Source of the DNA: Clostridia bacterium
GTDB taxonomy: Bacteria > Bacillota > Clostridia > Oscillospirales > Acutalibacteraceae
Assembly (NCBI GenBank): GCA_017938985.1
Contig: JAGBAK010000046.1
Coordinates: forward strand, 1-41,045
Direction of reading: 5' to 3'
Length of the DNA stretch: 41,045 bases
Part shown: piece by piece, positions 1-41,045 of the stretch
Layout: each line of letters starts with the position of its first letter
How positions within the stretch are numbered: the first letter of the stretch is position 1
Program-made: the position numbers and the translations under genes
Notes under the pieces: generated by a model
Seen by the model: only the letters and a program-made list of their open reading frames with translations
The model's database searches: none
What the model was told of the DNA's origin: nothing

Positions 1-1
1 A

Positions 2-1354
2 TTGAAATTTGGGAATAAGACTTGTGAGCAACAGGTCTTATTTTTGTTTTTGATTTTTAATTGGTACACAGACGCTGCATGCACAACCAAGCTTGCAGAA
101 AATGCAACAGTAGGTGCACAGGTTGTTAACCTTTATGCAAAGACAACAGCAGGCACCTTCACAGCAAACTTCTGGCTTGACGATGCAAAGACAGAGCTTT
201 ACTACACAGCAAACGTTGTCTTTGATAAGGAAATCAGACTTCCCGACACCCTCGAAGCTCCCACAAAGACAGGTTATATCTTCGCAGGTTGGGATCCCTA
301 TGTTGGTCTTATGGACGAAGAAGGTAAAGACTTCGTAGCAATCTGGTATGAAAACGATGTAGTTACAGCAACATTCTATGTTGACGGTGCTGTATACGAA
401 ATGTTTGACAACCTTACCTACGGCGCAGAGATGGAAATTCCCGCTCCTCCCGTTAAGGCTGGTCACAGATTCGACGGCTGGGCACTTAAGGGCACAACAG
501 ACATCGTTGACCTTCAGGGCACAACAGTTCCTGCTGAATCAGTTGAATACGAAGCAATCTTCACAATCACAGAGTTCTATGTAACATATAACAACTATGT
601 AGCATCAGAATTCGGTCCTGCAGGCACACCCACTCCCGCATATGAAGCATATGCAATTGACGGTGTTGCAGTTAAGAATGCATACAATCTTAACGATGCA
701 ATCGTTCATCCCGCAGCTCCCGTTGTTGCTGTTATTAAGGACGGCACAACTCATACCGAATACTACACCTTCTCACATTGGGAAGATGCAGACGGTAATG
801 TTTGGGCAGACGGTGCAGCGATGCCCGCAAACGACGTAGCTCTTTACGCTAAGTATGACAGAGCAACTGTTCAGCTTGCTGTAGTTGAAGGTTCCACCGG
901 TGTCCTTGAAAAGGCAAACGCAACCGATATGGAACAGTGGTATGCATACGGCTTCGCCGGCAGACGTATCAACTCTGCTGAAGTTCCCAAGTTGTTCACA
1001 GTTCAGGGCGACGGTTACTATGTAATTGAAAACTCCGAGCTTTCAGGAACATTCGGCACAGGTGCAAAGATAGTTGTTTATGACCGTCTTACCAACGAGT
1101 TTGTTGAAGAATATTACATCATCATCTTTGGCGATGTTGACGGTAATGCACGTATCGACGTTAATGACTCGTCGGCAATGGTTACTGAACTTGCGTCACC
1201 CACATGGTCTAACAGAAGAAACGGCGTTCCTTACAGAATTAAGGCAGCCGACCTCGACCTCAACCGCAGAATCGATACTAACGATTCCACACGTCTTATT
1301 AATGCTATTGCAGGCGAAGTTTCAATAGACCAGACAACAGGCGAAGCTAAGTAA
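2..1354 (+). CDS. InlB B-repeat surface protein with C-terminal dockerin, 5' end missing
   Basis: This is the C-terminal part of a large secreted repeat protein. The frame is open from base 2, but the first 18 or so codons pass through the terminator-like hairpin and do not look like protein. Recognisable coding sequence starts near base 58 with the tail of an InlB B-type repeat (WYTDAAC). Three more repeats follow, marked by GYIFAGW, GHRFDGW and YYTFSHW. Nucleotides about 867-1129 encode a conserved module ending in GTGAKIVVYD and an IIIFGD strand. It is followed by a type I dockerin with two calcium loops, DVDGNARIDVND and DLDLNRRIDTND, both with acidic or Asn residues at positions 1, 3, 5 and 12. 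InlB repeats are beta-grasp adhesion or spacer units, and dockerins bind cohesins on scaffold or cell-surface proteins. No signal peptide is visible because the true 5' end is absent. The next gene downstream has the same C-terminal architecture, so this is the first of three tandem paralogues. Confidence 0.8.
   Translation: MKFGNKTCEQQVLFLFLIFNWYTDAACTTKLAENATVGAQVVNLYAKTTAGTFTANFWLDDAKTELYYTANVVFDKEIRLPDTLEAPTKTGYIFAGWDPYVGLMDEEGKDFVAIWYENDVVTATFYVDGAVYEMFDNLTYGAEMEIPAPPVKAGHRFDGWALKGTTDIVDLQGTTVPAESVEYEAIFTITEFYVTYNNYVASEFGPAGTPTPAYEAYAIDGVAVKNAYNLNDAIVHPAAPVVAVIKDGTTHTEYYTFSHWEDADGNVWADGAAMPANDVALYAKYDRATVQLAVVEGSTGVLEKANATDMEQWYAYGFAGRRINSAEVPKLFTVQGDGYYVIENSELSGTFGTGAKIVVYDRLTNEFVEEYYIIIFGDVDGNARIDVNDSSAMVTELASPTWSNRRNGVPYRIKAADLDLNRRIDTNDSTRLINAIAGEVSIDQTTGEAK
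14..52 (+). terminator. Rho-independent terminator-like hairpin at the left edge
   Basis: An 11-bp stem (14-24 pairs with 32-42, one T-G wobble, loop TGAGCAA) is followed by a T-rich tract from 41 to 52. It looks like a normal intrinsic terminator, but it lies immediately upstream of, and in frame with, the middle of a repeat-protein gene. That is an odd place for a terminator and suggests a junction near base 55-60. Confidence 0.6.
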
Positions 1355-1372
1355 ACAGGTTTATTAATTACA

Positions 1373-1404
1373 CCCGAAGAGGTAACTTAGGTTATCTCTT
1401 CGGG
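1373..1404 (+). other. Long stem-loop after the first repeat-protein gene
   Basis: A 14-bp stem (1373-1386 with 1391-1404, one G-T wobble, loop TTAG) lies 18 nt after the stop codon. It has no T-tract on either side, so it is more likely a transcript-stabilising or processing element, or a weak terminator, than a strong one. The rest of 1355-1504 shows no gene and no promoter I can defend. A ribosome binding site, GGGAGG, precedes the next start. Confidence 0.45.
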
Positions 1405-1504
1405 AAAACCAAAAAGCAAAAGGATATCCCTTGCAAATTTGGCTATTATGGGATTATTCCCATTTATATATGCAGTTCCAAAAATTAAGGGAGGAATAAC
1501 TTGC

Positions 1505-4500
1505 ATGAAAACATTCAAACGCACCCTTTCCGGTTTTCTTGCCTTGTTGATGGTTTTCAGCTCTTTCTCCGTTCTTGCCACTGCAGTCGAATTGGACGAT
1601 GGCAACAAAATTACGGCTGAATTCTACACCGATTTTTTTGTTCAGAACGATGAAGGAGTCTGGGAAAAGACAGATAAGGTTAAAGCCGGAAAAACGGTAA
1701 AAGCGAGAGTTTCAATTGAAACAGACTACGCTATAGGTTCTTCACAGGTTCTCTGGGTTTATAACAGAGAATTCTTTGAGTGGAGTGATGAAGGAATTGC
1801 CACCTTAAGCGAAGGTATTTATAATGCATCAAGCATTTTAAATCCCGATGAAAATGCAGCAGCAAGCAGCGTTGGCGGTTTCTTTACCCACAGAACCGAA
1901 GTTGTAGAATATGAACCTGCTGACGATATGATCTACGATGGTCTTGTACCTGGTGATTATTTCGATGACAAAGGCTGGTTTGCTTTAAACCTTAACCAAG
2001 GTGTTCCCGTAGAACTCAGCAAAAATGATTACTTTGTTGAATTCACATTCACAGTTAAGAAAGATGCACAGGGTGAGGGCTTCCTCTTTGTTCCCGTGGA
2101 GTCTATCAGAAGTCCCGAATGGTCTTATTCACCCACATATCTTCAGCGTGCTTCCGGTCCTGACAACCTCAACGTTAACGTTCCGGAACAGGCTATGAGT
2201 ATGCCTTATAATTTAATTCCCAAGGATACTAACACAATCAAGCTCTATTCAGAAACATCCACAACATATACACAGAACGTATATACAATGGATACAACGG
2301 GTAATTACAGCGCAGCTGCTGTAACAACAACACCCACAGCCGAAATCGGTTCAACAATCAACGCTGCAAGCTATACTGCTCCTGCAGGCTTCTCAGTTGA
2401 TACCGCAAAGAGCACAGCAGGCGACGTTACAATCGAAGATGAAGGCGTATCATCAATCGATATTTACCTCAGCAGAAACAAGTATAAAGTTACTTTTGAC
2501 GGTAAAGAAACCGAACAGTATTTTGATGCTGTAATCGTTCCCGAAACAGCAGAAGAAAAAGAAGGCTACACATTCGCAGGCTGGTATGCAGGCGAAACAA
2601 AGCTTACCGAAACAACAAAGGTTCCCGTTGACGGTGCGGCTTACACAGCTAAGTACACACCCAACGAAGTTGGTTACACAGTTAACAAGTACTTCATGAA
2701 CACTGACGGCGAAACATATGCAGATGCAGTTCCCGAAGCATTCCCCGGCAAAACAGGCGATGAAGTAACCTACTCAACAGAGGTTGAAGGCTTCACACTT
2801 GACAAAACACAGGGCAAACTTTCCGACACCGTAACAGGCGACGGCAAACTTGTTCTTGAGGCTTACTACACCCGTAACAAGGTTCAGGTAACAATCAACG
2901 GCAAGACAGAAGAGATGTACTACGGCGAAACAATCGATAAGCCTTCAGATCCTCCTGCAGACCCCGGTTATGAATTTGACAAGTGGGTTGACGAAAAAGG
3001 CGACGAAGTTAAGTGGCCTGTAACAGTTGGTACTGAAGATATCGTTATCGAACCTTCATTCAGCAAGCTTCCCAGAACAGTAACATATAAGTATGTTGGT
3101 GCTCCCTCAGGCTACGATGTTCCCGCTCCCAAGATCGCTTACATCGAAGATCCCATCGAGCTTCCCACACTTCCCACAGTTGAAGGCTACACCATCAGTG
3201 ATTGGGTAATCACAGATGCAAACGGTGACGCTATCACAGACGGCAAGGTTGGTACAACAGACGTAACAGTTACAGCAACCTGGACTCTCAACGCTTACAA
3301 GGTAACTCTTGACCTTGACGGCGGCGAAGCTGCTATCACATCAATCGCAAAGAACCACGGCGAAACTCTTCACGCTGACGAACTTCCCGATGTTGTTAAG
3401 GCAGGCTATGACCACCTCGGCTGGACAGTTGACGGTGCAGACGCAACATTCCCCATGACAATCAAGGGCGATGTTATTCTCAAGGCAAAGCTTGCTCTTC
3501 ATAACTACAGCATTACTTACGCATTCTCAGGCAACAAGCCTGCAAGCGTAGACGTTCCCGCAGCAACAACAGGCACAATGGGTTCAGCTATTCCCATGCC
3601 CACAATCACAGATCCCGAAGGCTATTCATTCGGCGGCTGGGTTGCAACAGATGCTGAAGGCAACGAAATCACAGACGGCAAGGTTGGCACATCAGATATT
3701 ACCGTAACAGGTAAGTGGACTCTCAACCGCCATGACGTATCATTCGCAACAGGCGTTGAAGGCACAACAATCGACACAATCACAAGACCTTACGGTACTG
3801 AAATTACAGCTCCCTCAACAGATATCTCTGCTCTTAAACCCGGCTACACATTCGGCGGCTGGAAGGATAAGGCAACAGGCAGCGTTGTAACGTTCCCGTT
3901 CTCAATGCCTGACAGAAACGTTGAACTTGAAGCTGTTTGGACAGCAACTCCCAGAACAATCACTTACGTTTACGTTGGCGCTCCCGAGGGCTATGAAGCT
4001 CCCGCAGCAAAGACAGGCGTAATCGGTGATACAATCGAACTTCCCGGTCTTCCCACAGTTGACGGCTACGCAGTAGGCAACTGGGTAATCACAGATGCAG
4101 ACGGCAACGCTATCACAGACGGTAAGGTTGGTCTTACAAACGTAACAGTAACATCAACATGGACAAAGAATGCTTACGTTGTAACATTCTGGCTTGACGA
4201 AGACGGCACAAAGGTTCACCACACCGAAAACTATACATACGGTCAGGCTCTTAAATATCCTGATGCTCCCAACGTTCCCGGCTACATCTTTGAAGCATGG
4301 TCAGAAGTTGAGGGCATGGAAGTAACAGAAGCACTTGACGTATATCCCATCTACAAAGCAATTGAATACAACGTAACAGTTCTCGGTCTCTACGGCGATA
4401 CAGTTGATGAATGGATTGCTTTCTACGGCGACGAAATCACTCTTGGCGACCTTCTCACCAAGGAAGAAATGGATCAGATGCTCGCTGATAACGGCGACTT

Positions 4501-7500
4501 CTATACATTTGATTTCTGGGCATATGACGGCGATGAAATCACAGATGAAACTGTTATCACTGTAACAGCAGACGTTGAAATCGAAGGTAACTTCACAGCT
4601 ATGGATGCAAAGCTTATCTTTGATGCAAACGGCGCAACATTTGCTGAAAGCGGTTCCGGCATCTACGAAGTTGAACTTCTCTATGATGACGAAATCACAG
4701 CAAATATGTATCCCGCAATCCCCACATACGAAGGTCACACCTTCAAGGCATGGAGCCTTGACCTTGTAGGTCAGCCCATGGACGAACTCGAAAAGACAAT
4801 CTCCATCACATGGACAAAGAACACTTATAACGTTAAGTTCGTTAACGGTCTCACAGGTGAAGAAATCGAAACCGTAACAGGCGAGTACGGCGACGCTGTT
4901 GAAGCTCCCGCTCTTCCCGTAGTTGCAGGTTATACCTTTGCTTGGGATAACACCGTAACATCAATCCCCGCTAAGAACGAAAAGGGCGAAGTTATGGCAG
5001 CAGGCGGCACAATGACAGTTACCGCTGTTCCCACAGCTAAGACCTATGCAGTTAACTACTACGTTGACGGCGAGATCTATAACACCCTTACCGTTGCATA
5101 CGGCAAGCCCGTTGAATCAATCGCAGCTCCCGCAGCAGGCGATCTTCCCAGCGGTTACTCATTCCTCGGCTGGAGCCTTGATGCTGCTGCAACTCTTCCC
5201 GGCAACCTCGGCGTAGTCGGTGACGGCGACGTTAACGTTTATGCAGTTCTTCAGGCAAACGGCGACGTAGCTTATAAGGTAGAAATCTACCAGCAGAAGC
5301 TTGAAGGCGGCTATGAGCTTGTTGATACAGAAGAATTCACAAACGGTACAACAGGTAAGGTTGCTCCTTACGTAGTTGACCAGAACGTTGAAGGCTTCGT
5401 ATTCAACGAAGGTGCTTCAGTTCTTGACACACCCGTTGCAGGCGACGGCTCAACAGTTCTTAAGGTTTACTATGACCGCAAGACAATCACTGTTGACATC
5501 AACGGCGACAAGCAGGATGTTCCCTTCGGAACAGAAATCGACCTTCCCAACGACGTTGATGACGGCGACGAAGGCACAGAGTTTGATAAGTGGGTTGACG
5601 AAGACGGCAACGAAGTAAGCGATCCTTACATTGTTCCCGATTCAGATGAACCCGTTGTTATCACTCCCGTATTCACAAACAAGGAATTCACAATCACATA
5701 TTATAGGGACGGCGCTTCCGTCTATAGCCAGAAGGTAGCTTATAAGGCAGACGTTGAACTTGCTTACGGCGGTTCTTATATGCCCGATGGTTACGTATTC
5801 ATCGGCTGGACACTTACTGAGGGTTCAGACGAAATCGCAACAATCGACACAATGCCTGCTCACGACGTAGATCTCTATGCTATCTACGAAGCAGACACAG
5901 TCATCGAATACACAGTTGAATTCTACAAGCAGAACCTTGAAGGCGGCTATGAACCTGCCGGCACAGAAACATATCATGACGGCACAACAGGTGAAGAAGC
6001 TCCCTATGTTGTTGACGAAGATAAGTTTGAAGGCTTCGTATTCAACGCAGATGCATCAATCCTTGATACACCTGTTGCAGGCGACGGCACAACAGTTCTT
6101 GAAGTTTACTATGACCGCAAGACAATCAAGGTTCAGATTGGCGACAACGAACCCGTTGATGGTCCCTTCGGAACAGAAATCGACCTTCCCGATGACGTTG
6201 ATGACAAGGATCCCGGCACAGAGTTTGATAAGTGGGTTGACGAAGACGGCAACGAAGTAACCGATCCTTATATCGTTCCCGATTCAGAAGACGGTACACC
6301 CGTTGTTATCACTCCCGTTTATAAGAACAACTCCTTCGACGTAACATTCGTTGATGAACTCAACGGTACAACAAAGACAAACAGCTACGAATACACAACA
6401 AAGATCCCGAATCCCGGTTCACCCAGCGCAGTAGGCTATGAGTTCAACGGCAGGTTCACCAAGGACGGCGACAAGTATGTAGCAGGTACAACAACAGTTC
6501 CCAACGCAAACGTAACTTACTATGCTAAGTACACAGGTCTTCCCGTAACTTACATTGTTAACGTTTACTTCGAGAAGCTTGACGGCAAGGGTTGGGAAGA
6601 CGTTCAGTCCACAGTTGTTGACGGTGTAGCAGGCGAAACAGCTAAGTACACCGAAACATTCGAAGGCTTCACACTTGATAATGATATCTCCACAACAGAA
6701 GCTACTATCAAGGGCGACAGCTCAACAGTTCTTGTTATCTACTTCACCAGAAACGATGTAACAATCACCGTTGACGGCGAAGAAAAGGATGTTCCTTACG
6801 GCACAGAAGTTGATGAAGACGATCTCAAGCCCGACGTTGAACCCGGCTACAAGGTAGACAAGTGGGTTGACGGCGAAGGCAACGAAATCACATTCCCCGT
6901 TGAAATCAAGGGCGGCGAAGAATTCATCCCCGTAATCGTTAAGGAAACATACTCACTCATCTTCAGACTTGCTGACGGCACAGTTGTTGAAGAAACAGCA
7001 GCAGTTGAATTCGATTCAGAAATCACTGCTCCTCAGGCTCCCGAAGCTGCTGAAGGCTACACCTTCGCAGGTTGGGTAGACGCAGCAACAAACGAACCCT
7101 TCAACGGCAAGATGCCCGCTAAGGCAACAGTTTACGTTGCAGTTTACACAAACAACGAAGCTGCTAATTACACAGTTAACATCTACATCATGAACACAGA
7201 AGGCGTTGAAGAACTCTCCGGTTCTTACACCGCAACAGCCGCTATCGGCACAACTCAGTCAGTTGTTCCCGGCAAGGTTGACTTCTGCACTCTTGACACA
7301 GCCAAGAGTAACACAAGCTGCGTAGTTCTTGCAGACGGCACAGCTTCCATCAACCTCTACTTCGTAAGAGGTCTCTACACAGTAAGCTTCGACGGCGTTG
7401 AAACTTCCGTTTATGCCGGCGCAGTTATCCCCGTACCCGCAGATCCCGCAGTTGAAGGCAAGACCTTCCTCGGCTGGACACCTGCAATTCCCAATGTAAT

Positions 7501-8404
7501 GCCTGAAAACGATCTCGAATTCACATCAACTTGGGAAGACGTAACTTACACAATCACTTACGTTGTAAACGGCGACAAGATCGTTCATAACTACAAGTTC
7601 GGCGATACGGTTACCGCTTATGAAGTAACAGAAGCTCCTGCAGGTCTCACATTCAAGGGCTGGTCAGACACCGTTCCCGCAACAATGCCTGCAGAAAACA
7701 TTACCGTTTCCGCAATCTTCGAGGCTGCTGCATACACAGTAACCTACCTTGATGCAGAAGGTAACGTATTCGTATCCTACTCAGTTGCATTCGGCGCAGA
7801 AATTCCTGTTCCCGCAGACGCACCTGCTAAGGAATTCTACACCTTCAAGGGTTGGTCAGCAGCACCCGCAACAATGCCTGCTGAAAATATCACAATCGAG
7901 CCCATCTTCGAGCCCGTTCCTGTTCGTCTTATTGCCGCTCCCGGTTCAACAACCGTTATCGACAGAGACAACATGGTAATCTACGGTCTTGACATCGGTC
8001 TCTCAGCTAAGATTCTTGACGATAACTTCCTTGATTACGAAGGCGACGGTACTCTTGTTATCAAGCCCGTAACAGAAGGCACAAGCAGATACGGCACAGG
8101 CGCTGTTGTTGAACTTTATGACAACGCCGACGGTTCACTCGTTGAAACATTCCATATCGTTGTATTCGGCGACCTTAACGGTGACTCACATGTAAACGGT
8201 CTTGACGTTTCCATCGCTTCTGACGAAGCATTCTGGATCACTGACTGGTCAATTGAAGGCGAAAACTTCGAGGCTTACAAGCTCATCGCAGCTGACCTTG
8301 ACCACAACGGCTTCATCGACACAACAGATGTTTCCAACATCAAGAACTACGTACTCAGCCTTGTTGAAATCGATCAGGTAGCAGGCAAAGTCGTTCGCTC
8401 CTAA
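1505..8404 (+). CDS. Giant secreted InlB B-repeat protein with cohesin-like N-terminus and C-terminal dockerin (2299 aa)
   Basis: The ATG at 1505 is chosen because GGGAGG lies about 10 nt upstream and a classic signal peptide follows at once (MKTFKRTL, hydrophobic core, cleavage around residues 26-28). An in-frame extension to 1439 lacks these signs. Residues about 35-240 form a beta-rich module with KVKAGKTVKARV, VLWVYNREFFE and FVEFTFTVKKD, resembling the strand pattern of cohesins (inference). From about 250 to 2135 I count roughly 21 InlB B-type repeats by their GYxFxGW signature. About six units of the form YxVxxY...GFxLD...VLxVYYxR, MucBP-like, are interleaved. Residues about 2138-2220 are the conserved pre-dockerin module. 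G2222 onward is a type I dockerin with DLNGDSHVNGLD and DLDHNGFIDTTD. The protein is strongly acidic and has no LPxTG, SLH or terminal membrane segment, so attachment would have to go through the dockerin or another partner. Likely role: cell-surface adhesin or structural fibre; substrate unknown. Confidence 0.85.
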   Translation: MKTFKRTLSGFLALLMVFSSFSVLATAVELDDGNKITAEFYTDFFVQNDEGVWEKTDKVKAGKTVKARVSIETDYAIGSSQVLWVYNREFFEWSDEGIATLSEGIYNASSILNPDENAAASSVGGFFTHRTEVVEYEPADDMIYDGLVPGDYFDDKGWFALNLNQGVPVELSKNDYFVEFTFTVKKDAQGEGFLFVPVESIRSPEWSYSPTYLQRASGPDNLNVNVPEQAMSMPYNLIPKDTNTIKLYSETSTTYTQNVYTMDTTGNYSAAAVTTTPTAEIGSTINAASYTAPAGFSVDTAKSTAGDVTIEDEGVSSIDIYLSRNKYKVTFDGKETEQYFDAVIVPETAEEKEGYTFAGWYAGETKLTETTKVPVDGAAYTAKYTPNEVGYTVNKYFMNTDGETYADAVPEAFPGKTGDEVTYSTEVEGFTLDKTQGKLSDTVTGDGKLVLEAYYTRNKVQVTINGKTEEMYYGETIDKPSDPPADPGYEFDKWVDEKGDEVKWPVTVGTEDIVIEPSFSKLPRTVTYKYVGAPSGYDVPAPKIAYIEDPIELPTLPTVEGYTISDWVITDANGDAITDGKVGTTDVTVTATWTLNAYKVTLDLDGGEAAITSIAKNHGETLHADELPDVVKAGYDHLGWTVDGADATFPMTIKGDVILKAKLALHNYSITYAFSGNKPASVDVPAATTGTMGSAIPMPTITDPEGYSFGGWVATDAEGNEITDGKVGTSDITVTGKWTLNRHDVSFATGVEGTTIDTITRPYGTEITAPSTDISALKPGYTFGGWKDKATGSVVTFPFSMPDRNVELEAVWTATPRTITYVYVGAPEGYEAPAAKTGVIGDTIELPGLPTVDGYAVGNWVITDADGNAITDGKVGLTNVTVTSTWTKNAYVVTFWLDEDGTKVHHTENYTYGQALKYPDAPNVPGYIFEAWSEVEGMEVTEALDVYPIYKAIEYNVTVLGLYGDTVDEWIAFYGDEITLGDLLTKEEMDQMLADNGDFYTFDFWAYDGDEITDETVITVTADVEIEGNFTAMDAKLIFDANGATFAESGSGIYEVELLYDDEITANMYPAIPTYEGHTFKAWSLDLVGQPMDELEKTISITWTKNTYNVKFVNGLTGEEIETVTGEYGDAVEAPALPVVAGYTFAWDNTVTSIPAKNEKGEVMAAGGTMTVTAVPTAKTYAVNYYVDGEIYNTLTVAYGKPVESIAAPAAGDLPSGYSFLGWSLDAAATLPGNLGVVGDGDVNVYAVLQANGDVAYKVEIYQQKLEGGYELVDTEEFTNGTTGKVAPYVVDQNVEGFVFNEGASVLDTPVAGDGSTVLKVYYDRKTITVDINGDKQDVPFGTEIDLPNDVDDGDEGTEFDKWVDEDGNEVSDPYIVPDSDEPVVITPVFTNKEFTITYYRDGASVYSQKVAYKADVELAYGGSYMPDGYVFIGWTLTEGSDEIATIDTMPAHDVDLYAIYEADTVIEYTVEFYKQNLEGGYEPAGTETYHDGTTGEEAPYVVDEDKFEGFVFNADASILDTPVAGDGTTVLEVYYDRKTIKVQIGDNEPVDGPFGTEIDLPDDVDDKDPGTEFDKWVDEDGNEVTDPYIVPDSEDGTPVVITPVYKNNSFDVTFVDELNGTTKTNSYEYTTKIPNPGSPSAVGYEFNGRFTKDGDKYVAGTTTVPNANVTYYAKYTGLPVTYIVNVYFEKLDGKGWEDVQSTVVDGVAGETAKYTETFEGFTLDNDISTTEATIKGDSSTVLVIYFTRNDVTITVDGEEKDVPYGTEVDEDDLKPDVEPGYKVDKWVDGEGNEITFPVEIKGGEEFIPVIVKETYSLIFRLADGTVVEETAAVEFDSEITAPQAPEAAEGYTFAGWVDAATNEPFNGKMPAKATVYVAVYTNNEAANYTVNIYIMNTEGVEELSGSYTATAAIGTTQSVVPGKVDFCTLDTAKSNTSCVVLADGTASINLYFVRGLYTVSFDGVETSVYAGAVIPVPADPAVEGKTFLGWTPAIPNVMPENDLEFTSTWEDVTYTITYVVNGDKIVHNYKFGDTVTAYEVTEAPAGLTFKGWSDTVPATMPAENITVSAIFEAAAYTVTYLDAEGNVFVSYSVAFGAEIPVPADAPAKEFYTFKGWSAAPATMPAENITIEPIFEPVPVRLIAAPGSTTVIDRDNMVIYGLDIGLSAKILDDNFLDYEGDGTLVIKPVTEGTSRYGTGAVVELYDNADGSLVETFHIVVFGDLNGDSHVNGLDVSIASDEAFWITDWSIEGENFEAYKLIAADLDHNGFIDTTDVSNIKNYVLSLVEIDQVAGKVVRS
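5267..5692 (+). repeat. Internal DNA duplication, copy 1
   Basis: About 425 bp encode a MucBP-like unit (from YKVEIYQQKLEGGYE to VYYDRK), followed by an InlB-type unit with GTEFDKWVDEDGNEV and YIVPDS. A closely matching copy lies about 210 bp further on. Similarity is high at both DNA and protein level (for example PFGTEIDLP and FDKWVDEDGNEV shared exactly), pointing to fairly recent intragenic duplication. Confidence 0.7.
5902..6329 (+). repeat. Internal DNA duplication, copy 2
   Basis: This is the second copy of the unit at 5267-5692. It encodes YTVEFYKQNLEGGYE through GTEFDKWVDEDGNEV and YIVPDSEDGTPVV. Differences are concentrated in the linker and in a few substitutions; the InlB-type core is nearly unchanged. 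The 210 bp between copies encodes a single ordinary InlB repeat, so the duplicated block may have been a two- or three-repeat unit. Confidence 0.7.
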
Positions 8405-8415
8405 CCTCTGACATT

Positions 8416-8520
8416 ATTCGCGGGGAGGGGAGAGTCTCTTCTCCCCGTGAATTAGAGATATGTCACGCAAGAGTGGCGGCACACCACTCTTTGACTCCGG
8501 CTCACAGCACAGAACCGGAG
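8416..8520 (+). promoter_or_regulatory. Structured leader: three successive hairpins before the third repeat-protein gene
   Basis: The 139 nt between the two giant genes contains three consecutive stems. The first is a 16-bp stem with wobbles, 8416-8431 with 8437-8452, whose core is CGGGGAG/CTCCCCG. The second is a perfect 8-bp stem, 8469-8476 with 8484-8491. The third is a 6-bp stem, 8495-8500 with 8515-8520. The last ends 7 nt before the AAGGAGG ribosome binding site. None is followed by a T-tract. The arrangement could stabilise or process a long mRNA or control translation of the downstream gene. I do not recognise it as a known riboswitch. Confidence 0.5.
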
Positions 8521-8543
8521 AAATAACAAGGAGGAATTCTCTC

Positions 8544-11500
8544 ATGACAAAAATCAAAAGGTTAGTCGCTGTTGTACTGGCTTTATTGATGATTTTTGGT
8601 TCAGTTTCAATCGTTGCTTCCGCTTGGGATGCAACTACTGACGACGGTTTTACGTTAAACGTAAACACAAAAATCTTCAGACAAGTTGACGGCGAATGGA
8701 TCGAAACTACCAAAGTTAAAGCAGGCGAAACGGTAAAGGCAAGAGTATATCTCGGAACAGATTATTTTACCAACGGCGGCGACCTCTTATTCTTCTATAA
8801 CACAAGCTTCTTTGAGGATGCTTATTCAAGCGACCTTCAGACACTTGCTGTTAACACCGCTGTTTATGCCGGCGGTAATTATGGTATTACCGGCACTTTC
8901 TATAACTCACTGTCCGCAACAAACGTTGAAGGCAGACTTGTAAGACTCGGCGTTATTGATCAGAATTTCGCTGATAAACACAACTATTTTGCAGTGAGCT
9001 TCTCACTTGCAGGCGATAAGAAGAACAATCTTTTACTCGCAAATGAATGGTTCTGCGAATTTGACCTCAAGGTTAAGGCAGACGCAAGCGCTGCTGATGC
9101 AGGCGATATGTTTGCTCTTGCAAACACATTCAGAAGTGACGCAGTTAAAACAAACTACTGCAATATTTCCAAGGGTCCCTCATTCGGCTACAACGAAGAT
9201 GTAGTTGATATGACACAGTGGAATGCAACCGTATCGGTTGCAAGCCAGCCCGTTACTCTTTACACAAACTACGTTGAAGCAACCTTTGATGCAAACGGCG
9301 GTGTATTTGCTGACGGCGAAGCTGAAAAGGTTCTTACAGGCGAAGCCGGCACGGCTCTCAATGTAGGCGCACCCGTTTACGAAGGCTTCACCTTCAAGGG
9401 TTGGGTAGCTGAAGGCACAACAGAAGTTCTTCAGGACGTTGTTGCTCTTCCCCAGGCAAACGCAACTTACGTTGCACAGTGGGAATCAGCAGTTGACAAG
9501 TATGACGAAACTCTCGGTTTCAGAACAGAAATCTACAGACAGAACGATAACGGCGAATGGGTATTCACTGAAAAGGTAATCCCCGGCGAAACAGTTAAGG
9601 CAAGAATTTTCATCGACACCACTTATTTCACCAATGCCGGTGACTTCGTTGTGTTCTATGATAACGATTTCTTTGAAGAAGTTGACCCCAACTTCACAGA
9701 AGGTTCTTACACAGACCTCGTAACAAATGATTCCGCAACAAGCTCAGCAGCTATCGTTGCTGCAGAAGGCACATATTCACTTGTTCCTTCTTCGGCAAGA
9801 GTTATCAAGAGACTTGTTGAAGCAGGTCACATCACACAGGATTTTGCTGAAACACACACAGCATATCTTGCAACCTATAAGTTTGTTCCTGCAAACAGTG
9901 CAGTTCTCAGCGGCGACGAATACTTCGCAGAATGGGAACTCAAGGTTAAGGATTCCGCAACAGGCGAAGGCGATTTCTTTGTAGTTGAAGAAACTATCCA
10001 GAACGCAAGCGCTGCAGGCCAGAAGGCTTATATCAACATCCCCCTCAGCTATGAAGGCGGCACAGATGACGATTCAATCTCACTCTTCGAGGTTAACGTT
10101 AATACTGAAGTTGAAAGCAATCCCGTAACCACAGTCAGCGCAATCAACTTTGACGCTAACGGCGGCGAATTCGCAACAGGCGAAACAACGTTCGTTATCG
10201 AAGGCGACATTGCTGATCCCGTTGATGCAGCAACAATCCCCGAAGTAACCAAAGACGGTTATACATTCATCGGTTGGGTTCCTGCAGACCTTGCAGATCC
10301 CACAGAAGCAGACGTTGTTGACGTTCCCACAGAGATTCCCTTTGATGAACTCTTCCTCAAGGCTCTCTGGATCAACGAAGTTACAATCACAATCGACCCC
10401 TCAAACGGTGATCCCATCATTGAAGAGACCGTAACAGCAGGCGATCCTTTCGATAAGCCTGAAGATCCCTCCAAGGAAGGTCATTATCTTGCAGGTTGGG
10501 TTGACGGTGACGGCAACTTTATGACAGAGCTTCCCGATAACTATCCCGCAGAGGATACAACCTACACAGCAGTATTTGAAACATACACTTACACAGTTGA
10601 GTACTATGTTCTCAATTCTGAAACACTTAAGTTTGACAGAGTTGCAGCTGTAAACACAGCTTACGGTGAAGAAATTCTTGCAGTTCCTCCCACATACACA
10701 CTGCCCGAAGGCTTCACACTCAGTGCAGCTTACACAGACATTTCTTTCACAAACGCATTTGCAGCCGGCACAACAATGCCTGCTGACAACGTTCAGCTTT
10801 ACTACCAGGCAGTAGCTAACAAGTATCCCGCAACCTTCGATCTTGACGGCGGTAACATTGACGGTAACACAGACGATGTTGTTATCGAAACCATTTACGG
10901 CCAGCAGATCAAGACTCCTGCAGACCCCGTTAAGGAAGGCCATACCTTCACAGGTTGGACTCCCATGGTTGGTATGATGGATTCCGAAGGTGCTGACTTC
11001 ATCGCTACTTGGGAAGTAAACGATTACACAGCAACCTATATCGTTGAAGGCAAAGTTTATGAAGCATATGACATTCCCTTCGGCGGTGAAATGGAAACTC
11101 CCGCAGCTCCCGTTCTTGAAGGTTATAACTTTGTAGGTTGGGATCCTTCACCCATTCCCGCAACAATGCCTGCTGAAGATCTTACCTTCACAGCAGTGTT
11201 CGAGAAGAAGGATATCACAATCACTCTCAAGCTTGACGGCGGCGAATACGACGGCGATCCCGCTGATATCGTAATCGCAGGCAAGTACGGTGATGCTGTT
11301 ACAGCTCCCGATGCAGCTCTCCTTGCTAAGGAAGGCTACGTATTCGGCGGTTGGGAACCTGCTCTTCCCGATGCACTTCCCGCAGAAGATGCTGAATACA
11401 CAGCAATCTGGAATCCCGCAACCGATACACCTTATCAGGTATGGGTATATCTTGAAAACACAGACGGCACATTCCCTGCAGACGATGCTCCCAGCCAGGT

Positions 11501-14366
11501 TATCAATATGACAGGCGTGACTGACTCTGTTATCAATGTTGCTATCCCCACTCCCTATGGCTTCGTTCTTAACGAAACAAAGGGTGACGTTGCAAACGAT
11601 GTAACAATCGCTGCTGACGGCTCAACAGTTTATAAGATTTACTTTGACAGAGAGAAATACGATATCAAATTTGACGGCAACGGCGGCACAATCGCCGGCG
11701 AGCCCTCAACAACAGATGAATACCGTTATCTCGCTTCCGTAACTGCTCCTGCAGAAGCTGACCTTTACAAAGAAGGATACACCTTCCTCGGTTGGACTCC
11801 CTCAGTTGACAGCGAAGCAACAAAGGACGTAACATACGTTGCACAGTGGGAAGTTAACTCCTATGACGTTAACTACATGATCAAGGGTGCAGACGGCGCT
11901 GAAGACGAACTCTTCAAGACCGAGTCCTTCAACTATGGCGATGCTCTCACCGTAACAGCTGATAAGCCCGAAAAGACAGGTTACAGCTTCGGCGGTTGGA
12001 CAGATGAAAACGGCGCAACTTATAGGTTCCCCGCAACAATGCCCGCTGAAGACATCACCGTTTATGCAAAGTTCACTCCCAGAAACTATGAAGCTAAGTT
12101 CTATGAAGAAGCTGATGCTGATGCTCCCTATGACATCACAAACGCTGACTTCGACGCTCCCGTTGAAGCTCCCGCATCACAGCCCTCCAAGGAAGGCTAT
12201 GAATTCGGCGGCTGGTCAACAGACGGCGTAACACCCGTTGATTTCACAAAGGAAATCATGGATGAAGAAGGCAAGGACTACGTAGCAATCTGGAACGCAG
12301 CAGAACAGGATATCCCCGTTGAGTATTATTACATGGATACAGACGGCACATATCCCGCAGCAGCTGATAAGACAGAAACCGTTAAGTTCAAGACAGGCGA
12401 AACAGCAACAGTAGCTCCCGCTGATGAAGCAAACTACACAGTTGATGCTGACAAGTCAGTTCTTGAAGCAGTTGTAGCAGCTGACGGTTCAACCGTTCTT
12501 AAGGTTTACTACAAGCTTAACTCCACAAAGCTCACCATCGAAGTTGATGGCGAAGAAACAGTTATCGAAGGTCTTGTTGGTTCAGACGTTCCTGCAGACA
12601 AGATTCCTGATACTGACAAAGACGGTTACACCTTCAACGGCTGGGTAGACGAAAACGGCGATCCCGTTGACGTTCCCGCAACAATGCCCGAAGAAGACAC
12701 AACCATCAAGGCTGATTACAGCATAAACAGCTACAACGTAACATATTATGTTGACGGCGAAATTTATGACGGCCCCAATTCTACAGAGTTTGGTGCTCCC
12801 ATTGCTGAGCCCTCAACTCCCACAAAGGTTGGCTATTCATTTGCCGGTTGGCTTGATGATGCAAACCACAAGCCCAGTGATTACGGCGTAATGCCCTCAA
12901 CAGACCTCGAATTCTATGCACAGTGGACTGCTAACGCAAACATTGGCTACGTTCTCGAAGTTTACGAAATGGGTACAGACGGCACATATCCCGCAACTCC
13001 CACAACAGTTTATAACTTCAATGACGGCGTTGTAGGCGATGAAAGAACTGTTACACCTACCGTTCCCACAGGCTTCACACTTGACGTTGAAACAGAAAAC
13101 ACTGCAGAAAAGAGCGTTCTTACAGGTAAGATCCCTGCAACAGGTACTCTTGTTCTTAAGGCTTACTACACCAGAGATCAGTATACACTCTATATTGACG
13201 TTGACGGTGACGTAACAGAAGAAGTTTACTATTATCAGCAGGAAATCGCTGACATCGCTGATCCCGTTAAGAAGGGCTGGACCTTCACAGGTTGGGAACC
13301 CGAAGTTCCCGCAACAATGCCCGCTAACGACGTAACAGTTGTTGCTCAGTTCACAAAGAACTCCTATCCTGCATCATTCAACGCAGGTGAAGGCGCATTC
13401 GCAACAGGCGATAAGACTGTTGAAACCGACGTTCCTTATGCAGAACCCATCACAGCTCCTGCAAACAACCCCGTAAGAGACGGTTATAACTTCAAGGGCT
13501 GGTCAACAGACGGAACAAACGTAATTGAAAACCTCGGCAGAATGGACGATGACGGCGCTGAATTCATCGCTGTTTGGGAAAAGGCTGAAGTTACAGTAAC
13601 ATTCTATAACTACCTGCCCTCAGAAAAGGGTCCCGCAGTTCCCGACGGTCAGGCAACATACGTTTATGATCAGGCAACCTATCTCTACGGCGAAACAGTA
13701 GTATTCCCCGCTGATCCCACAATCCAGGGTCACGAAGATCACTACGTATTCATCGGTTGGGTAGATGCTGACGGTAACGCAGTTGAACCCGGTATCACAG
13801 CTCCTTCCGCAAACCTTGACATCTATGCATCATATGAAAGAGTTAAGGTTATGCTTATCCCCAAGAACGACACTTGCACAACAGTCATCGACAGAGCAGG
13901 TCTCACAGTTGATGATTACACAGCAGACAGCGAGTGGTATGTATACGGTCTTGAAGAGATCCTTTCACTGAATCTTCTTCTCAACGAATACATTGACGTT
14001 CAGGGCGACGGCAAGATCGTTGTTACAAAGATCAAGGATAACAGTAAGTACTACGGTACAGGCTCAATCATTGATGTTTACGATAACGTAACAGGCGAGC
14101 TTGTTGAAAGCTTCAGAATCGTCATCTTCGGCGATATCGACGGTGACTCCTATGCAAACGGCGTTGACCTTTCAATCCTCTCCGAAGAAGTTCTCAGCCT
14201 TACATACTGGTCAATCGACGGCGCTGATGAATATTGCGCATATAAGGTTAAGGCAGCAGACCTCCGTCCCGACGGCGTAATCGACGTTCAGGATAAGGCT
14301 CTCCATAACAAGCACGTTCTCAGCCTTGGTTACATCAACCAGGAAACAGGTCTTGTTGAAATGTAA
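8544..14366 (+). CDS. Giant secreted InlB B-repeat protein with two cohesin-like modules and C-terminal dockerin (1940 aa)
   Basis: The start at 8544 follows AAGGAGG with 9-nt spacing and opens a signal peptide (MTKIKRLVAV, hydrophobic stretch, cleavage near ASA-W at residue 27). A longer frame from 8460 would run through the hairpins and is rejected. Residues about 36-242 and 334-545 are two copies of the N-terminal module found once in the upstream protein; all share the pattern GxTVKARxxxxTxY and YxxxFFE. One InlB repeat separates them. About 13 further InlB B-type repeats (GYxFxGW) and about four MucBP-like units follow. The C-terminus (from about 1775) has the conserved pre-dockerin module, then a dockerin from G1863 with DIDGDSYANGVD and DLRPDGVIDVQD. 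The second loop has Arg instead of Asp/Asn at position 3 (R1908), which should weaken calcium binding. There is no wall-anchoring motif. It is a paralogue of the gene before it and probably co-expressed with it; the ligand is unknown. Confidence 0.85.
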   Translation: MTKIKRLVAVVLALLMIFGSVSIVASAWDATTDDGFTLNVNTKIFRQVDGEWIETTKVKAGETVKARVYLGTDYFTNGGDLLFFYNTSFFEDAYSSDLQTLAVNTAVYAGGNYGITGTFYNSLSATNVEGRLVRLGVIDQNFADKHNYFAVSFSLAGDKKNNLLLANEWFCEFDLKVKADASAADAGDMFALANTFRSDAVKTNYCNISKGPSFGYNEDVVDMTQWNATVSVASQPVTLYTNYVEATFDANGGVFADGEAEKVLTGEAGTALNVGAPVYEGFTFKGWVAEGTTEVLQDVVALPQANATYVAQWESAVDKYDETLGFRTEIYRQNDNGEWVFTEKVIPGETVKARIFIDTTYFTNAGDFVVFYDNDFFEEVDPNFTEGSYTDLVTNDSATSSAAIVAAEGTYSLVPSSARVIKRLVEAGHITQDFAETHTAYLATYKFVPANSAVLSGDEYFAEWELKVKDSATGEGDFFVVEETIQNASAAGQKAYINIPLSYEGGTDDDSISLFEVNVNTEVESNPVTTVSAINFDANGGEFATGETTFVIEGDIADPVDAATIPEVTKDGYTFIGWVPADLADPTEADVVDVPTEIPFDELFLKALWINEVTITIDPSNGDPIIEETVTAGDPFDKPEDPSKEGHYLAGWVDGDGNFMTELPDNYPAEDTTYTAVFETYTYTVEYYVLNSETLKFDRVAAVNTAYGEEILAVPPTYTLPEGFTLSAAYTDISFTNAFAAGTTMPADNVQLYYQAVANKYPATFDLDGGNIDGNTDDVVIETIYGQQIKTPADPVKEGHTFTGWTPMVGMMDSEGADFIATWEVNDYTATYIVEGKVYEAYDIPFGGEMETPAAPVLEGYNFVGWDPSPIPATMPAEDLTFTAVFEKKDITITLKLDGGEYDGDPADIVIAGKYGDAVTAPDAALLAKEGYVFGGWEPALPDALPAEDAEYTAIWNPATDTPYQVWVYLENTDGTFPADDAPSQVINMTGVTDSVINVAIPTPYGFVLNETKGDVANDVTIAADGSTVYKIYFDREKYDIKFDGNGGTIAGEPSTTDEYRYLASVTAPAEADLYKEGYTFLGWTPSVDSEATKDVTYVAQWEVNSYDVNYMIKGADGAEDELFKTESFNYGDALTVTADKPEKTGYSFGGWTDENGATYRFPATMPAEDITVYAKFTPRNYEAKFYEEADADAPYDITNADFDAPVEAPASQPSKEGYEFGGWSTDGVTPVDFTKEIMDEEGKDYVAIWNAAEQDIPVEYYYMDTDGTYPAAADKTETVKFKTGETATVAPADEANYTVDADKSVLEAVVAADGSTVLKVYYKLNSTKLTIEVDGEETVIEGLVGSDVPADKIPDTDKDGYTFNGWVDENGDPVDVPATMPEEDTTIKADYSINSYNVTYYVDGEIYDGPNSTEFGAPIAEPSTPTKVGYSFAGWLDDANHKPSDYGVMPSTDLEFYAQWTANANIGYVLEVYEMGTDGTYPATPTTVYNFNDGVVGDERTVTPTVPTGFTLDVETENTAEKSVLTGKIPATGTLVLKAYYTRDQYTLYIDVDGDVTEEVYYYQQEIADIADPVKKGWTFTGWEPEVPATMPANDVTVVAQFTKNSYPASFNAGEGAFATGDKTVETDVPYAEPITAPANNPVRDGYNFKGWSTDGTNVIENLGRMDDDGAEFIAVWEKAEVTVTFYNYLPSEKGPAVPDGQATYVYDQATYLYGETVVFPADPTIQGHEDHYVFIGWVDADGNAVEPGITAPSANLDIYASYERVKVMLIPKNDTCTTVIDRAGLTVDDYTADSEWYVYGLEEILSLNLLLNEYIDVQGDGKIVVTKIKDNSKYYGTGSIIDVYDNVTGELVESFRIVIFGDIDGDSYANGVDLSILSEEVLSLTYWSIDGADEYCAYKVKAADLRPDGVIDVQDKALHNKHVLSLGYINQETGLVEM

Positions 14367-14407
14367 TTGCTGATTACACTTGAAGCAAACAATAATTAAA
14401 TAAAAGG

Positions 14408-14433
14408 GCCTCCGACCTCGGTCGGGGGCTTTT
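14408..14433 (+). terminator. Intrinsic terminator after the repeat-protein cluster
   Basis: The stem GCCTCCGACC pairs with GGTCGGGGGC (one T-G wobble) around a 2-nt loop and is followed by TTTTCCC. It lies about 40 nt after the stop codon and ends the giant-gene transcription unit. The T-tract is short, so termination strength is uncertain. Confidence 0.7.
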
Positions 14434-14450
14434 CCCTTGCCTGCGGATTG

Positions 14451-14520
14451 CGATAAAGTCGTTTTTTCTCGCTCGGCGTACCTTTGTACGCCGTCGCTCA
14501 AAGAAAACACCTTTCTCATC
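14451..14520 (+). repeat. Dispersed intergenic element, short copy A
   Basis: It begins with CGATAAAGTCG and continues directly into an imperfect palindrome with GTTTTTTC at the left, GGCGTAC-CTTT-GTACGCC in the centre and GAAAACACC at the right, then CTTTCTC. The same order of landmarks is found at 33873-34082 and, inverted, at 38498-38719; this copy lacks their internal segment. It lies just downstream of a transcription terminator and contains no gene. Confidence 0.65.
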
Positions 14521-14625
14521 AACCGCAGACAAGGGAACCGATTTATGTGTGTTGACCCGATACATCTGCATAGAAAAAAGCAGTTTTTTCATCTCTGTGA
14601 AGCAAGGAAACTGATTTGACGAAAG

Positions 14626-14672
14626 CGATAAAGTCGTTTTTTCGCTCAACGTAGCTTTGTACGTCTGAGGAT
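14626..14672 (+). repeat. Dispersed intergenic element, degraded copy B
   Basis: It carries the same CGATAAAGTCG opening and GTTTTTTCGCTC, followed by a weakened central palindrome (ACGTAGCTTTGTACGT). The right half is lost. It sits about 170 bp after copy A in the same orientation, so the two form a local tandem. The remaining intergenic sequence from 14521 to 14711 shows no gene. Confidence 0.55.
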
Positions 14673-14711
14673 TGCACATAAGGCGGCAACGAATGTTGTT
14701 AATTCAACTTT

Positions 14712-14736
14712 GTAGGGACAGCCCTTGCGGCTGTCC
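14712..14736 (+). repeat. GTAGGG-type short palindromic repeat
   Basis: The sequence GTAGG is followed by GGACAGCC, a 5-nt spacer, and GGCTGTCC, an 8-bp perfect inverted repeat. Related GTAGGG-plus-palindrome units occur at 33910-33935 and 33945-33970 and, inverted, near 38620-38645. It resembles REP-like intergenic palindromes; no coding potential. Confidence 0.5.
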
Positions 14737-14789
14737 GAAAAAATTTTCGTAACGGAATCGGTTTTGAAGCAAGTAAGCATTTAATGAAT

Positions 14790-14832
14790 AACAAAAAACA
14801 GCAGAGGTTTCCGTCAGGATTCCTCTGCTGTT
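14790..14832 (-). terminator. Intrinsic terminator of the GH89 gene
   Basis: Read on the minus strand, an 11-bp stem (AACAGCAGAGG/CCTCTGCTGTT, arms 14822-14832 and 14798-14808) is followed by TTTTTTGTT. It starts only a few bases after the GH89 stop codon and has a textbook U-tract. Confidence 0.85.
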
Positions 14833-14836
14833 GATT

Positions 14837-16942
14837 TCAGCTGTTGAGCATTGCGTCCTTATATCTTTCAAAAAGTCTTCTTGCTTCATCAACCGTGTTT
14901 TCTTCCGAGGGAGCTTCAGGGTTAACGGTGGATAGCCATTTCTTTTCAAACTCGGCATATCTCTTGTAGAAATCGTTGCCTCTGTATATGTTTCGTTCAC
15001 AATGCTGTTTTCTTGTTGTGGTTGAGAAAAGTCTCCTCTTGGGGAATTCATATGCAAGACGTTCAAAGAAGCTCTGCCAACGCTTTGCATAATACGTTTT
15101 CATAAGACCTCCCCATTCTTTCCAGGCGTAATCATAGTTCACACTGTTGCTGAACGGACCCCAGATTGTGAGCTGAACAAGCAGGTTGAGTTCAAAGTTT
15201 TCCTTGTCCTTTTCTGTAAATGCAAGCTCACCTGCTTCCTTAAGGTGCTCATAAAGAGTCAGCTCGGGTCTTGTCTGAAGCAGTCCGTCAAGCTCTTCGC
15301 AAAGCTTGAGGAAAGCGTTTGACGAACGTTCAAAAATCTTAACGTCTTTGTTTTTGTAGCCGTACATAACGTTATCATAAAGAGTGCCTGCGTAGTTACT
15401 CATAACCTGTCTCACAAGGTCGCAGGCATCATAGGCATAGCCATCCTTGCTTGCGTTTTCGGCGTTCAGAAGAAGTTCGGTTGCCTTGATAAGCGTTTTG
15501 TTATCGTAACGGAGCTCTCTGAAATCGTTGGGTGCGGTGTGGCGCAGGTCTGTTGCAGGTCTTGCGCAGATAACCGAGCCCGTCTCTCTGCCGGTACAGT
15601 TTTCGCTGTAGCAGCTTTGGCTCAGCAGAAGCATAGCATCGGCGAGGCATCTTTCGCGGCTGCCGTAGCGACGGTATGCATAGTTGCGCAGCCATTCCTC
15701 AAGGTCAACCGCTTTGTCTTCGGTCATCATCTGGAAAGCAAGGTCAAAATAGAGGGGATTCTGCATAATGCCCTCCATAAACAGACCCGTACCCACGCAG
15801 TTTTCGCTGCCTTCGGTCAGATATTTGTTATCGGCAAGCGCCTTGATGCTGCCGTGCAGAGTGTTTCTGTCACCGAAATTCTGCAGAGTGCCGAGAATGT
15901 AATCATATCCCCAGAATTCGTTTGTTTCCTTGTGCTTTGAGCCGTCAATGTCAAGAATAAGCAGTTTATCCTTGGACACAGCCTTAACTATTTTTTCGCG
16001 CAGTGACCAGCTTTGCATAACCCATACGGCGTCCTTATCAAACTCAGTATACATTGAGCTGATTTCGTAGCCGACCTTGAAAAGGTAATCCCTTGTTTTA
16101 ACAGAGGGTTCGTTTTCGTGGAAGGGGTCGCAGGCGTAATAATGATATGCGCCGAAAAGCTGACGCTGTTTTTCAAGCAGAGCCTTTCCGAACTTTTTAA
16201 ACAGTGGGTCAGTCGGGTCAAGCTGATAGGTAAAGGGGAAGTTGCACCACGAGGGGATAAGACGCAGCTTTGCTTTTTTGAAAAGCTTTGTAACGCTCTG
16301 AGGCACAGTGCCCGTGTAGCCCTGTTGAATGGGGGTCATGCCGAGCTCAACCTCACGGTCAATAATCCTTTTGCCAAGCTCAACACGGCTCTCAATATAT
16401 TTAACGTCTGTCAGGCTGAAATAGCCCGTGATGTTTGTCATAAGCTGCCACGGCCAGAAGCCGGGACCTGAAATGAACTGCATTGCGCCGTTCTCGCTGT
16501 AAGTGAAATCACGCAGTGTGTAATACCAGACTGCCTCTGTGCCAACAACGCTCAGGGGCATGTTGATGCCGTTCATCGCCATAAAGTCAATTTCTTTTTC
16601 CCATTTATCCCATTTCCAGTAAGCAAAGGAATAGCCGAAGGTGCAATAGTTGAGGTATGCCCTCTTTTTCTGGGGGATAATCTTTTGAAGTCTGCCTTCA
16701 AAAAGGGGAGCGGAGCTTACGTTGATTTCTCTGTTGCCGCAGTGCGAAAGGTTAACGCCGCAATAGGTTTTGAGGTATTCATAGTAACCCATTGCCTGGC
16801 TGATTTTGCAGTCGCCGCAGATAACGATTTTGTCATTTTCGCAAAACACGTCAAAGGTGTTTTTACCGTCAACAGGCTCAATTGTGCGCAGTTCAAATAT
16901 ATCGGCAATTTCGGGTGTATTTCTGAGAATCAGGTTTTTCAA
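14837..16942 (-). CDS. Alpha-N-acetylglucosaminidase, glycoside hydrolase family 89 (701 aa)
   Basis: GH89 enzymes release terminal alpha-linked N-acetylglucosamine, for example from heparan sulfate or from alpha-GlcNAc-capped mucin glycans. The family landmarks are present: MNGINMPLS and GTEAVWY near residues 123-140, GPGFWPWQ at 159-166, CDPFHENEP around E276 and GTGLFMEGIMQNP around E390. By alignment from memory with human NAGLU (E316, E446) these two glutamates are the catalytic pair. The length fits the core family without accessory carbohydrate-binding modules. The start is TTG at 16942: AGGAG lies 9 nt upstream, while the nearby ATG at 16949 is out of frame. There is no signal peptide, so the enzyme is predicted to be cytoplasmic and to act on imported oligosaccharides, unlike the secreted clostridial forms. 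It is a single-gene unit with its own promoter and terminator. Confidence 0.92.
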   Translation of the reverse strand: MKNLILRNTPEIADIFELRTIEPVDGKNTFDVFCENDKIVICGDCKISQAMGYYEYLKTYCGVNLSHCGNREINVSSAPLFEGRLQKIIPQKKRAYLNYCTFGYSFAYWKWDKWEKEIDFMAMNGINMPLSVVGTEAVWYYTLRDFTYSENGAMQFISGPGFWPWQLMTNITGYFSLTDVKYIESRVELGKRIIDREVELGMTPIQQGYTGTVPQSVTKLFKKAKLRLIPSWCNFPFTYQLDPTDPLFKKFGKALLEKQRQLFGAYHYYACDPFHENEPSVKTRDYLFKVGYEISSMYTEFDKDAVWVMQSWSLREKIVKAVSKDKLLILDIDGSKHKETNEFWGYDYILGTLQNFGDRNTLHGSIKALADNKYLTEGSENCVGTGLFMEGIMQNPLYFDLAFQMMTEDKAVDLEEWLRNYAYRRYGSRERCLADAMLLLSQSCYSENCTGRETGSVICARPATDLRHTAPNDFRELRYDNKTLIKATELLLNAENASKDGYAYDACDLVRQVMSNYAGTLYDNVMYGYKNKDVKIFERSSNAFLKLCEELDGLLQTRPELTLYEHLKEAGELAFTEKDKENFELNLLVQLTIWGPFSNSVNYDYAWKEWGGLMKTYYAKRWQSFFERLAYEFPKRRLFSTTTRKQHCERNIYRGNDFYKRYAEFEKKWLSTVNPEAPSEENTVDEARRLFERYKDAMLNS

Positions 16943-16976
16943 AAATCATCTCTCCTGTTTGTTGCATAATCAATTA

Positions 16977-17005
16977 ATTATACTATGCTTTTAGCAATAT
17001 GGCAA
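16977..17005 (-). promoter_or_regulatory. Sigma-A promoter for the GH89 gene
   Basis: On the minus strand TTGCCA (17005-17000) and TATAAT (16982-16977) are separated by exactly 17 nt. The -10 box is about 35 nt upstream of the TTG start. Box quality and spacing make this a confident housekeeping-type promoter. Confidence 0.8.
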
Positions 17006-17097
17006 GTTTTTTGATAAATTAACAAACAGTTTAACAAATAAATTCCGGAAAGGTGTAGAATAATAAACAAAAAAACTTAAAAAAAGCAAAATAAACC

Positions 17098-17126
17098 TTT
17101 ACACTTGGCAATAAATAAAGTAAAAT
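17098..17126 (+). promoter_or_regulatory. Sigma-A promoter for the pyrH operon
   Basis: TTTACA (17098-17103), a 17-nt spacer and TAAAAT (17121-17126) precede pyrH by about 73 nt. It is divergent from the GH89 promoter, with about 90 nt of AT-rich DNA between the two -35 boxes. An independent promoter fits the absence of rpsB-tsf directly upstream. Confidence 0.78.
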
Positions 17127-17199
17127 ATATTATGTGCAATTATAAACTGCGAAAAGTGCGGCTGATTGCACGGTGAATATTTTTAAAGGCGGTGTTTTA

Positions 17200-17910
17200 A
17201 TGAAACCTGTTTATAAACGAATTCTTCTCAAGCTCAGCGGTGAAGTTCTTTCGGGCGCTCAGGGTCACGGCTTTGACTTTGACACAATCAACACCATCTG
17301 CACAGCGGTTAAAAAGGTCAGCGACCTTGGCGTTGAAATCGGTCTCGTAGTCGGCGGCGGCAACTTCTGGAGAGGTCGCTCGGGCGGCAGTATGGAAAGA
17401 ACAAGAGCCGACAGCATCGGTATGCTTGCAACCGTTATGAACTCCCTTGCTCTTGCTGAAGTGCTTGAGCAGCTTGGCGTTGAGGTCAGAGTTCAGAGCG
17501 CAATCGAAATGCCCAAGGTAGCCGAAACCTTTGTTCGCAACAATGCAGTGCGTCACCTTGAAAAGGGCAGGGTTGTTATTTTTGGCGGCGGTACGGGAAA
17601 TCCGTTTTTCTCAACCGATACCTGCGCAGCTCTCAGAGCGGCAGAAATCAACGCAGAAATCATTTTTAAGGCAACCAACGTTGACGGCGTTTTTGATAAA
17701 GACCCCAACAAGTTTGACGATGCGGTCAAATATGACGTTGTTACTCACACCGAAGTTCTTGAAAAGAACCTTAAAGTTATGGATTCAACGGCAGCTTCAC
17801 TTTGCCGTGACAATAACATATCAATTCTCGTGTTTAACCTTGAAGACCCTGAAAATATCGTAAGGGCGATTCTCGGCGAAAACATCGGCACAATAGTTAA
17901 GGAGGGCTAA
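17200..17910 (+). CDS. pyrH: UMP kinase
   Basis: It phosphorylates UMP to UDP with ATP in pyrimidine nucleotide synthesis; bacterial PyrH is a hexameric amino-acid-kinase-fold enzyme in the cytoplasm. Visible family motifs are KLSGE near the N-terminus, [26 protein letters not shown] and the nucleotide-binding [12 protein letters not shown], with [12 protein letters not shown] towards the end. The length of 236 aa is standard. ATG 17200 is preferred over an upstream in-frame GTG at 17173 because the purine-rich AAAGGCGGTG sits at the right distance and the homologous N-terminus begins here. The frr ribosome binding site lies inside the last codons, so the two are translationally close. In many Firmicutes rpsB-tsf precede pyrH; here they do not. 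Confidence 0.95.
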
Positions 17911-17914
17911 GCCT

Positions 17915-18469
17915 ATGCAAACCGTATTCAACACAGCAGAAGAAAAAATGAGCAAAACCGTGAGCGTTCTTAATCACGAATATGCCGCAATCAGAGCAGG
18001 CAGAGCAAACGCCTCTGTTCTCGACAAAATCAAGGTTGATTATTACGGCACACCCACACCCATCAACCAGATGGCGGCAGTATCTGTTGCGGAAGCAAGA
18101 ATTCTTACAATTCAGCCGTGGGACACCTCAACACTTCATCCCATCGAAAAGGCAATTATGGCTTCGGATATCGGCATCAATCCCCAGAACGACGGCAGAA
18201 TCATCCGCCTTGTTTTCCCCCAGCTTACTGAGGATCGCCGCCGTGACCTTTGCAAGGACGTAAAGAAGATGGCAGAGGATTCAAGAATTGCCATTCGCTC
18301 CATCAGACGTGACTGCATTGATAAGGTTAAGAAGATGGAAAAGGCATCTGAAATCACAGAGGACGACCTTAAGCTTGCTGAAAAGAAGCTTCAGGATTTC
18401 ACTGATAAGTATATCAAGGAAATTGATAAGGCAGCAGAAGCAAAAGAAAAGGATATTATGGAAATCTGA
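17915..18469 (+). CDS. frr: Ribosome recycling factor
   Basis: RRF works with EF-G to split post-termination ribosomes. The 184-aa length and motifs are typical: an N-terminal helix, EYAAIRAGRANASVLDKI, VDYYGTPTPINQMA, LTIQPWD and RRDLCKDVKKMAEDSRIAIRSIRRD. The start follows the pyrH stop by 4 nt, and AAGGAGG overlaps the pyrH 3' end (9-nt spacing). Expression is expected to be high and coupled to pyrH. Confidence 0.96.
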   Translation: MQTVFNTAEEKMSKTVSVLNHEYAAIRAGRANASVLDKIKVDYYGTPTPINQMAAVSVAEARILTIQPWDTSTLHPIEKAIMASDIGINPQNDGRIIRLVFPQLTEDRRRDLCKDVKKMAEDSRIAIRSIRRDCIDKVKKMEKASEITEDDLKLAEKKLQDFTDKYIKEIDKAAEAKEKDIMEI

Positions 18470-18482
18470 TTTCTCATACTTT

Positions 18483-18509
18483 GCAGCAGGGGCGTTATGC
18501 CTCTGCTGC
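18483..18509 (+). other. Hairpin between frr and uppS
   Basis: An 11-bp stem (GCAGCAGGGGC with GCCTCTGCTGC, one G-T wobble, loop GTTAT) starts 13 nt after the frr stop. It has no U-tract, so it looks like an mRNA-stabilising or processing element inside the operon rather than a full terminator. It could lower expression of the genes downstream of the highly expressed frr. Confidence 0.45.
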
Positions 18510-18546
18510 TGTCAGCAAATAAAAGCCAAAAGTGAGGTGCACTTAA

Positions 18547-19275
18547 ATGACAAACGAAATGCGTCAGCAGCTTGTTTTGCCCCGCCACATCGGAATTATT
18601 ATGGACGGCAACGGCAGATGGGCAAAGCAAAGAGGACTTGAAAGAAGCGAGGGTCACAAGGCAGGTGCAAACGTGTTCCGCCGCATCTGCGATTACGGCG
18701 CAGAGCTTGGCATTGAGTGTATGACCTTTTATGCCTTCTCAACCGAAAATTGGAAAAGACCCGTCAAAGAGGTTGAGGCAATAATGAACCTTTTCAGAGA
18801 TTATCTGAACGAGGCACACGACAGAGAAGATGAAAACGAACAAAAGGGTCTGCGTATCCGTTACGTTGGTGAGCGTGAAGGCTTGCCCGAGGATATCATT
18901 TCGCTGATAAACACCCTTGAAAAAGGCTCGGCAGATAAAAAAACAGTTGTTAATATAGCCGTTAACTACGGCGGCAGAAACGAAATTCTGCATTCAGTCA
19001 AAAAAATCGCCGCTCAGGTTGAAGCGGGCGAGCTTAAAGCAGAAGACATTGATTTGAAAAATATAGAGGATAATCTTTTTACCGCAGGTCTGCCTGACCC
19101 CGACCTTATAATCAGACCCAGCGGAGAATATCGTCTTTCAAATTTCCTTATCTGGCAGGCGGCTTATTCCGAATTCTGGTTTTCGGATATTCTGTGGCCT
19201 GATTTCACGGAGGATGACCTTGATAAGGCAATTATAGATTACTGCAAACGCAACAGACGCTTTGGCGGCGTGTGA
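18547..19275 (+). CDS. uppS: Undecaprenyl diphosphate synthase (cis-prenyltransferase)
   Basis: It condenses farnesyl diphosphate with isopentenyl diphosphates to make the C55 lipid carrier for peptidoglycan and other wall polymers. The HIGIIMDGNGRWA motif carries the catalytic Asp20; GHKAG (H37), FSTENWKRP and the C-terminal RPSGEYRLSNFLIWQAAYSE signature are all present. The length of 242 aa is normal. The ribosome binding site is GAGGTG, 8 nt upstream. The genes dxr and ispG, which feed its substrates through the MEP pathway, lie in the same operon. Confidence 0.96.
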   Translation: MTNEMRQQLVLPRHIGIIMDGNGRWAKQRGLERSEGHKAGANVFRRICDYGAELGIECMTFYAFSTENWKRPVKEVEAIMNLFRDYLNEAHDREDENEQKGLRIRYVGEREGLPEDIISLINTLEKGSADKKTVVNIAVNYGGRNEILHSVKKIAAQVEAGELKAEDIDLKNIEDNLFTAGLPDPDLIIRPSGEYRLSNFLIWQAAYSEFWFSDILWPDFTEDDLDKAIIDYCKRNRRFGGV

Positions 19276-19306
19276 TTTGCAAATTTACGAAACAGAGTGT
19301 GAAAAA

Positions 19307-20173
19307 ATGAAAAAACGAATAATTACAGGTGTTTTGGCAGCTTTGCTTGCAATTTCTTTGCTTGTTGTTATAGGCTTGGGCCATATTAAATATCTGAGTA
19401 TTGTTGCGGCAATTTTTTCTTCAATAGCCGCATATGAGATAATGCGTGTTTCAAAGTGCAAAAACAAGGTGCTTACAGGTCTTTCGTGCGCAGTTGCGGC
19501 AATTGTGCCGTTTTACATTGTGTTTGACCTCGGCAAATATCTGCCTGTTTCAACAGGTGTTGTTGTTGCTTCGCTTGTTATCCTTATGCTTCTCATAATG
19601 CTCAAATGGTACGAGCAAACACGTTTTGAGCACGTTACGCTTGCGCTTTTCGGTTCAATTGCAATTCCGTCATCAATTATGGCAATTTACAAGGTTGACG
19701 AGCTTTGTTCCGCATATCCGGAGCTGTTTCAGCGCTCGCACATAGTGTTTATGCTTCTTTGCACAATGTATGCGGCGTGGTTTTGCGATACCTGCGCATA
19801 TTTTGTCGGCAGCAAGTTCGGAAAACGTAAGCTTGCGCCGAAAATCAGCCCCAAAAAATCGGTTGAGGGCGCAATCGGCGGCGTTGCAGGTGTAGTTATT
19901 CTTTCAATTATCACATATATTATTTGTGATATCACCTGCTTCAGAAACGATACGCTCAAAATCTGGATGGTTATTCCTGCCGTTGCGCTTCTCTGCGTTA
20001 TCGGTATGTGCGGTGACCTTTCGGCTTCGGTTATCAAGAGAAACTTCGGCGAAAAGGATTTCGGCACACTTTTCCCCGGTCACGGCGGCGTGCTTGACAG
20101 AATTGACAGCTTCCTTTTCACAATGCCGGCGACATACATTATGCTTTCGGTAATTCTTGCCTTTGTTAAGTAA
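19307..20173 (+). CDS. cdsA: Phosphatidate cytidylyltransferase (CDP-diacylglycerol synthase)
   Basis: This integral membrane enzyme makes CDP-diacylglycerol from phosphatidic acid and CTP, the branch point for bacterial phospholipids. It has multiple hydrophobic segments, starting with a double span after MKKRIITG, and ends with the CdsA signature FPGHGGVLDRIDSFLF containing the catalytic Asp residues. SKFGKRKLAPKISPKKSVEGA, also conserved in the family, precedes it. The length of 288 aa is typical. The start at 19307 is chosen because the hydrophobic N-terminus begins there; an in-frame TTG at 19262 would overlap uppS and add non-homologous residues. The ribosome binding site is weak. Confidence 0.93.
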   Translation: MKKRIITGVLAALLAISLLVVIGLGHIKYLSIVAAIFSSIAAYEIMRVSKCKNKVLTGLSCAVAAIVPFYIVFDLGKYLPVSTGVVVASLVILMLLIMLKWYEQTRFEHVTLALFGSIAIPSSIMAIYKVDELCSAYPELFQRSHIVFMLLCTMYAAWFCDTCAYFVGSKFGKRKLAPKISPKKSVEGAIGGVAGVVILSIITYIICDITCFRNDTLKIWMVIPAVALLCVIGMCGDLSASVIKRNFGEKDFGTLFPGHGGVLDRIDSFLFTMPATYIMLSVILAFVK

Positions 20174-20185
20174 AGGGTGAACTAA

Positions 20186-21331
20186 ATGATAAAATCACTT
20201 GCCGTTTTAGGCTCAACAGGTTCAATCGGCGTTCAGGCGCTTGAGGTTGCAAGGCTCCATAACTTAAGAGTTGAAGCGCTGACCGCAGGCAGTCGTGTTG
20301 ATATTATTGAAAATCAGATAAGAGAATTTTCGCCTGCCGTTGCGGCTGTTGCAGACGAAAAAGCGGCGGCAGATCTTAAAATAAGAGTTGCCGATACCGC
20401 AACAAAGGTGCTTTCGGGCGCAGAGGGCGTTAAGGAATGCGCCGCTTGCGGTGCTGAAAGCGTGCTTAACAGCATAGTCGGCATTGCGGGTCTTGCTCCC
20501 ACCGTTGCGGCAATTGAAGCGGGCAGTGACATTGCTCTTGCAAACAAAGAAACCCTTGTTGCAGGCGGCAAATTCGTTATGGGTCTTGCAAAAGAAAAGG
20601 GCGTTAAGATTTATCCCGTTGACAGTGAGCATTCCGCAATTTTTCAGTCGCTTCAGGGATGCACAGAAAAAAAGCAGATAAAGCGTCTTATTCTGACTGC
20701 TTCGGGCGGTCCGTTTTTCGGCAAAACCAAAAAAGACCTTGAGGGCGTAACCCTTGAGCAGGCTCTCAACCATCCCAACTGGAGTATGGGCGCAAAAATA
20801 ACCATCGACTCCGCTACAATGATGAACAAGGGTCTTGAACTTATTGAAGCGGCGTGGCTTTTTGATATGGCGGCAAAGGATATTGATATTGTTGTTCACC
20901 GCCAGAGCATTGTGCATTCGCTTGTTGAATACGTTGACAATTCGGTTATCGCTCAGCTCGGTGTGCCCGATATGCGTAGTCCCATTCAGTATGCTCTCAC
21001 TTATCCCGACAGGTTTGTGAGTCCCGTCAGACAGCTTGATTTGACCGAATTCGGCACGCTTACCTTTGAAAAACCCGACTATGAAACCTTTGCCTGCCTC
21101 AATCTGTGCAGGCGTGCAATTGAAAAAGGCGGCTTATACCCTGCTGCGGTCAATGCTGCCAATGAAAAAGCAAACGAGCTTTTCCGTCAGGGAAAAATCA
21201 GATTTCTTGATATTGCGGCTACGGTTGCAGATGCTCTTGAAAATGCACCGTGTAATGATAATTACAGCCTTGCCGACGTTTTTGAAACCGACAGGCTGAT
21301 TCGTGACAGAGCAGAAAGGTTATTTATATGA
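20186..21331 (+). CDS. dxr: 1-deoxy-D-xylulose 5-phosphate reductoisomerase
   Basis: It converts DXP to MEP with NADPH, the first committed step of the MEP isoprenoid pathway. Visible motifs are the dinucleotide-binding GSTGSIG at the N-terminus, ALANKETLV, the metal and substrate residues in VDSEHSAIFQSL, SATMMNKGLELIEA and HRQSIVHSLVEY. The length of 381 aa is standard. GGGTGA lies 6 nt before the ATG. Its stop overlaps the rseP start by 4 nt (ATGA), so the two are translationally coupled. Confidence 0.96.
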   Translation: MIKSLAVLGSTGSIGVQALEVARLHNLRVEALTAGSRVDIIENQIREFSPAVAAVADEKAAADLKIRVADTATKVLSGAEGVKECAACGAESVLNSIVGIAGLAPTVAAIEAGSDIALANKETLVAGGKFVMGLAKEKGVKIYPVDSEHSAIFQSLQGCTEKKQIKRLILTASGGPFFGKTKKDLEGVTLEQALNHPNWSMGAKITIDSATMMNKGLELIEAAWLFDMAAKDIDIVVHRQSIVHSLVEYVDNSVIAQLGVPDMRSPIQYALTYPDRFVSPVRQLDLTEFGTLTFEKPDYETFACLNLCRRAIEKGGLYPAAVNAANEKANELFRQGKIRFLDIAATVADALENAPCNDNYSLADVFETDRLIRDRAERLFI

Positions 21332-22413
21332 GTGCAATTCCGCTTATAACCGCAGGTGCGGTCTGGGGCAAGGTGTGGCCCATCCTTGTTGCCATTATCT
21401 TTTTCGGGCTTATAATAGTATTTCACGAGCTGGGACATTTTCTTTTTGCCAAGCTTTTCAAGGTGCAGGTCAATGAGTTTTCAATCGGTATGGGACCTGC
21501 GATATTCAAAAAGAAATTCGGCGAAACAAAATATGCGCTCCGACTTTTTCCCATCGGCGGCTACGTCAGTATGGAGGGTGAGGACGAGGACAGCGAAAAC
21601 GAGCGTGCTTTCTGCAATGCAAAGGCGTGGAAGCGTTTTATCATCATTGCGGCAGGCGGCGTTATCAACCTTATAATGGGTGTCATCCTTGTTGCGGTTA
21701 TGCTCGGCGTGCGCAATGATTTAATAGGAACAACAGAAATTTTCGGTTTCTATGACGATGCCGTTACCAACACGCAGGGCTTGCAGGCCGGCGACGAAAT
21801 CAAAAAAATCAACGATAAAACCGTTTTCGGCGAATTCGATCTCGGTTACCTTCTGGCAAGCGACAAAGACGGTGTTTACGATTTTGTTGTTGAAAGAAAC
21901 GGCGAAAAGGTTAATGTTAACGATGTTGAATTTGCAAAGCACGAGGATGGCTCGCTTTACCTTGATTTTTCAATTCTCGGCAAAGAAAAGACTTTTCTTA
22001 ACGTTATTTCAAGGGCGATTCCCGAATCGGTTTCAATTGCAAGGATAGTCTGGATGAGCTTGTTTGACCTTGTCACGGGTCAATACGGTCTGAAGGATTT
22101 GAGCGGTCCCATCGGTACTGTAACGATTATTGCCGACACTGCACAGTCGGCGGTTGTCAAGACAGATTTTTCGCAGCTTTTCCTGATGCTTGCGCTTATT
22201 GCAATCAATATCGGCATCTTCAATCTTCTTCCTCTGCCCGCACTTGACGGCGGCAGACTTTTCTTCCTGGTTATCGAAATGATAATCAGACGCCCCGTTT
22301 CCAGAAAATATGAGGGCTGGATTCACGCAATCGGTTTGGTTCTTCTGCTTCTGCTGATGGTGGTTATTTCCTTCAGTGATATTCTGAAGTTAATCAAAGG
22401 ACAGGTGTATTAA
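21328..22413 (+). CDS. rseP: Site-2 intramembrane zinc metalloprotease
   Basis: It belongs to the RseP/RasP/YluC family, which cleaves membrane-embedded substrates such as anti-sigma factors or signal-peptide remnants. The first membrane span carries the HELGH zinc-binding motif (H33, E34, H37). A PDZ-like domain sits in the middle (around TNTQGLQAGDEIKKINDKTV). The C-terminal membrane part carries the third zinc ligand in NLLPLPALDGGRL. The length of 361 aa fits Gram-positive members with one PDZ domain. The substrate cannot be read from the context; no anti-sigma factor gene is in the window. Confidence 0.93.
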   Translation: MSAIPLITAGAVWGKVWPILVAIIFFGLIIVFHELGHFLFAKLFKVQVNEFSIGMGPAIFKKKFGETKYALRLFPIGGYVSMEGEDEDSENERAFCNAKAWKRFIIIAAGGVINLIMGVILVAVMLGVRNDLIGTTEIFGFYDDAVTNTQGLQAGDEIKKINDKTVFGEFDLGYLLASDKDGVYDFVVERNGEKVNVNDVEFAKHEDGSLYLDFSILGKEKTFLNVISRAIPESVSIARIVWMSLFDLVTGQYGLKDLSGPIGTVTIIADTAQSAVVKTDFSQLFLMLALIAINIGIFNLLPLPALDGGRLFFLVIEMIIRRPVSRKYEGWIHAIGLVLLLLLMVVISFSDILKLIKGQVY

Positions 22414-23463
22414 ATGGCAATCCGTAACAGCAAAAAAGTCAAAATCGGCAATATTTATATTGGCGGAGGCGAAAAAATCGCAGTGCAGTCAATGCTCAAT
22501 AAGCCTGCAAGCGATATTGAGGGCAGCGTTGCACAGGCGGTTGCGCTTGAAAAGGCAGGCTGCGAGATTATCCGTGCCGCAGTGCCCGATATGGCGGCGG
22601 TCAAGCTGATTGAAAAGCTTAAAGAAAACCTCACTGTGCCTGTTGTTGCGGATATACATTTTGATTACAGACTTGCGCTTGCAAGCATTGATGCAGGTGT
22701 TGACAAAATCCGTATTAATCCTGGCAACATCGGCAGCTTTGACCGCGTCAAGGCGGTTGCCGATGCCTGCGCAAACAGGGGAGTGCCCATCAGAATCGGC
22801 GTCAACGCAGGTTCTCTCGAAAAAGAAATCCTTGCCGAATACGGCTCTCCCTGTGCCGAAGCACTTGTCAAAAGTGCACTTAAGCACGTTGAACTGCTTG
22901 AAAGATGCAATTTCGGCGACACGGTTATTTCAATCAAATCATCAACGGTCAACACAATGGTTGAGGCGTATGAGCTTATGGCGCAGAAATGCGATTATCC
23001 CTTGCACCTCGGTGTTACCGAAGCGGGCACACACAATATGGCGCTCATCAAATCCTCAATCGGAATCGGCTCGCTGCTTCTTAAAGGAATCGGCGACACA
23101 ATCAGAGTTTCAATGACCGATGACCCCGTTAAAGAGGTCAAGGCGGCAAACGATATTCTGCAGGCTATCGGCTTAAAGACCGATTGCCCCGACATAGTTG
23201 CCTGCCCGACCTGCGGCAGAACAAAAATTGACCTCATTGCTCTTGCAAACGAGGTTGAGGAGCGTCTTGTCGGCTGCAAAAAACATATCAAGGTTGCCGT
23301 TATGGGTTGTGCGGTCAACGGACCAGGCGAAGCAAGAGAAGCCGATATCGGTATTGCAGGCGGCGACGGCTGCGCACTTATTTTCAAAAAAGGCGAAACA
23401 ATCTGCAAGGTGCCTGAAAACGAGGCTGTTGACAGGCTTATGGCAGAGATAGAAAGTTTATAA
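22414..23463 (+). CDS. ispG: 4-hydroxy-3-methylbut-2-enyl diphosphate synthase
   Basis: This iron-sulfur enzyme makes HMBPP from MEcPP in the MEP pathway. The three cluster-binding cysteines are visible as CPTCGR (C264, C267) and VMGCAVNGPGEA (C299), with E306 as the probable fourth ligand. The N-terminal TIM-barrel part includes VVADIHFDYRLAL and KIRINPGNIG. The length of 349 aa matches the short bacterial form. The ATG follows the rseP stop with no gap and has AGGTG 6 nt upstream within rseP. This is also known as gcpE. Confidence 0.96.
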   Translation: MAIRNSKKVKIGNIYIGGGEKIAVQSMLNKPASDIEGSVAQAVALEKAGCEIIRAAVPDMAAVKLIEKLKENLTVPVVADIHFDYRLALASIDAGVDKIRINPGNIGSFDRVKAVADACANRGVPIRIGVNAGSLEKEILAEYGSPCAEALVKSALKHVELLERCNFGDTVISIKSSTVNTMVEAYELMAQKCDYPLHLGVTEAGTHNMALIKSSIGIGSLLLKGIGDTIRVSMTDDPVKEVKAANDILQAIGLKTDCPDIVACPTCGRTKIDLIALANEVEERLVGCKKHIKVAVMGCAVNGPGEAREADIGIAGGDGCALIFKKGETICKVPENEAVDRLMAEIESL

Positions 23464-23471
23464 ACCACAGT

Positions 23472-23497
23472 CAACCGCTATATGCGGTTGATTTTTT
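23472..23497 (+). terminator. Terminator-like hairpin between ispG and polC
   Basis: A perfect 7-bp stem, CAACCGC with GCGGTTG (loop TATAT), is followed by ATTTTTT. It lies 8 nt after the ispG stop and ends only about 15 nt before the polC start codon; the polC ribosome binding site follows the T-run within a few bases. No promoter fits between, so polC would depend on read-through or on a promoter inside ispG. Confidence 0.7.
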
Positions 23498-23512
23498 CAA
23501 CGGAGTATTGTA

Positions 23513-26500
23513 ATGCAAGAAAGAGGACTTTTATACTTTATTGGTGAACATATAAATGCAGGGCTGCGTGATATGTTATCGTGCGGCGAGGTTATCCGTA
23601 TCTCGTTTGACGAAGACACTATGCAGCTTTTTATAACGGCAAAATTTGACCGTTACGTAGACGATAAATTTATTGTTATGGCAAGAAACGAGCTTAAAAC
23701 GGCTCTCGGCATAAACAAGGTTACGCTCAAAGGCGTTTATCCGCAAAGTGCGCTCAGCGAAGAATGTGCGCCGCTGTTTTTGCGCCTGCTAAAAGAAAAC
23801 GTTGCAGCTGCAAACGGTTTTCTTGAAAACGCAAAGGTCAGCGTTGACGCCACAGCGGTTAAATTTGATATTTATGACGGTGCTTCAATCCTCAACGAAG
23901 CAGGTGCGCCCGAATTTCTTGAAAAATATATCAGCGAATGCTTTGACGTTAAGGTTAAGGTAAGCTTTAACGGTCAGGCACATATCACCATTGATTCGCC
24001 CGAATACGTTAAAATGCAGGCGGAAAACGTTAAGGTTGAAACGGTCAAGGTTGAACCCAAAGAGCCTAAAAAACCCAAGAGAGAATATGACGACCTGCCG
24101 ATTTCGCTCACAAATGCAAAAACAATTTACGGCAATCAGATTAAATCCAAACCCGTGCCGCTCAACGGTATCAGCATCGAGGACGGCAACGTTACCGTCT
24201 GGGGCAACACATTCGGTCTCGATATCCGTGACACCAAGGACGGCAAGCGCAAAATCATCAAATTCAATATTACCGATAAAACCAATTCATTCACCGTCAA
24301 GGTGTTTGAGCTTGCGCAGAATTGCGAGCAGCTGGTCAAATATATAACCAACGGCATAACGCTTATGGTAAGAGGTCACGTTGAATACGATGACTATATC
24401 AAGGATTATTGCATAAAAGCAAATTCCATTATGCTTATTGAAGAAATGCCCGTCAAGGACACCGCAGAAAATAAGCGTGTTGAGCTGCATATGCATACCA
24501 ATATGTCAGCAATGGACGGTCTTTCGAGTGCTACCGCTCTTATCAAAAGAGCCGCAAAATGGGGTCACAAGGCTGTTGCGGTCACAGACCACGGTGTTGT
24601 ACAAGCCTTCCCCGAGGCTGCTGCCGCCGCCAAGAAAAACGGCATAAAAGTTATCTACGGTATGGAAGCCTATTACGTTGACGATTCTGTCAAAGCCGTA
24701 ACAGGCGACAGCGAAATGCCGTTGAGCGGCACGTTCATCATTTTTGACACCGAAACAACGGGTCTGCTCACAGGCGTTGACCGTCTGACGGAAATCGGTG
24801 CTGTCAAGATTGTTGACGGTGCAGAAAAAGCAAGATTCCAGACCTTTGTAAACCCCGAAAGACCCATTCCTCAAAAGATTGTTGAACTTACGGGCATTGA
24901 CGACCGTATGGTTGCAAACGCACCCAAAGAGGATGAAGCTGTACGCAAATTCTTTGAATTCTGCGGCGACGGCGTGCTTGTTGCGCACAATGCAACGTTT
25001 GACACCGACGTTCTTAAATCCGCCTGTCAGCGAAACCGAATCGAATATAATTATACGCATCTTGATACCCTTATTCTTGCGCAGAGCCTTGTTACGGGCG
25101 TCAAGAATTATAAACTGGACAGTCTTACGAATTATTTTAAATTGCCCAAGTTTGACCATCACAGAGCCGATGAGGATGCAGGTGCGCTTGCTGGCATCTT
25201 TGCAAAGCTTATGGAGCTTCTCAAAGAAAAGAATATTGAAAATGTCAGCGAGATTAACGCCCGGGTAAAACCCGACCCGAGAAGATTGCCGACCCACCAT
25301 ATGATTCTTCTTGCAAAGAACAAGGTCGGTCTCAAGCATCTTTATCAGCTTATAACAAAATCAAACCTTGAATATTTCTATCGCCACCCCAGAGTGCCCA
25401 AGAGCGAGCTGCTTGCCCACAGAGAGGGTCTTATTGTAGGCAGTGCGTGTGAAGCGGGTCAGCTTTATCAGGCAATTTATTCAGGCAAGCCTAAAGAAAA
25501 GCTGCTTGAGTTTGCCGATGTGTGCGATTACCTTGAGATTCAGCCGAACGGCAACAATGCGTTTATGCTTCGCAACGGTATGGTTGAATCCGAAGAGGAG
25601 CTTAACGAAATCAACAGACAGATAATTCACCTTGCGGATGAGCTGGGCAAGCCTGTTGTTGCAACGGGCGACGTTCATTTTCTTGATGAAAGCGATAAGA
25701 TTTTCAGAGAAATTCTTATGGCAGGTCAGGGCTTCAGCGACGCTTCGGAGCAGGCGCCTCTTTATCTTAAAACAACCGATCAGATGCTCAGCGAATTTGC
25801 CTATCTCGGCGAAGATACGGCGTATGAGGTTGTTGTTGAAAACCCGAATAAAATTGCCGATATGTGCGAGGAAATCAAGCCTATTCCCGACGGTACGTAT
25901 CCGCCCAAAATCGAAGGTTCCGACGAAGAATTGCGCCGCATCTGCTATGACAGAATGCAGGAATATTACGGCAATCCCTTGCCCGAATATATCAGAGAAA
26001 GACTCGATAAAGAGCTTGAATCAATCATCAAAAACGGTTTCGCCGTTCTTTATATTATCGCCCAGAAGCTTGTCTGGAACTCAATGGATAACGGCTATTA
26101 CGTCGGCTCCAGAGGTTCGGTAGGCTCGTCGTTCGTTGCTTTTGCGGCAGGTATTTCAGAGGTAAACCCTCTTGTTCCTCACTATATCTGCGAAAAGTGC
26201 AAGCACAGCGAATTCTTCTATAAGGGCGAATACGGCTCGGGCTACGATATGCCGCCCAAGGTCTGCCCTGTCTGCGGTGAGGATATGCACCGTGACGGTC
26301 ACGATATTCCGTTTGAAACGTTCCTCGGATTCTACGGTGATAAGCAGCCTGATATTGACCTTAACTTCTCGGGCGAATATCAGTTCTATGCTCATCGCTA
26401 CACCGAAGAGCTTTTCGGCAAGAGCCACGTTTTCAAGGCGGGCACAATCGGTACGCTTGCCGACAAAACCGCTTACGGCTTTGTTAAAAAGTGGATGGAG

Positions 26501-27790
26501 GAAAAGGGCATAACCCTTTCAAAGGCAGAAGAAGAAAGACTTGTTCAGGGCTGTGTCGGCGTCAAACGAACAACGGGTCAGCACCCCGGAGGTATGGTTG
26601 TTGTGCCTGCCGATATGGATGCGGAGGATTTCACACCCATTCAGCATCCTGCCGATGATGCCGATTCAATCCACAGAACAACCCACTTCGATTTCCACTC
26701 GCTTCACGATACAATTCTTAAGCTTGATAACCTCGGCCACGATGTTCCCACGCTCTATAAGCACCTTGAGGATATGACGGGCACGAACGTTATGAAAATT
26801 GACATCTGCGACCCCAAGCTCTATGAGCTTCTCACGTCGCCGGCTCCTCTGGGTCTTACGCCCGAGGATATCGACTGCGAAACGGGTACGCTTTCGCTTC
26901 CCGAGCTCGGCACACCGTTTGTGCGCCAGATGCTTATTGAGGCACAGCCGAAGAATTTCTCCGATATGCTTCAGATTTCGGGTCTTTCACACGGCACCGA
27001 CGTTTGGATAGGCAACGCACAGGAGCTTATCAAAAACGGCACCTGCACAATTTCAGAGGTTATCGGCACACGTGATAACATTATGGTTTACCTTATCAAC
27101 AAGGGTGTTGAAAAGGGTATGGCGTTCAAGATAATGGAAATTGTTCGTAAGGGCAAGGCAACAGCGCTGCTCACCGATGAACATAAGCAGGCTATGCTTG
27201 ATAATGGTGTTCCGCAGTGGTACCTTGATTCCTGTATGAAGATCAAGTATATGTTTCCCAAGGCACACGCCGCTGCTTACGTAAGTGCGGCAATGCGTCT
27301 TGCGTGGTACAAGCTCTACAGACCCGTTGAATATTATGCAACCTATATGACCGTTCGAGGCGAAGATATTGACACTGTTGCCGTTCTTGGCGGCAGAAAA
27401 GCCGTTAAGGCAAGAATGGACGAAATCAAGCAGAAAATGCAGATGAAAACCGCCACGGCGAAGGAAGAAGGCACGTTCACTTCTCTTCAGGTTATCAACG
27501 AAATGATGGCAAGAGGCGTTGAGCTTCTGCCGATTGACATTTATAAATCAACCGCAAACCGCTACGTTGTTGAGGACGGCAAAATCAGGCTTCCGTTTTC
27601 GGCAATTGCAGGTTGCGGCGGTGCGGCGGCACAGAGCCTTGAAGATTGCCGTAACGACGGCGGAGGCGAATTTCTCTCAATTGAGGACTTGCAGCTTCGT
27701 TCAGGTGTTTCAAAGTCAATTATTGCTGCGCTTGAAGAGGGCGGTGCGCTTGATTCGCTGCCGAAATCAACACAGCTCAGCTTCTTTTAA
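23513..27790 (+). CDS. polC: DNA polymerase III alpha subunit, Gram-positive PolC type (1425 aa)
   Basis: This is the main replicative polymerase of Bacillota, with built-in 3'-5' proofreading. Domain order is an N-terminal region (1-200), an OB fold (about 205-312, ending KVFELAQN...IMLIEE), and the first PHP part (from VELHMHTNMSAMDG, about 322). A DEDD exonuclease is inserted from about 405 with DTETTG at 412-417, and HHRADEDAGALAG closes it. The rest of the PHP domain and the polymerase core follow. The palm is marked by VGSRGSVGSSFVAF and PDIDLNFSGEYQ, with the catalytic Asp residues, and an intervening zinc-binding CEKC...CPVCG. The length is close to B. subtilis PolC (1437 aa). GGAG lies 7 nt before the ATG. 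It closes the pyrH-ispG cluster, the usual Firmicutes location; proS is absent here. Confidence 0.97.
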   Translation: MQERGLLYFIGEHINAGLRDMLSCGEVIRISFDEDTMQLFITAKFDRYVDDKFIVMARNELKTALGINKVTLKGVYPQSALSEECAPLFLRLLKENVAAANGFLENAKVSVDATAVKFDIYDGASILNEAGAPEFLEKYISECFDVKVKVSFNGQAHITIDSPEYVKMQAENVKVETVKVEPKEPKKPKREYDDLPISLTNAKTIYGNQIKSKPVPLNGISIEDGNVTVWGNTFGLDIRDTKDGKRKIIKFNITDKTNSFTVKVFELAQNCEQLVKYITNGITLMVRGHVEYDDYIKDYCIKANSIMLIEEMPVKDTAENKRVELHMHTNMSAMDGLSSATALIKRAAKWGHKAVAVTDHGVVQAFPEAAAAAKKNGIKVIYGMEAYYVDDSVKAVTGDSEMPLSGTFIIFDTETTGLLTGVDRLTEIGAVKIVDGAEKARFQTFVNPERPIPQKIVELTGIDDRMVANAPKEDEAVRKFFEFCGDGVLVAHNATFDTDVLKSACQRNRIEYNYTHLDTLILAQSLVTGVKNYKLDSLTNYFKLPKFDHHRADEDAGALAGIFAKLMELLKEKNIENVSEINARVKPDPRRLPTHHMILLAKNKVGLKHLYQLITKSNLEYFYRHPRVPKSELLAHREGLIVGSACEAGQLYQAIYSGKPKEKLLEFADVCDYLEIQPNGNNAFMLRNGMVESEEELNEINRQIIHLADELGKPVVATGDVHFLDESDKIFREILMAGQGFSDASEQAPLYLKTTDQMLSEFAYLGEDTAYEVVVENPNKIADMCEEIKPIPDGTYPPKIEGSDEELRRICYDRMQEYYGNPLPEYIRERLDKELESIIKNGFAVLYIIAQKLVWNSMDNGYYVGSRGSVGSSFVAFAAGISEVNPLVPHYICEKCKHSEFFYKGEYGSGYDMPPKVCPVCGEDMHRDGHDIPFETFLGFYGDKQPDIDLNFSGEYQFYAHRYTEELFGKSHVFKAGTIGTLADKTAYGFVKKWMEEKGITLSKAEEERLVQGCVGVKRTTGQHPGGMVVVPADMDAEDFTPIQHPADDADSIHRTTHFDFHSLHDTILKLDNLGHDVPTLYKHLEDMTGTNVMKIDICDPKLYELLTSPAPLGLTPEDIDCETGTLSLPELGTPFVRQMLIEAQPKNFSDMLQISGLSHGTDVWIGNAQELIKNGTCTISEVIGTRDNIMVYLINKGVEKGMAFKIMEIVRKGKATALLTDEHKQAMLDNGVPQWYLDSCMKIKYMFPKAHAAAYVSAAMRLAWYKLYRPVEYYATYMTVRGEDIDTVAVLGGRKAVKARMDEIKQKMQMKTATAKEEGTFTSLQVINEMMARGVELLPIDIYKSTANRYVVEDGKIRLPFSAIAGCGGAAAQSLEDCRNDGGGEFLSIEDLQLRSGVSKSIIAALEEGGALDSLPKSTQLSFF

Positions 27791-27802
27791 ACAGGAGTCA
27801 TA

Positions 27803-29116
27803 ATGAAAAAAGGACTTATTAATCATCAAAAAACGTGGTACAAGCTTGACAATGCGGCAAAAATATTTCCCGGTCAGAGTACCTCGTCATATTCCAACGT
27901 TTACAGGCTGACCGTAACGCTCAAGGAAAAGGTTAATCCGCAGCTTCTTGAGATGGCTCTGCTCAAAACAATGCCCCGTTTTCCGTCTTTCGACGTCAGA
28001 ATCAGAAACGGCTTTTTCTGGCATTATCTTGAAAAGAACCCCAACGGTGCGCCGCCTGTCAGACCCGACTCTGCAAATCCGTGTCTGCGTATAAATCCCA
28101 AAGAAAACAAGGGCTATCTGCTTCGTGTTTTCTATTATGAAAACAGAATGTCCGTTGAGTTTTACCACGTTCTGACCGACGGGTTCGGTGCTTCACGCTT
28201 TTTTATGACGCTGCTTGCGGTTTATCTGCGACTTACAGGCAAGAATATTCCCGTTGGCGGTGCGGTGCTTGACGTTGACGAAAAGCCGAGCGAAAGCGAG
28301 AGCGAGGATGCTTATCTCAAATACGTTAAGCCGAACACGGCAAAGGCAAAGCGTGTTGAAAAATTTGCCTATCAGGCAAAAGGCAAAAGACTGCCGAAGC
28401 ACTATATCAACGTAACCACGGGTTATATGCCTGTTGATGCTTTAAAGAAAAAAGCGGCGGAATACGGCGTTACCGTGACGGAATACATTGCAGGTGTTCT
28501 TGTGTGGATTATGTATAATCTGCAAAAAGAAGAGCCGTTCAACCGCAACAAACCCATCGGGGTACAGATTCCCGTTAACGTGCGTCAGTTTTTTGAAACC
28601 GAAACAGTACGCAACTTTATGCTCTGCTATTCTTTTCAGCTTGACCCCAGAATGGGCGAATATACGTTTCCCGAAATCCTCAGACAGCTTTCGCTTTATC
28701 TGCGTTATATCAACAACGAAAAGAATCTGCAGTCGATGATGAACGGAAATGCGGCAATCGAAAAGAATCCGCTTATGCGTGTAACGCCGTCATTTCTCAA
28801 GGATTTCGGCATAAACGTGCTTTATAAGATAACGGGCGAAAAGGCAACAAGCTCGCTGATATCAAACATCGGTCTTATAAAAGCGCCCAAGGAGATGGAG
28901 CCTTACGTTGAAAAAATGTCGCTCGTGCTTGCTCAGGGAATGGTCAATGCGGCAAGATGCGGCGTGGTTTCTTATAACGGCACTCTTGCCTTGAGCGTCA
29001 CAAACATCTATGAAAGCACGGCGGTGCAAAAAGCAATTTTCACAACCTTTGTCAAAGAAGGCATACCTGTAAAAATTGAAAGCAATAAAAGTGTAATAAC
29101 GGGAGGTGAGGTCTGA
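27803..29116 (+). CDS. Condensation-fold acyltransferase, alcohol acetyltransferase-like (437 aa)
   Basis: It belongs to the CoA-dependent acyltransferase superfamily shared by non-ribosomal-peptide condensation domains, PapA5 and yeast-type alcohol acetyltransferases. The diagnostic HxxxDG motif is seen as YHVLTDG, with His122 as probable catalytic base. A second family feature is the PIGVQIPVNVRQFF region near residues 250-265. There is no signal peptide, so it is predicted to be cytoplasmic. AGGAG precedes the ATG by about 6 nt, and the gene begins 12 nt after polC. Its stop overlaps the start of the next gene by one base (TGATG). This pairing with a zinc-ribbon membrane protein suggests transfer of an acyl group to a membrane-associated or secreted product. 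The acceptor is unknown. Confidence 0.72.
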   Translation: MKKGLINHQKTWYKLDNAAKIFPGQSTSSYSNVYRLTVTLKEKVNPQLLEMALLKTMPRFPSFDVRIRNGFFWHYLEKNPNGAPPVRPDSANPCLRINPKENKGYLLRVFYYENRMSVEFYHVLTDGFGASRFFMTLLAVYLRLTGKNIPVGGAVLDVDEKPSESESEDAYLKYVKPNTAKAKRVEKFAYQAKGKRLPKHYINVTTGYMPVDALKKKAAEYGVTVTEYIAGVLVWIMYNLQKEEPFNRNKPIGVQIPVNVRQFFETETVRNFMLCYSFQLDPRMGEYTFPEILRQLSLYLRYINNEKNLQSMMNGNAAIEKNPLMRVTPSFLKDFGINVLYKITGEKATSSLISNIGLIKAPKEMEPYVEKMSLVLAQGMVNAARCGVVSYNGTLALSVTNIYESTAVQKAIFTTFVKEGIPVKIESNKSVITGGEV

Positions 29117-29814
29117 TGTCATATTGCGTTAATTGCGGTGTTGAACTTGAAAAGGCTTGCAAAGCCTGTCCGCTCTGTGACACACCTGTAATCAATCCGA
29201 GAGAAAAGGCAGAGCCGTCAGAAAAGCCTGCATACCCCGATATGCTTCTCATTCCTCAGTCAACCAACAAGCTTTATCTGGCGTTTGTGCTTTCGCTGAT
29301 TATTCTTATCCCCACGCTTGTTTCAACCATAATCAACGCCATGCTGTTTGATAACCCCGTTATCAAATACGTTGTCGGCGGCGCGGCGCTTGTCTGGGTC
29401 TGGTTTTTGCTTCCTCTTATGTGGAAAAAGCCAATTCCCGCGGCGCTTGTAACAATTGATGCGGTTTCTCTGCTTTTGTATTTCCAGCTCTTTAAAATAA
29501 TCGGTCACGATACGGGTTGGGTTGATTCGTTCGTTGTTCCTGTTGTTATTGCGTTGTGGATAACGGTAAACGTGTTTTTGCTTTGGATGAAGAAAAAAAG
29601 GAGCAAATCAGCAATTGCCGTTGCAATGCTTGCGGCAATAAACGTTATGACCCTTATTTGTGAACTGAGAGCGAGCGCATTCTTTACGGGTAAGCTTCAG
29701 TTTGTTGTTTCGATTGTTATGACGGCGTGCTGCATTTCGCTTATGATATTCTTCCTTGTTCTTGACAAGAGCAAGAGAATGAAAATGTGGCTTCACAAAA
29801 AATTCTTTATTTAA
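29116..29814 (+). CDS. Zinc-ribbon six-TM membrane protein, DUF6320-like (232 aa)
   Basis: The N-terminus is a zinc ribbon with C4-x2-C7 and C18-x2-C21 (an extra Cys at 15). A charged linker leads to six predicted membrane spans, from about residue 52 to the end. This layout matches a family I know as DUF6320, often found next to acyltransferases like the upstream gene; the name is recalled, not searched. GGGAGGTGAGG provides the ribosome binding site inside the upstream gene, and the TGATG overlap implies translational coupling. The function is unknown. A plausible inference is a membrane partner or regulator of the acyltransferase. Confidence 0.65.
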   Translation: MSYCVNCGVELEKACKACPLCDTPVINPREKAEPSEKPAYPDMLLIPQSTNKLYLAFVLSLIILIPTLVSTIINAMLFDNPVIKYVVGGAALVWVWFLLPLMWKKPIPAALVTIDAVSLLLYFQLFKIIGHDTGWVDSFVVPVVIALWITVNVFLLWMKKKRSKSAIAVAMLAAINVMTLICELRASAFFTGKLQFVVSIVMTACCISLMIFFLVLDKSKRMKMWLHKKFFI

Positions 29815-29821
29815 CTATATC

Positions 29822-29850
29822 TTGAAAATTCAATACTGTTGCATTATAAT
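29822..29850 (+). promoter_or_regulatory. Sigma-A promoter for the M20 peptidase operon
   Basis: TTGAAA (29822-29827), a 17-nt spacer and a perfect TATAAT (29845-29850) lie 36-64 nt before the ATG. It separates this unit from the acyltransferase pair upstream. No terminator is visible between them. Confidence 0.82.
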
Positions 29851-29885
29851 TACAAGGTAAATGCATATAAGAAAGGAAGATTTTA

Positions 29886-31364
29886 ATGGGCAAAAAATTT
29901 GCAATTGCTGCAGGCGTTGCCGCAGGTGTAGCCGCAGGCATAAACGCTGTCAGAGCGGCAAAATATGTTCCCGAAAAAAAGGATTACGGTGAACCTTCGG
30001 TTGAAAACGTAAACGTTCAGCGCGCAATGGATAACCTTTCAAAGGCTATTTCAATTCCAACGGTCAGCTATCCCGAAAAAGAAAGAGTTGACTTTTCACA
30101 GTTTGAAAAATTCCATAAATTCCTTGAGGAAGCATATCCTCTTATTCATAAGAATCTTACCAAAGAAGTTGTTCTTGAAGCCAGCCTTATTTACAGATGG
30201 GAAGGCACAAGAAGCGACCTTGACCCCATTGCTCTGCTTGCACACCAGGACGTTGTTCCCATTTCTGCAGGCACAGAGGGCGACTGGACAAATCCTCCTT
30301 TCGGCGGCGTGAACGACGGTGAATTCATCTGGGGCAGAGGCGCCCTTGATATGAAAAACCATCTTATCGCAGTTATGGAAGCTGTTGAAACCCTGCTTGA
30401 AGAAGGCTTCAAGCCTGAAAGAGACGTTTATCTTCTCTTCGGTCAGGACGAAGAGGTTGTTGCCTCGGGTAACGGCGGCGCAAAGAACATTATGGATACT
30501 CTTAAAGACAGAGGAATCCACCTTGACAGCGTAATTGATGAAGGCGGCGCAATTATCCCTCTTAACGTCAAGGGTGTTATCGAAAACAAAGACCTCATCG
30601 GCGTAGGTATTGCAGAAAAAGGCTATACCGATATTGAAATCACCGTTACCGCAAAGGGCGGCCATTCTTCACAGCCTCCCGTGCATTCGGCTCTCGGCGA
30701 GCTTGCTCAGGTTATCAGAGACCTTGAGGGCAACCAGTTCAAGGCAGAGCTTATGCCTTTTGTGAGCGACCTTTTCTCAAACCTTGGCAGAAGCTGCACC
30801 TATCCTGTTAGACTTGTTACCTGCAACCTGCCTTATATGAAGCCGCTTCTCAAATACGGTATGACAAAGATTCCTTTCACAGCCTGCCTTATCAGAACAA
30901 CCACCGCCGTTACAATGGCGGAGGGAAGCCCTGCTGCAAACGTTCTTCCTCAGAAGGCAAGCGTTGTTGTTAACTTCAGACAGATGCCTGGCACAACCGT
31001 TCAGGACGTTATTGACCACATCCGCAAGGTTTGCCGCAACAAGAATATTGAAATCAAGGTTCTCAAGGCAAAGGAAGCTTCAAGCTTCTCGCCCACGGAA
31101 TCAAGAACCTTCAAGATTATCGAAGAGCTCTGCGTTCAGGAAAATAAGAACGCCATCGTTGCTCCCTATCTTGTAATGGGCGGCACAGATGCTTGCTATT
31201 ATGAACCTGTTTGCGAAAACATCTTCCGCTATTCACCTTATAAGGTCAGCGTTGAACTGCTCCGTTGCACTCACGCAACAAACGAAAGAATCCCTGTTTC
31301 AGCAATTGAACCCGCAGTTGCTTTCTTCAAGAGATACGTTAAGAAGGCATCAGCAGAAAAATAA
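29886..31364 (+). CDS. M20 family zinc peptidase, carboxypeptidase S-like (492 aa)
   Basis: The protein fits the M20 metallopeptidase group that includes yeast carboxypeptidase S and PM20D1, which hydrolyse or form N-acyl amino acids and small peptides. The metal-site pattern is complete: LAHQDVVP (H120, D122), WGRGALDMKNH (bridging D155), GQDEEV (catalytic E189 and ligand E190), VIDEGGAI, and GGTDACYYEPVCENIFRYSP near the C-terminus. The lid (dimerisation) domain lies between. The N-terminus (residues 5-25) is Ala/Gly-rich and hydrophobic and could be a weak membrane anchor; it is not a clear cleavable signal. AAAGGAAG lies 7 nt before the ATG. It is the first gene of a four-gene unit. The substrate cannot be assigned. 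Confidence 0.87.
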   Translation: MGKKFAIAAGVAAGVAAGINAVRAAKYVPEKKDYGEPSVENVNVQRAMDNLSKAISIPTVSYPEKERVDFSQFEKFHKFLEEAYPLIHKNLTKEVVLEASLIYRWEGTRSDLDPIALLAHQDVVPISAGTEGDWTNPPFGGVNDGEFIWGRGALDMKNHLIAVMEAVETLLEEGFKPERDVYLLFGQDEEVVASGNGGAKNIMDTLKDRGIHLDSVIDEGGAIIPLNVKGVIENKDLIGVGIAEKGYTDIEITVTAKGGHSSQPPVHSALGELAQVIRDLEGNQFKAELMPFVSDLFSNLGRSCTYPVRLVTCNLPYMKPLLKYGMTKIPFTACLIRTTTAVTMAEGSPAANVLPQKASVVVNFRQMPGTTVQDVIDHIRKVCRNKNIEIKVLKAKEASSFSPTESRTFKIIEELCVQENKNAIVAPYLVMGGTDACYYEPVCENIFRYSPYKVSVELLRCTHATNERIPVSAIEPAVAFFKRYVKKASAEK

Positions 31365-31379
31365 AGAAAGCGTGATAAA

Positions 31380-32504
31380 ATGCTCACTGTTCTTATTGCA
31401 CCCGACAGCTTCAAAGGTACACTTTCAGCGGCACAGGTGTGCGATATTGCAGAAAGAGCTTTTACAGATGCGATAAAAGACGTTAAAATAATAAAGCTCC
31501 CCGCTGCCGACGGCGGCGAGGGGCTTTGTGCCTGCTTTGAAGGTTTCGCAAAGGGCAGACGCATTGCTGCAGAGGTTTCGGGCGTTTTCGGCGAAAAAAT
31601 GATGGCTGAATATTTTATGCTTGAAAACAACACTGCGGTTATCGAAACGGCTTCGTGCGCAGGCTTGCCGCTTGCAGGCGATAACAAAAATCCCGAAGAG
31701 GCAACAACTCTCGGCGTAGGCGAGCTTATGCTGCACGCAAAGCAAAACGGTGCAAAAGCCGTTCTGCTTGGGCTCGGCGGCAGTGCCACAAACGATTGCG
31801 GAGTCGGTATGGCGACAGCTCTCGGTTGGAAATTTCTTGATGAAAACGGAAACAGTGTTGAGCCTTGCGGTGCATCGCTTTCAAAAATTCAAAAGAGAAG
31901 TCCGCCCACCACATCGTTTGACCTGCCTGTTACGGCGGCATGTGACGTTGAAAACCCGCTTTACGGCAAAAACGGTGCGGCATATGTTTTCGCACCTCAG
32001 AAAGGTGCGGACAAAGAAATGGTGCAAAGGCTTGACAGCGGTCTGAAAAACGTTGCACGGGTTATTGAAAAGGACGTCGGCAAAGCGGTTGCCGCAACAA
32101 AAGGCTCGGGTGCGGCAGGCGGCATGGGCGCAGGCGCACTTGCCTTTCTCAACGCACAGCTCAAAAAGGGCATAGACATCATTCTTGATGAATCGGGGTT
32201 TGATGCTTTTGCGGCTGAATGCGACCTTGTTGTGACAGGTGAGGGCAGGCTTGATTTTCAGTCTGCCGACGGCAAGGTTATTTCGGGCGTTGCAAAGCGT
32301 GCGAAACGGCTCGGAAAAAAGGTTGTTGCCGTTTGCGGCTGCAGGGGAGACGGCGCCGAAAAAATTCTTGACTGCGGCGTCATCGAAATGTATTTTGCAA
32401 CCGAAAAAGAAAAGTCTTTTGCAGAAATTCTTGAAACCTGTAAAACAGACCTTTATGCTGCCGCTTTTAAAGCTGCACTTAATCAAAAGGAGGATTTACA
32501 ATGA
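31380..32504 (+). CDS. Glycerate 2-kinase, GarK/GlxK type (374 aa)
   Basis: It phosphorylates D-glycerate, giving 2-phosphoglycerate for glycolysis (type I glycerate kinase family). Family motifs are VLIAPDSFKGTLSA at the N-terminus, LPAADGGEG, LLGLGGSATNDCGVGMA, GSGAAGGMGAGA and VVTGEGRLDFQSADGKV. The length matches the family. It starts 15 nt after the M20 gene with a weak AAGAAAGCG ribosome site. Its 3' end overlaps the next gene by 4 nt (ATGA). The link to the neighbouring peptidase and hydrolase is not obvious; it could recycle glycerate from sugar-acid or serine catabolism. Confidence 0.92.
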   Translation: MLTVLIAPDSFKGTLSAAQVCDIAERAFTDAIKDVKIIKLPAADGGEGLCACFEGFAKGRRIAAEVSGVFGEKMMAEYFMLENNTAVIETASCAGLPLAGDNKNPEEATTLGVGELMLHAKQNGAKAVLLGLGGSATNDCGVGMATALGWKFLDENGNSVEPCGASLSKIQKRSPPTTSFDLPVTAACDVENPLYGKNGAAYVFAPQKGADKEMVQRLDSGLKNVARVIEKDVGKAVAATKGSGAAGGMGAGALAFLNAQLKKGIDIILDESGFDAFAAECDLVVTGEGRLDFQSADGKVISGVAKRAKRLGKKVVAVCGCRGDGAEKILDCGVIEMYFATEKEKSFAEILETCKTDLYAAAFKAALNQKEDLQ

Positions 32505-33334
32505 ATAAAATCAAAAAAATAATTGCAAGCGTTCTTGCTTTTTGCTTTGCATTCGGCGCAATGCCTGTTTGCTTTGCACAGGAAGGAGTAAAACCCGAAA
32601 TGAAAGACTACGGTTTTGTTGAATGTGACGGCGTAAAAATTGAATACGGTGTATACGGTAACCTTGAGGGCGAAGCGCTTTTGCTTCTGCCTCCCAACGG
32701 CGGCGATATGCACAGCCTTGACGACACAATTCTGCCCGAAATGTCAAAGCATTTCAAAGTTATCACCGTTTCGCCCAGAGGTACGGGAAACTCGGGCTGG
32801 GCAGATGGCACAATGAATTTTGAAACATTTGCCGATGACGTTGCCAAAGTGCTCGACCATCTCAACGTTGAAAAAACACATATTTTCGGCTTCAGCGACG
32901 GCGGCAACCTCGGCTTTGTTTTTACTCTTAAATATCAGAGCAGAGTTTTGTCGCTCACCGTTATGGGCTCCAACATAAATACCCTCGGCACAAACACCTT
33001 TGATCAGATTCAGATAACTTGGCAGTATATCGTGCTTTGCGTTGAAGCACTTTTCAAGGGTGACACAGAAACAAAAATCCGCCGCGATATCAAGGGAATG
33101 ATGGTCGGTCAGCCGAGCCTTACTTTCAAGGATATTGCCGAAATCAAGGTGCCGTTTTTCAATATCTACGGCGAGCACGATATGATTCAGCGCTGGCACT
33201 CCAGAAAAATTACAAAGTCAATTGAGGGTGCAAGAGAGCTTATGGTTATCGGCGGCGGCCACAGCACATGCTTTGAGCAGACCGACACAGTGATTATGCC
33301 TGCACTGCTTGATTTTTACGGAATTGAGGGATAA
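32501..33334 (+). CDS. Secreted alpha/beta hydrolase (277 aa)
   Basis: It has an alpha/beta-hydrolase fold with a full catalytic triad: nucleophile S132 in GFSDGG, D227 in GEHDM and H254 in GGGHST. The oxyanion-hole region is LLLPPNGGDMHS, an unusual PNGG in place of the common HG. A signal peptide is clear (MNKIKKIIAS, hydrophobic core, cleavage near A26), so it acts outside the membrane. There is no convincing lipobox. AAAGGAGG, inside the glycerate kinase gene, precedes the ATG. Possible activities include esterase, lipase or haloperoxidase-like; the family is too broad to choose. Confidence 0.85.
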   Translation: MNKIKKIIASVLAFCFAFGAMPVCFAQEGVKPEMKDYGFVECDGVKIEYGVYGNLEGEALLLLPPNGGDMHSLDDTILPEMSKHFKVITVSPRGTGNSGWADGTMNFETFADDVAKVLDHLNVEKTHIFGFSDGGNLGFVFTLKYQSRVLSLTVMGSNINTLGTNTFDQIQITWQYIVLCVEALFKGDTETKIRRDIKGMMVGQPSLTFKDIAEIKVPFFNIYGEHDMIQRWHSRKITKSIEGARELMVIGGGHSTCFEQTDTVIMPALLDFYGIEG

Positions 33335-33337
33335 ACC

Positions 33338-33829
33338 ATGAACGGAATGACACGAAGAGAAAGAGAAGTAACCGATATAAATGAAATCATAAAAATTCTT
33401 GATACCGCAAAGGTGCTTCATCTTGGACTTGTTGACGGCGACGAAGCTTACGTTGTGCCGATGAATTACGGCTACACGCTTGAAGACGGCAAGCTGACGC
33501 TCTGGCTTCACGGCGCCAAAAGAGGCAGAAAGCTTGACCTGATAAGAGCAAACCCCAAGGTTTTCTTTGAAATGGAGTGCGGCGTTCAGCCGTTTGAGGG
33601 TGAAATCGCCTGCAAATACGGCATTGAATATTCCTCGATTATGGGCAGAGGCAAAGCCGAAATAATTGAGGATATCGAAATAAAAAAAGCTGCGCTTTCA
33701 CATCTTATGAAAACGCAGACAGGCAAGGATTTTGAGTTTGAAGACAAAATGGCGGCGGTTGTGAGCATTATCAGAATCGACGTTTCGGAATTCACCGCCA
33801 AGCACCGCCCCGCACCGAAGATGGGCTAA
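33338..33829 (+). CDS. Pyridoxamine 5'-phosphate oxidase-like flavin-binding split-barrel protein (163 aa)
   Basis: It resembles the NimA-like branch of the flavin-binding split-barrel family. Typical features are MTRREREVTD at the N-terminus, ILDTAKVLHLGLVDGDEAYVVPMNYGY (strands 1-2), LTLWLHGAKRGRKLDLI, then NPKVFFEME and SSIMGRGKAEII. Members bind FMN or heme and reduce small molecules; some confer 5-nitroimidazole resistance, but most are uncharacterised and resistance must not be assumed. It begins 3 nt after the hydrolase stop as the last gene of the unit and is followed at once by a strong hairpin. Confidence 0.82.
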   Translation: MNGMTRREREVTDINEIIKILDTAKVLHLGLVDGDEAYVVPMNYGYTLEDGKLTLWLHGAKRGRKLDLIRANPKVFFEMECGVQPFEGEIACKYGIEYSSIMGRGKAEIIEDIEIKKAALSHLMKTQTGKDFEFEDKMAAVVSIIRIDVSEFTAKHRPAPKMG

Positions 33830-33835
33830 CAGTAA

Positions 33836-33871
33836 CAAGAACGGGTTGTTCAAGCGAACAACCCGTTCTTG
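33836..33871 (+). terminator. Perfect 16-bp hairpin after the split-barrel gene
   Basis: Bases 33836-33851 pair perfectly with 33856-33871 around the loop AAGC. It starts 7 nt after the stop codon. There is no U-tract, so termination may be weak or bidirectional. The same hairpin, inverted, ends the convergent glycosyltransferase gene, so both transcripts carry the same RNA structure at their 3' ends. Confidence 0.6.
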
Positions 33872-33872
33872 A

Positions 33873-34082
33873 CTGTCGATAAAGTCGCTGAAACATAAAC
33901 GAAAACAGAGTAGGGCGGGATGCCTTCATCCCGCCATTATTTATTGTAGGGGATGGCGACCCGACGTCCCGAATAAAACGATGACATTTCGTTTATTTGC
34001 CGTTTTTTCGCTTTTCGATGTATCTTTATACATCTTCAAGCGAAGAAAACGTCATTCAGCTTCCTTTCTCAACAGCCACATC
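33873..34082 (+). repeat. Dispersed intergenic element, long copy C
   Basis: It fills the space between two convergent genes. In order it carries ACTGTCGATAAAGTCG, CATAAAC, a GTAGGG palindrome (GGCGGGATG/CATCCCGCC, 33914-33935), ATTTATTGTAGGGG with GGCGACCC, and GCCGTTTTTTC. A central palindrome (GATGTAT-CTTT-ATACATC) and GAAGAAAAC follow, then CTTCCTTTCTCAACA. Copy D at 38498-38719 has the same landmarks in the same order on the opposite strand. No open frame of interest is present. Confidence 0.65.
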
Positions 34083-34111
34083 TTGCCGAAAAACAAGTTT
34101 TCGACAAGATG
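34079..34111. other. Near-perfect palindrome at the end of repeat copy C
   Basis: CATCTTG and CGAAAA, separated by one unpaired base, pair with TTTTCG and CAAGATG around a 5-nt loop (ACAAG). It lies directly beside the hairpin at 34113-34140, giving two back-to-back stem-loops downstream of the glycosyltransferase gene. Confidence 0.5.
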
Positions 34112-34112
34112 A

Positions 34113-34140
34113 AACGGGTTGTTCGCTTGAACAACCCGTT
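34113..34140 (-). terminator. Hairpin after the glycosyltransferase gene (mirror copy)
   Basis: A 12-bp stem, 34113-34124 with 34129-34140, has loop GCTT on the plus strand and AAGC on the minus strand. It lies 4 nt after the glycosyltransferase stop codon. It is the reverse complement of the core of the hairpin at 33836-33871. There is no clear U-tract. Confidence 0.6.
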
Positions 34141-34144
34141 CCTG

Positions 34145-35092
34145 TTATCTATCTTCCTTATCGTCAAGATGCTCTTTGAGAATGTATATAGGTCTGTTTT
34201 TGACCTGAACGTACATCTTTGAAAGGTATTCGCCGATGATGCCCAGGCAGAAAAGAACAAGTCCGCCGATAAGCAGCATCAGCGCAACAATTGTTGCGTA
34301 GCCGGGCACGTCAATGCCCCAGAATATTTTTTGAATAACAACAACGCCAAGGTATATGATTGAAACAAACGATGCAAACAGACCGATAAAGGTCGAGATT
34401 TTGAGCGGCATTGTTGAAAACGCAAATATGCCTTCGAGCGCATATTTGATAAGCTTGCGCACGCCCCATTTGGATTCGCCGCTTTCACGCTCTGCAACAG
34501 TGTAGGGGATATACTGAGTGTTAAAGCCGACGTAACTGAAAATGCCCTTTGAAAAGCGATGAAATTCCGACATCTGCAGGATTGCATCAACCATCGGACG
34601 CTTCATAAGCCTGAAATCCGATGCGCCGTTAACAAAATCAACGTCTGAAATCTTGTTGATAAACTTATAGAATGAAGATTTGACAAATGAAATGGCGGCG
34701 TTTTCTTTTCTCTTTTCCTGATAAGCCGTTACGCAGTCGAAATCCTCGTCGGAATTGAGCACGTCGAGCATTTCAAGCACAACCTCGGGTCTCTGCTGCA
34801 AATCGGCGTCTATAAGGCAGACAAGGTCGCCCTTTGCCTTTGTGAGACCTGCATAAATTGCCGACTCCTTGCCGAAGTTGCGGCTGAAGGTCAGCACCTG
34901 AACGTTGTTTTTGGAGTTAAGCTCGCTGTGAATATATTTAAGCTTTTGATAAGTTTTGTCTGTGCTGCCGTCATTGACAAACACGAACTCATAATCTTCA
35001 ACCTTGGTTTCAAAAACACGGTTTACTTCGTTGAAGAATTTTTCAACGTTTCCCTCTTCGTTGTAGCAGGGGACGATCAATGAAAGCTTCAT
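34145..35092 (-). CDS. Family 2 glycosyltransferase, GtrB/dolichol-phosphate-mannosyltransferase-like (315 aa)
   Basis: Such enzymes transfer a sugar from a nucleotide donor to undecaprenyl phosphate at the inner face of the membrane, supplying wall polymer or surface-glycan modification. Visible features are LIVPCYNEEGNV at the N-terminus, FVNDGSTD, the DAD metal motif in CLIDADLQ (D95, D97), NGASDFRLM and the GtrB-typical SGESKWG. Two membrane spans follow at about 228-252 and 264-290, and the tail is basic and acidic (KEHLDDKEDR). AGAGGT lies 6 nt before the ATG. It is a single-gene unit with a strong promoter; no flippase or acceptor transferase is adjacent. Confidence 0.92.
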   Translation of the reverse strand: MKLSLIVPCYNEEGNVEKFFNEVNRVFETKVEDYEFVFVNDGSTDKTYQKLKYIHSELNSKNNVQVLTFSRNFGKESAIYAGLTKAKGDLVCLIDADLQQRPEVVLEMLDVLNSDEDFDCVTAYQEKRKENAAISFVKSSFYKFINKISDVDFVNGASDFRLMKRPMVDAILQMSEFHRFSKGIFSYVGFNTQYIPYTVAERESGESKWGVRKLIKYALEGIFAFSTMPLKISTFIGLFASFVSIIYLGVVVIQKIFWGIDVPGYATIVALMLLIGGLVLFCLGIIGEYLSKMYVQVKNRPIYILKEHLDDKEDR

Positions 35093-35130
35093 TTTTTACC
35101 TCTGAATTCTAAAACTTTATATACAATAAT

Positions 35131-35159
35131 ATTATATCAATAGTTTTGTTAAAAGTCAA
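35131..35159 (-). promoter_or_regulatory. Sigma-A promoter for the glycosyltransferase gene
   Basis: On the minus strand TTGACT (35159-35154) and a perfect TATAAT (35136-35131) are separated by 17 nt. The -10 box is about 38 nt from the start codon. Confidence 0.85.
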
Positions 35160-35174
35160 CAAAGATACCGCTTG

Positions 35175-35202
35175 AAAGAAAAAGGCTCCCGAAGGAGCCT
35201 TT
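35175..35202 (-). terminator. Intrinsic terminator of the small-protein cluster
   Basis: On the minus strand the 9-bp stem AAAGGCTCC/GGAGCCTTT closes a TTCG tetraloop and is followed by TTTTTCTTTC. It begins 7 nt after the stop codon of the 251-aa gene and is a textbook intrinsic terminator. Confidence 0.9.
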
Positions 35203-35209
35203 GTTAATT

Positions 35210-35965
35210 TTAATCAAGAACGATTGCGTATTCAAGCTTGCCGGTGAGGTTCTTGAGGTTAGCAGCTATTGCCGAAATCTTGATTTGTGCGTTGCCAACC
35301 GTTACGCCAACGTCATAGTGCCAGGTACCGCCAACGATATGTCCGCTTGAGCTTACCTCGCAGATGATATAAGCGTTTGTGTATTCAAGCTTTATTGTTT
35401 CTCTGCCCGTTCTCAGCGTTACGCCAAGCTCGGCAAGTGCGTGGTCAATGCCGCCGAGTGTGCCTATGCCTCTTGAAACGGGACCGCCGTAATACTGTGT
35501 GCCGTCGGGTCCGTCAATCTGGTCTCTGAGATAAATGGCAACGTAGGTTTTGCCGTCGTCGGTTTCATATATGCCGGCTGATGTGACGTCGCTTGCAAGC
35601 AGGTTGCCTTTGCCGGGAACGTAGTCCACTTTGTAATTGTTGTGATCAAGAGCTCTGTCGATTATGGGTTCGGCAACTTTGAGTATTGTGCCTATTGCGC
35701 CGTCGCCGTCGATTGCGCTGATGAGCTTTATTTTCTGTTCACCGTCGAGTGATGTGTTGTATATGCGGCTCTTTTTAACGGCGTCGTTATAGAATGAAAC
35801 AACTTCTTCGGCGTCGCTTGTAATGCATTCGCCAATGGAATATTCGGGCAGCTCAAGTCTTGCGTAGGGGTCTTCGGCAGGCGGTGCGGAGGGGATAATG
35901 AAACTGATGATTGACATAATGACCGACGTGAAAATTGAAACGATTTTTGCGATTAATGCTGACAT
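35210..35965 (-). CDS. Secreted or membrane-anchored protein of unknown function (251 aa)
   Basis: I do not recognise the family. The N-terminus is a hydrophobic segment (about residues 4-26, ending IIPSAPPAED) that could be a signal anchor or uncleaved signal peptide; the rest is soluble and probably outside the membrane. The sequence contains a helical part (EEVVSFYNDAVKKSR), then a beta-rich C-terminal half with YYGGPVSRGIGTLGGID and repeated Gly-flanked strands. The only cysteines are two isolated ones. AAGGAG lies 9 nt before the ATG. It is the last gene of a minus-strand cluster of small membrane proteins and is followed by a strong terminator. Confidence 0.75.
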   Translation of the reverse strand: MSALIAKIVSIFTSVIMSIISFIIPSAPPAEDPYARLELPEYSIGECITSDAEEVVSFYNDAVKKSRIYNTSLDGEQKIKLISAIDGDGAIGTILKVAEPIIDRALDHNNYKVDYVPGKGNLLASDVTSAGIYETDDGKTYVAIYLRDQIDGPDGTQYYGGPVSRGIGTLGGIDHALAELGVTLRTGRETIKLEYTNAYIICEVSSSGHIVGGTWHYDVGVTVGNAQIKISAIAANLKNLTGKLEYAIVLD

Positions 35966-36037
35966 AATAATATCTCCTTAAAAGTTAGAATTAATATTTA
36001 TCGGCTGCCGCCGACAGCTTTTTAAAACGGGTTTACG

Positions 36038-36277
36038 TTATTCAGGTTTATTTTCTGATTTGGTACGGTTTTTTTCTTTTATGCCCATTGCGGCAACAAC
36101 AAGACCTGCAATGCCGATGATGAACATTATTGAGGAAAAGATTGCGCCTGCAAAAAGACCCAAATCGTCCGAGCTGGGTAACGGCGTTGAGCGCAGCACG
36201 GTTGTGATGTTATAAAGCTCAACAAACTTTGACATACCTACAACAAACATTGCAATTCCGAGAATCAGTTTTTTCAT
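36038..36277 (-). CDS. Small two-span membrane protein (79 aa)
   Basis: The ATG at 36277 has AGAGGTGA about 6 nt upstream, so it is preferred over an in-frame TTG six bases earlier. The protein has two hydrophobic spans, MKKLILGIAMFVVGMS at the N-terminus and FSSIMFIIGIAGLVVAAMG in the second half, then a charged tail (KEKNRTKSENKPE). It is a paralogue of the 77-aa protein two genes upstream: both begin MKKLI-G-AMF-VG and end with a similar second span. Function unknown. Confidence 0.75.
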   Translation of the reverse strand: MKKLILGIAMFVVGMSKFVELYNITTVLRSTPLPSSDDLGLFAGAIFSSIMFIIGIAGLVVAAMGIKEKNRTKSENKPE

Positions 36278-36283
36278 TTTCAA

Positions 36284-36409
36284 TCACCTCTCTTCACTTT
36301 TTTTGTTTTTGAAGTGTTCTTTGAACTTTCTGAAAGGCATACTGTAATCTATGTTATATGCGTCGGTCAGAGCGAGCATAAAGCCGACGCCGAAAACAGT
36401 TTTTTTCAT
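36284..36409 (-). CDS. Very small protein in the membrane-protein cluster (41 aa)
   Basis: The frame runs from ATG 36409 to TGA 36286-36284. GAGGT lies about 7 nt before the ATG and overlaps the stop of the preceding gene; the TGA overlaps the ribosome binding site of the next gene. This tight fit on both sides supports a real gene. The product begins MKKTVFGVGFMLAL, like the paralogous neighbours, but then turns into a basic, soluble tail (PFRKFKEHFKNKK). It may be a small regulatory or membrane-surface peptide, or a remnant of a third paralogue that lost its second span. Confidence 0.6.
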   Translation of the reverse strand: MKKTVFGVGFMLALTDAYNIDYSMPFRKFKEHFKNKKSEER

Positions 36410-36419
36410 ATATGTTACC

Positions 36420-36653
36420 TCACTTGTTGCTTTTTTCGCGGGTGAATGCGCCGATAAGAGCTATGACAAGACCGATTGCCGAAAAAATTGAAACTCCCAG
36501 AACAAACCACGTGAACTCAGGATAAGTTATGACGGGATTATAATAACCGTAAGCGGCATAAAGAAAATTGTTGTGTGCTTTTAAAGCAAGAATTGCAAAA
36601 ATTGAAGAAATACCAACAATAAACATCGCCAAGCCGACAATTAATTTTTTCAT
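36420..36653 (-). CDS. Small two-span membrane protein (77 aa)
   Basis: It begins MKKLIVGLAMFIVGIS and has a second span near residues 48-69 (TWFVLGVSIFSAIGLVIALIG) with a short charged tail (TREKSNK). The loop between is aromatic-rich (FLYAAYGYYNPVITYPEF). It is a paralogue of the 79-aa protein downstream. Its start overlaps the upstream gene by 4 nt (ATGA), indicating translational coupling. Function unknown. Confidence 0.78.
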   Translation of the reverse strand: MKKLIVGLAMFIVGISSIFAILALKAHNNFLYAAYGYYNPVITYPEFTWFVLGVSIFSAIGLVIALIGAFTREKSNK

Positions 36654-37042
36654 TGTTTATTCTCCTTCTTGATTTTACTCTTAATCTTTTTGAAAGCCTT
36701 AAAAATCAGAATTGCCAGAAACTGAACAAGCAGAACGGTGAGTGCAAGCACAATAACGTAAGAAATTGAAGAGAGCGGACAGAACCAGCTTTCATCAAAG
36801 CCGTTGTTCACTACAGACGTTATAATGAGCGATATCAGAAGTCCGATGCTGTTGCCTGCAAGCATTTCGGGAACTTTTTTCTTGTCATACCAGGCAAAAG
36901 CCAGAACTGCGATTACGGATGCAACAACAGCGGCAACCCAGCTTGCTTCGTCGTTCAGATAGTAATCTGTTGCAAGAAGGATGAACGGAAAAGGAATGCA
37001 AAAAGGAAGTGCGTATACTGCTTTCATAATATTGTTTTTCAT
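36650..37042 (-). CDS. Membrane protein of unknown function (130 aa)
   Basis: It has about four hydrophobic spans (near residues 8-25, 34-50, 64-80 and 92-114) and a strongly basic C-terminal tail (KAFKKIKSKIKKENK) that should lie in the cytoplasm. AAGGAG lies 8 nt before the ATG. It opens the cluster of small proteins and overlaps the next gene by 4 nt. I do not recognise a family. Confidence 0.78.
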   Translation of the reverse strand: MKNNIMKAVYALPFCIPFPFILLATDYYLNDEASWVAAVVASVIAVLAFAWYDKKKVPEMLAGNSIGLLISLIITSVVNNGFDESWFCPLSSISYVIVLALTVLLVQFLAILIFKAFKKIKSKIKKENKQ

Positions 37043-37099
37043 AGTCTTTTCTCCTTGTGTGATAATGGTTTTCTATGTTTAAAACTCCTCGTTTGTTTA

Positions 37100-37140
37100 C
37101 TGAAAAGCGGCGGTATCGCAGCACCGATATTTTCCGCCGC
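37100..37140 (-). terminator. Possible terminator of the BNR protein gene
   Basis: On the minus strand GCGGCGG pairs with CCGCCGC (arms 37134-37140 and 37107-37113), with an inner TATCG/CGATA stem and a GTGCTG loop. TTTTCAG follows. It is about 35 nt after the BNR gene stop and 60 nt before the small-protein cluster, so it may separate the two units. The U-tract is short. Confidence 0.55.
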
Positions 37141-37174
37141 CGTCACGGTTTTCTCTCACGTTGCTGATATTTAA

Positions 37175-38350
37175 TCAGCCTTCAAATTCGATAAAAGCGT
37201 ATTTAATCTGAACTCTGTTGTATGTGTAGGTGATAAAAAGCTCGTTGCCGTCAGCAATGATTGCGGGGTATGAAAATTCAGAGAAGATGTTAATGGGTGT
37301 TGATTCAAGAACTGTTACGTCTTCCCATGTTTTGCCGTTATCCTTTGAAACGGCAAGCGAAAGCTTGTTGCGTATGCCTGAAGTTCTGATGGGGTTATAT
37401 GCAAGCCAGAGCCAGCCGTTATCGGTCATAACGCAGTCAATGCCGCTGTTGTTGTTGTAAACACCTGTTGAATATGCTTTGCTCCATGTGTAGCCGCCGT
37501 CAAAGGAATCGCTTCTGTAGATATAGCCTGACTTTGTTCTGAACATTGCGTGAATGCCTTCGTCGCTTTCCCAGATTGTGGGCTGAATCATCTGAACCTC
37601 TTTGCCATTTTCGTCAACAGCTTCAACGTAAGCTGTTTTTGTAAATGTCTTGCCGCCGTCTGTTGAAATGTCAAAGAAGGCTTTCCAGCTGCCCTGCTCT
37701 GTTGAAGCGGGAGCAATGATGGTGCCGTCGGACGTTACAAAGATTTTGTTTCTGACGGGACCTCTGCCGCCGCTTGTGTCACCCTCAACAAGCACCTTGG
37801 GAGCAGTCCAGGTTTTGCCGCCGTCAAAAGAATCAACGTACTTTGTGACCCAGATTTTTGTATCCTTGCCGACTTTATAATAAAGTCTTACGAATGAGCC
37901 GAAATCGTGAAGAACGGGATTCCAGTGAGCCTGATCGTCTGTTGTTTCGATAACCTTTGCGTCACTCCATTCGCCGTCATAAATTGCGTACCAGATTCTT
38001 ACGTCGCTGCCGCCTTCGCCCGAGCCGCCGAACCAGGCTGAAATGAGGTTGCCGTTTGCGAGCTTAACAACTGTTGAAGCGTGGGAGCTGTTGAAGAATT
38101 CTCTTTTGCCGAAGATTTCGCCCTGTTCCATTGTGAATTCAACGCTGCTTTCTTCTTCGACAGAAGCGCCGAGCAGATTCATAACGGCTCTGAAATAGTC
38201 TGTGATTTTTTCAAAGAAAGAAAGCGATGTTTTTTCTTCAAGCGGAAGAACGTCTGCCTGAGTTTTTGCTGCCGAAGCGGTTGCCGCCGCAGTAGCCATA
38301 ATTGATGCTGCAAGAATAAGTGCGATTGCTTTTGATACTGTGTTTTTCAT
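37175..38350 (-). CDS. Secreted BNR/Asp-box protein of the sialidase superfamily (391 aa)
   Basis: The start at 38350 has GGAGG about 8 nt upstream and opens a clear signal peptide (MKNTVSKAIALIL, then Ala-rich, cleavage near ASA-A). Upstream in-frame codons are not preceded by such a site. The mature protein is a six-bladed-propeller type with four Asp-box motifs: SFDGGKTW, STDGGKTF, SFDGGYTW and SKDNGKTW. It opens with SHASTVVKLANGNLISAWFGG, typical of the BNR_2 group. I do not see the FRIP/YRIP arginine motif of true GH33 sialidases, so annotation as a sialidase would be risky. Related propellers include polysaccharide lyases and other glycan-active enzymes. It is probably extracellular and acts on a host or plant glycan. 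Confidence 0.82.
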   Translation of the reverse strand: MKNTVSKAIALILAASIMATAAATASAAKTQADVLPLEEKTSLSFFEKITDYFRAVMNLLGASVEEESSVEFTMEQGEIFGKREFFNSSHASTVVKLANGNLISAWFGGSGEGGSDVRIWYAIYDGEWSDAKVIETTDDQAHWNPVLHDFGSFVRLYYKVGKDTKIWVTKYVDSFDGGKTWTAPKVLVEGDTSGGRGPVRNKIFVTSDGTIIAPASTEQGSWKAFFDISTDGGKTFTKTAYVEAVDENGKEVQMIQPTIWESDEGIHAMFRTKSGYIYRSDSFDGGYTWSKAYSTGVYNNNSGIDCVMTDNGWLWLAYNPIRTSGIRNKLSLAVSKDNGKTWEDVTVLESTPINIFSEFSYPAIIADGNELFITYTYNRVQIKYAFIEFEG

Positions 38351-38497
38351 TTTATTTACCTCCGAAATTTGTTTGTTTTTTTGGCCTTTCACCTTAATGA
38401 CGAAACAAAAACGGAGTTGGTCTAAAGAAATTTGAAATTTTTTTGAAAACTTTTTATTTTTTTTGAAAAACCGATATTCTCAGCTTCAGAATCCATA
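38351..38497 (-). other. AT-rich leader of the BNR gene
   Basis: This stretch carries no gene. It is rich in runs of A and T, and on the minus strand contains the phrase AACTCCG-TTTTTGTTT-CGTC about 50 nt before the start codon, reminiscent of ECF-sigma -10 (CGTC) elements. The spacing does not fit well, so I do not call a promoter. It probably contains the BNR gene promoter. Confidence 0.35.
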
Positions 38498-38719
38498 TCG
38501 ACAAGTTGTGAGTGTTGAGAAAGGAAGTCAGACGGTGTTTTCTTCGACAGAAGGCGTACAAAGGTACGTCGATGGGAGAAAAAACGCCGAGTAAACAAAA
38601 GATTTTATTTCTTTATACGGGTCGTCAGGGTCGCCGACCCCTACAATTAAATTCAGCGGGAACAAGCAGCTTCCCTGCTTTTAATTTTTTGTTTATGTTC
38701 TGACGACTTTATCGACAGT
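38498..38719 (-). repeat. Dispersed intergenic element, long copy D (inverted)
   Basis: Read on the minus strand from 38719, it begins ACTGTCGATAAAGTCG, then CATAAACAAAAA, GCAGGGAAGCTGC and ATTTAATTGTAGGGG with GGCGACCC. It continues with GGCGTTTTTTC, the central CGTACCTTTGTACG palindrome, GAAGAAAACACC and CTTCCTTTCTCAACA. The order matches copy C throughout. It lies between the BNR gene and the LRR gene terminator. Confidence 0.65.
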
Positions 38720-38721
38720 TA

Positions 38722-38747
38722 AAAAGAGCCCCCGGGGGAGCTCTTTT
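38722..38747 (-). terminator. Intrinsic terminator of the LRR protein gene
   Basis: On the minus strand AAAGAGC-CCCC pairs with GGGG-GCTCTTT, with one bulged T, and TTTTTAAC follows. It begins 11 nt after the stop codon. A/T runs flank both sides, so it could act in both directions. Confidence 0.85.
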
Positions 38748-38758
38748 ATATTATTGTA

Positions 38759-41045
38759 TTAATACCAAAGGAAGCCGAGCAGCAGTATGCGGATAATCAT
38801 CTGCCACCAGGTGTATTCAACGGTAACGTTGAATTGAACGGTTACGCCCTCATACTCAACCGAAACGGTCTGAGTGCCGACCTTGTTGGGGTTATAGCCC
38901 GTAATCTTCATCTTGCTTGTGTCGCTTACAACGGACCAGTTGCCGCCGTCGTCGGTAACAAGAAGTGAAAGACCGCTTACGTCGAGAGCTTCTTTATAAG
39001 AATATCTGAGCTTCGCAGGGGCAGTTTCAAGGGTGATGTAAGCCTTTGCATAAATCTCAAATCGGCTGAATCTGTCAACGGTTAAGGTGATAATTCCGTC
39101 AACAGGGGATACGTAGATTTTGTCATACAGTTCGTCTTTGTGATAGTGGAAGATAAGGAATTCACGGCAGGACTCAAAACCTTCGGGTACGGGGAAGCTG
39201 ACTTCAACGGTCTTGCCTTCCTGAGGCTGAATTTCGCTTGTTTTACCTTCATCATCTGTATAGGTGAATCCGATATCCATAAGCTTAACAGCTTTGAGTA
39301 CGCTTTCGCTGTCCTTGATGAGAATTGCACCCTGTTCTCTGTTGATGTCAATATCGTCAACAACAAGGTCAACGTCGCAGCCTTCTTCAAAGCAGTCTTC
39401 GTCAAACTTTACGGTTACGCCGTATGTGTTTTCTTTCATATTCTTTTCAAAGAAAGGCTCAAGAACAACGTTTCTGTCAGGCATAACGCTGATGTCAACC
39501 TTTTTGCCTGCAGCGTCAATCCAAGAGGCAAAGTCGAGACCGTCCTTAACGGGAGTTATGGGGCAGCTGAGCTTTTCGCCGGGGTTGAGAATATAGGTGT
39601 ATTCCTTGTCGGGATAAACAAACGTTACGTAATGTGCGCCGTCGGGAATGGGTTCGTTATAGGTGTGGCTGCAATCCTTGCAGCTGTAGCTGATCTTTGT
39701 GTCTGAAACGGAAACCTCAAAATCGTGACCGATTTTTGCCTTGTTGTTTTCTTCGGCAATATTTGAGCATTCGGAGCAGACGTATACGTTTTTGCCCTGT
39801 GACGTGCAGTCGGAATCTGTTGATGAAGAGAGAACAAAGCGGCTGTCGAGGCAGAGCTTTCTGCTTGAAGCGTAGTGCCAGTCAAGTGTTACGCTTTCGT
39901 TGCAGGGGCAGGTGAATTCCTTTTTGCCCATCTGGCTGCAGGTAGGAGTTGCCGTGATTGTCTGTTTGTAATCGTGAACGTGGTCCGTATCCTTGTGGTC
40001 AAAGTGAACGGTTATATTCCTGAGTGCTTCGTCGTCAGCAACCGCAAAGCCGTTCCACTGTTCTTCCGTACCTTCAAAATAGATGTCGCGGATATTGTAA
40101 CCGTCAAAAGCATTATCGCCGATAAACGTTATGCTTGCAGGGATAACAATTGCCGCAAGATTCTGGGCACTTATAAAAGCGCCTGCGTTGAGTTTTTCCA
40201 CAGTGTCGGGAACAACGAAAACGGAGCCTGTTTTTGCGGCAGGGTAGTAAATAAGGTTTTTGCCGTTTGCGCTGTAAACAACGTTGTCAACGGTTTGATA
40301 ATATTTATTTTCGGAGTCAATATTAATCTCTTTAAGAGCAATGCAGTTTGCGAAGGATTTGCCGTAGACGTATTTGATTGTTGCGGGAAGATTAACGGTT
40401 TCAAGGCTTCTGCAATCCATAAGTGCTTCGGTATCAATCTCATAGGCATTGGGTGAAAACGTTACGCTTTCAAGACCGTAGCAATAGCGAAGAACTTCGG
40501 TGCTTACGTATCTTACCTTTGAGGGGAAAGTGAAGTCTTTAAGTGAGTAGCACTGATAAAATGCGGTGTCGCCGATCTGCATGATATTTTCGTGAAGATT
40601 GATTTCTTCAAGAGCAAAGCATCTTGAAAAGGCGTTGGGACCGATGAATCTGAGAGAATCGTTCAGAACAACCTTTTTAAGATTGAAGCATTCCTTGAAG
40701 CTGTTGGACGTAACCTCATCAAGGTTTGCCGGCATTGTAAATTCCGTAAGACCCGTACACCAGTGGAAAACGCCTGCGCCGAACGATTCAACGCTGTCGG
40801 GAAGACTGACTTCGGTCAGGCTGAAGCAAGCGTTGAACATCCAGTCTGAAATGTGGAGCGTACCTTCGGGAGCAGCTGCACGGTAAAGGTTTGTGCAATA
40901 AGAAAAAGCGCTGATGCCGAATTTGGTTCCGGGGTTAAGCCAGGAAACGTCTTCAAGGTTTATTGCGCCCATAAAAGCGGAGCTCTGAACCTCGGTGATA
41001 TATGCGGGGATTGTGTAAACGGGGCGTTTGTTGCCTGCAGGGTAA
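38759..41045 (-). CDS. BspA-type leucine-rich-repeat surface protein, N-terminus beyond the window
   Basis: The frame is open to the right edge, giving 761 visible residues; the true start lies outside. The first 320 or so visible residues are BspA/TpLRR repeats of about 23 aa (ISxxAFxxCxxLxxVxLPxx pattern), followed by a longer-spaced repeat around VVYSANGKNLIYYPA. Next is a Cys-rich part with CSQMGKKEFTCPC, CTSQGKNVYVCSECS and YSCKDC, likely structural zinc-ribbon-like units. One InlB B-type repeat follows (YVTFVYPDKEYTY...DFASWIDAAG), then an Ig-like domain (LETAPAKLRYSYKEALDVSG to VEYEGVTVQFNVTV). The protein ends in a hydrophobic tail WWQMIIRILLLGFLWY that may anchor it in the membrane. 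BspA-like LRR proteins are surface adhesins or receptors in gut and oral bacteria. Confidence 0.87.
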   Translation of the reverse strand, partial: YPAGNKRPVYTIPAYITEVQSSAFMGAINLEDVSWLNPGTKFGISAFSYCTNLYRAAAPEGTLHISDWMFNACFSLTEVSLPDSVESFGAGVFHWCTGLTEFTMPANLDEVTSNSFKECFNLKKVVLNDSLRFIGPNAFSRCFALEEINLHENIMQIGDTAFYQCYSLKDFTFPSKVRYVSTEVLRYCYGLESVTFSPNAYEIDTEALMDCRSLETVNLPATIKYVYGKSFANCIALKEINIDSENKYYQTVDNVVYSANGKNLIYYPAAKTGSVFVVPDTVEKLNAGAFISAQNLAAIVIPASITFIGDNAFDGYNIRDIYFEGTEEQWNGFAVADDEALRNITVHFDHKDTDHVHDYKQTITATPTCSQMGKKEFTCPCNESVTLDWHYASSRKLCLDSRFVLSSSTDSDCTSQGKNVYVCSECSNIAEENNKAKIGHDFEVSVSDTKISYSCKDCSHTYNEPIPDGAHYVTFVYPDKEYTYILNPGEKLSCPITPVKDGLDFASWIDAAGKKVDISVMPDRNVVLEPFFEKNMKENTYGVTVKFDEDCFEEGCDVDLVVDDIDINREQGAILIKDSESVLKAVKLMDIGFTYTDDEGKTSEIQPQEGKTVEVSFPVPEGFESCREFLIFHYHKDELYDKIYVSPVDGIITLTVDRFSRFEIYAKAYITLETAPAKLRYSYKEALDVSGLSLLVTDDGGNWSVVSDTSKMKITGYNPNKVGTQTVSVEYEGVTVQFNVTVEYTWWQMIIRILLLGFLWY

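Follow-up and report, generated by a model that had tools for sequence, protein, structure and literature searches.

Giant InlB-repeat proteins with divergent cohesin-type N termini and X-dockerin C termini in hindgut Clostridia: candidate adaptor-type scaffoldins

INTRODUCTION

Cohesins and dockerins are familiar chiefly as the clips of cellulosomes, and cohesin and dockerin proteins outside cellulosomes are found in Archaeoglobus.

In the available text of the reports cited here, the "monovalent adaptor" scaffoldin combines one cohesin with a dockerin (PMC11557425, PMC5934362), ScaC of Ruminococcus flavefaciens being such an adaptor (PMC5934362), while anchoring scaffoldins bear an LPxTG signal and some Ruminococcus cohesins are too divergent for PF00963 (PMC11557425). 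Dyads of an X-module and a dockerin act as anchors under force (PMC7456326), as illustrated by the XMod-Doc:CohE complex of R. champanellensis (PMC7456326, PMC5934362). Cohesins and dockerins are also described from ANME archaea (PMC9012536), and the mucinolysome of Limousia includes a scaffoldin with a sortase motif (PMC12997984).

Here, we analyze three giant genes in a stretch of 41,045 bases (the window), which is one whole contig (G000:C15) of a 138-contig, 81%-complete genome. Their products combine N-terminal modules (N-modules), repeat stalks, and a C-terminal X-like module followed by a dockerin (X-dockerin). As far as the available text on adaptor scaffoldins such as ScaC allows comparison, they resemble these in uniting a dockerin with cohesin-type module(s) in a secreted, enzyme-free polypeptide, and cohesin-type proteins with a sortase-like signal also occur among relatives of this genome. 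Unlike adaptor scaffoldins, the giants span approximately 1,200 to 3,600 residues in the genus, have an InlB-repeat body, and carry divergent cohesins below the Pfam cut-off, and no dockerin-bearing enzyme was seen in this genome. As in the published excerpts on X-module/dockerin dyads that pair with type III cohesins (R. flavefaciens CttA/ScaB with ScaE/CohG), a beta-rich module stands directly before the dockerin. The ANME proteins likewise hold docking modules, some of them a dockerin and cohesins in one polypeptide, in organisms not known to degrade cellulose; unlike the N-modules, their cohesins are recognized at the Pfam/CDD level, and the accessible portion of that report makes no mention of an InlB stalk or a sortase-linked base (PMC9012536). 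With Limousia, as covered by the accessible text, the common features are a gut bacterium, cohesins, dockerins, and a sortase-motif scaffoldin, but Limousia has dockerin enzymes and multi-cohesin scaffoldins (PMC12997984). Finally, the Flg_new repeat stalk is shared with InlB B-repeat/List_Bact_rpt surface proteins (internalins and similar), from which the three proteins differ in having no leucine-rich-repeat family and a dockerin end in place of the sorting signal. In the literature covered, outside of which most subscription papers lie, no report was found that joins dockerins with InlB repeats in gut Clostridia.

RESULTS

Array of giant genes. As the first-pass annotation had proposed, three tandem giant genes lie at the left end of the window, in open frames on the same strand (2-1354, 1439-8404, and 8460-14366; Table 1). 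Likely starts are the ATG codons at 1505 (gene 2) and 8544 (gene 3), each preceded by a GGAGG site and followed by a signal-peptide-like N terminus (all judged by eye), and the intergenic gaps measure 150 bases (genes 1 and 2) and 139 bases (genes 2 and 3). The frame of gene 1 has no upstream stop, and its 5' end is cut by the contig start; its residues 16 to 447 match residues 3139 to 3573 of a 3,576-residue frame in a 95%-complete relative (G044) at 66%. G044 has a run of four such genes, each with both N-module and X-dockerin; the window holds the last three positions of this arrangement. Promoter and terminator scans yielded nothing above chance. Seven relatives found by their N-module are metagenome-assembled genomes (MAGs) named "Clostridia bacterium," from the rectum, colon, or caecum of sheep, goat, water buffalo, roe deer, and water deer.

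Table 1. Positions of the array, its modules, and other features mentioned in the text (window coordinates unless a locus is named)
Feature	Location	Strand	Remark
Gene 1	2..1354	+	3' part of giant protein, 450 residues seen: Flg_new repeats, X-like module, dockerin
X-like module, gene 1	866..1135	+	
Dockerin, gene 1	1130..1309	+	Pfam Dockerin_1
Gene 2	1505..8404	+	Signal peptide, one N-module, Flg_new repeats, X-like module, dockerin
N-module, gene 2 (divergent cohesin)	1592..2266	+	E 1.4e-44, 132-row profile that includes this module
Flg_new (InlB B-type) stalk, gene 2	2267..7918	+	Pfam search; limits approximate
X-like module, gene 2	7919..8173	+	
Dockerin, gene 2	8168..8356	+	Pfam Dockerin_1
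Gene 3	8544..14366	+	Signal peptide, two N-modules, Flg_new repeats, X-like module, degenerate dockerin
N-module 1, gene 3	8616..9284	+	Profile search
N-module 2, gene 3	9474..10160	+	Profile search; 9498-10124 folded, pLDDT 95.1
Flg_new (InlB B-type) stalk, gene 3	10161..13841	+	Pfam search; limits approximate
X-like module, gene 3	13842..14135	+	
Dockerin, gene 3	14130..14315	+	Below Pfam cut-off, loop 2 degenerate
NAGLU-type gene	14837..16942	-	
Housekeeping run	17173..27790	+	Named by eye
BNR_2 protein	37175..38392	-	
WWQ-type tail protein	38759..41044	-	
WWQ-type tail protein	L016 741..5543	-	
WWQ-type tail protein	L268 2255..3265	-	
1,700-1,840-residue X-dockerin proteins	L226, L227, L228, L229, L244, L245		
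Same type, cut	L019 4993..7722	-	
Minimal cohesin-dockerin protein	L241 3396..4136	-	G021

Beside the array lies a NAGLU-type alpha-N-acetylglucosaminidase gene, and a BNR_2 (sialidase-like) protein is encoded further along; these two genes hint at host or mucin glycans. A housekeeping run resembling pyrH, frr, uppS, cdsA, dxr, rseP, ispG, and polC occupies part of the space between them.

Repeat stalks. Pfam searches matched Flg_new over 4, 16, and 14 stretches in genes 1, 2, and 3, with scores of 62.6, 260.2, and 299.1 bits against a cut-off of 27, which places the bodies among InlB/List_Bact repeats, in line with the initial reading. The MucBP-like repeats also named there found no counterpart, as no MucBP family appeared at E ≤ 1 in the three proteins, and they were dropped as body modules. 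Enzyme, SLH, and leucine-rich-repeat families were likewise not returned at E ≤ 1, and no C-terminal sorting-signal pattern was matched in the three proteins, whose ends come soon after the dockerin; the earlier description of proteins free of enzyme, LPxTG, and SLH thus stands. Dockerin-bearing glycoside hydrolases, by which a cellulosome would be recognized, were seen in none of the four X-dockerin frames of this incomplete genome, two of which are cut at a contig end.

X-like module and dockerin. A search with the last 160 residues of gene 2 retrieved gene 3 (44% identity, E 2.9e-34) and gene 1 (35%, E 3.2e-16), so that all three genes share the C-terminal unit originally assigned to them. 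Against Pfam Dockerin_1 (PF00404; curated cut-off, 22.9 bits), the dockerins of genes 1 and 2 score 23.3 and 26.7 bits and have two calcium-type loops; that of gene 3 scores 15.8 bits, and its second loop is degenerate (DLRPDGVIDVQD). At the curated cut-off, the assignment of two-loop type I dockerins holds for genes 1 and 2 but not for gene 3. A dockerin fold was obtained in the predicted structure, and the X-like module plus dockerin gave a weak match to the known structure 4wkz_A. The gene 3 dockerin would be in keeping with a loss of binding through divergence, in the N-modules and some dockerins, that left plain repeat proteins; we consider this very improbable, as the frames are intact and both ends are conserved in eight genomes, with 14 invariant columns across 18 N-modules and 20 across 16 X-dockerins.

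N-modules as divergent cohesins. Used as a query, the N-module of gene 2 found both copies in gene 3 (E 1.2e-17 and 1.0e-14). The second gene 3 copy was predicted to adopt the cohesin jelly-roll fold, and the 47 best matches listed for the model are all cohesins, with a small Z margin over the first non-cohesin fold and moderate Foldseek TM-scores (at most 0.47 by model length and 0.69 by target length among the matches listed). The best VIA match, 4wkz_B, and the 4wkz_A chain matched by the X-dockerin are two chains of one complex. A deep N-module profile compared with 27 cohesins gave P values of 1.1e-5 and 7.8e-7, against at least 0.49 for controls; this significance depends on the depth of the profile, as a shallower one of 18 rows gave P 0.18 against 2 cohesins and P 0.014 against 27. 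The window proteins had no Pfam Cohesin match at E ≤ 1, nor had the folded module at E ≤ 10, and the PF00963 curated cut-off was not reached; we therefore term the N-module a divergent homologue rather than a Pfam member. When seven N-module proteins were scanned singly, three gave Pfam Cohesin hits at E ≤ 0.05, none of which reached the cut-off. Among PDB sequences, the single sequence hit one antibody chain (E 0.82) and the 18-row profile nothing, and a scan of a viral collection produced 17 pattern matches and no relative. The module carries an insert of about 55 residues. Fold and profile comparisons together bear out the cohesin likeness proposed for the N terminus, and we conclude that N-modules are in all likelihood homologous to cohesins.

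Distribution and C-terminal types in the genus. A 5-row N-module profile detected the module in the own genome, in 37 of 44 other genus genomes, and in 1 of 74 further relatives; with 132 rows, 41 of 45 genus genomes were positive, including all 15 near-complete ones (at least 90% complete and at most 5% contaminated). Dockerins (44/45) and sortase (42/45) are similarly present in 15/15 near-complete genomes. Pfam cohesin matches are found in 14/45 and 7/15, those of G018 and G008 being N-module frames; 8 of the 15 near-complete genomes (9 if G018 is counted) thus have dockerins and no Pfam cohesin match.

Both X-dockerin and sortase-like ends are found among the N-module proteins of the genus. 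A census of 111 regions plus the own genome yielded 112 distinct frames, including one from a genome that does not belong to the genus (G061); 15 are cut before their end, which leaves 97. Thirteen listed frames shorter than 280 residues were left out, although two of these reappeared inside neighboring regions, and in five of the regions taken no module reached the local threshold. The ends are X-dockerins in 38 of the 97, sortase-like signals in 23 (mostly IPxTG ahead of a hydrophobic stretch and basic residues), and various tails in 36. Since the remaining tail classes derive from loose regular expressions, with WWQ tails under "other" and a G009 frame apparently misfiled as PK tail, only the X-dockerin and sortase-like classes are used; one head type thus occurs on two recognizable C termini, a plug and a putative wall anchor. 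In G018, the gene next downstream of a 3,074-residue N-module/X-dockerin protein encodes an N-module protein of 871 residues that ends in a sortase-like signal; the Pfam cohesin score of the latter is marginal (22.8 bits, or 24.7 with neighbors), and the family was absent from an hmmscan of its full length. G012 and G030 each have an X-dockerin gene and, directly after it, a gene for a double N-module protein that also ends in a sortase-like signal. No N-module frame with a sortase signal was found in the own genome, which is 81% complete.

Two further tails recur. WWQxIIRILLLGFLWY or QWIIIIVLFGWIWY is conserved on otherwise different surface proteins, namely, a BspA-type LRR/Big_3 protein in the window and N-module proteins elsewhere, and may serve in envelope attachment or sorting. 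The other tail, which is amphipathic and FFQKIISFFKNLF-like and continues for 10 to 20 residues more, recurs at the end of N-module and ordinary cohesin proteins (L176, L199, L233, and L234).

Ordinary cohesins. As 59 of the 97 N-module proteins have no dockerin, the ligand of the N-module may be something else. The giants might be stalked adhesins, with the cohesin-fold N-module as ligand-binding tip, the InlB repeats as stalk, and the C terminus as interchangeable anchor, whether sortase signal, hydrophobic tail, or X-dockerin; an ordinary cohesin elsewhere would then receive the dockerin. The search for cohesin scaffolds in the same genome, advised at the outset, found one candidate, a frame with two Pfam cohesins and a cut 5' end (C69), and given this frame and the Pfam cohesins of the family, X-dockerins could use ordinary cohesins. 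However, the C69 cohesins share 50% identity over 214 residues with a protein (G031:C91) that has a dockerin gene upstream, and at 12 mapped genus loci (L230-L239, L241, and L242) ordinary cohesins already stand in or beside a frame with its own dockerin (in L237 by local profile only), several of these dockerins scoring well above those of the window. C69 and these loci suggest, at the level of sequence, that ordinary cohesins and their dockerins form a pair separate from the X-dockerin system. With the near-complete genomes that have dockerins and no Pfam cohesin, and with cohesins alone among the best-listed folds of the N-module, we regard stalked adhesins as unlikely.

Among ordinary cohesin proteins, one 247-residue frame combines a Pfam cohesin and a Pfam dockerin as a minimal version. 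In another, long frame (L230, G020:C12), an X-dockerin is combined with three Pfam cohesins and two additional dockerin-like stretches; this frame may connect the ordinary and the X-dockerin systems. Across the family, 202 of 300 genomes have Pfam cohesins, and these, like the G020:C12 frame, offer X-dockerins other possible partners; given the family count, a lack of ordinary partners can be argued for this genus only.

Other genera of the family. Of 300 family genomes sampled, 35 had N-modules, representing 16 of 135 genera (g1 included), and in 14 genera that also bear the X-module. N-modules were present in 29/34 genomes with two or more X-modules, 3/37 with one, and 3/229 with none; by genus, the association is 12/15 versus 4/120 (Fisher P 1.6e-11). 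The association is partly built in, as many proteins carry both modules; genomes within a genus are not independent, and both searches are assumed to cover the same 300 genomes. No N-module match was found in 39 of 71 X-positive genomes, or in 34 of the 37 with a single X-module.

Adaptor gene pairs occur in these genera. In 12 of 21 regions (20 from other genera, picked mainly for short N-module frames, plus G061), a large X-dockerin protein without N-module match, its 5' end outside the region, is followed after 6 to 159 bases by a protein of 361 to 430 residues (one of these loci is contig-cut) that consists, by local profiles, of N-module, X-like module, and dockerin only; for the G061 adaptor, Pfam dockerin was not seen at E ≤ 0.05. 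Such an arrangement of genes would be expected if an adaptor scaffoldin were encoded next to its partners. Genus g169 has three regions in which an N-module/dockerin gene precedes a gene for an N-module protein whose tail is hydrophobic and of the WIWY type.

X-dockerin proteins without N-module also occur in the genus under study. One secreted type of 1,700 to 1,840 residues was noted in G004, G017 (two), G024, G023, and G006 and, cut, in the own genome (G000); many genus genomes have dockerin frames of like length, and L229 and L019 showed no family above cut-off except dockerin. Such proteins, like the gene pairs above, would suit N-modules that recruit X-dockerin cargo on giants that do not polymerize and whose own dockerins dock on sortase-linked N-modules. 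Against this branched arrangement, which we judge improbable, the large dockerin gene of the own genome (C23) has no N-module gene within 5 kb downstream, and the window array (gene 1 head unseen) and the full G044 array consist of N-module/X-dockerin giants only.

DISCUSSION

The three genes share an architecture of homologous modules, with predicted cohesin and dockerin folds at opposite ends of the two complete proteins. They would encode secreted, enzyme-free, adaptor-type scaffoldin-like giants in which N-terminal divergent cohesins serve as socket, InlB-type repeats as long stalk, and the X-like module with dockerin as plug. Genes 2 and 3 combine cohesin and dockerin in a noncatalytic protein if the N-module counts as a cohesin and, for gene 3, if the weak dockerin counts as well; the head of gene 1 lies outside the contig.

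The interpretation given in the first-pass annotation is, overall, supported in part. We propose that N-modules receive X-dockerins of the same system, a role as receptor that we consider probable. The giants would dock on one another and on sortase-linked N-module proteins as bases, provided that the sorting signals of these are functional, and a surface fiber or network could result; we put the chances of this enzyme-free adaptor reading as a whole at about even. For giants that bear both ends, the simplest interpretation is a head-to-tail chain, which we advance tentatively. That giants of up to about 3,600 residues polymerize noncovalently, each X-dockerin entering the next cohesin head, on a sortase-linked cohesin base, is conceivable, if rather doubtful.

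Hindgut Clostridia known from MAGs thus carry a cohesin family mostly missed by Pfam together with an X-module dockerin, in one polypeptide, on very large adhesin-like stalks. If the ends bind, this would be a noncovalent route to long surface structures in Gram-positive bacteria, and it could explain dockerins in genomes without recognized cohesins and point to new docking pairs. If the fiber is real, it would represent a cohesin-dockerin system devoted to structure and adhesion rather than to enzymes.

What the first reader, a model, noticed from the sequence alone, without database searches (positions are those of the whole stretch)
58..14366. Three tandem giant proteins pair cohesin-like N-termini with a shared pre-dockerin module and dockerin
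All three genes end in the same unit: an approximately 80-residue module (GTGxxVxxYD...FGD) and a two-loop type I dockerin. The two complete proteins begin with a beta-rich module resembling a cohesin (GxTVKAR, YxxxFFE, then a late FxFxVK strand). The bodies are InlB B-type and MucBP-like repeats with no enzyme, LPxTG or SLH. The dockerin calls and repeat types are seen in sequence; the cohesin likeness is inference. If the N-module binds the C-terminal dockerin, the proteins could chain head to tail into a surface fibre, or they could dock on a scaffold elsewhere. The pre-dockerin module recalls the X-module/dockerin dyads of Ruminococcus, which is established knowledge, but homology here is untested.
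Basis: partly seen in the sequence, partly recalled or inferred. Interest (0 to 1): 0.78.

Follow-up and report, generated by a model that had tools for sequence, protein, structure and literature searches.

The report
Giant cohesin–dockerin chain proteins without enzymes
A gut bacterium makes giant surface-type proteins with a cohesin-shaped domain at the front and its usual partner, a dockerin, at the back, so they could clip head to tail and onto the cell wall like links of a chain, but with no enzymes attached; this binding has not yet been tested.

Summary
Three tandem genes (the first cut by the contig end) end in one shared unit: an ~80-residue pre-dockerin module plus a two-loop dockerin. 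The two complete proteins begin with one and two copies of a ~200-residue module. AlphaFold2 folds it with pLDDT 94; 49 of the 50 Foldseek rows shown and the first 45 VIA-align rows are cohesins. In the window it is below Pfam's cohesin cut-off; two borderline congener copies reach it only with frame neighbours added. So the cohesin inference is right as a fold.

New here: 117 of 120 listed long proteins found through the dockerin unit carry the module. In 11 of 15 near-complete congeners it also sits on a sortase-anchored protein; in three, that gene directly follows a dockerin-ending gene. Dockerin presence tracks this module, not canonical cohesins. No enzyme domain was found on the dockerin proteins scanned.

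Best reading: an enzyme-free cohesin–dockerin surface system, giants linking to a wall-anchored cohesin-like module and probably to each other. Binding is inferred. The own genome's anchor was not found. X-module kinship is inconclusive.

The parts
2..1354 (+). C-terminal part of a giant InlB-repeat protein (gene cut by contig start)
   Evidence: gene at the same position in G165 is 3574 aa
845..1129 (+). pre-dockerin module of gene 1
1130..1309 (+). dockerin of gene 1 (Pfam 23.3 bits, over cut-off)
1505..8404 (+). gene 2, ~2299 aa: signal peptide (by eye), one cohesin-like N-module, 16 InlB-type stretches, pre-dockerin, dockerin (ORF opens at 1439)
1574..2257 (+). cohesin-like N-module of gene 2 (PF00963 12.3 bits at 1667-2071, below cut-off)
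7898..8167 (+). pre-dockerin module of gene 2
8168..8356 (+). dockerin of gene 2 (Pfam 26.7 bits, over cut-off)
8544..14366 (+). gene 3, ~1940 aa: signal peptide (by eye), two cohesin-like N-modules, 14 InlB-type stretches, pre-dockerin, dockerin (ORF opens at 8460)
8613..9272 (+). cohesin-like N-module 1 of gene 3
9468..10145 (+). cohesin-like N-module 2 of gene 3 (modelled as 9474-10148: pLDDT 94.4, pTM 0.90)
13824..14129 (+). pre-dockerin module of gene 3
14130..14315 (+). dockerin of gene 3 (Pfam 15.8 bits, below cut-off; Arg at position 3 of the second loop, by eye)

Best explanation
The three proteins are members of an enzyme-free cohesin-dockerin surface system. Shown by sequence and structure prediction: a cohesin-fold module (one or two copies) near the signal peptide, a long rod of InlB-type repeats, and a pre-dockerin/dockerin unit at the very C-terminus. 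Shown by comparative genomics: the same cohesin-fold module also sits on sortase-anchored proteins of congeners. Inferred: the family's dockerins bind the family's cohesin-fold modules with calcium. The sortase-anchored protein then holds the first giant at the wall by its dockerin, and the giant's distal N-modules hold the dockerin of the next giant. The result would be linear or (with two N-modules) branched chains that project the InlB repeats as an adhesive or matrix layer. Likelihoods: cohesin fold ~0.93; dockerins bind N-modules of the family ~0.7; chains of more than one giant ~0.5.

For: Sequence: a clear congener N-module (G156, 139.8 bits to the N-module profile) matches PF00963 with 18.6 bits, E 0.0018. 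Two borderline copies (G191, G176) reach the cohesin cut-off with frame neighbours, 24.7 and 26.4 against 24.1. hhalign against cohesins scores 23.8-30.2, against at most 15.9 in 20 column shuffles.

Pairing in one chain: 118 of 120 listed N-module homologues carry the dockerin unit. Conversely 117 of 120 listed long dockerin-unit proteins carry the N-module.

Anchor: 11 of 15 near-complete congeners have an N-module protein ending in an LPxTG-type signal; two of the 11 have weak N-module scores (25-26 bits). In G015, G163 and G191 that gene follows a dockerin-ending gene within ~90-250 bases. The own genome has a sortase.

Co-occurrence: of 32 genomes with strong dockerin units, 30 have N-modules and 8 a canonical cohesin. 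Near-complete G015, G160, G163, G165, G175 and G191 have strong dockerin units but no canonical cohesin over cut-off.
Against: No binding was tested. The gene 2 N-module is below Pfam's cohesin cut-off (12.3 bits), the other two gave no PF00963 match even at E<=10, and the N-module profile finds no PDB sequence at E<=10. hhalign's own probability is only 7.5-38.7%. The two copies at the cohesin cut-off are marginal N-modules (30.1 and 24.6 bits; with another N-module profile one gives 9.5 bits and the other no hit). VIA Z falls only gradually from cohesins (9.6) to streptococcal antigen I/II domains (9.5), so a ligand-binding adhesin domain of similar fold is not excluded. The own genome shows no sortase-anchored N-module protein, though it is 81% complete. 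It does have a separate canonical two-cohesin protein that could be the dockerins' partner. Two genomes have strong dockerin units without N-modules (G158, G188). The co-occurrence test ignores kinship, and its 1e-18 threshold was set after seeing the list. Both protein searches were limited by length to long proteins, and many of the 120 listed are near copies. The third dockerin is degenerate. Dockerin residues just before the last loop Asp vary between units, so any pairing may be heterotypic.
Confidence: 0.6

Rival explanations
1. The dockerins plug into a conventional cohesin scaffold such as the two-cohesin protein on contig C69. The N-module, although cohesin-shaped, is a tip adhesin that binds a host or plant ligand.
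For: C69 encodes two cohesins at 46 and 41.8 bits on a protein with repeats and a hydrophobic tail. The N-module lies at the distal end. Antigen I/II and PrgB domains score close to the cohesins in VIA-align.
Against: 24 of 32 genomes with strong dockerin units have no canonical cohesin over cut-off, near-complete G015, G160, G163, G165, G175 and G191 among them. Cohesins too divergent for PF00963 would be missed.
Confidence: 0.18
2. Anchoring without chains: each giant docks singly on a sortase-anchored N-module protein, and the giants' own N-modules are not used for assembly.
For: Anchored N-module genes directly follow dockerin-ending genes in G015, G163 and G191. N-modules of the different gene positions form separate lineages in the tree, so specificities may differ.
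Against: It leaves unexplained why nearly all listed giants carry the N-module too, 117 of 120. In two near-complete genomes with giants no anchored copy was seen among the ORFs read (G175, G164).
Confidence: 0.17
3. N-module and C-unit of one chain bind each other, closing the protein into a loop or masking the dockerin until it meets a stronger partner.
For: Both are on one chain in nearly all listed members; 358-aa relatives consist of little more than a cohesin-like stretch and the C-unit.
Against: A rod of ~1200-1900 residues separates them in the two window proteins; nothing tested favours closure.
Confidence: 0.05

Closest known systems
Ruminococcus bromii amylosome: Amy4/Sca1 and Sca5 (PMC5814915, passages seen)
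   Same: Amy4 carries cohesin and dockerin on one chain and is proposed to self-aggregate; [quoted passage not shown] MucBP modules occur on some dockerin proteins.
   Different: The dockerin proteins in the passages seen are chiefly GH13 enzymes (Sas20, PMC9112005, listing only, is a starch-binding protein). The proteins here have no enzyme found, are larger (1940-3574 aa against ~1357 for Amy4), have N-terminal cohesin-like modules below Pfam's cut-off, and carry InlB-type repeats.
Limousia mucinolysome (PMC12997984: abstract, passages and section 22 seen)
   Same: cSca5 has an N-terminal cohesin and an LPxTG anchor predicted to hold the dockerins of cSca1/cSca2; cSca1/2 cohesins are predicted to bind their own dockerins.
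   Different: Dockerins there are also on many CAZymes and peptidases; scaffoldins carry tandem cohesins. Here no dockerin-bearing enzyme was found in what was scanned.
Ruminococcus flavefaciens ScaC, ScaG and ScaE cohesins and X-dockerins (PDB 5lxv, 4n2o, 4wkz, 2zf9)
   Same: Among the best structural matches of the N-module. Chain B of 4wkz (CohG) matches the N-module, and chain A (X-dockerin) is the best X-dockerin match of the C-unit by VIA-align.
R. flavefaciens group 4b dockerin operon (PMC2930009, passages seen)
   Same: Five consecutive genes with like C-terminal dockerins and a conserved upstream stretch; a cell-surface structuring role was suggested for some group 4 dockerins.
   Different: Those carry transglutaminase-like or LRR domains in a fibre-degrading species; no N-terminal cohesin is described in the passages seen.
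Non-cellulosomal dockerin/cohesin proteins of ANME archaea and Omnitrophota (PMC9012536, PMC10066038, passages seen)
   Same: Cohesin or dockerin proteins outside cellulosomes, discussed for cell-cell contact or adhesion.
   Different: Other phyla and architectures; no cohesin-rod-dockerin layout with an anchored partner in the passages seen.

Membership tests
Type I dockerin | Pfam Dockerin_1 over cut-off | tested here: inconclusive
   Over cut-off in genes 1 and 2 (23.3, 26.7 vs 22.9), below in gene 3 (15.8); unit profile matches PDB dockerins, E 9.3e-8
Type I dockerin | Two F-hand calcium loops | tested here: met
Type I dockerin | Binds a cohesin | not testable with these tools
   Needs complex prediction or a binding assay
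Cohesin (PF00963) | Cohesin beta-sandwich fold | tested here: met
Cohesin (PF00963) | Pfam score over cut-off | tested here: not met
   Window 12.3 bits vs 24.1; two marginal congener N-modules reach it only with frame neighbours. So called cohesin-like, not filed as PF00963
Cohesin (PF00963) | Binds a dockerin | not testable with these tools
   No complex prediction available
Cellulosome / amylosome / mucinolysome | Dockerin-bearing enzymes | tested here: not met
   Own genome: dockerins found only in the three giants and one 910-aa cut ORF; Pfam shows no enzyme on the giants. Five congener dockerin proteins of 1566-1744 aa: dockerin only. The own genome is 81% complete, the 910-aa ORF was not scanned with Pfam as a whole, and other congener dockerin ORFs were not scanned
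X-module/dockerin dyad | X-module homologous to that of CttA or ScaB | tested here: inconclusive
Sortase-anchored surface protein | LPxTG-type signal on the protein itself | tested here: not met
   All three window proteins end in the dockerin unit; the signal is on separate N-module proteins in congeners

The most novel reading that the evidence does not exclude
A non-covalent pilus-like fibre: giant proteins of gut Clostridia polymerise outward from a sortase-anchored cohesin-fold module, each C-terminal dockerin plugged into the N-terminal cohesin-fold module of the next. Two-module subunits act as branch points, different gene products are ordered by matched specificities, and adhesive InlB-type repeats replace enzymes as cargo. 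The 358-aa module pairs would be the shortest subunits.
Probability: 0.42. Interest if true: 0.85.

Novelty: new variant of a known kind. Interest (0 to 1): 0.64.

Why it matters
Cohesin-dockerin pairs are known chiefly as plugs that hang enzymes on scaffolds. Here a cohesin-fold module and a dockerin appear at the two ends of giants without a recognised enzyme, across one genus and in further homologues (190 and 187 proteins found), with a wall-anchored third component. If binding is shown, it would be a distinct way to build a bacterial surface layer or fibre, presumably reversible by calcium removal. It also implies that a divergent cohesin group is largely missed by the usual profile, so counts of orphan dockerins in gut genomes would need revisiting.

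Tried and rejected
Pfam cohesin on the window: only the gene 2 module, 12.3 bits. PDB sequence search with the N-module profile: nothing at E<=10. Own-genome search for an anchored N-module protein with the G165 protein: matches in known N-module or repeat proteins only; three further ORFs (C34, C106, C52) were read and none ends in a sortase signal, C52 being cut. Pfam's Gram_pos_anchor in the own genome: nothing over cut-off, and 13 of 14 control genomes ring at that threshold; one 155-aa protein with an IPSTG end was seen. X-module identity of the pre-dockerin: poor superposition; Foldseek gave the C-unit no match at E<=0.001. MucBP in the window: not found. Whole proteins could not be folded (size limit), and complexes cannot be predicted with these tools. 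The tandem-repeat finder saw no DNA repeats. Promoter and terminator scans gave no more sites than shuffles. Canonical cohesin as universal partner: not supported by co-occurrence. Outside the genus the module looks rare: with the 3-row profile 6 of 150 family genomes matched, three of them of the genus. Paper searches for cohesin + dockerin + 'InlB B-repeat' and for dockerin + 'Listeria-Bacteroides repeat' found 0 papers each; the others gave the precedents named but, in the listings and passages seen, not this architecture. The 2009 review of non-cellulosomal modules is not held, so prior description there is unchecked.

Counting choices; the two PF00963 hits that are N-modules (G176, G191) were dropped from 'canonical cohesin', as were four genomes with hits only below the cut-off (G156, G173, G185, G186); the 1e-18 limit for 'strong dockerin unit' was set after seeing the list; 6 of 29 cohesin stretches were dropped (one read on the wrong strand; the rest below the cut-off alone, N-modules or doubtful); only units over 60 bits; only N-modules over 60 bits and 150 residues, so G183 and G191 anchors are not in the tree. 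The first ORF survey used HMMER's filters and counted 47 N-module ORFs; the recount without filters gives 54, and the new ones end in dockerin (2) or other tails (5), so the anchor count did not change. The one search list was cut, and short pieces at contig ends were not fetched, so weak copies may be missed. The structure alignments used the window and 9 (N-module) or 8 (C-unit) of the 10 named genome loci. An earlier count said 48 of 50 Foldseek rows; the list gives 49. Dockerin recognition positions and type names are recalled knowledge.

Full report
WHAT IS THERE. The window is contig C15 of a 2.19-Mb, 138-contig genome, 81% complete. Three + strand ORFs at 2-1354, 1439-8404 and 8460-14366 encode one C-terminal fragment and two complete giants. 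Gene 1 is open at the first base; the gene at its position in congener G165 has 3574 aa. The bodies carry 4, 16 and 14 Flg_new stretches (List_Bact/InlB-type), plus Flg_new_2, and no enzyme, LPxTG or SLH family was listed at E<=1. MucBP was not found in the window, but is in an anchored relative.

HOW OFTEN THE TWO GO TOGETHER. Searching with residues 30-560 of gene 3 (both N-modules and the stretch between) gave 190 proteins. Of the 120 listed, 118 carry both modules and 117 end within 15 residues of the dockerin unit. P0051 and P0060 lack the unit, and P0118 has it inside. Searching with the gene 2 dockerin unit gave 187; of the 120 listed, 117 carry the N-module and 3 do not. Both searches admit only proteins of similar length, and many of the second 120 are near copies. 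The precomputed Pfam columns show no family that I recognise as an enzyme except PF03062 on P0051, which lacks the dockerin unit. A search limited to 250-790 aa gave 18: five repeat proteins with the unit, the window's own among them, and 13 of 358 aa (one 258), which run from a signal peptide through a cohesin-like stretch to the unit. The N-module profile finds that stretch weakly (9-15 bits) in 5 of the 18. phmmer of one (P0135) lists two scaffoldin cohesins at insignificant E 0.24 and 0.35 in the right place, and Pfam calls no cohesin there.

GENUS SURVEY. Among 45 genomes of the genus, the own included, 43 have the dockerin unit and 37 the N-module. PF00963 matches 18 at E<=0.01 and 14 over cut-off, two of which are the N-modules just named. 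With a limit of 1e-18 set after seeing the list, 32 genomes have strong dockerin units: 30 of these have N-modules and 8 canonical cohesins. Of the other 13, 7 and 4 do (Fisher p 0.004 and 0.72, kinship not corrected). Strong dockerin units without N-modules occur in G158 and G188. In a sample of 150 family genomes the 3-row N-module profile matched 6, three of them of the genus.

ANCHORS. Of 54 N-module ORFs read from the own genome and near-complete congeners, 20 end in the dockerin unit and 11 in a sortase signal (IPDTG, IPSTG, IPQTG, NPATG, IPATG, VPHTG plus hydrophobic stretch and charged tail). Five end in an amphipathic tail, 3 in a hydrophobic GFLWY tail, 10 in other ways, and 5 are cut. 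The 11 come from 11 of 15 near-complete congeners; those of G183 and G191 have weak N-module scores (25 and 26 bits). No anchored copy was seen in G164, G175, G182 and G189. In G015, G163 and G191 the anchored gene follows a dockerin-ending gene within about 90-250 bases. On a tree of 41 N-modules the sortase label needs 4 changes (at least 3 forced), so the module probably met a wall anchor more than once, while gene positions tend to form their own lineages. The own genome has a sortase at 41.9 bits and an IPSTG-ended small protein, but no anchored N-module protein was found. Its other N-module proteins are C19, with a hydrophobic tail, and C118.

OTHER COHESINS AND DOCKERINS. The own genome has a two-cohesin protein, cut at its start, on C69. 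It also has one further dockerin ORF, 910 aa and cut, on C23. Five congener dockerin proteins of 1566-1744 aa show only the dockerin in Pfam, two of them just below cut-off. Thus no dockerin-bearing enzyme was found in what was scanned, unlike a cellulosome, amylosome or mucinolysome.

MECHANISM. Inferred: calcium-dependent docking of the C-terminal unit into N-modules, one on a wall-anchored protein and others on neighbouring giants, giving chains or branched mats of InlB-type rods. R. bromii Amy4, with cohesin and dockerin on one chain and proposed to self-aggregate, and its sortase-signalled Sca5 (PMC5814915, passages) are precedents. So is the anchored cSca5 of Limousia, predicted to hold other scaffoldins' dockerins (PMC12997984, section 22). 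Differences: no enzymes found, a cohesin-like module below the usual profile's cut-off, and giant repeat rods. Rivals: docking on C69-type scaffolds with the N-module as an adhesin tip; anchoring without chaining; intramolecular closure. Only a binding test or complex prediction can decide.

VERDICT. Observation confirmed. The cohesin inference is supported as a fold, the chain is plausible but unproven, and X-module kinship is open. New variant of a known kind.

Noticed in passing
window 14837-16942 (-): GH89 alpha-N-acetylglucosaminidase (NAGLU) without an obvious signal peptide (by eye) sits beside the giant cluster; the same neighbour, with a following run of housekeeping genes (pyrH first, by eye), lies after the cluster in G161 and G160, and NAGLU in G165.
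   Followed up: partly
window 37175-38392 (-): Secreted-looking BNR_2 (sialidase-like) protein, 211 bits; with the GH89 it hints at host-glycan use.
   Followed up: no
window 38759-41044 (-): BspA-type LRR protein with Big_3 that ends in WWQMIIRILLLGFLWY; nearly the same tail ends the N-module protein on C19 and N-module proteins in G160 and G165. A recurrent tail, perhaps an unrecognised surface anchor.
   Followed up: partly
L031 6016-7977, L156, L161, L171, L174: Other N-module proteins end near an amphipathic stretch of the type FF-x-(R/K)-(L/V/I)-I-(A/G)-F-(F/I)-(R/K), again a possible envelope-association signal.
   Followed up: no
P0130-P0142: Proteins of 358 aa (one of 258) made of little but a cohesin-like stretch and the pre-dockerin/dockerin unit; one cluster on 35 contigs. 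A small system for binding tests.
   Followed up: partly
L006 3-2882 (+): Two-cohesin protein with repeats, Big_2 and a hydrophobic tail; further along the same contig are a helicase-like ORF (7279-10854) and a MoxR-like ATPase ORF (10851-11813), by eye, which may be mobile DNA.
   Followed up: no
G158:C1:28121-29566: Three dockerin units in tandem in one 585-aa ORF, in a genome without detected N-modules.
   Followed up: no
L029 6990-9722 (-): 910-aa cut ORF ending in a dockerin unit; C-units also end ORFs of about 1550-1900 aa in many congeners, with no other Pfam family over cut-off in five scanned.
   Followed up: partly

What the first reader, a model, noticed from the sequence alone, without database searches (positions are those of the whole stretch)
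58..14366. Three tandem giant proteins pair cohesin-like N-termini with a shared pre-dockerin module and dockerin
All three genes end in the same unit: an approximately 80-residue module (GTGxxVxxYD...FGD) and a two-loop type I dockerin. The two complete proteins begin with a beta-rich module resembling a cohesin (GxTVKAR, YxxxFFE, then a late FxFxVK strand). The bodies are InlB B-type and MucBP-like repeats with no enzyme, LPxTG or SLH. The dockerin calls and repeat types are seen in sequence; the cohesin likeness is inference. If the N-module binds the C-terminal dockerin, the proteins could chain head to tail into a surface fibre, or they could dock on a scaffold elsewhere. The pre-dockerin module recalls the X-module/dockerin dyads of Ruminococcus, which is established knowledge, but homology here is untested.
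Basis: partly seen in the sequence, partly recalled or inferred. Interest (0 to 1): 0.78.

Follow-up and report, generated by a model that had tools for sequence, protein, structure and literature searches.

The report
Dockerin-tipped surface proteins with swappable heads
Three neighbouring giant genes of an uncultured gut bacterium encode enzyme-free proteins that end in a dockerin plug, and the two complete ones begin with heads predicted to fold like cohesins, the usual sockets for dockerins; close relatives of one keep stalk and plug nearly unchanged while the head differs, so the proteins likely plug into one another as surface fibres with exchangeable tips.

Summary

New here: p2's head is replaced as a block between near-identical proteins (tail 97-100% identical, heads mostly 35-42%). 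In a head-blind set, 22 of 30 close pairs show this, in five lineages. p3's twin heads do not vary this way (0 of 20 pairs). A p2 chain joined by its own head and tail is therefore unlikely. Better: dockerin units plug into conserved p3-type heads (or another scaffold), and p2's head is a variable tip. No binding was tested.

The parts
58..1354 (+). p1, 5'-truncated dockerin-ended repeat protein (frame open from base 2)
872..1126 (+). p1 pre-dockerin (X) module
   Evidence: alignment
1130..1309 (+). p1 dockerin, over the Pfam cut-off
1505..8404 (+). p2, head - repeat stalk - X-module - dockerin, 2299 aa
1589..2230 (+). p2 N-module, predicted cohesin fold; exchanged as a block among close relatives
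2231..7921 (+). p2 stalk of PF09479/PF18998 repeats
7922..8164 (+). p2 pre-dockerin (X) module
8168..8356 (+). p2 dockerin, over the Pfam cut-off
8544..14366 (+). p3, two heads - repeat stalk - X-module - dockerin, 1940 aa
8628..9260 (+). p3 first N-module
9486..10133 (+). p3 second N-module
10134..13841 (+). p3 stalk of PF09479/PF18998 repeats
13842..14126 (+). p3 pre-dockerin (X) module
14130..14315 (+). p3 dockerin, just below the Pfam cut-off; second loop has Arg at position 3

Best explanation
These genes encode enzyme-free proteins that likely form surface fibres, in which the C-terminal X-module/dockerin would plug into a predicted cohesin-fold head of another family member and p2's exchanged head would be the outward, strain-variable tip. 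Shown by sequence: the shared X-Doc end; the family relation of the heads; block replacement of the p2-type head on a constant stalk and X-Doc; conservation of p3's two heads; relatives in which the same kind of head sits on proteins with a PxTG-type signal or a hydrophobic end instead of an X-Doc. Predicted: the cohesin fold of the p2 head. Inferred and untested: that the twin heads of p3-type proteins (PxTG-ended in two sister species) are the sockets for the X-Docs of p1 and p2; that the p2 head recognises something outside the system (host, food or neighbour surface) or varies under phage or immune pressure.
Confidence: 0.4

Rival explanations
1. The X-Docs dock on ordinary cohesins of a separate scaffold (here the C69 protein, or one lost in the gaps of the MAG), and all the cohesin-fold heads are plain adhesion heads that bind no dockerin.
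For: Contig C69 encodes two PF00963 cohesins over the cut-off on a repeat protein with a hydrophobic C-terminus. Heads are swapped independently of the dockerin, as for ligand-binding tips. The fold is shared with AgI/II-type adhesin domains.
Against: 8 of 15 near-complete genomes of the genus have the dockerin end but no PF00963 match. In four relatives PF00963 cohesin genes lie beside another dockerin gene, ending RYLVGKE, which suggests their own partner.
Confidence: 0.35
2. Simple head-to-tail chains: in each protein the N-module binds its own kind of X-Doc.
For: Predicted cohesin fold at one end and dockerin at the other; ScaH of R. flavefaciens recognises its own cohesin (passage).
Against: p2-type heads change to 26-59% identity while the X-Doc stays 90-100% identical in 22 of 30 pairs. 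For p3 alone, whose heads are conserved, it stays possible.
Confidence: 0.08
3. The X-Doc is not a connector here but a calcium-stabilised C-terminal cap or retention end, and the proteins are held to the cell some other way.
For: p3's second loop has Arg at position 3 and p3's dockerin is below the cut-off. At loop 2 position 3 only 42 of 61 X-Docs have Asp or Asn. X-Doc and other ends alternate among relatives.
Against: Loop positions 1, 5 and 12 are Asp/Asn/Glu in 61, 61, 61 (loop 1) and 61, 57, 60 (loop 2) of 61 X-Docs. Solved dockerins are the best sequence and structure matches.
Confidence: 0.12

Closest known systems
Ruminococcus flavefaciens ScaE cohesin with the X-Docs of CttA and ScaB (PMC5301203, passages seen)
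   Same: A module followed by a dockerin at the C-terminus of surface proteins; relatives have a single cohesin-fold module on a PxTG-ended protein, as ScaE has a cohesin with LPXTG.
Limousia mucinolysome (PMC12997984, abstract and passages seen)
   Same: Gut Clostridia with cohesins and dockerins.
   Different: There dockerins are on mucin-degrading enzymes and cohesins are detectable with Pfam; here the three proteins carry no enzyme. The terms InlB, adhesin and Listeria do not occur in that paper's main text.
InlB B-repeat / Listeria-Bacteroides repeat surface proteins (PF09479, PF18998)
   Same: The stalk.
   Different: Dockerin end and cohesin-fold head. Searches for dockerin with InlB (3 papers), with 'Listeria-Bacteroides repeat' (0) and with the profile names (3) listed no paper whose title or abstract describes such proteins; those papers were not opened.
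Antigen I/II (SpaP, Pas) C-terminal domains and PrgB Ig-like domains
   Different: Ranked below most of the listed cohesins; no other part of those proteins was compared.

Membership tests
Cohesin (PF00963) | Profile score at or above the curated cut-off | tested here: not met
   p2 module 16.2 bits against 24.1; p3's two modules no match at E<=10
Cohesin (PF00963) | Cohesin beta-sandwich fold | tested here: met
Cohesin (PF00963) | Binds a dockerin | not testable with these tools
   No complex prediction or binding assay available
Dockerin type I (PF00404) | Profile score at or above the cut-off | tested here: met
   p1 23.3 and p2 26.7 against 22.9; p3 15.8 (22.7 on the piece) is below
Dockerin type I (PF00404) | Two calcium-loop repeats with acidic ligands | tested here: met
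   p1 and p2 both loops by sequence; p3 loop 2 has Arg at position 3; across 61 X-Docs
Dockerin type I (PF00404) | Binds a cohesin | not testable with these tools
   Not assayed
Ruminococcus X-module/dockerin dyad | X-module homologous to those of ScaB/CttA | tested here: inconclusive
Cellulosome or mucinolysome | Dockerins carried by degradative enzymes | tested here: not met
   No enzyme domain in p1-p3; not every dockerin protein of the genome was scanned
Sortase-anchored surface protein | C-terminal LPxTG-like motif, hydrophobic stretch and basic tail | tested here: not met
   Absent from p1-p3, which end after the dockerin; present in some relatives

The most novel reading that the evidence does not exclude
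A modular surface-display system in which cohesin-fold modules have become exchangeable, strain-specific recognition heads on dockerin-tipped stalks that plug onto conserved twin cohesin-fold sockets: a natural plug-in adhesin platform whose head is traded as a cassette.
Probability: 0.33. Interest if true: 0.82.

Novelty: new variant of a known kind. Interest (0 to 1): 0.64.

Why it matters
Cohesin and dockerin are known mainly as the clips of enzyme complexes. Here the two folds appear on enzyme-free giant stalk proteins in most genomes of a ruminant-gut genus, often with no Pfam-detectable cohesin present. The recurrent exchange of one head on an unchanged stalk gives a direct handle on what these heads recognise. 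If the plug-in model holds, it would be a natural swappable surface-display kit, and one reason why dockerins in some gut genomes seem to lack partners.

Tried and rejected
Pfam and NCBIfam named no family for the N-modules above a cut-off. A sequence profile of 60 N-modules matched no solved structure at E<=10, so the fold match rests on the predicted model. An in-genome switch of the head: no inverted repeats of 24 bases or more in 1-15000 at the settings used, and only five N-modules found in the genome, three of them p2 and p3 themselves, so exchange between strains is more likely; the genome is 81% complete. Third-base identity of p2 against G018 at identical A/G/P/T/V residues (20 of 36 in the head; 374 of 570 in residues 301-2135; chance 48%) was too saturated to decide. 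Cellulosome membership was set aside for lack of enzymes in p1-p3. Variability by strand in 14 p2-type heads (strands taken as 1, 2, 7: 0.62-0.68 mean pair identity; 5: 0.37, 6: 0.53, 8: 0.50; 3: 0.62) hints that the face that binds dockerins in cohesins is the more variable one, but the strand numbering uses recalled cohesin topology and no superposition was done. Bias: the protein database is collapsed at 90% identity, which favours pairs that differ; the same collapse acted on two-head proteins (0 of 20). In the wider set of 63 one-head proteins, part of it retrieved by head, 22 of 59 pairs with tails >=90% had heads <60%. Rows dropped: 60 rows used for A5 from 61 distinct N-module stretches (one short row dropped, the p2 row trimmed); 61 of 96 distinct C-terminal stretches used for A6. 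The first N-module search found only 2 proteins. Papers seen only as search listings: those, apart from PMC12997984 (abstract, outline and passages), PMC2930009 (passages) and PMC5301203 (passages).

Full report
What is there. The window is the whole of contig C15 of a 2.19 Mb, 81%-complete MAG. Contigs with the lengths of those of G018, G021 and G024 of the same genus are titled Clostridia MAGs from goat rectum, sheep colon and sheep rectum. Three consecutive + strand genes, p1 (5'-truncated), p2 (2299 aa) and p3 (1940 aa), share a C-terminal unit: an ~80-residue module with GTGxxVxxYD...FGD and a two-loop dockerin, 39 invariant columns among the three. The stalks are PF09479/PF18998 repeats; no enzyme, SLH or LPxTG, and MucBP was not called.

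Partners. In this genome PF00963 cohesins are found on one protein, contig C69, two modules. In four relatives PF00963 cohesin genes lie beside another dockerin gene ending RYLVGKE (L149, L150, L152, L158), which suggests a separate pair. The p2 X-Doc query matches 43 of 45 genomes; many weaker matches cover mainly the dockerin part. PF00963 matches 14 of 45. Of 15 near-complete genomes, 8 (G007, G013, G016, G018, G028, G033, G035, G042) have X-Doc and N-module matches and no PF00963 match; in G033, G035 and G042 the X-Doc match is weak (33-40 bits).

Anchors. One search shows 21 N-module proteins without an X-Doc: 5 end in a PxTG-type signal with hydrophobic stretch and Lys tail (G016, G007, G044, G029, G033), 5 in WWQxIIRILLLGFLWY or a close variant, 9 in other hydrophobic or amphipathic ends, and 2 give no usable end. 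These loci were chosen partly because they lacked an X-Doc, so the counts are not frequencies. The G016 and G007 cases are two-head proteins that follow an X-Doc gene, as p3 does here. Sortase is found in 42 of 45 genomes; not in G009, G027 or G029. In this genome a WWQ-ended N-module protein lies on contig C19; its counterparts in G018 and G021 lie 26-28 kb downstream of the p3 orthologue on the same contig, with shared neighbouring genes, so in this MAG the gene may lie just past the end of C15.

Head swap. Among proteins retrieved by the X-Doc, hence blind to the head, p2, P0003, P0004 and P0005 share 97-100% of their last 300 residues but only 35-42% of the head, except P0003-P0005 at 59%. 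Identity between p2 and P0004 jumps from 8 of 20 residues (221-240) to 20 of 20 (241-260). The P0004 head type recurs at 66-84% in six other proteins whose tails are 52-89% identical to P0004. Over 37 one-head proteins (36 retrieved by X-Doc plus p2), 22 of 30 pairs with tails >=90% identical have heads under 60%, in five lineages. Two-head (p3-type) proteins show 0 of 20 at that tail level and, at >=85%, 2 of 60 for the first head and 0 of 60 for the second; that set was retrieved by its heads. P0004 and P0039 have the same longest contig length (209254), so they likely come from one strain: there p3 is 99-100% identical in every part, while the p2 head is 40% and the rest of p2 mostly 91-100% (signal peptide 80%). 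C19-type heads are also variable between species (35-38% where last-110 ends are 52-66%; G018-G021-G019 pairs 28-37%).

Reading. A dockerin that stays fixed while the head beside it is exchanged is not paired with that head. The conserved p3 heads are the better candidates for its socket, with PxTG-ended two-head proteins of sister species as the base; p2's head is then a variable tip. Precedents: ScaE with CttA and ScaB, and ScaH, whose dockerin recognises its own cohesin, in R. flavefaciens (passages). The ordinary alternative, docking on C69-type cohesins, stays open at similar odds. In the open-licence library, searches pairing dockerin with InlB or the repeat names listed no paper describing such proteins; subscription journals are not covered.

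Noticed in passing
window 38762-40972 (-); L016:741-5543 (-); L171:6640-8637; L172:6473-8461; L179:2382-5696; L187:606-4922: A leucine-rich-repeat (LRR_5) plus Big_3 protein in the window ends in YTWWQMIIRILLLGFLWY, the same end as five N-module proteins: an apparently shared C-terminal signature of surface proteins with no name that I know.
   Followed up: partly
window 14837-16942 (-): An alpha-N-acetylglucosaminidase (NAGLU, GH89-type) lies next to p3 on the other strand; a similar gene flanks the p3 orthologue in 6 of 6 loci where that side is visible (L067, L068, L069, L073, L074, L075, by eye).
   Followed up: partly
L006:3-2879 (contig C69); L149, L150, L152, L158: A second, Pfam-detectable cohesin system in the genus: cohesin genes next to dockerin genes ending RYLVGKE.
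   Followed up: partly
L018:6993-9722 (-), contig C23: A 910-residue protein, cut at the contig end, with a divergent X-Doc-like end.
   Followed up: no
window 2-60: The first ~20 codons of the p1 frame do not fit the repeat that follows; probably an assembly artefact at the contig end.
   Followed up: no
window 37178-38392 (-): A BNR-repeat (sialidase-like) protein (PF13088).
   Followed up: no
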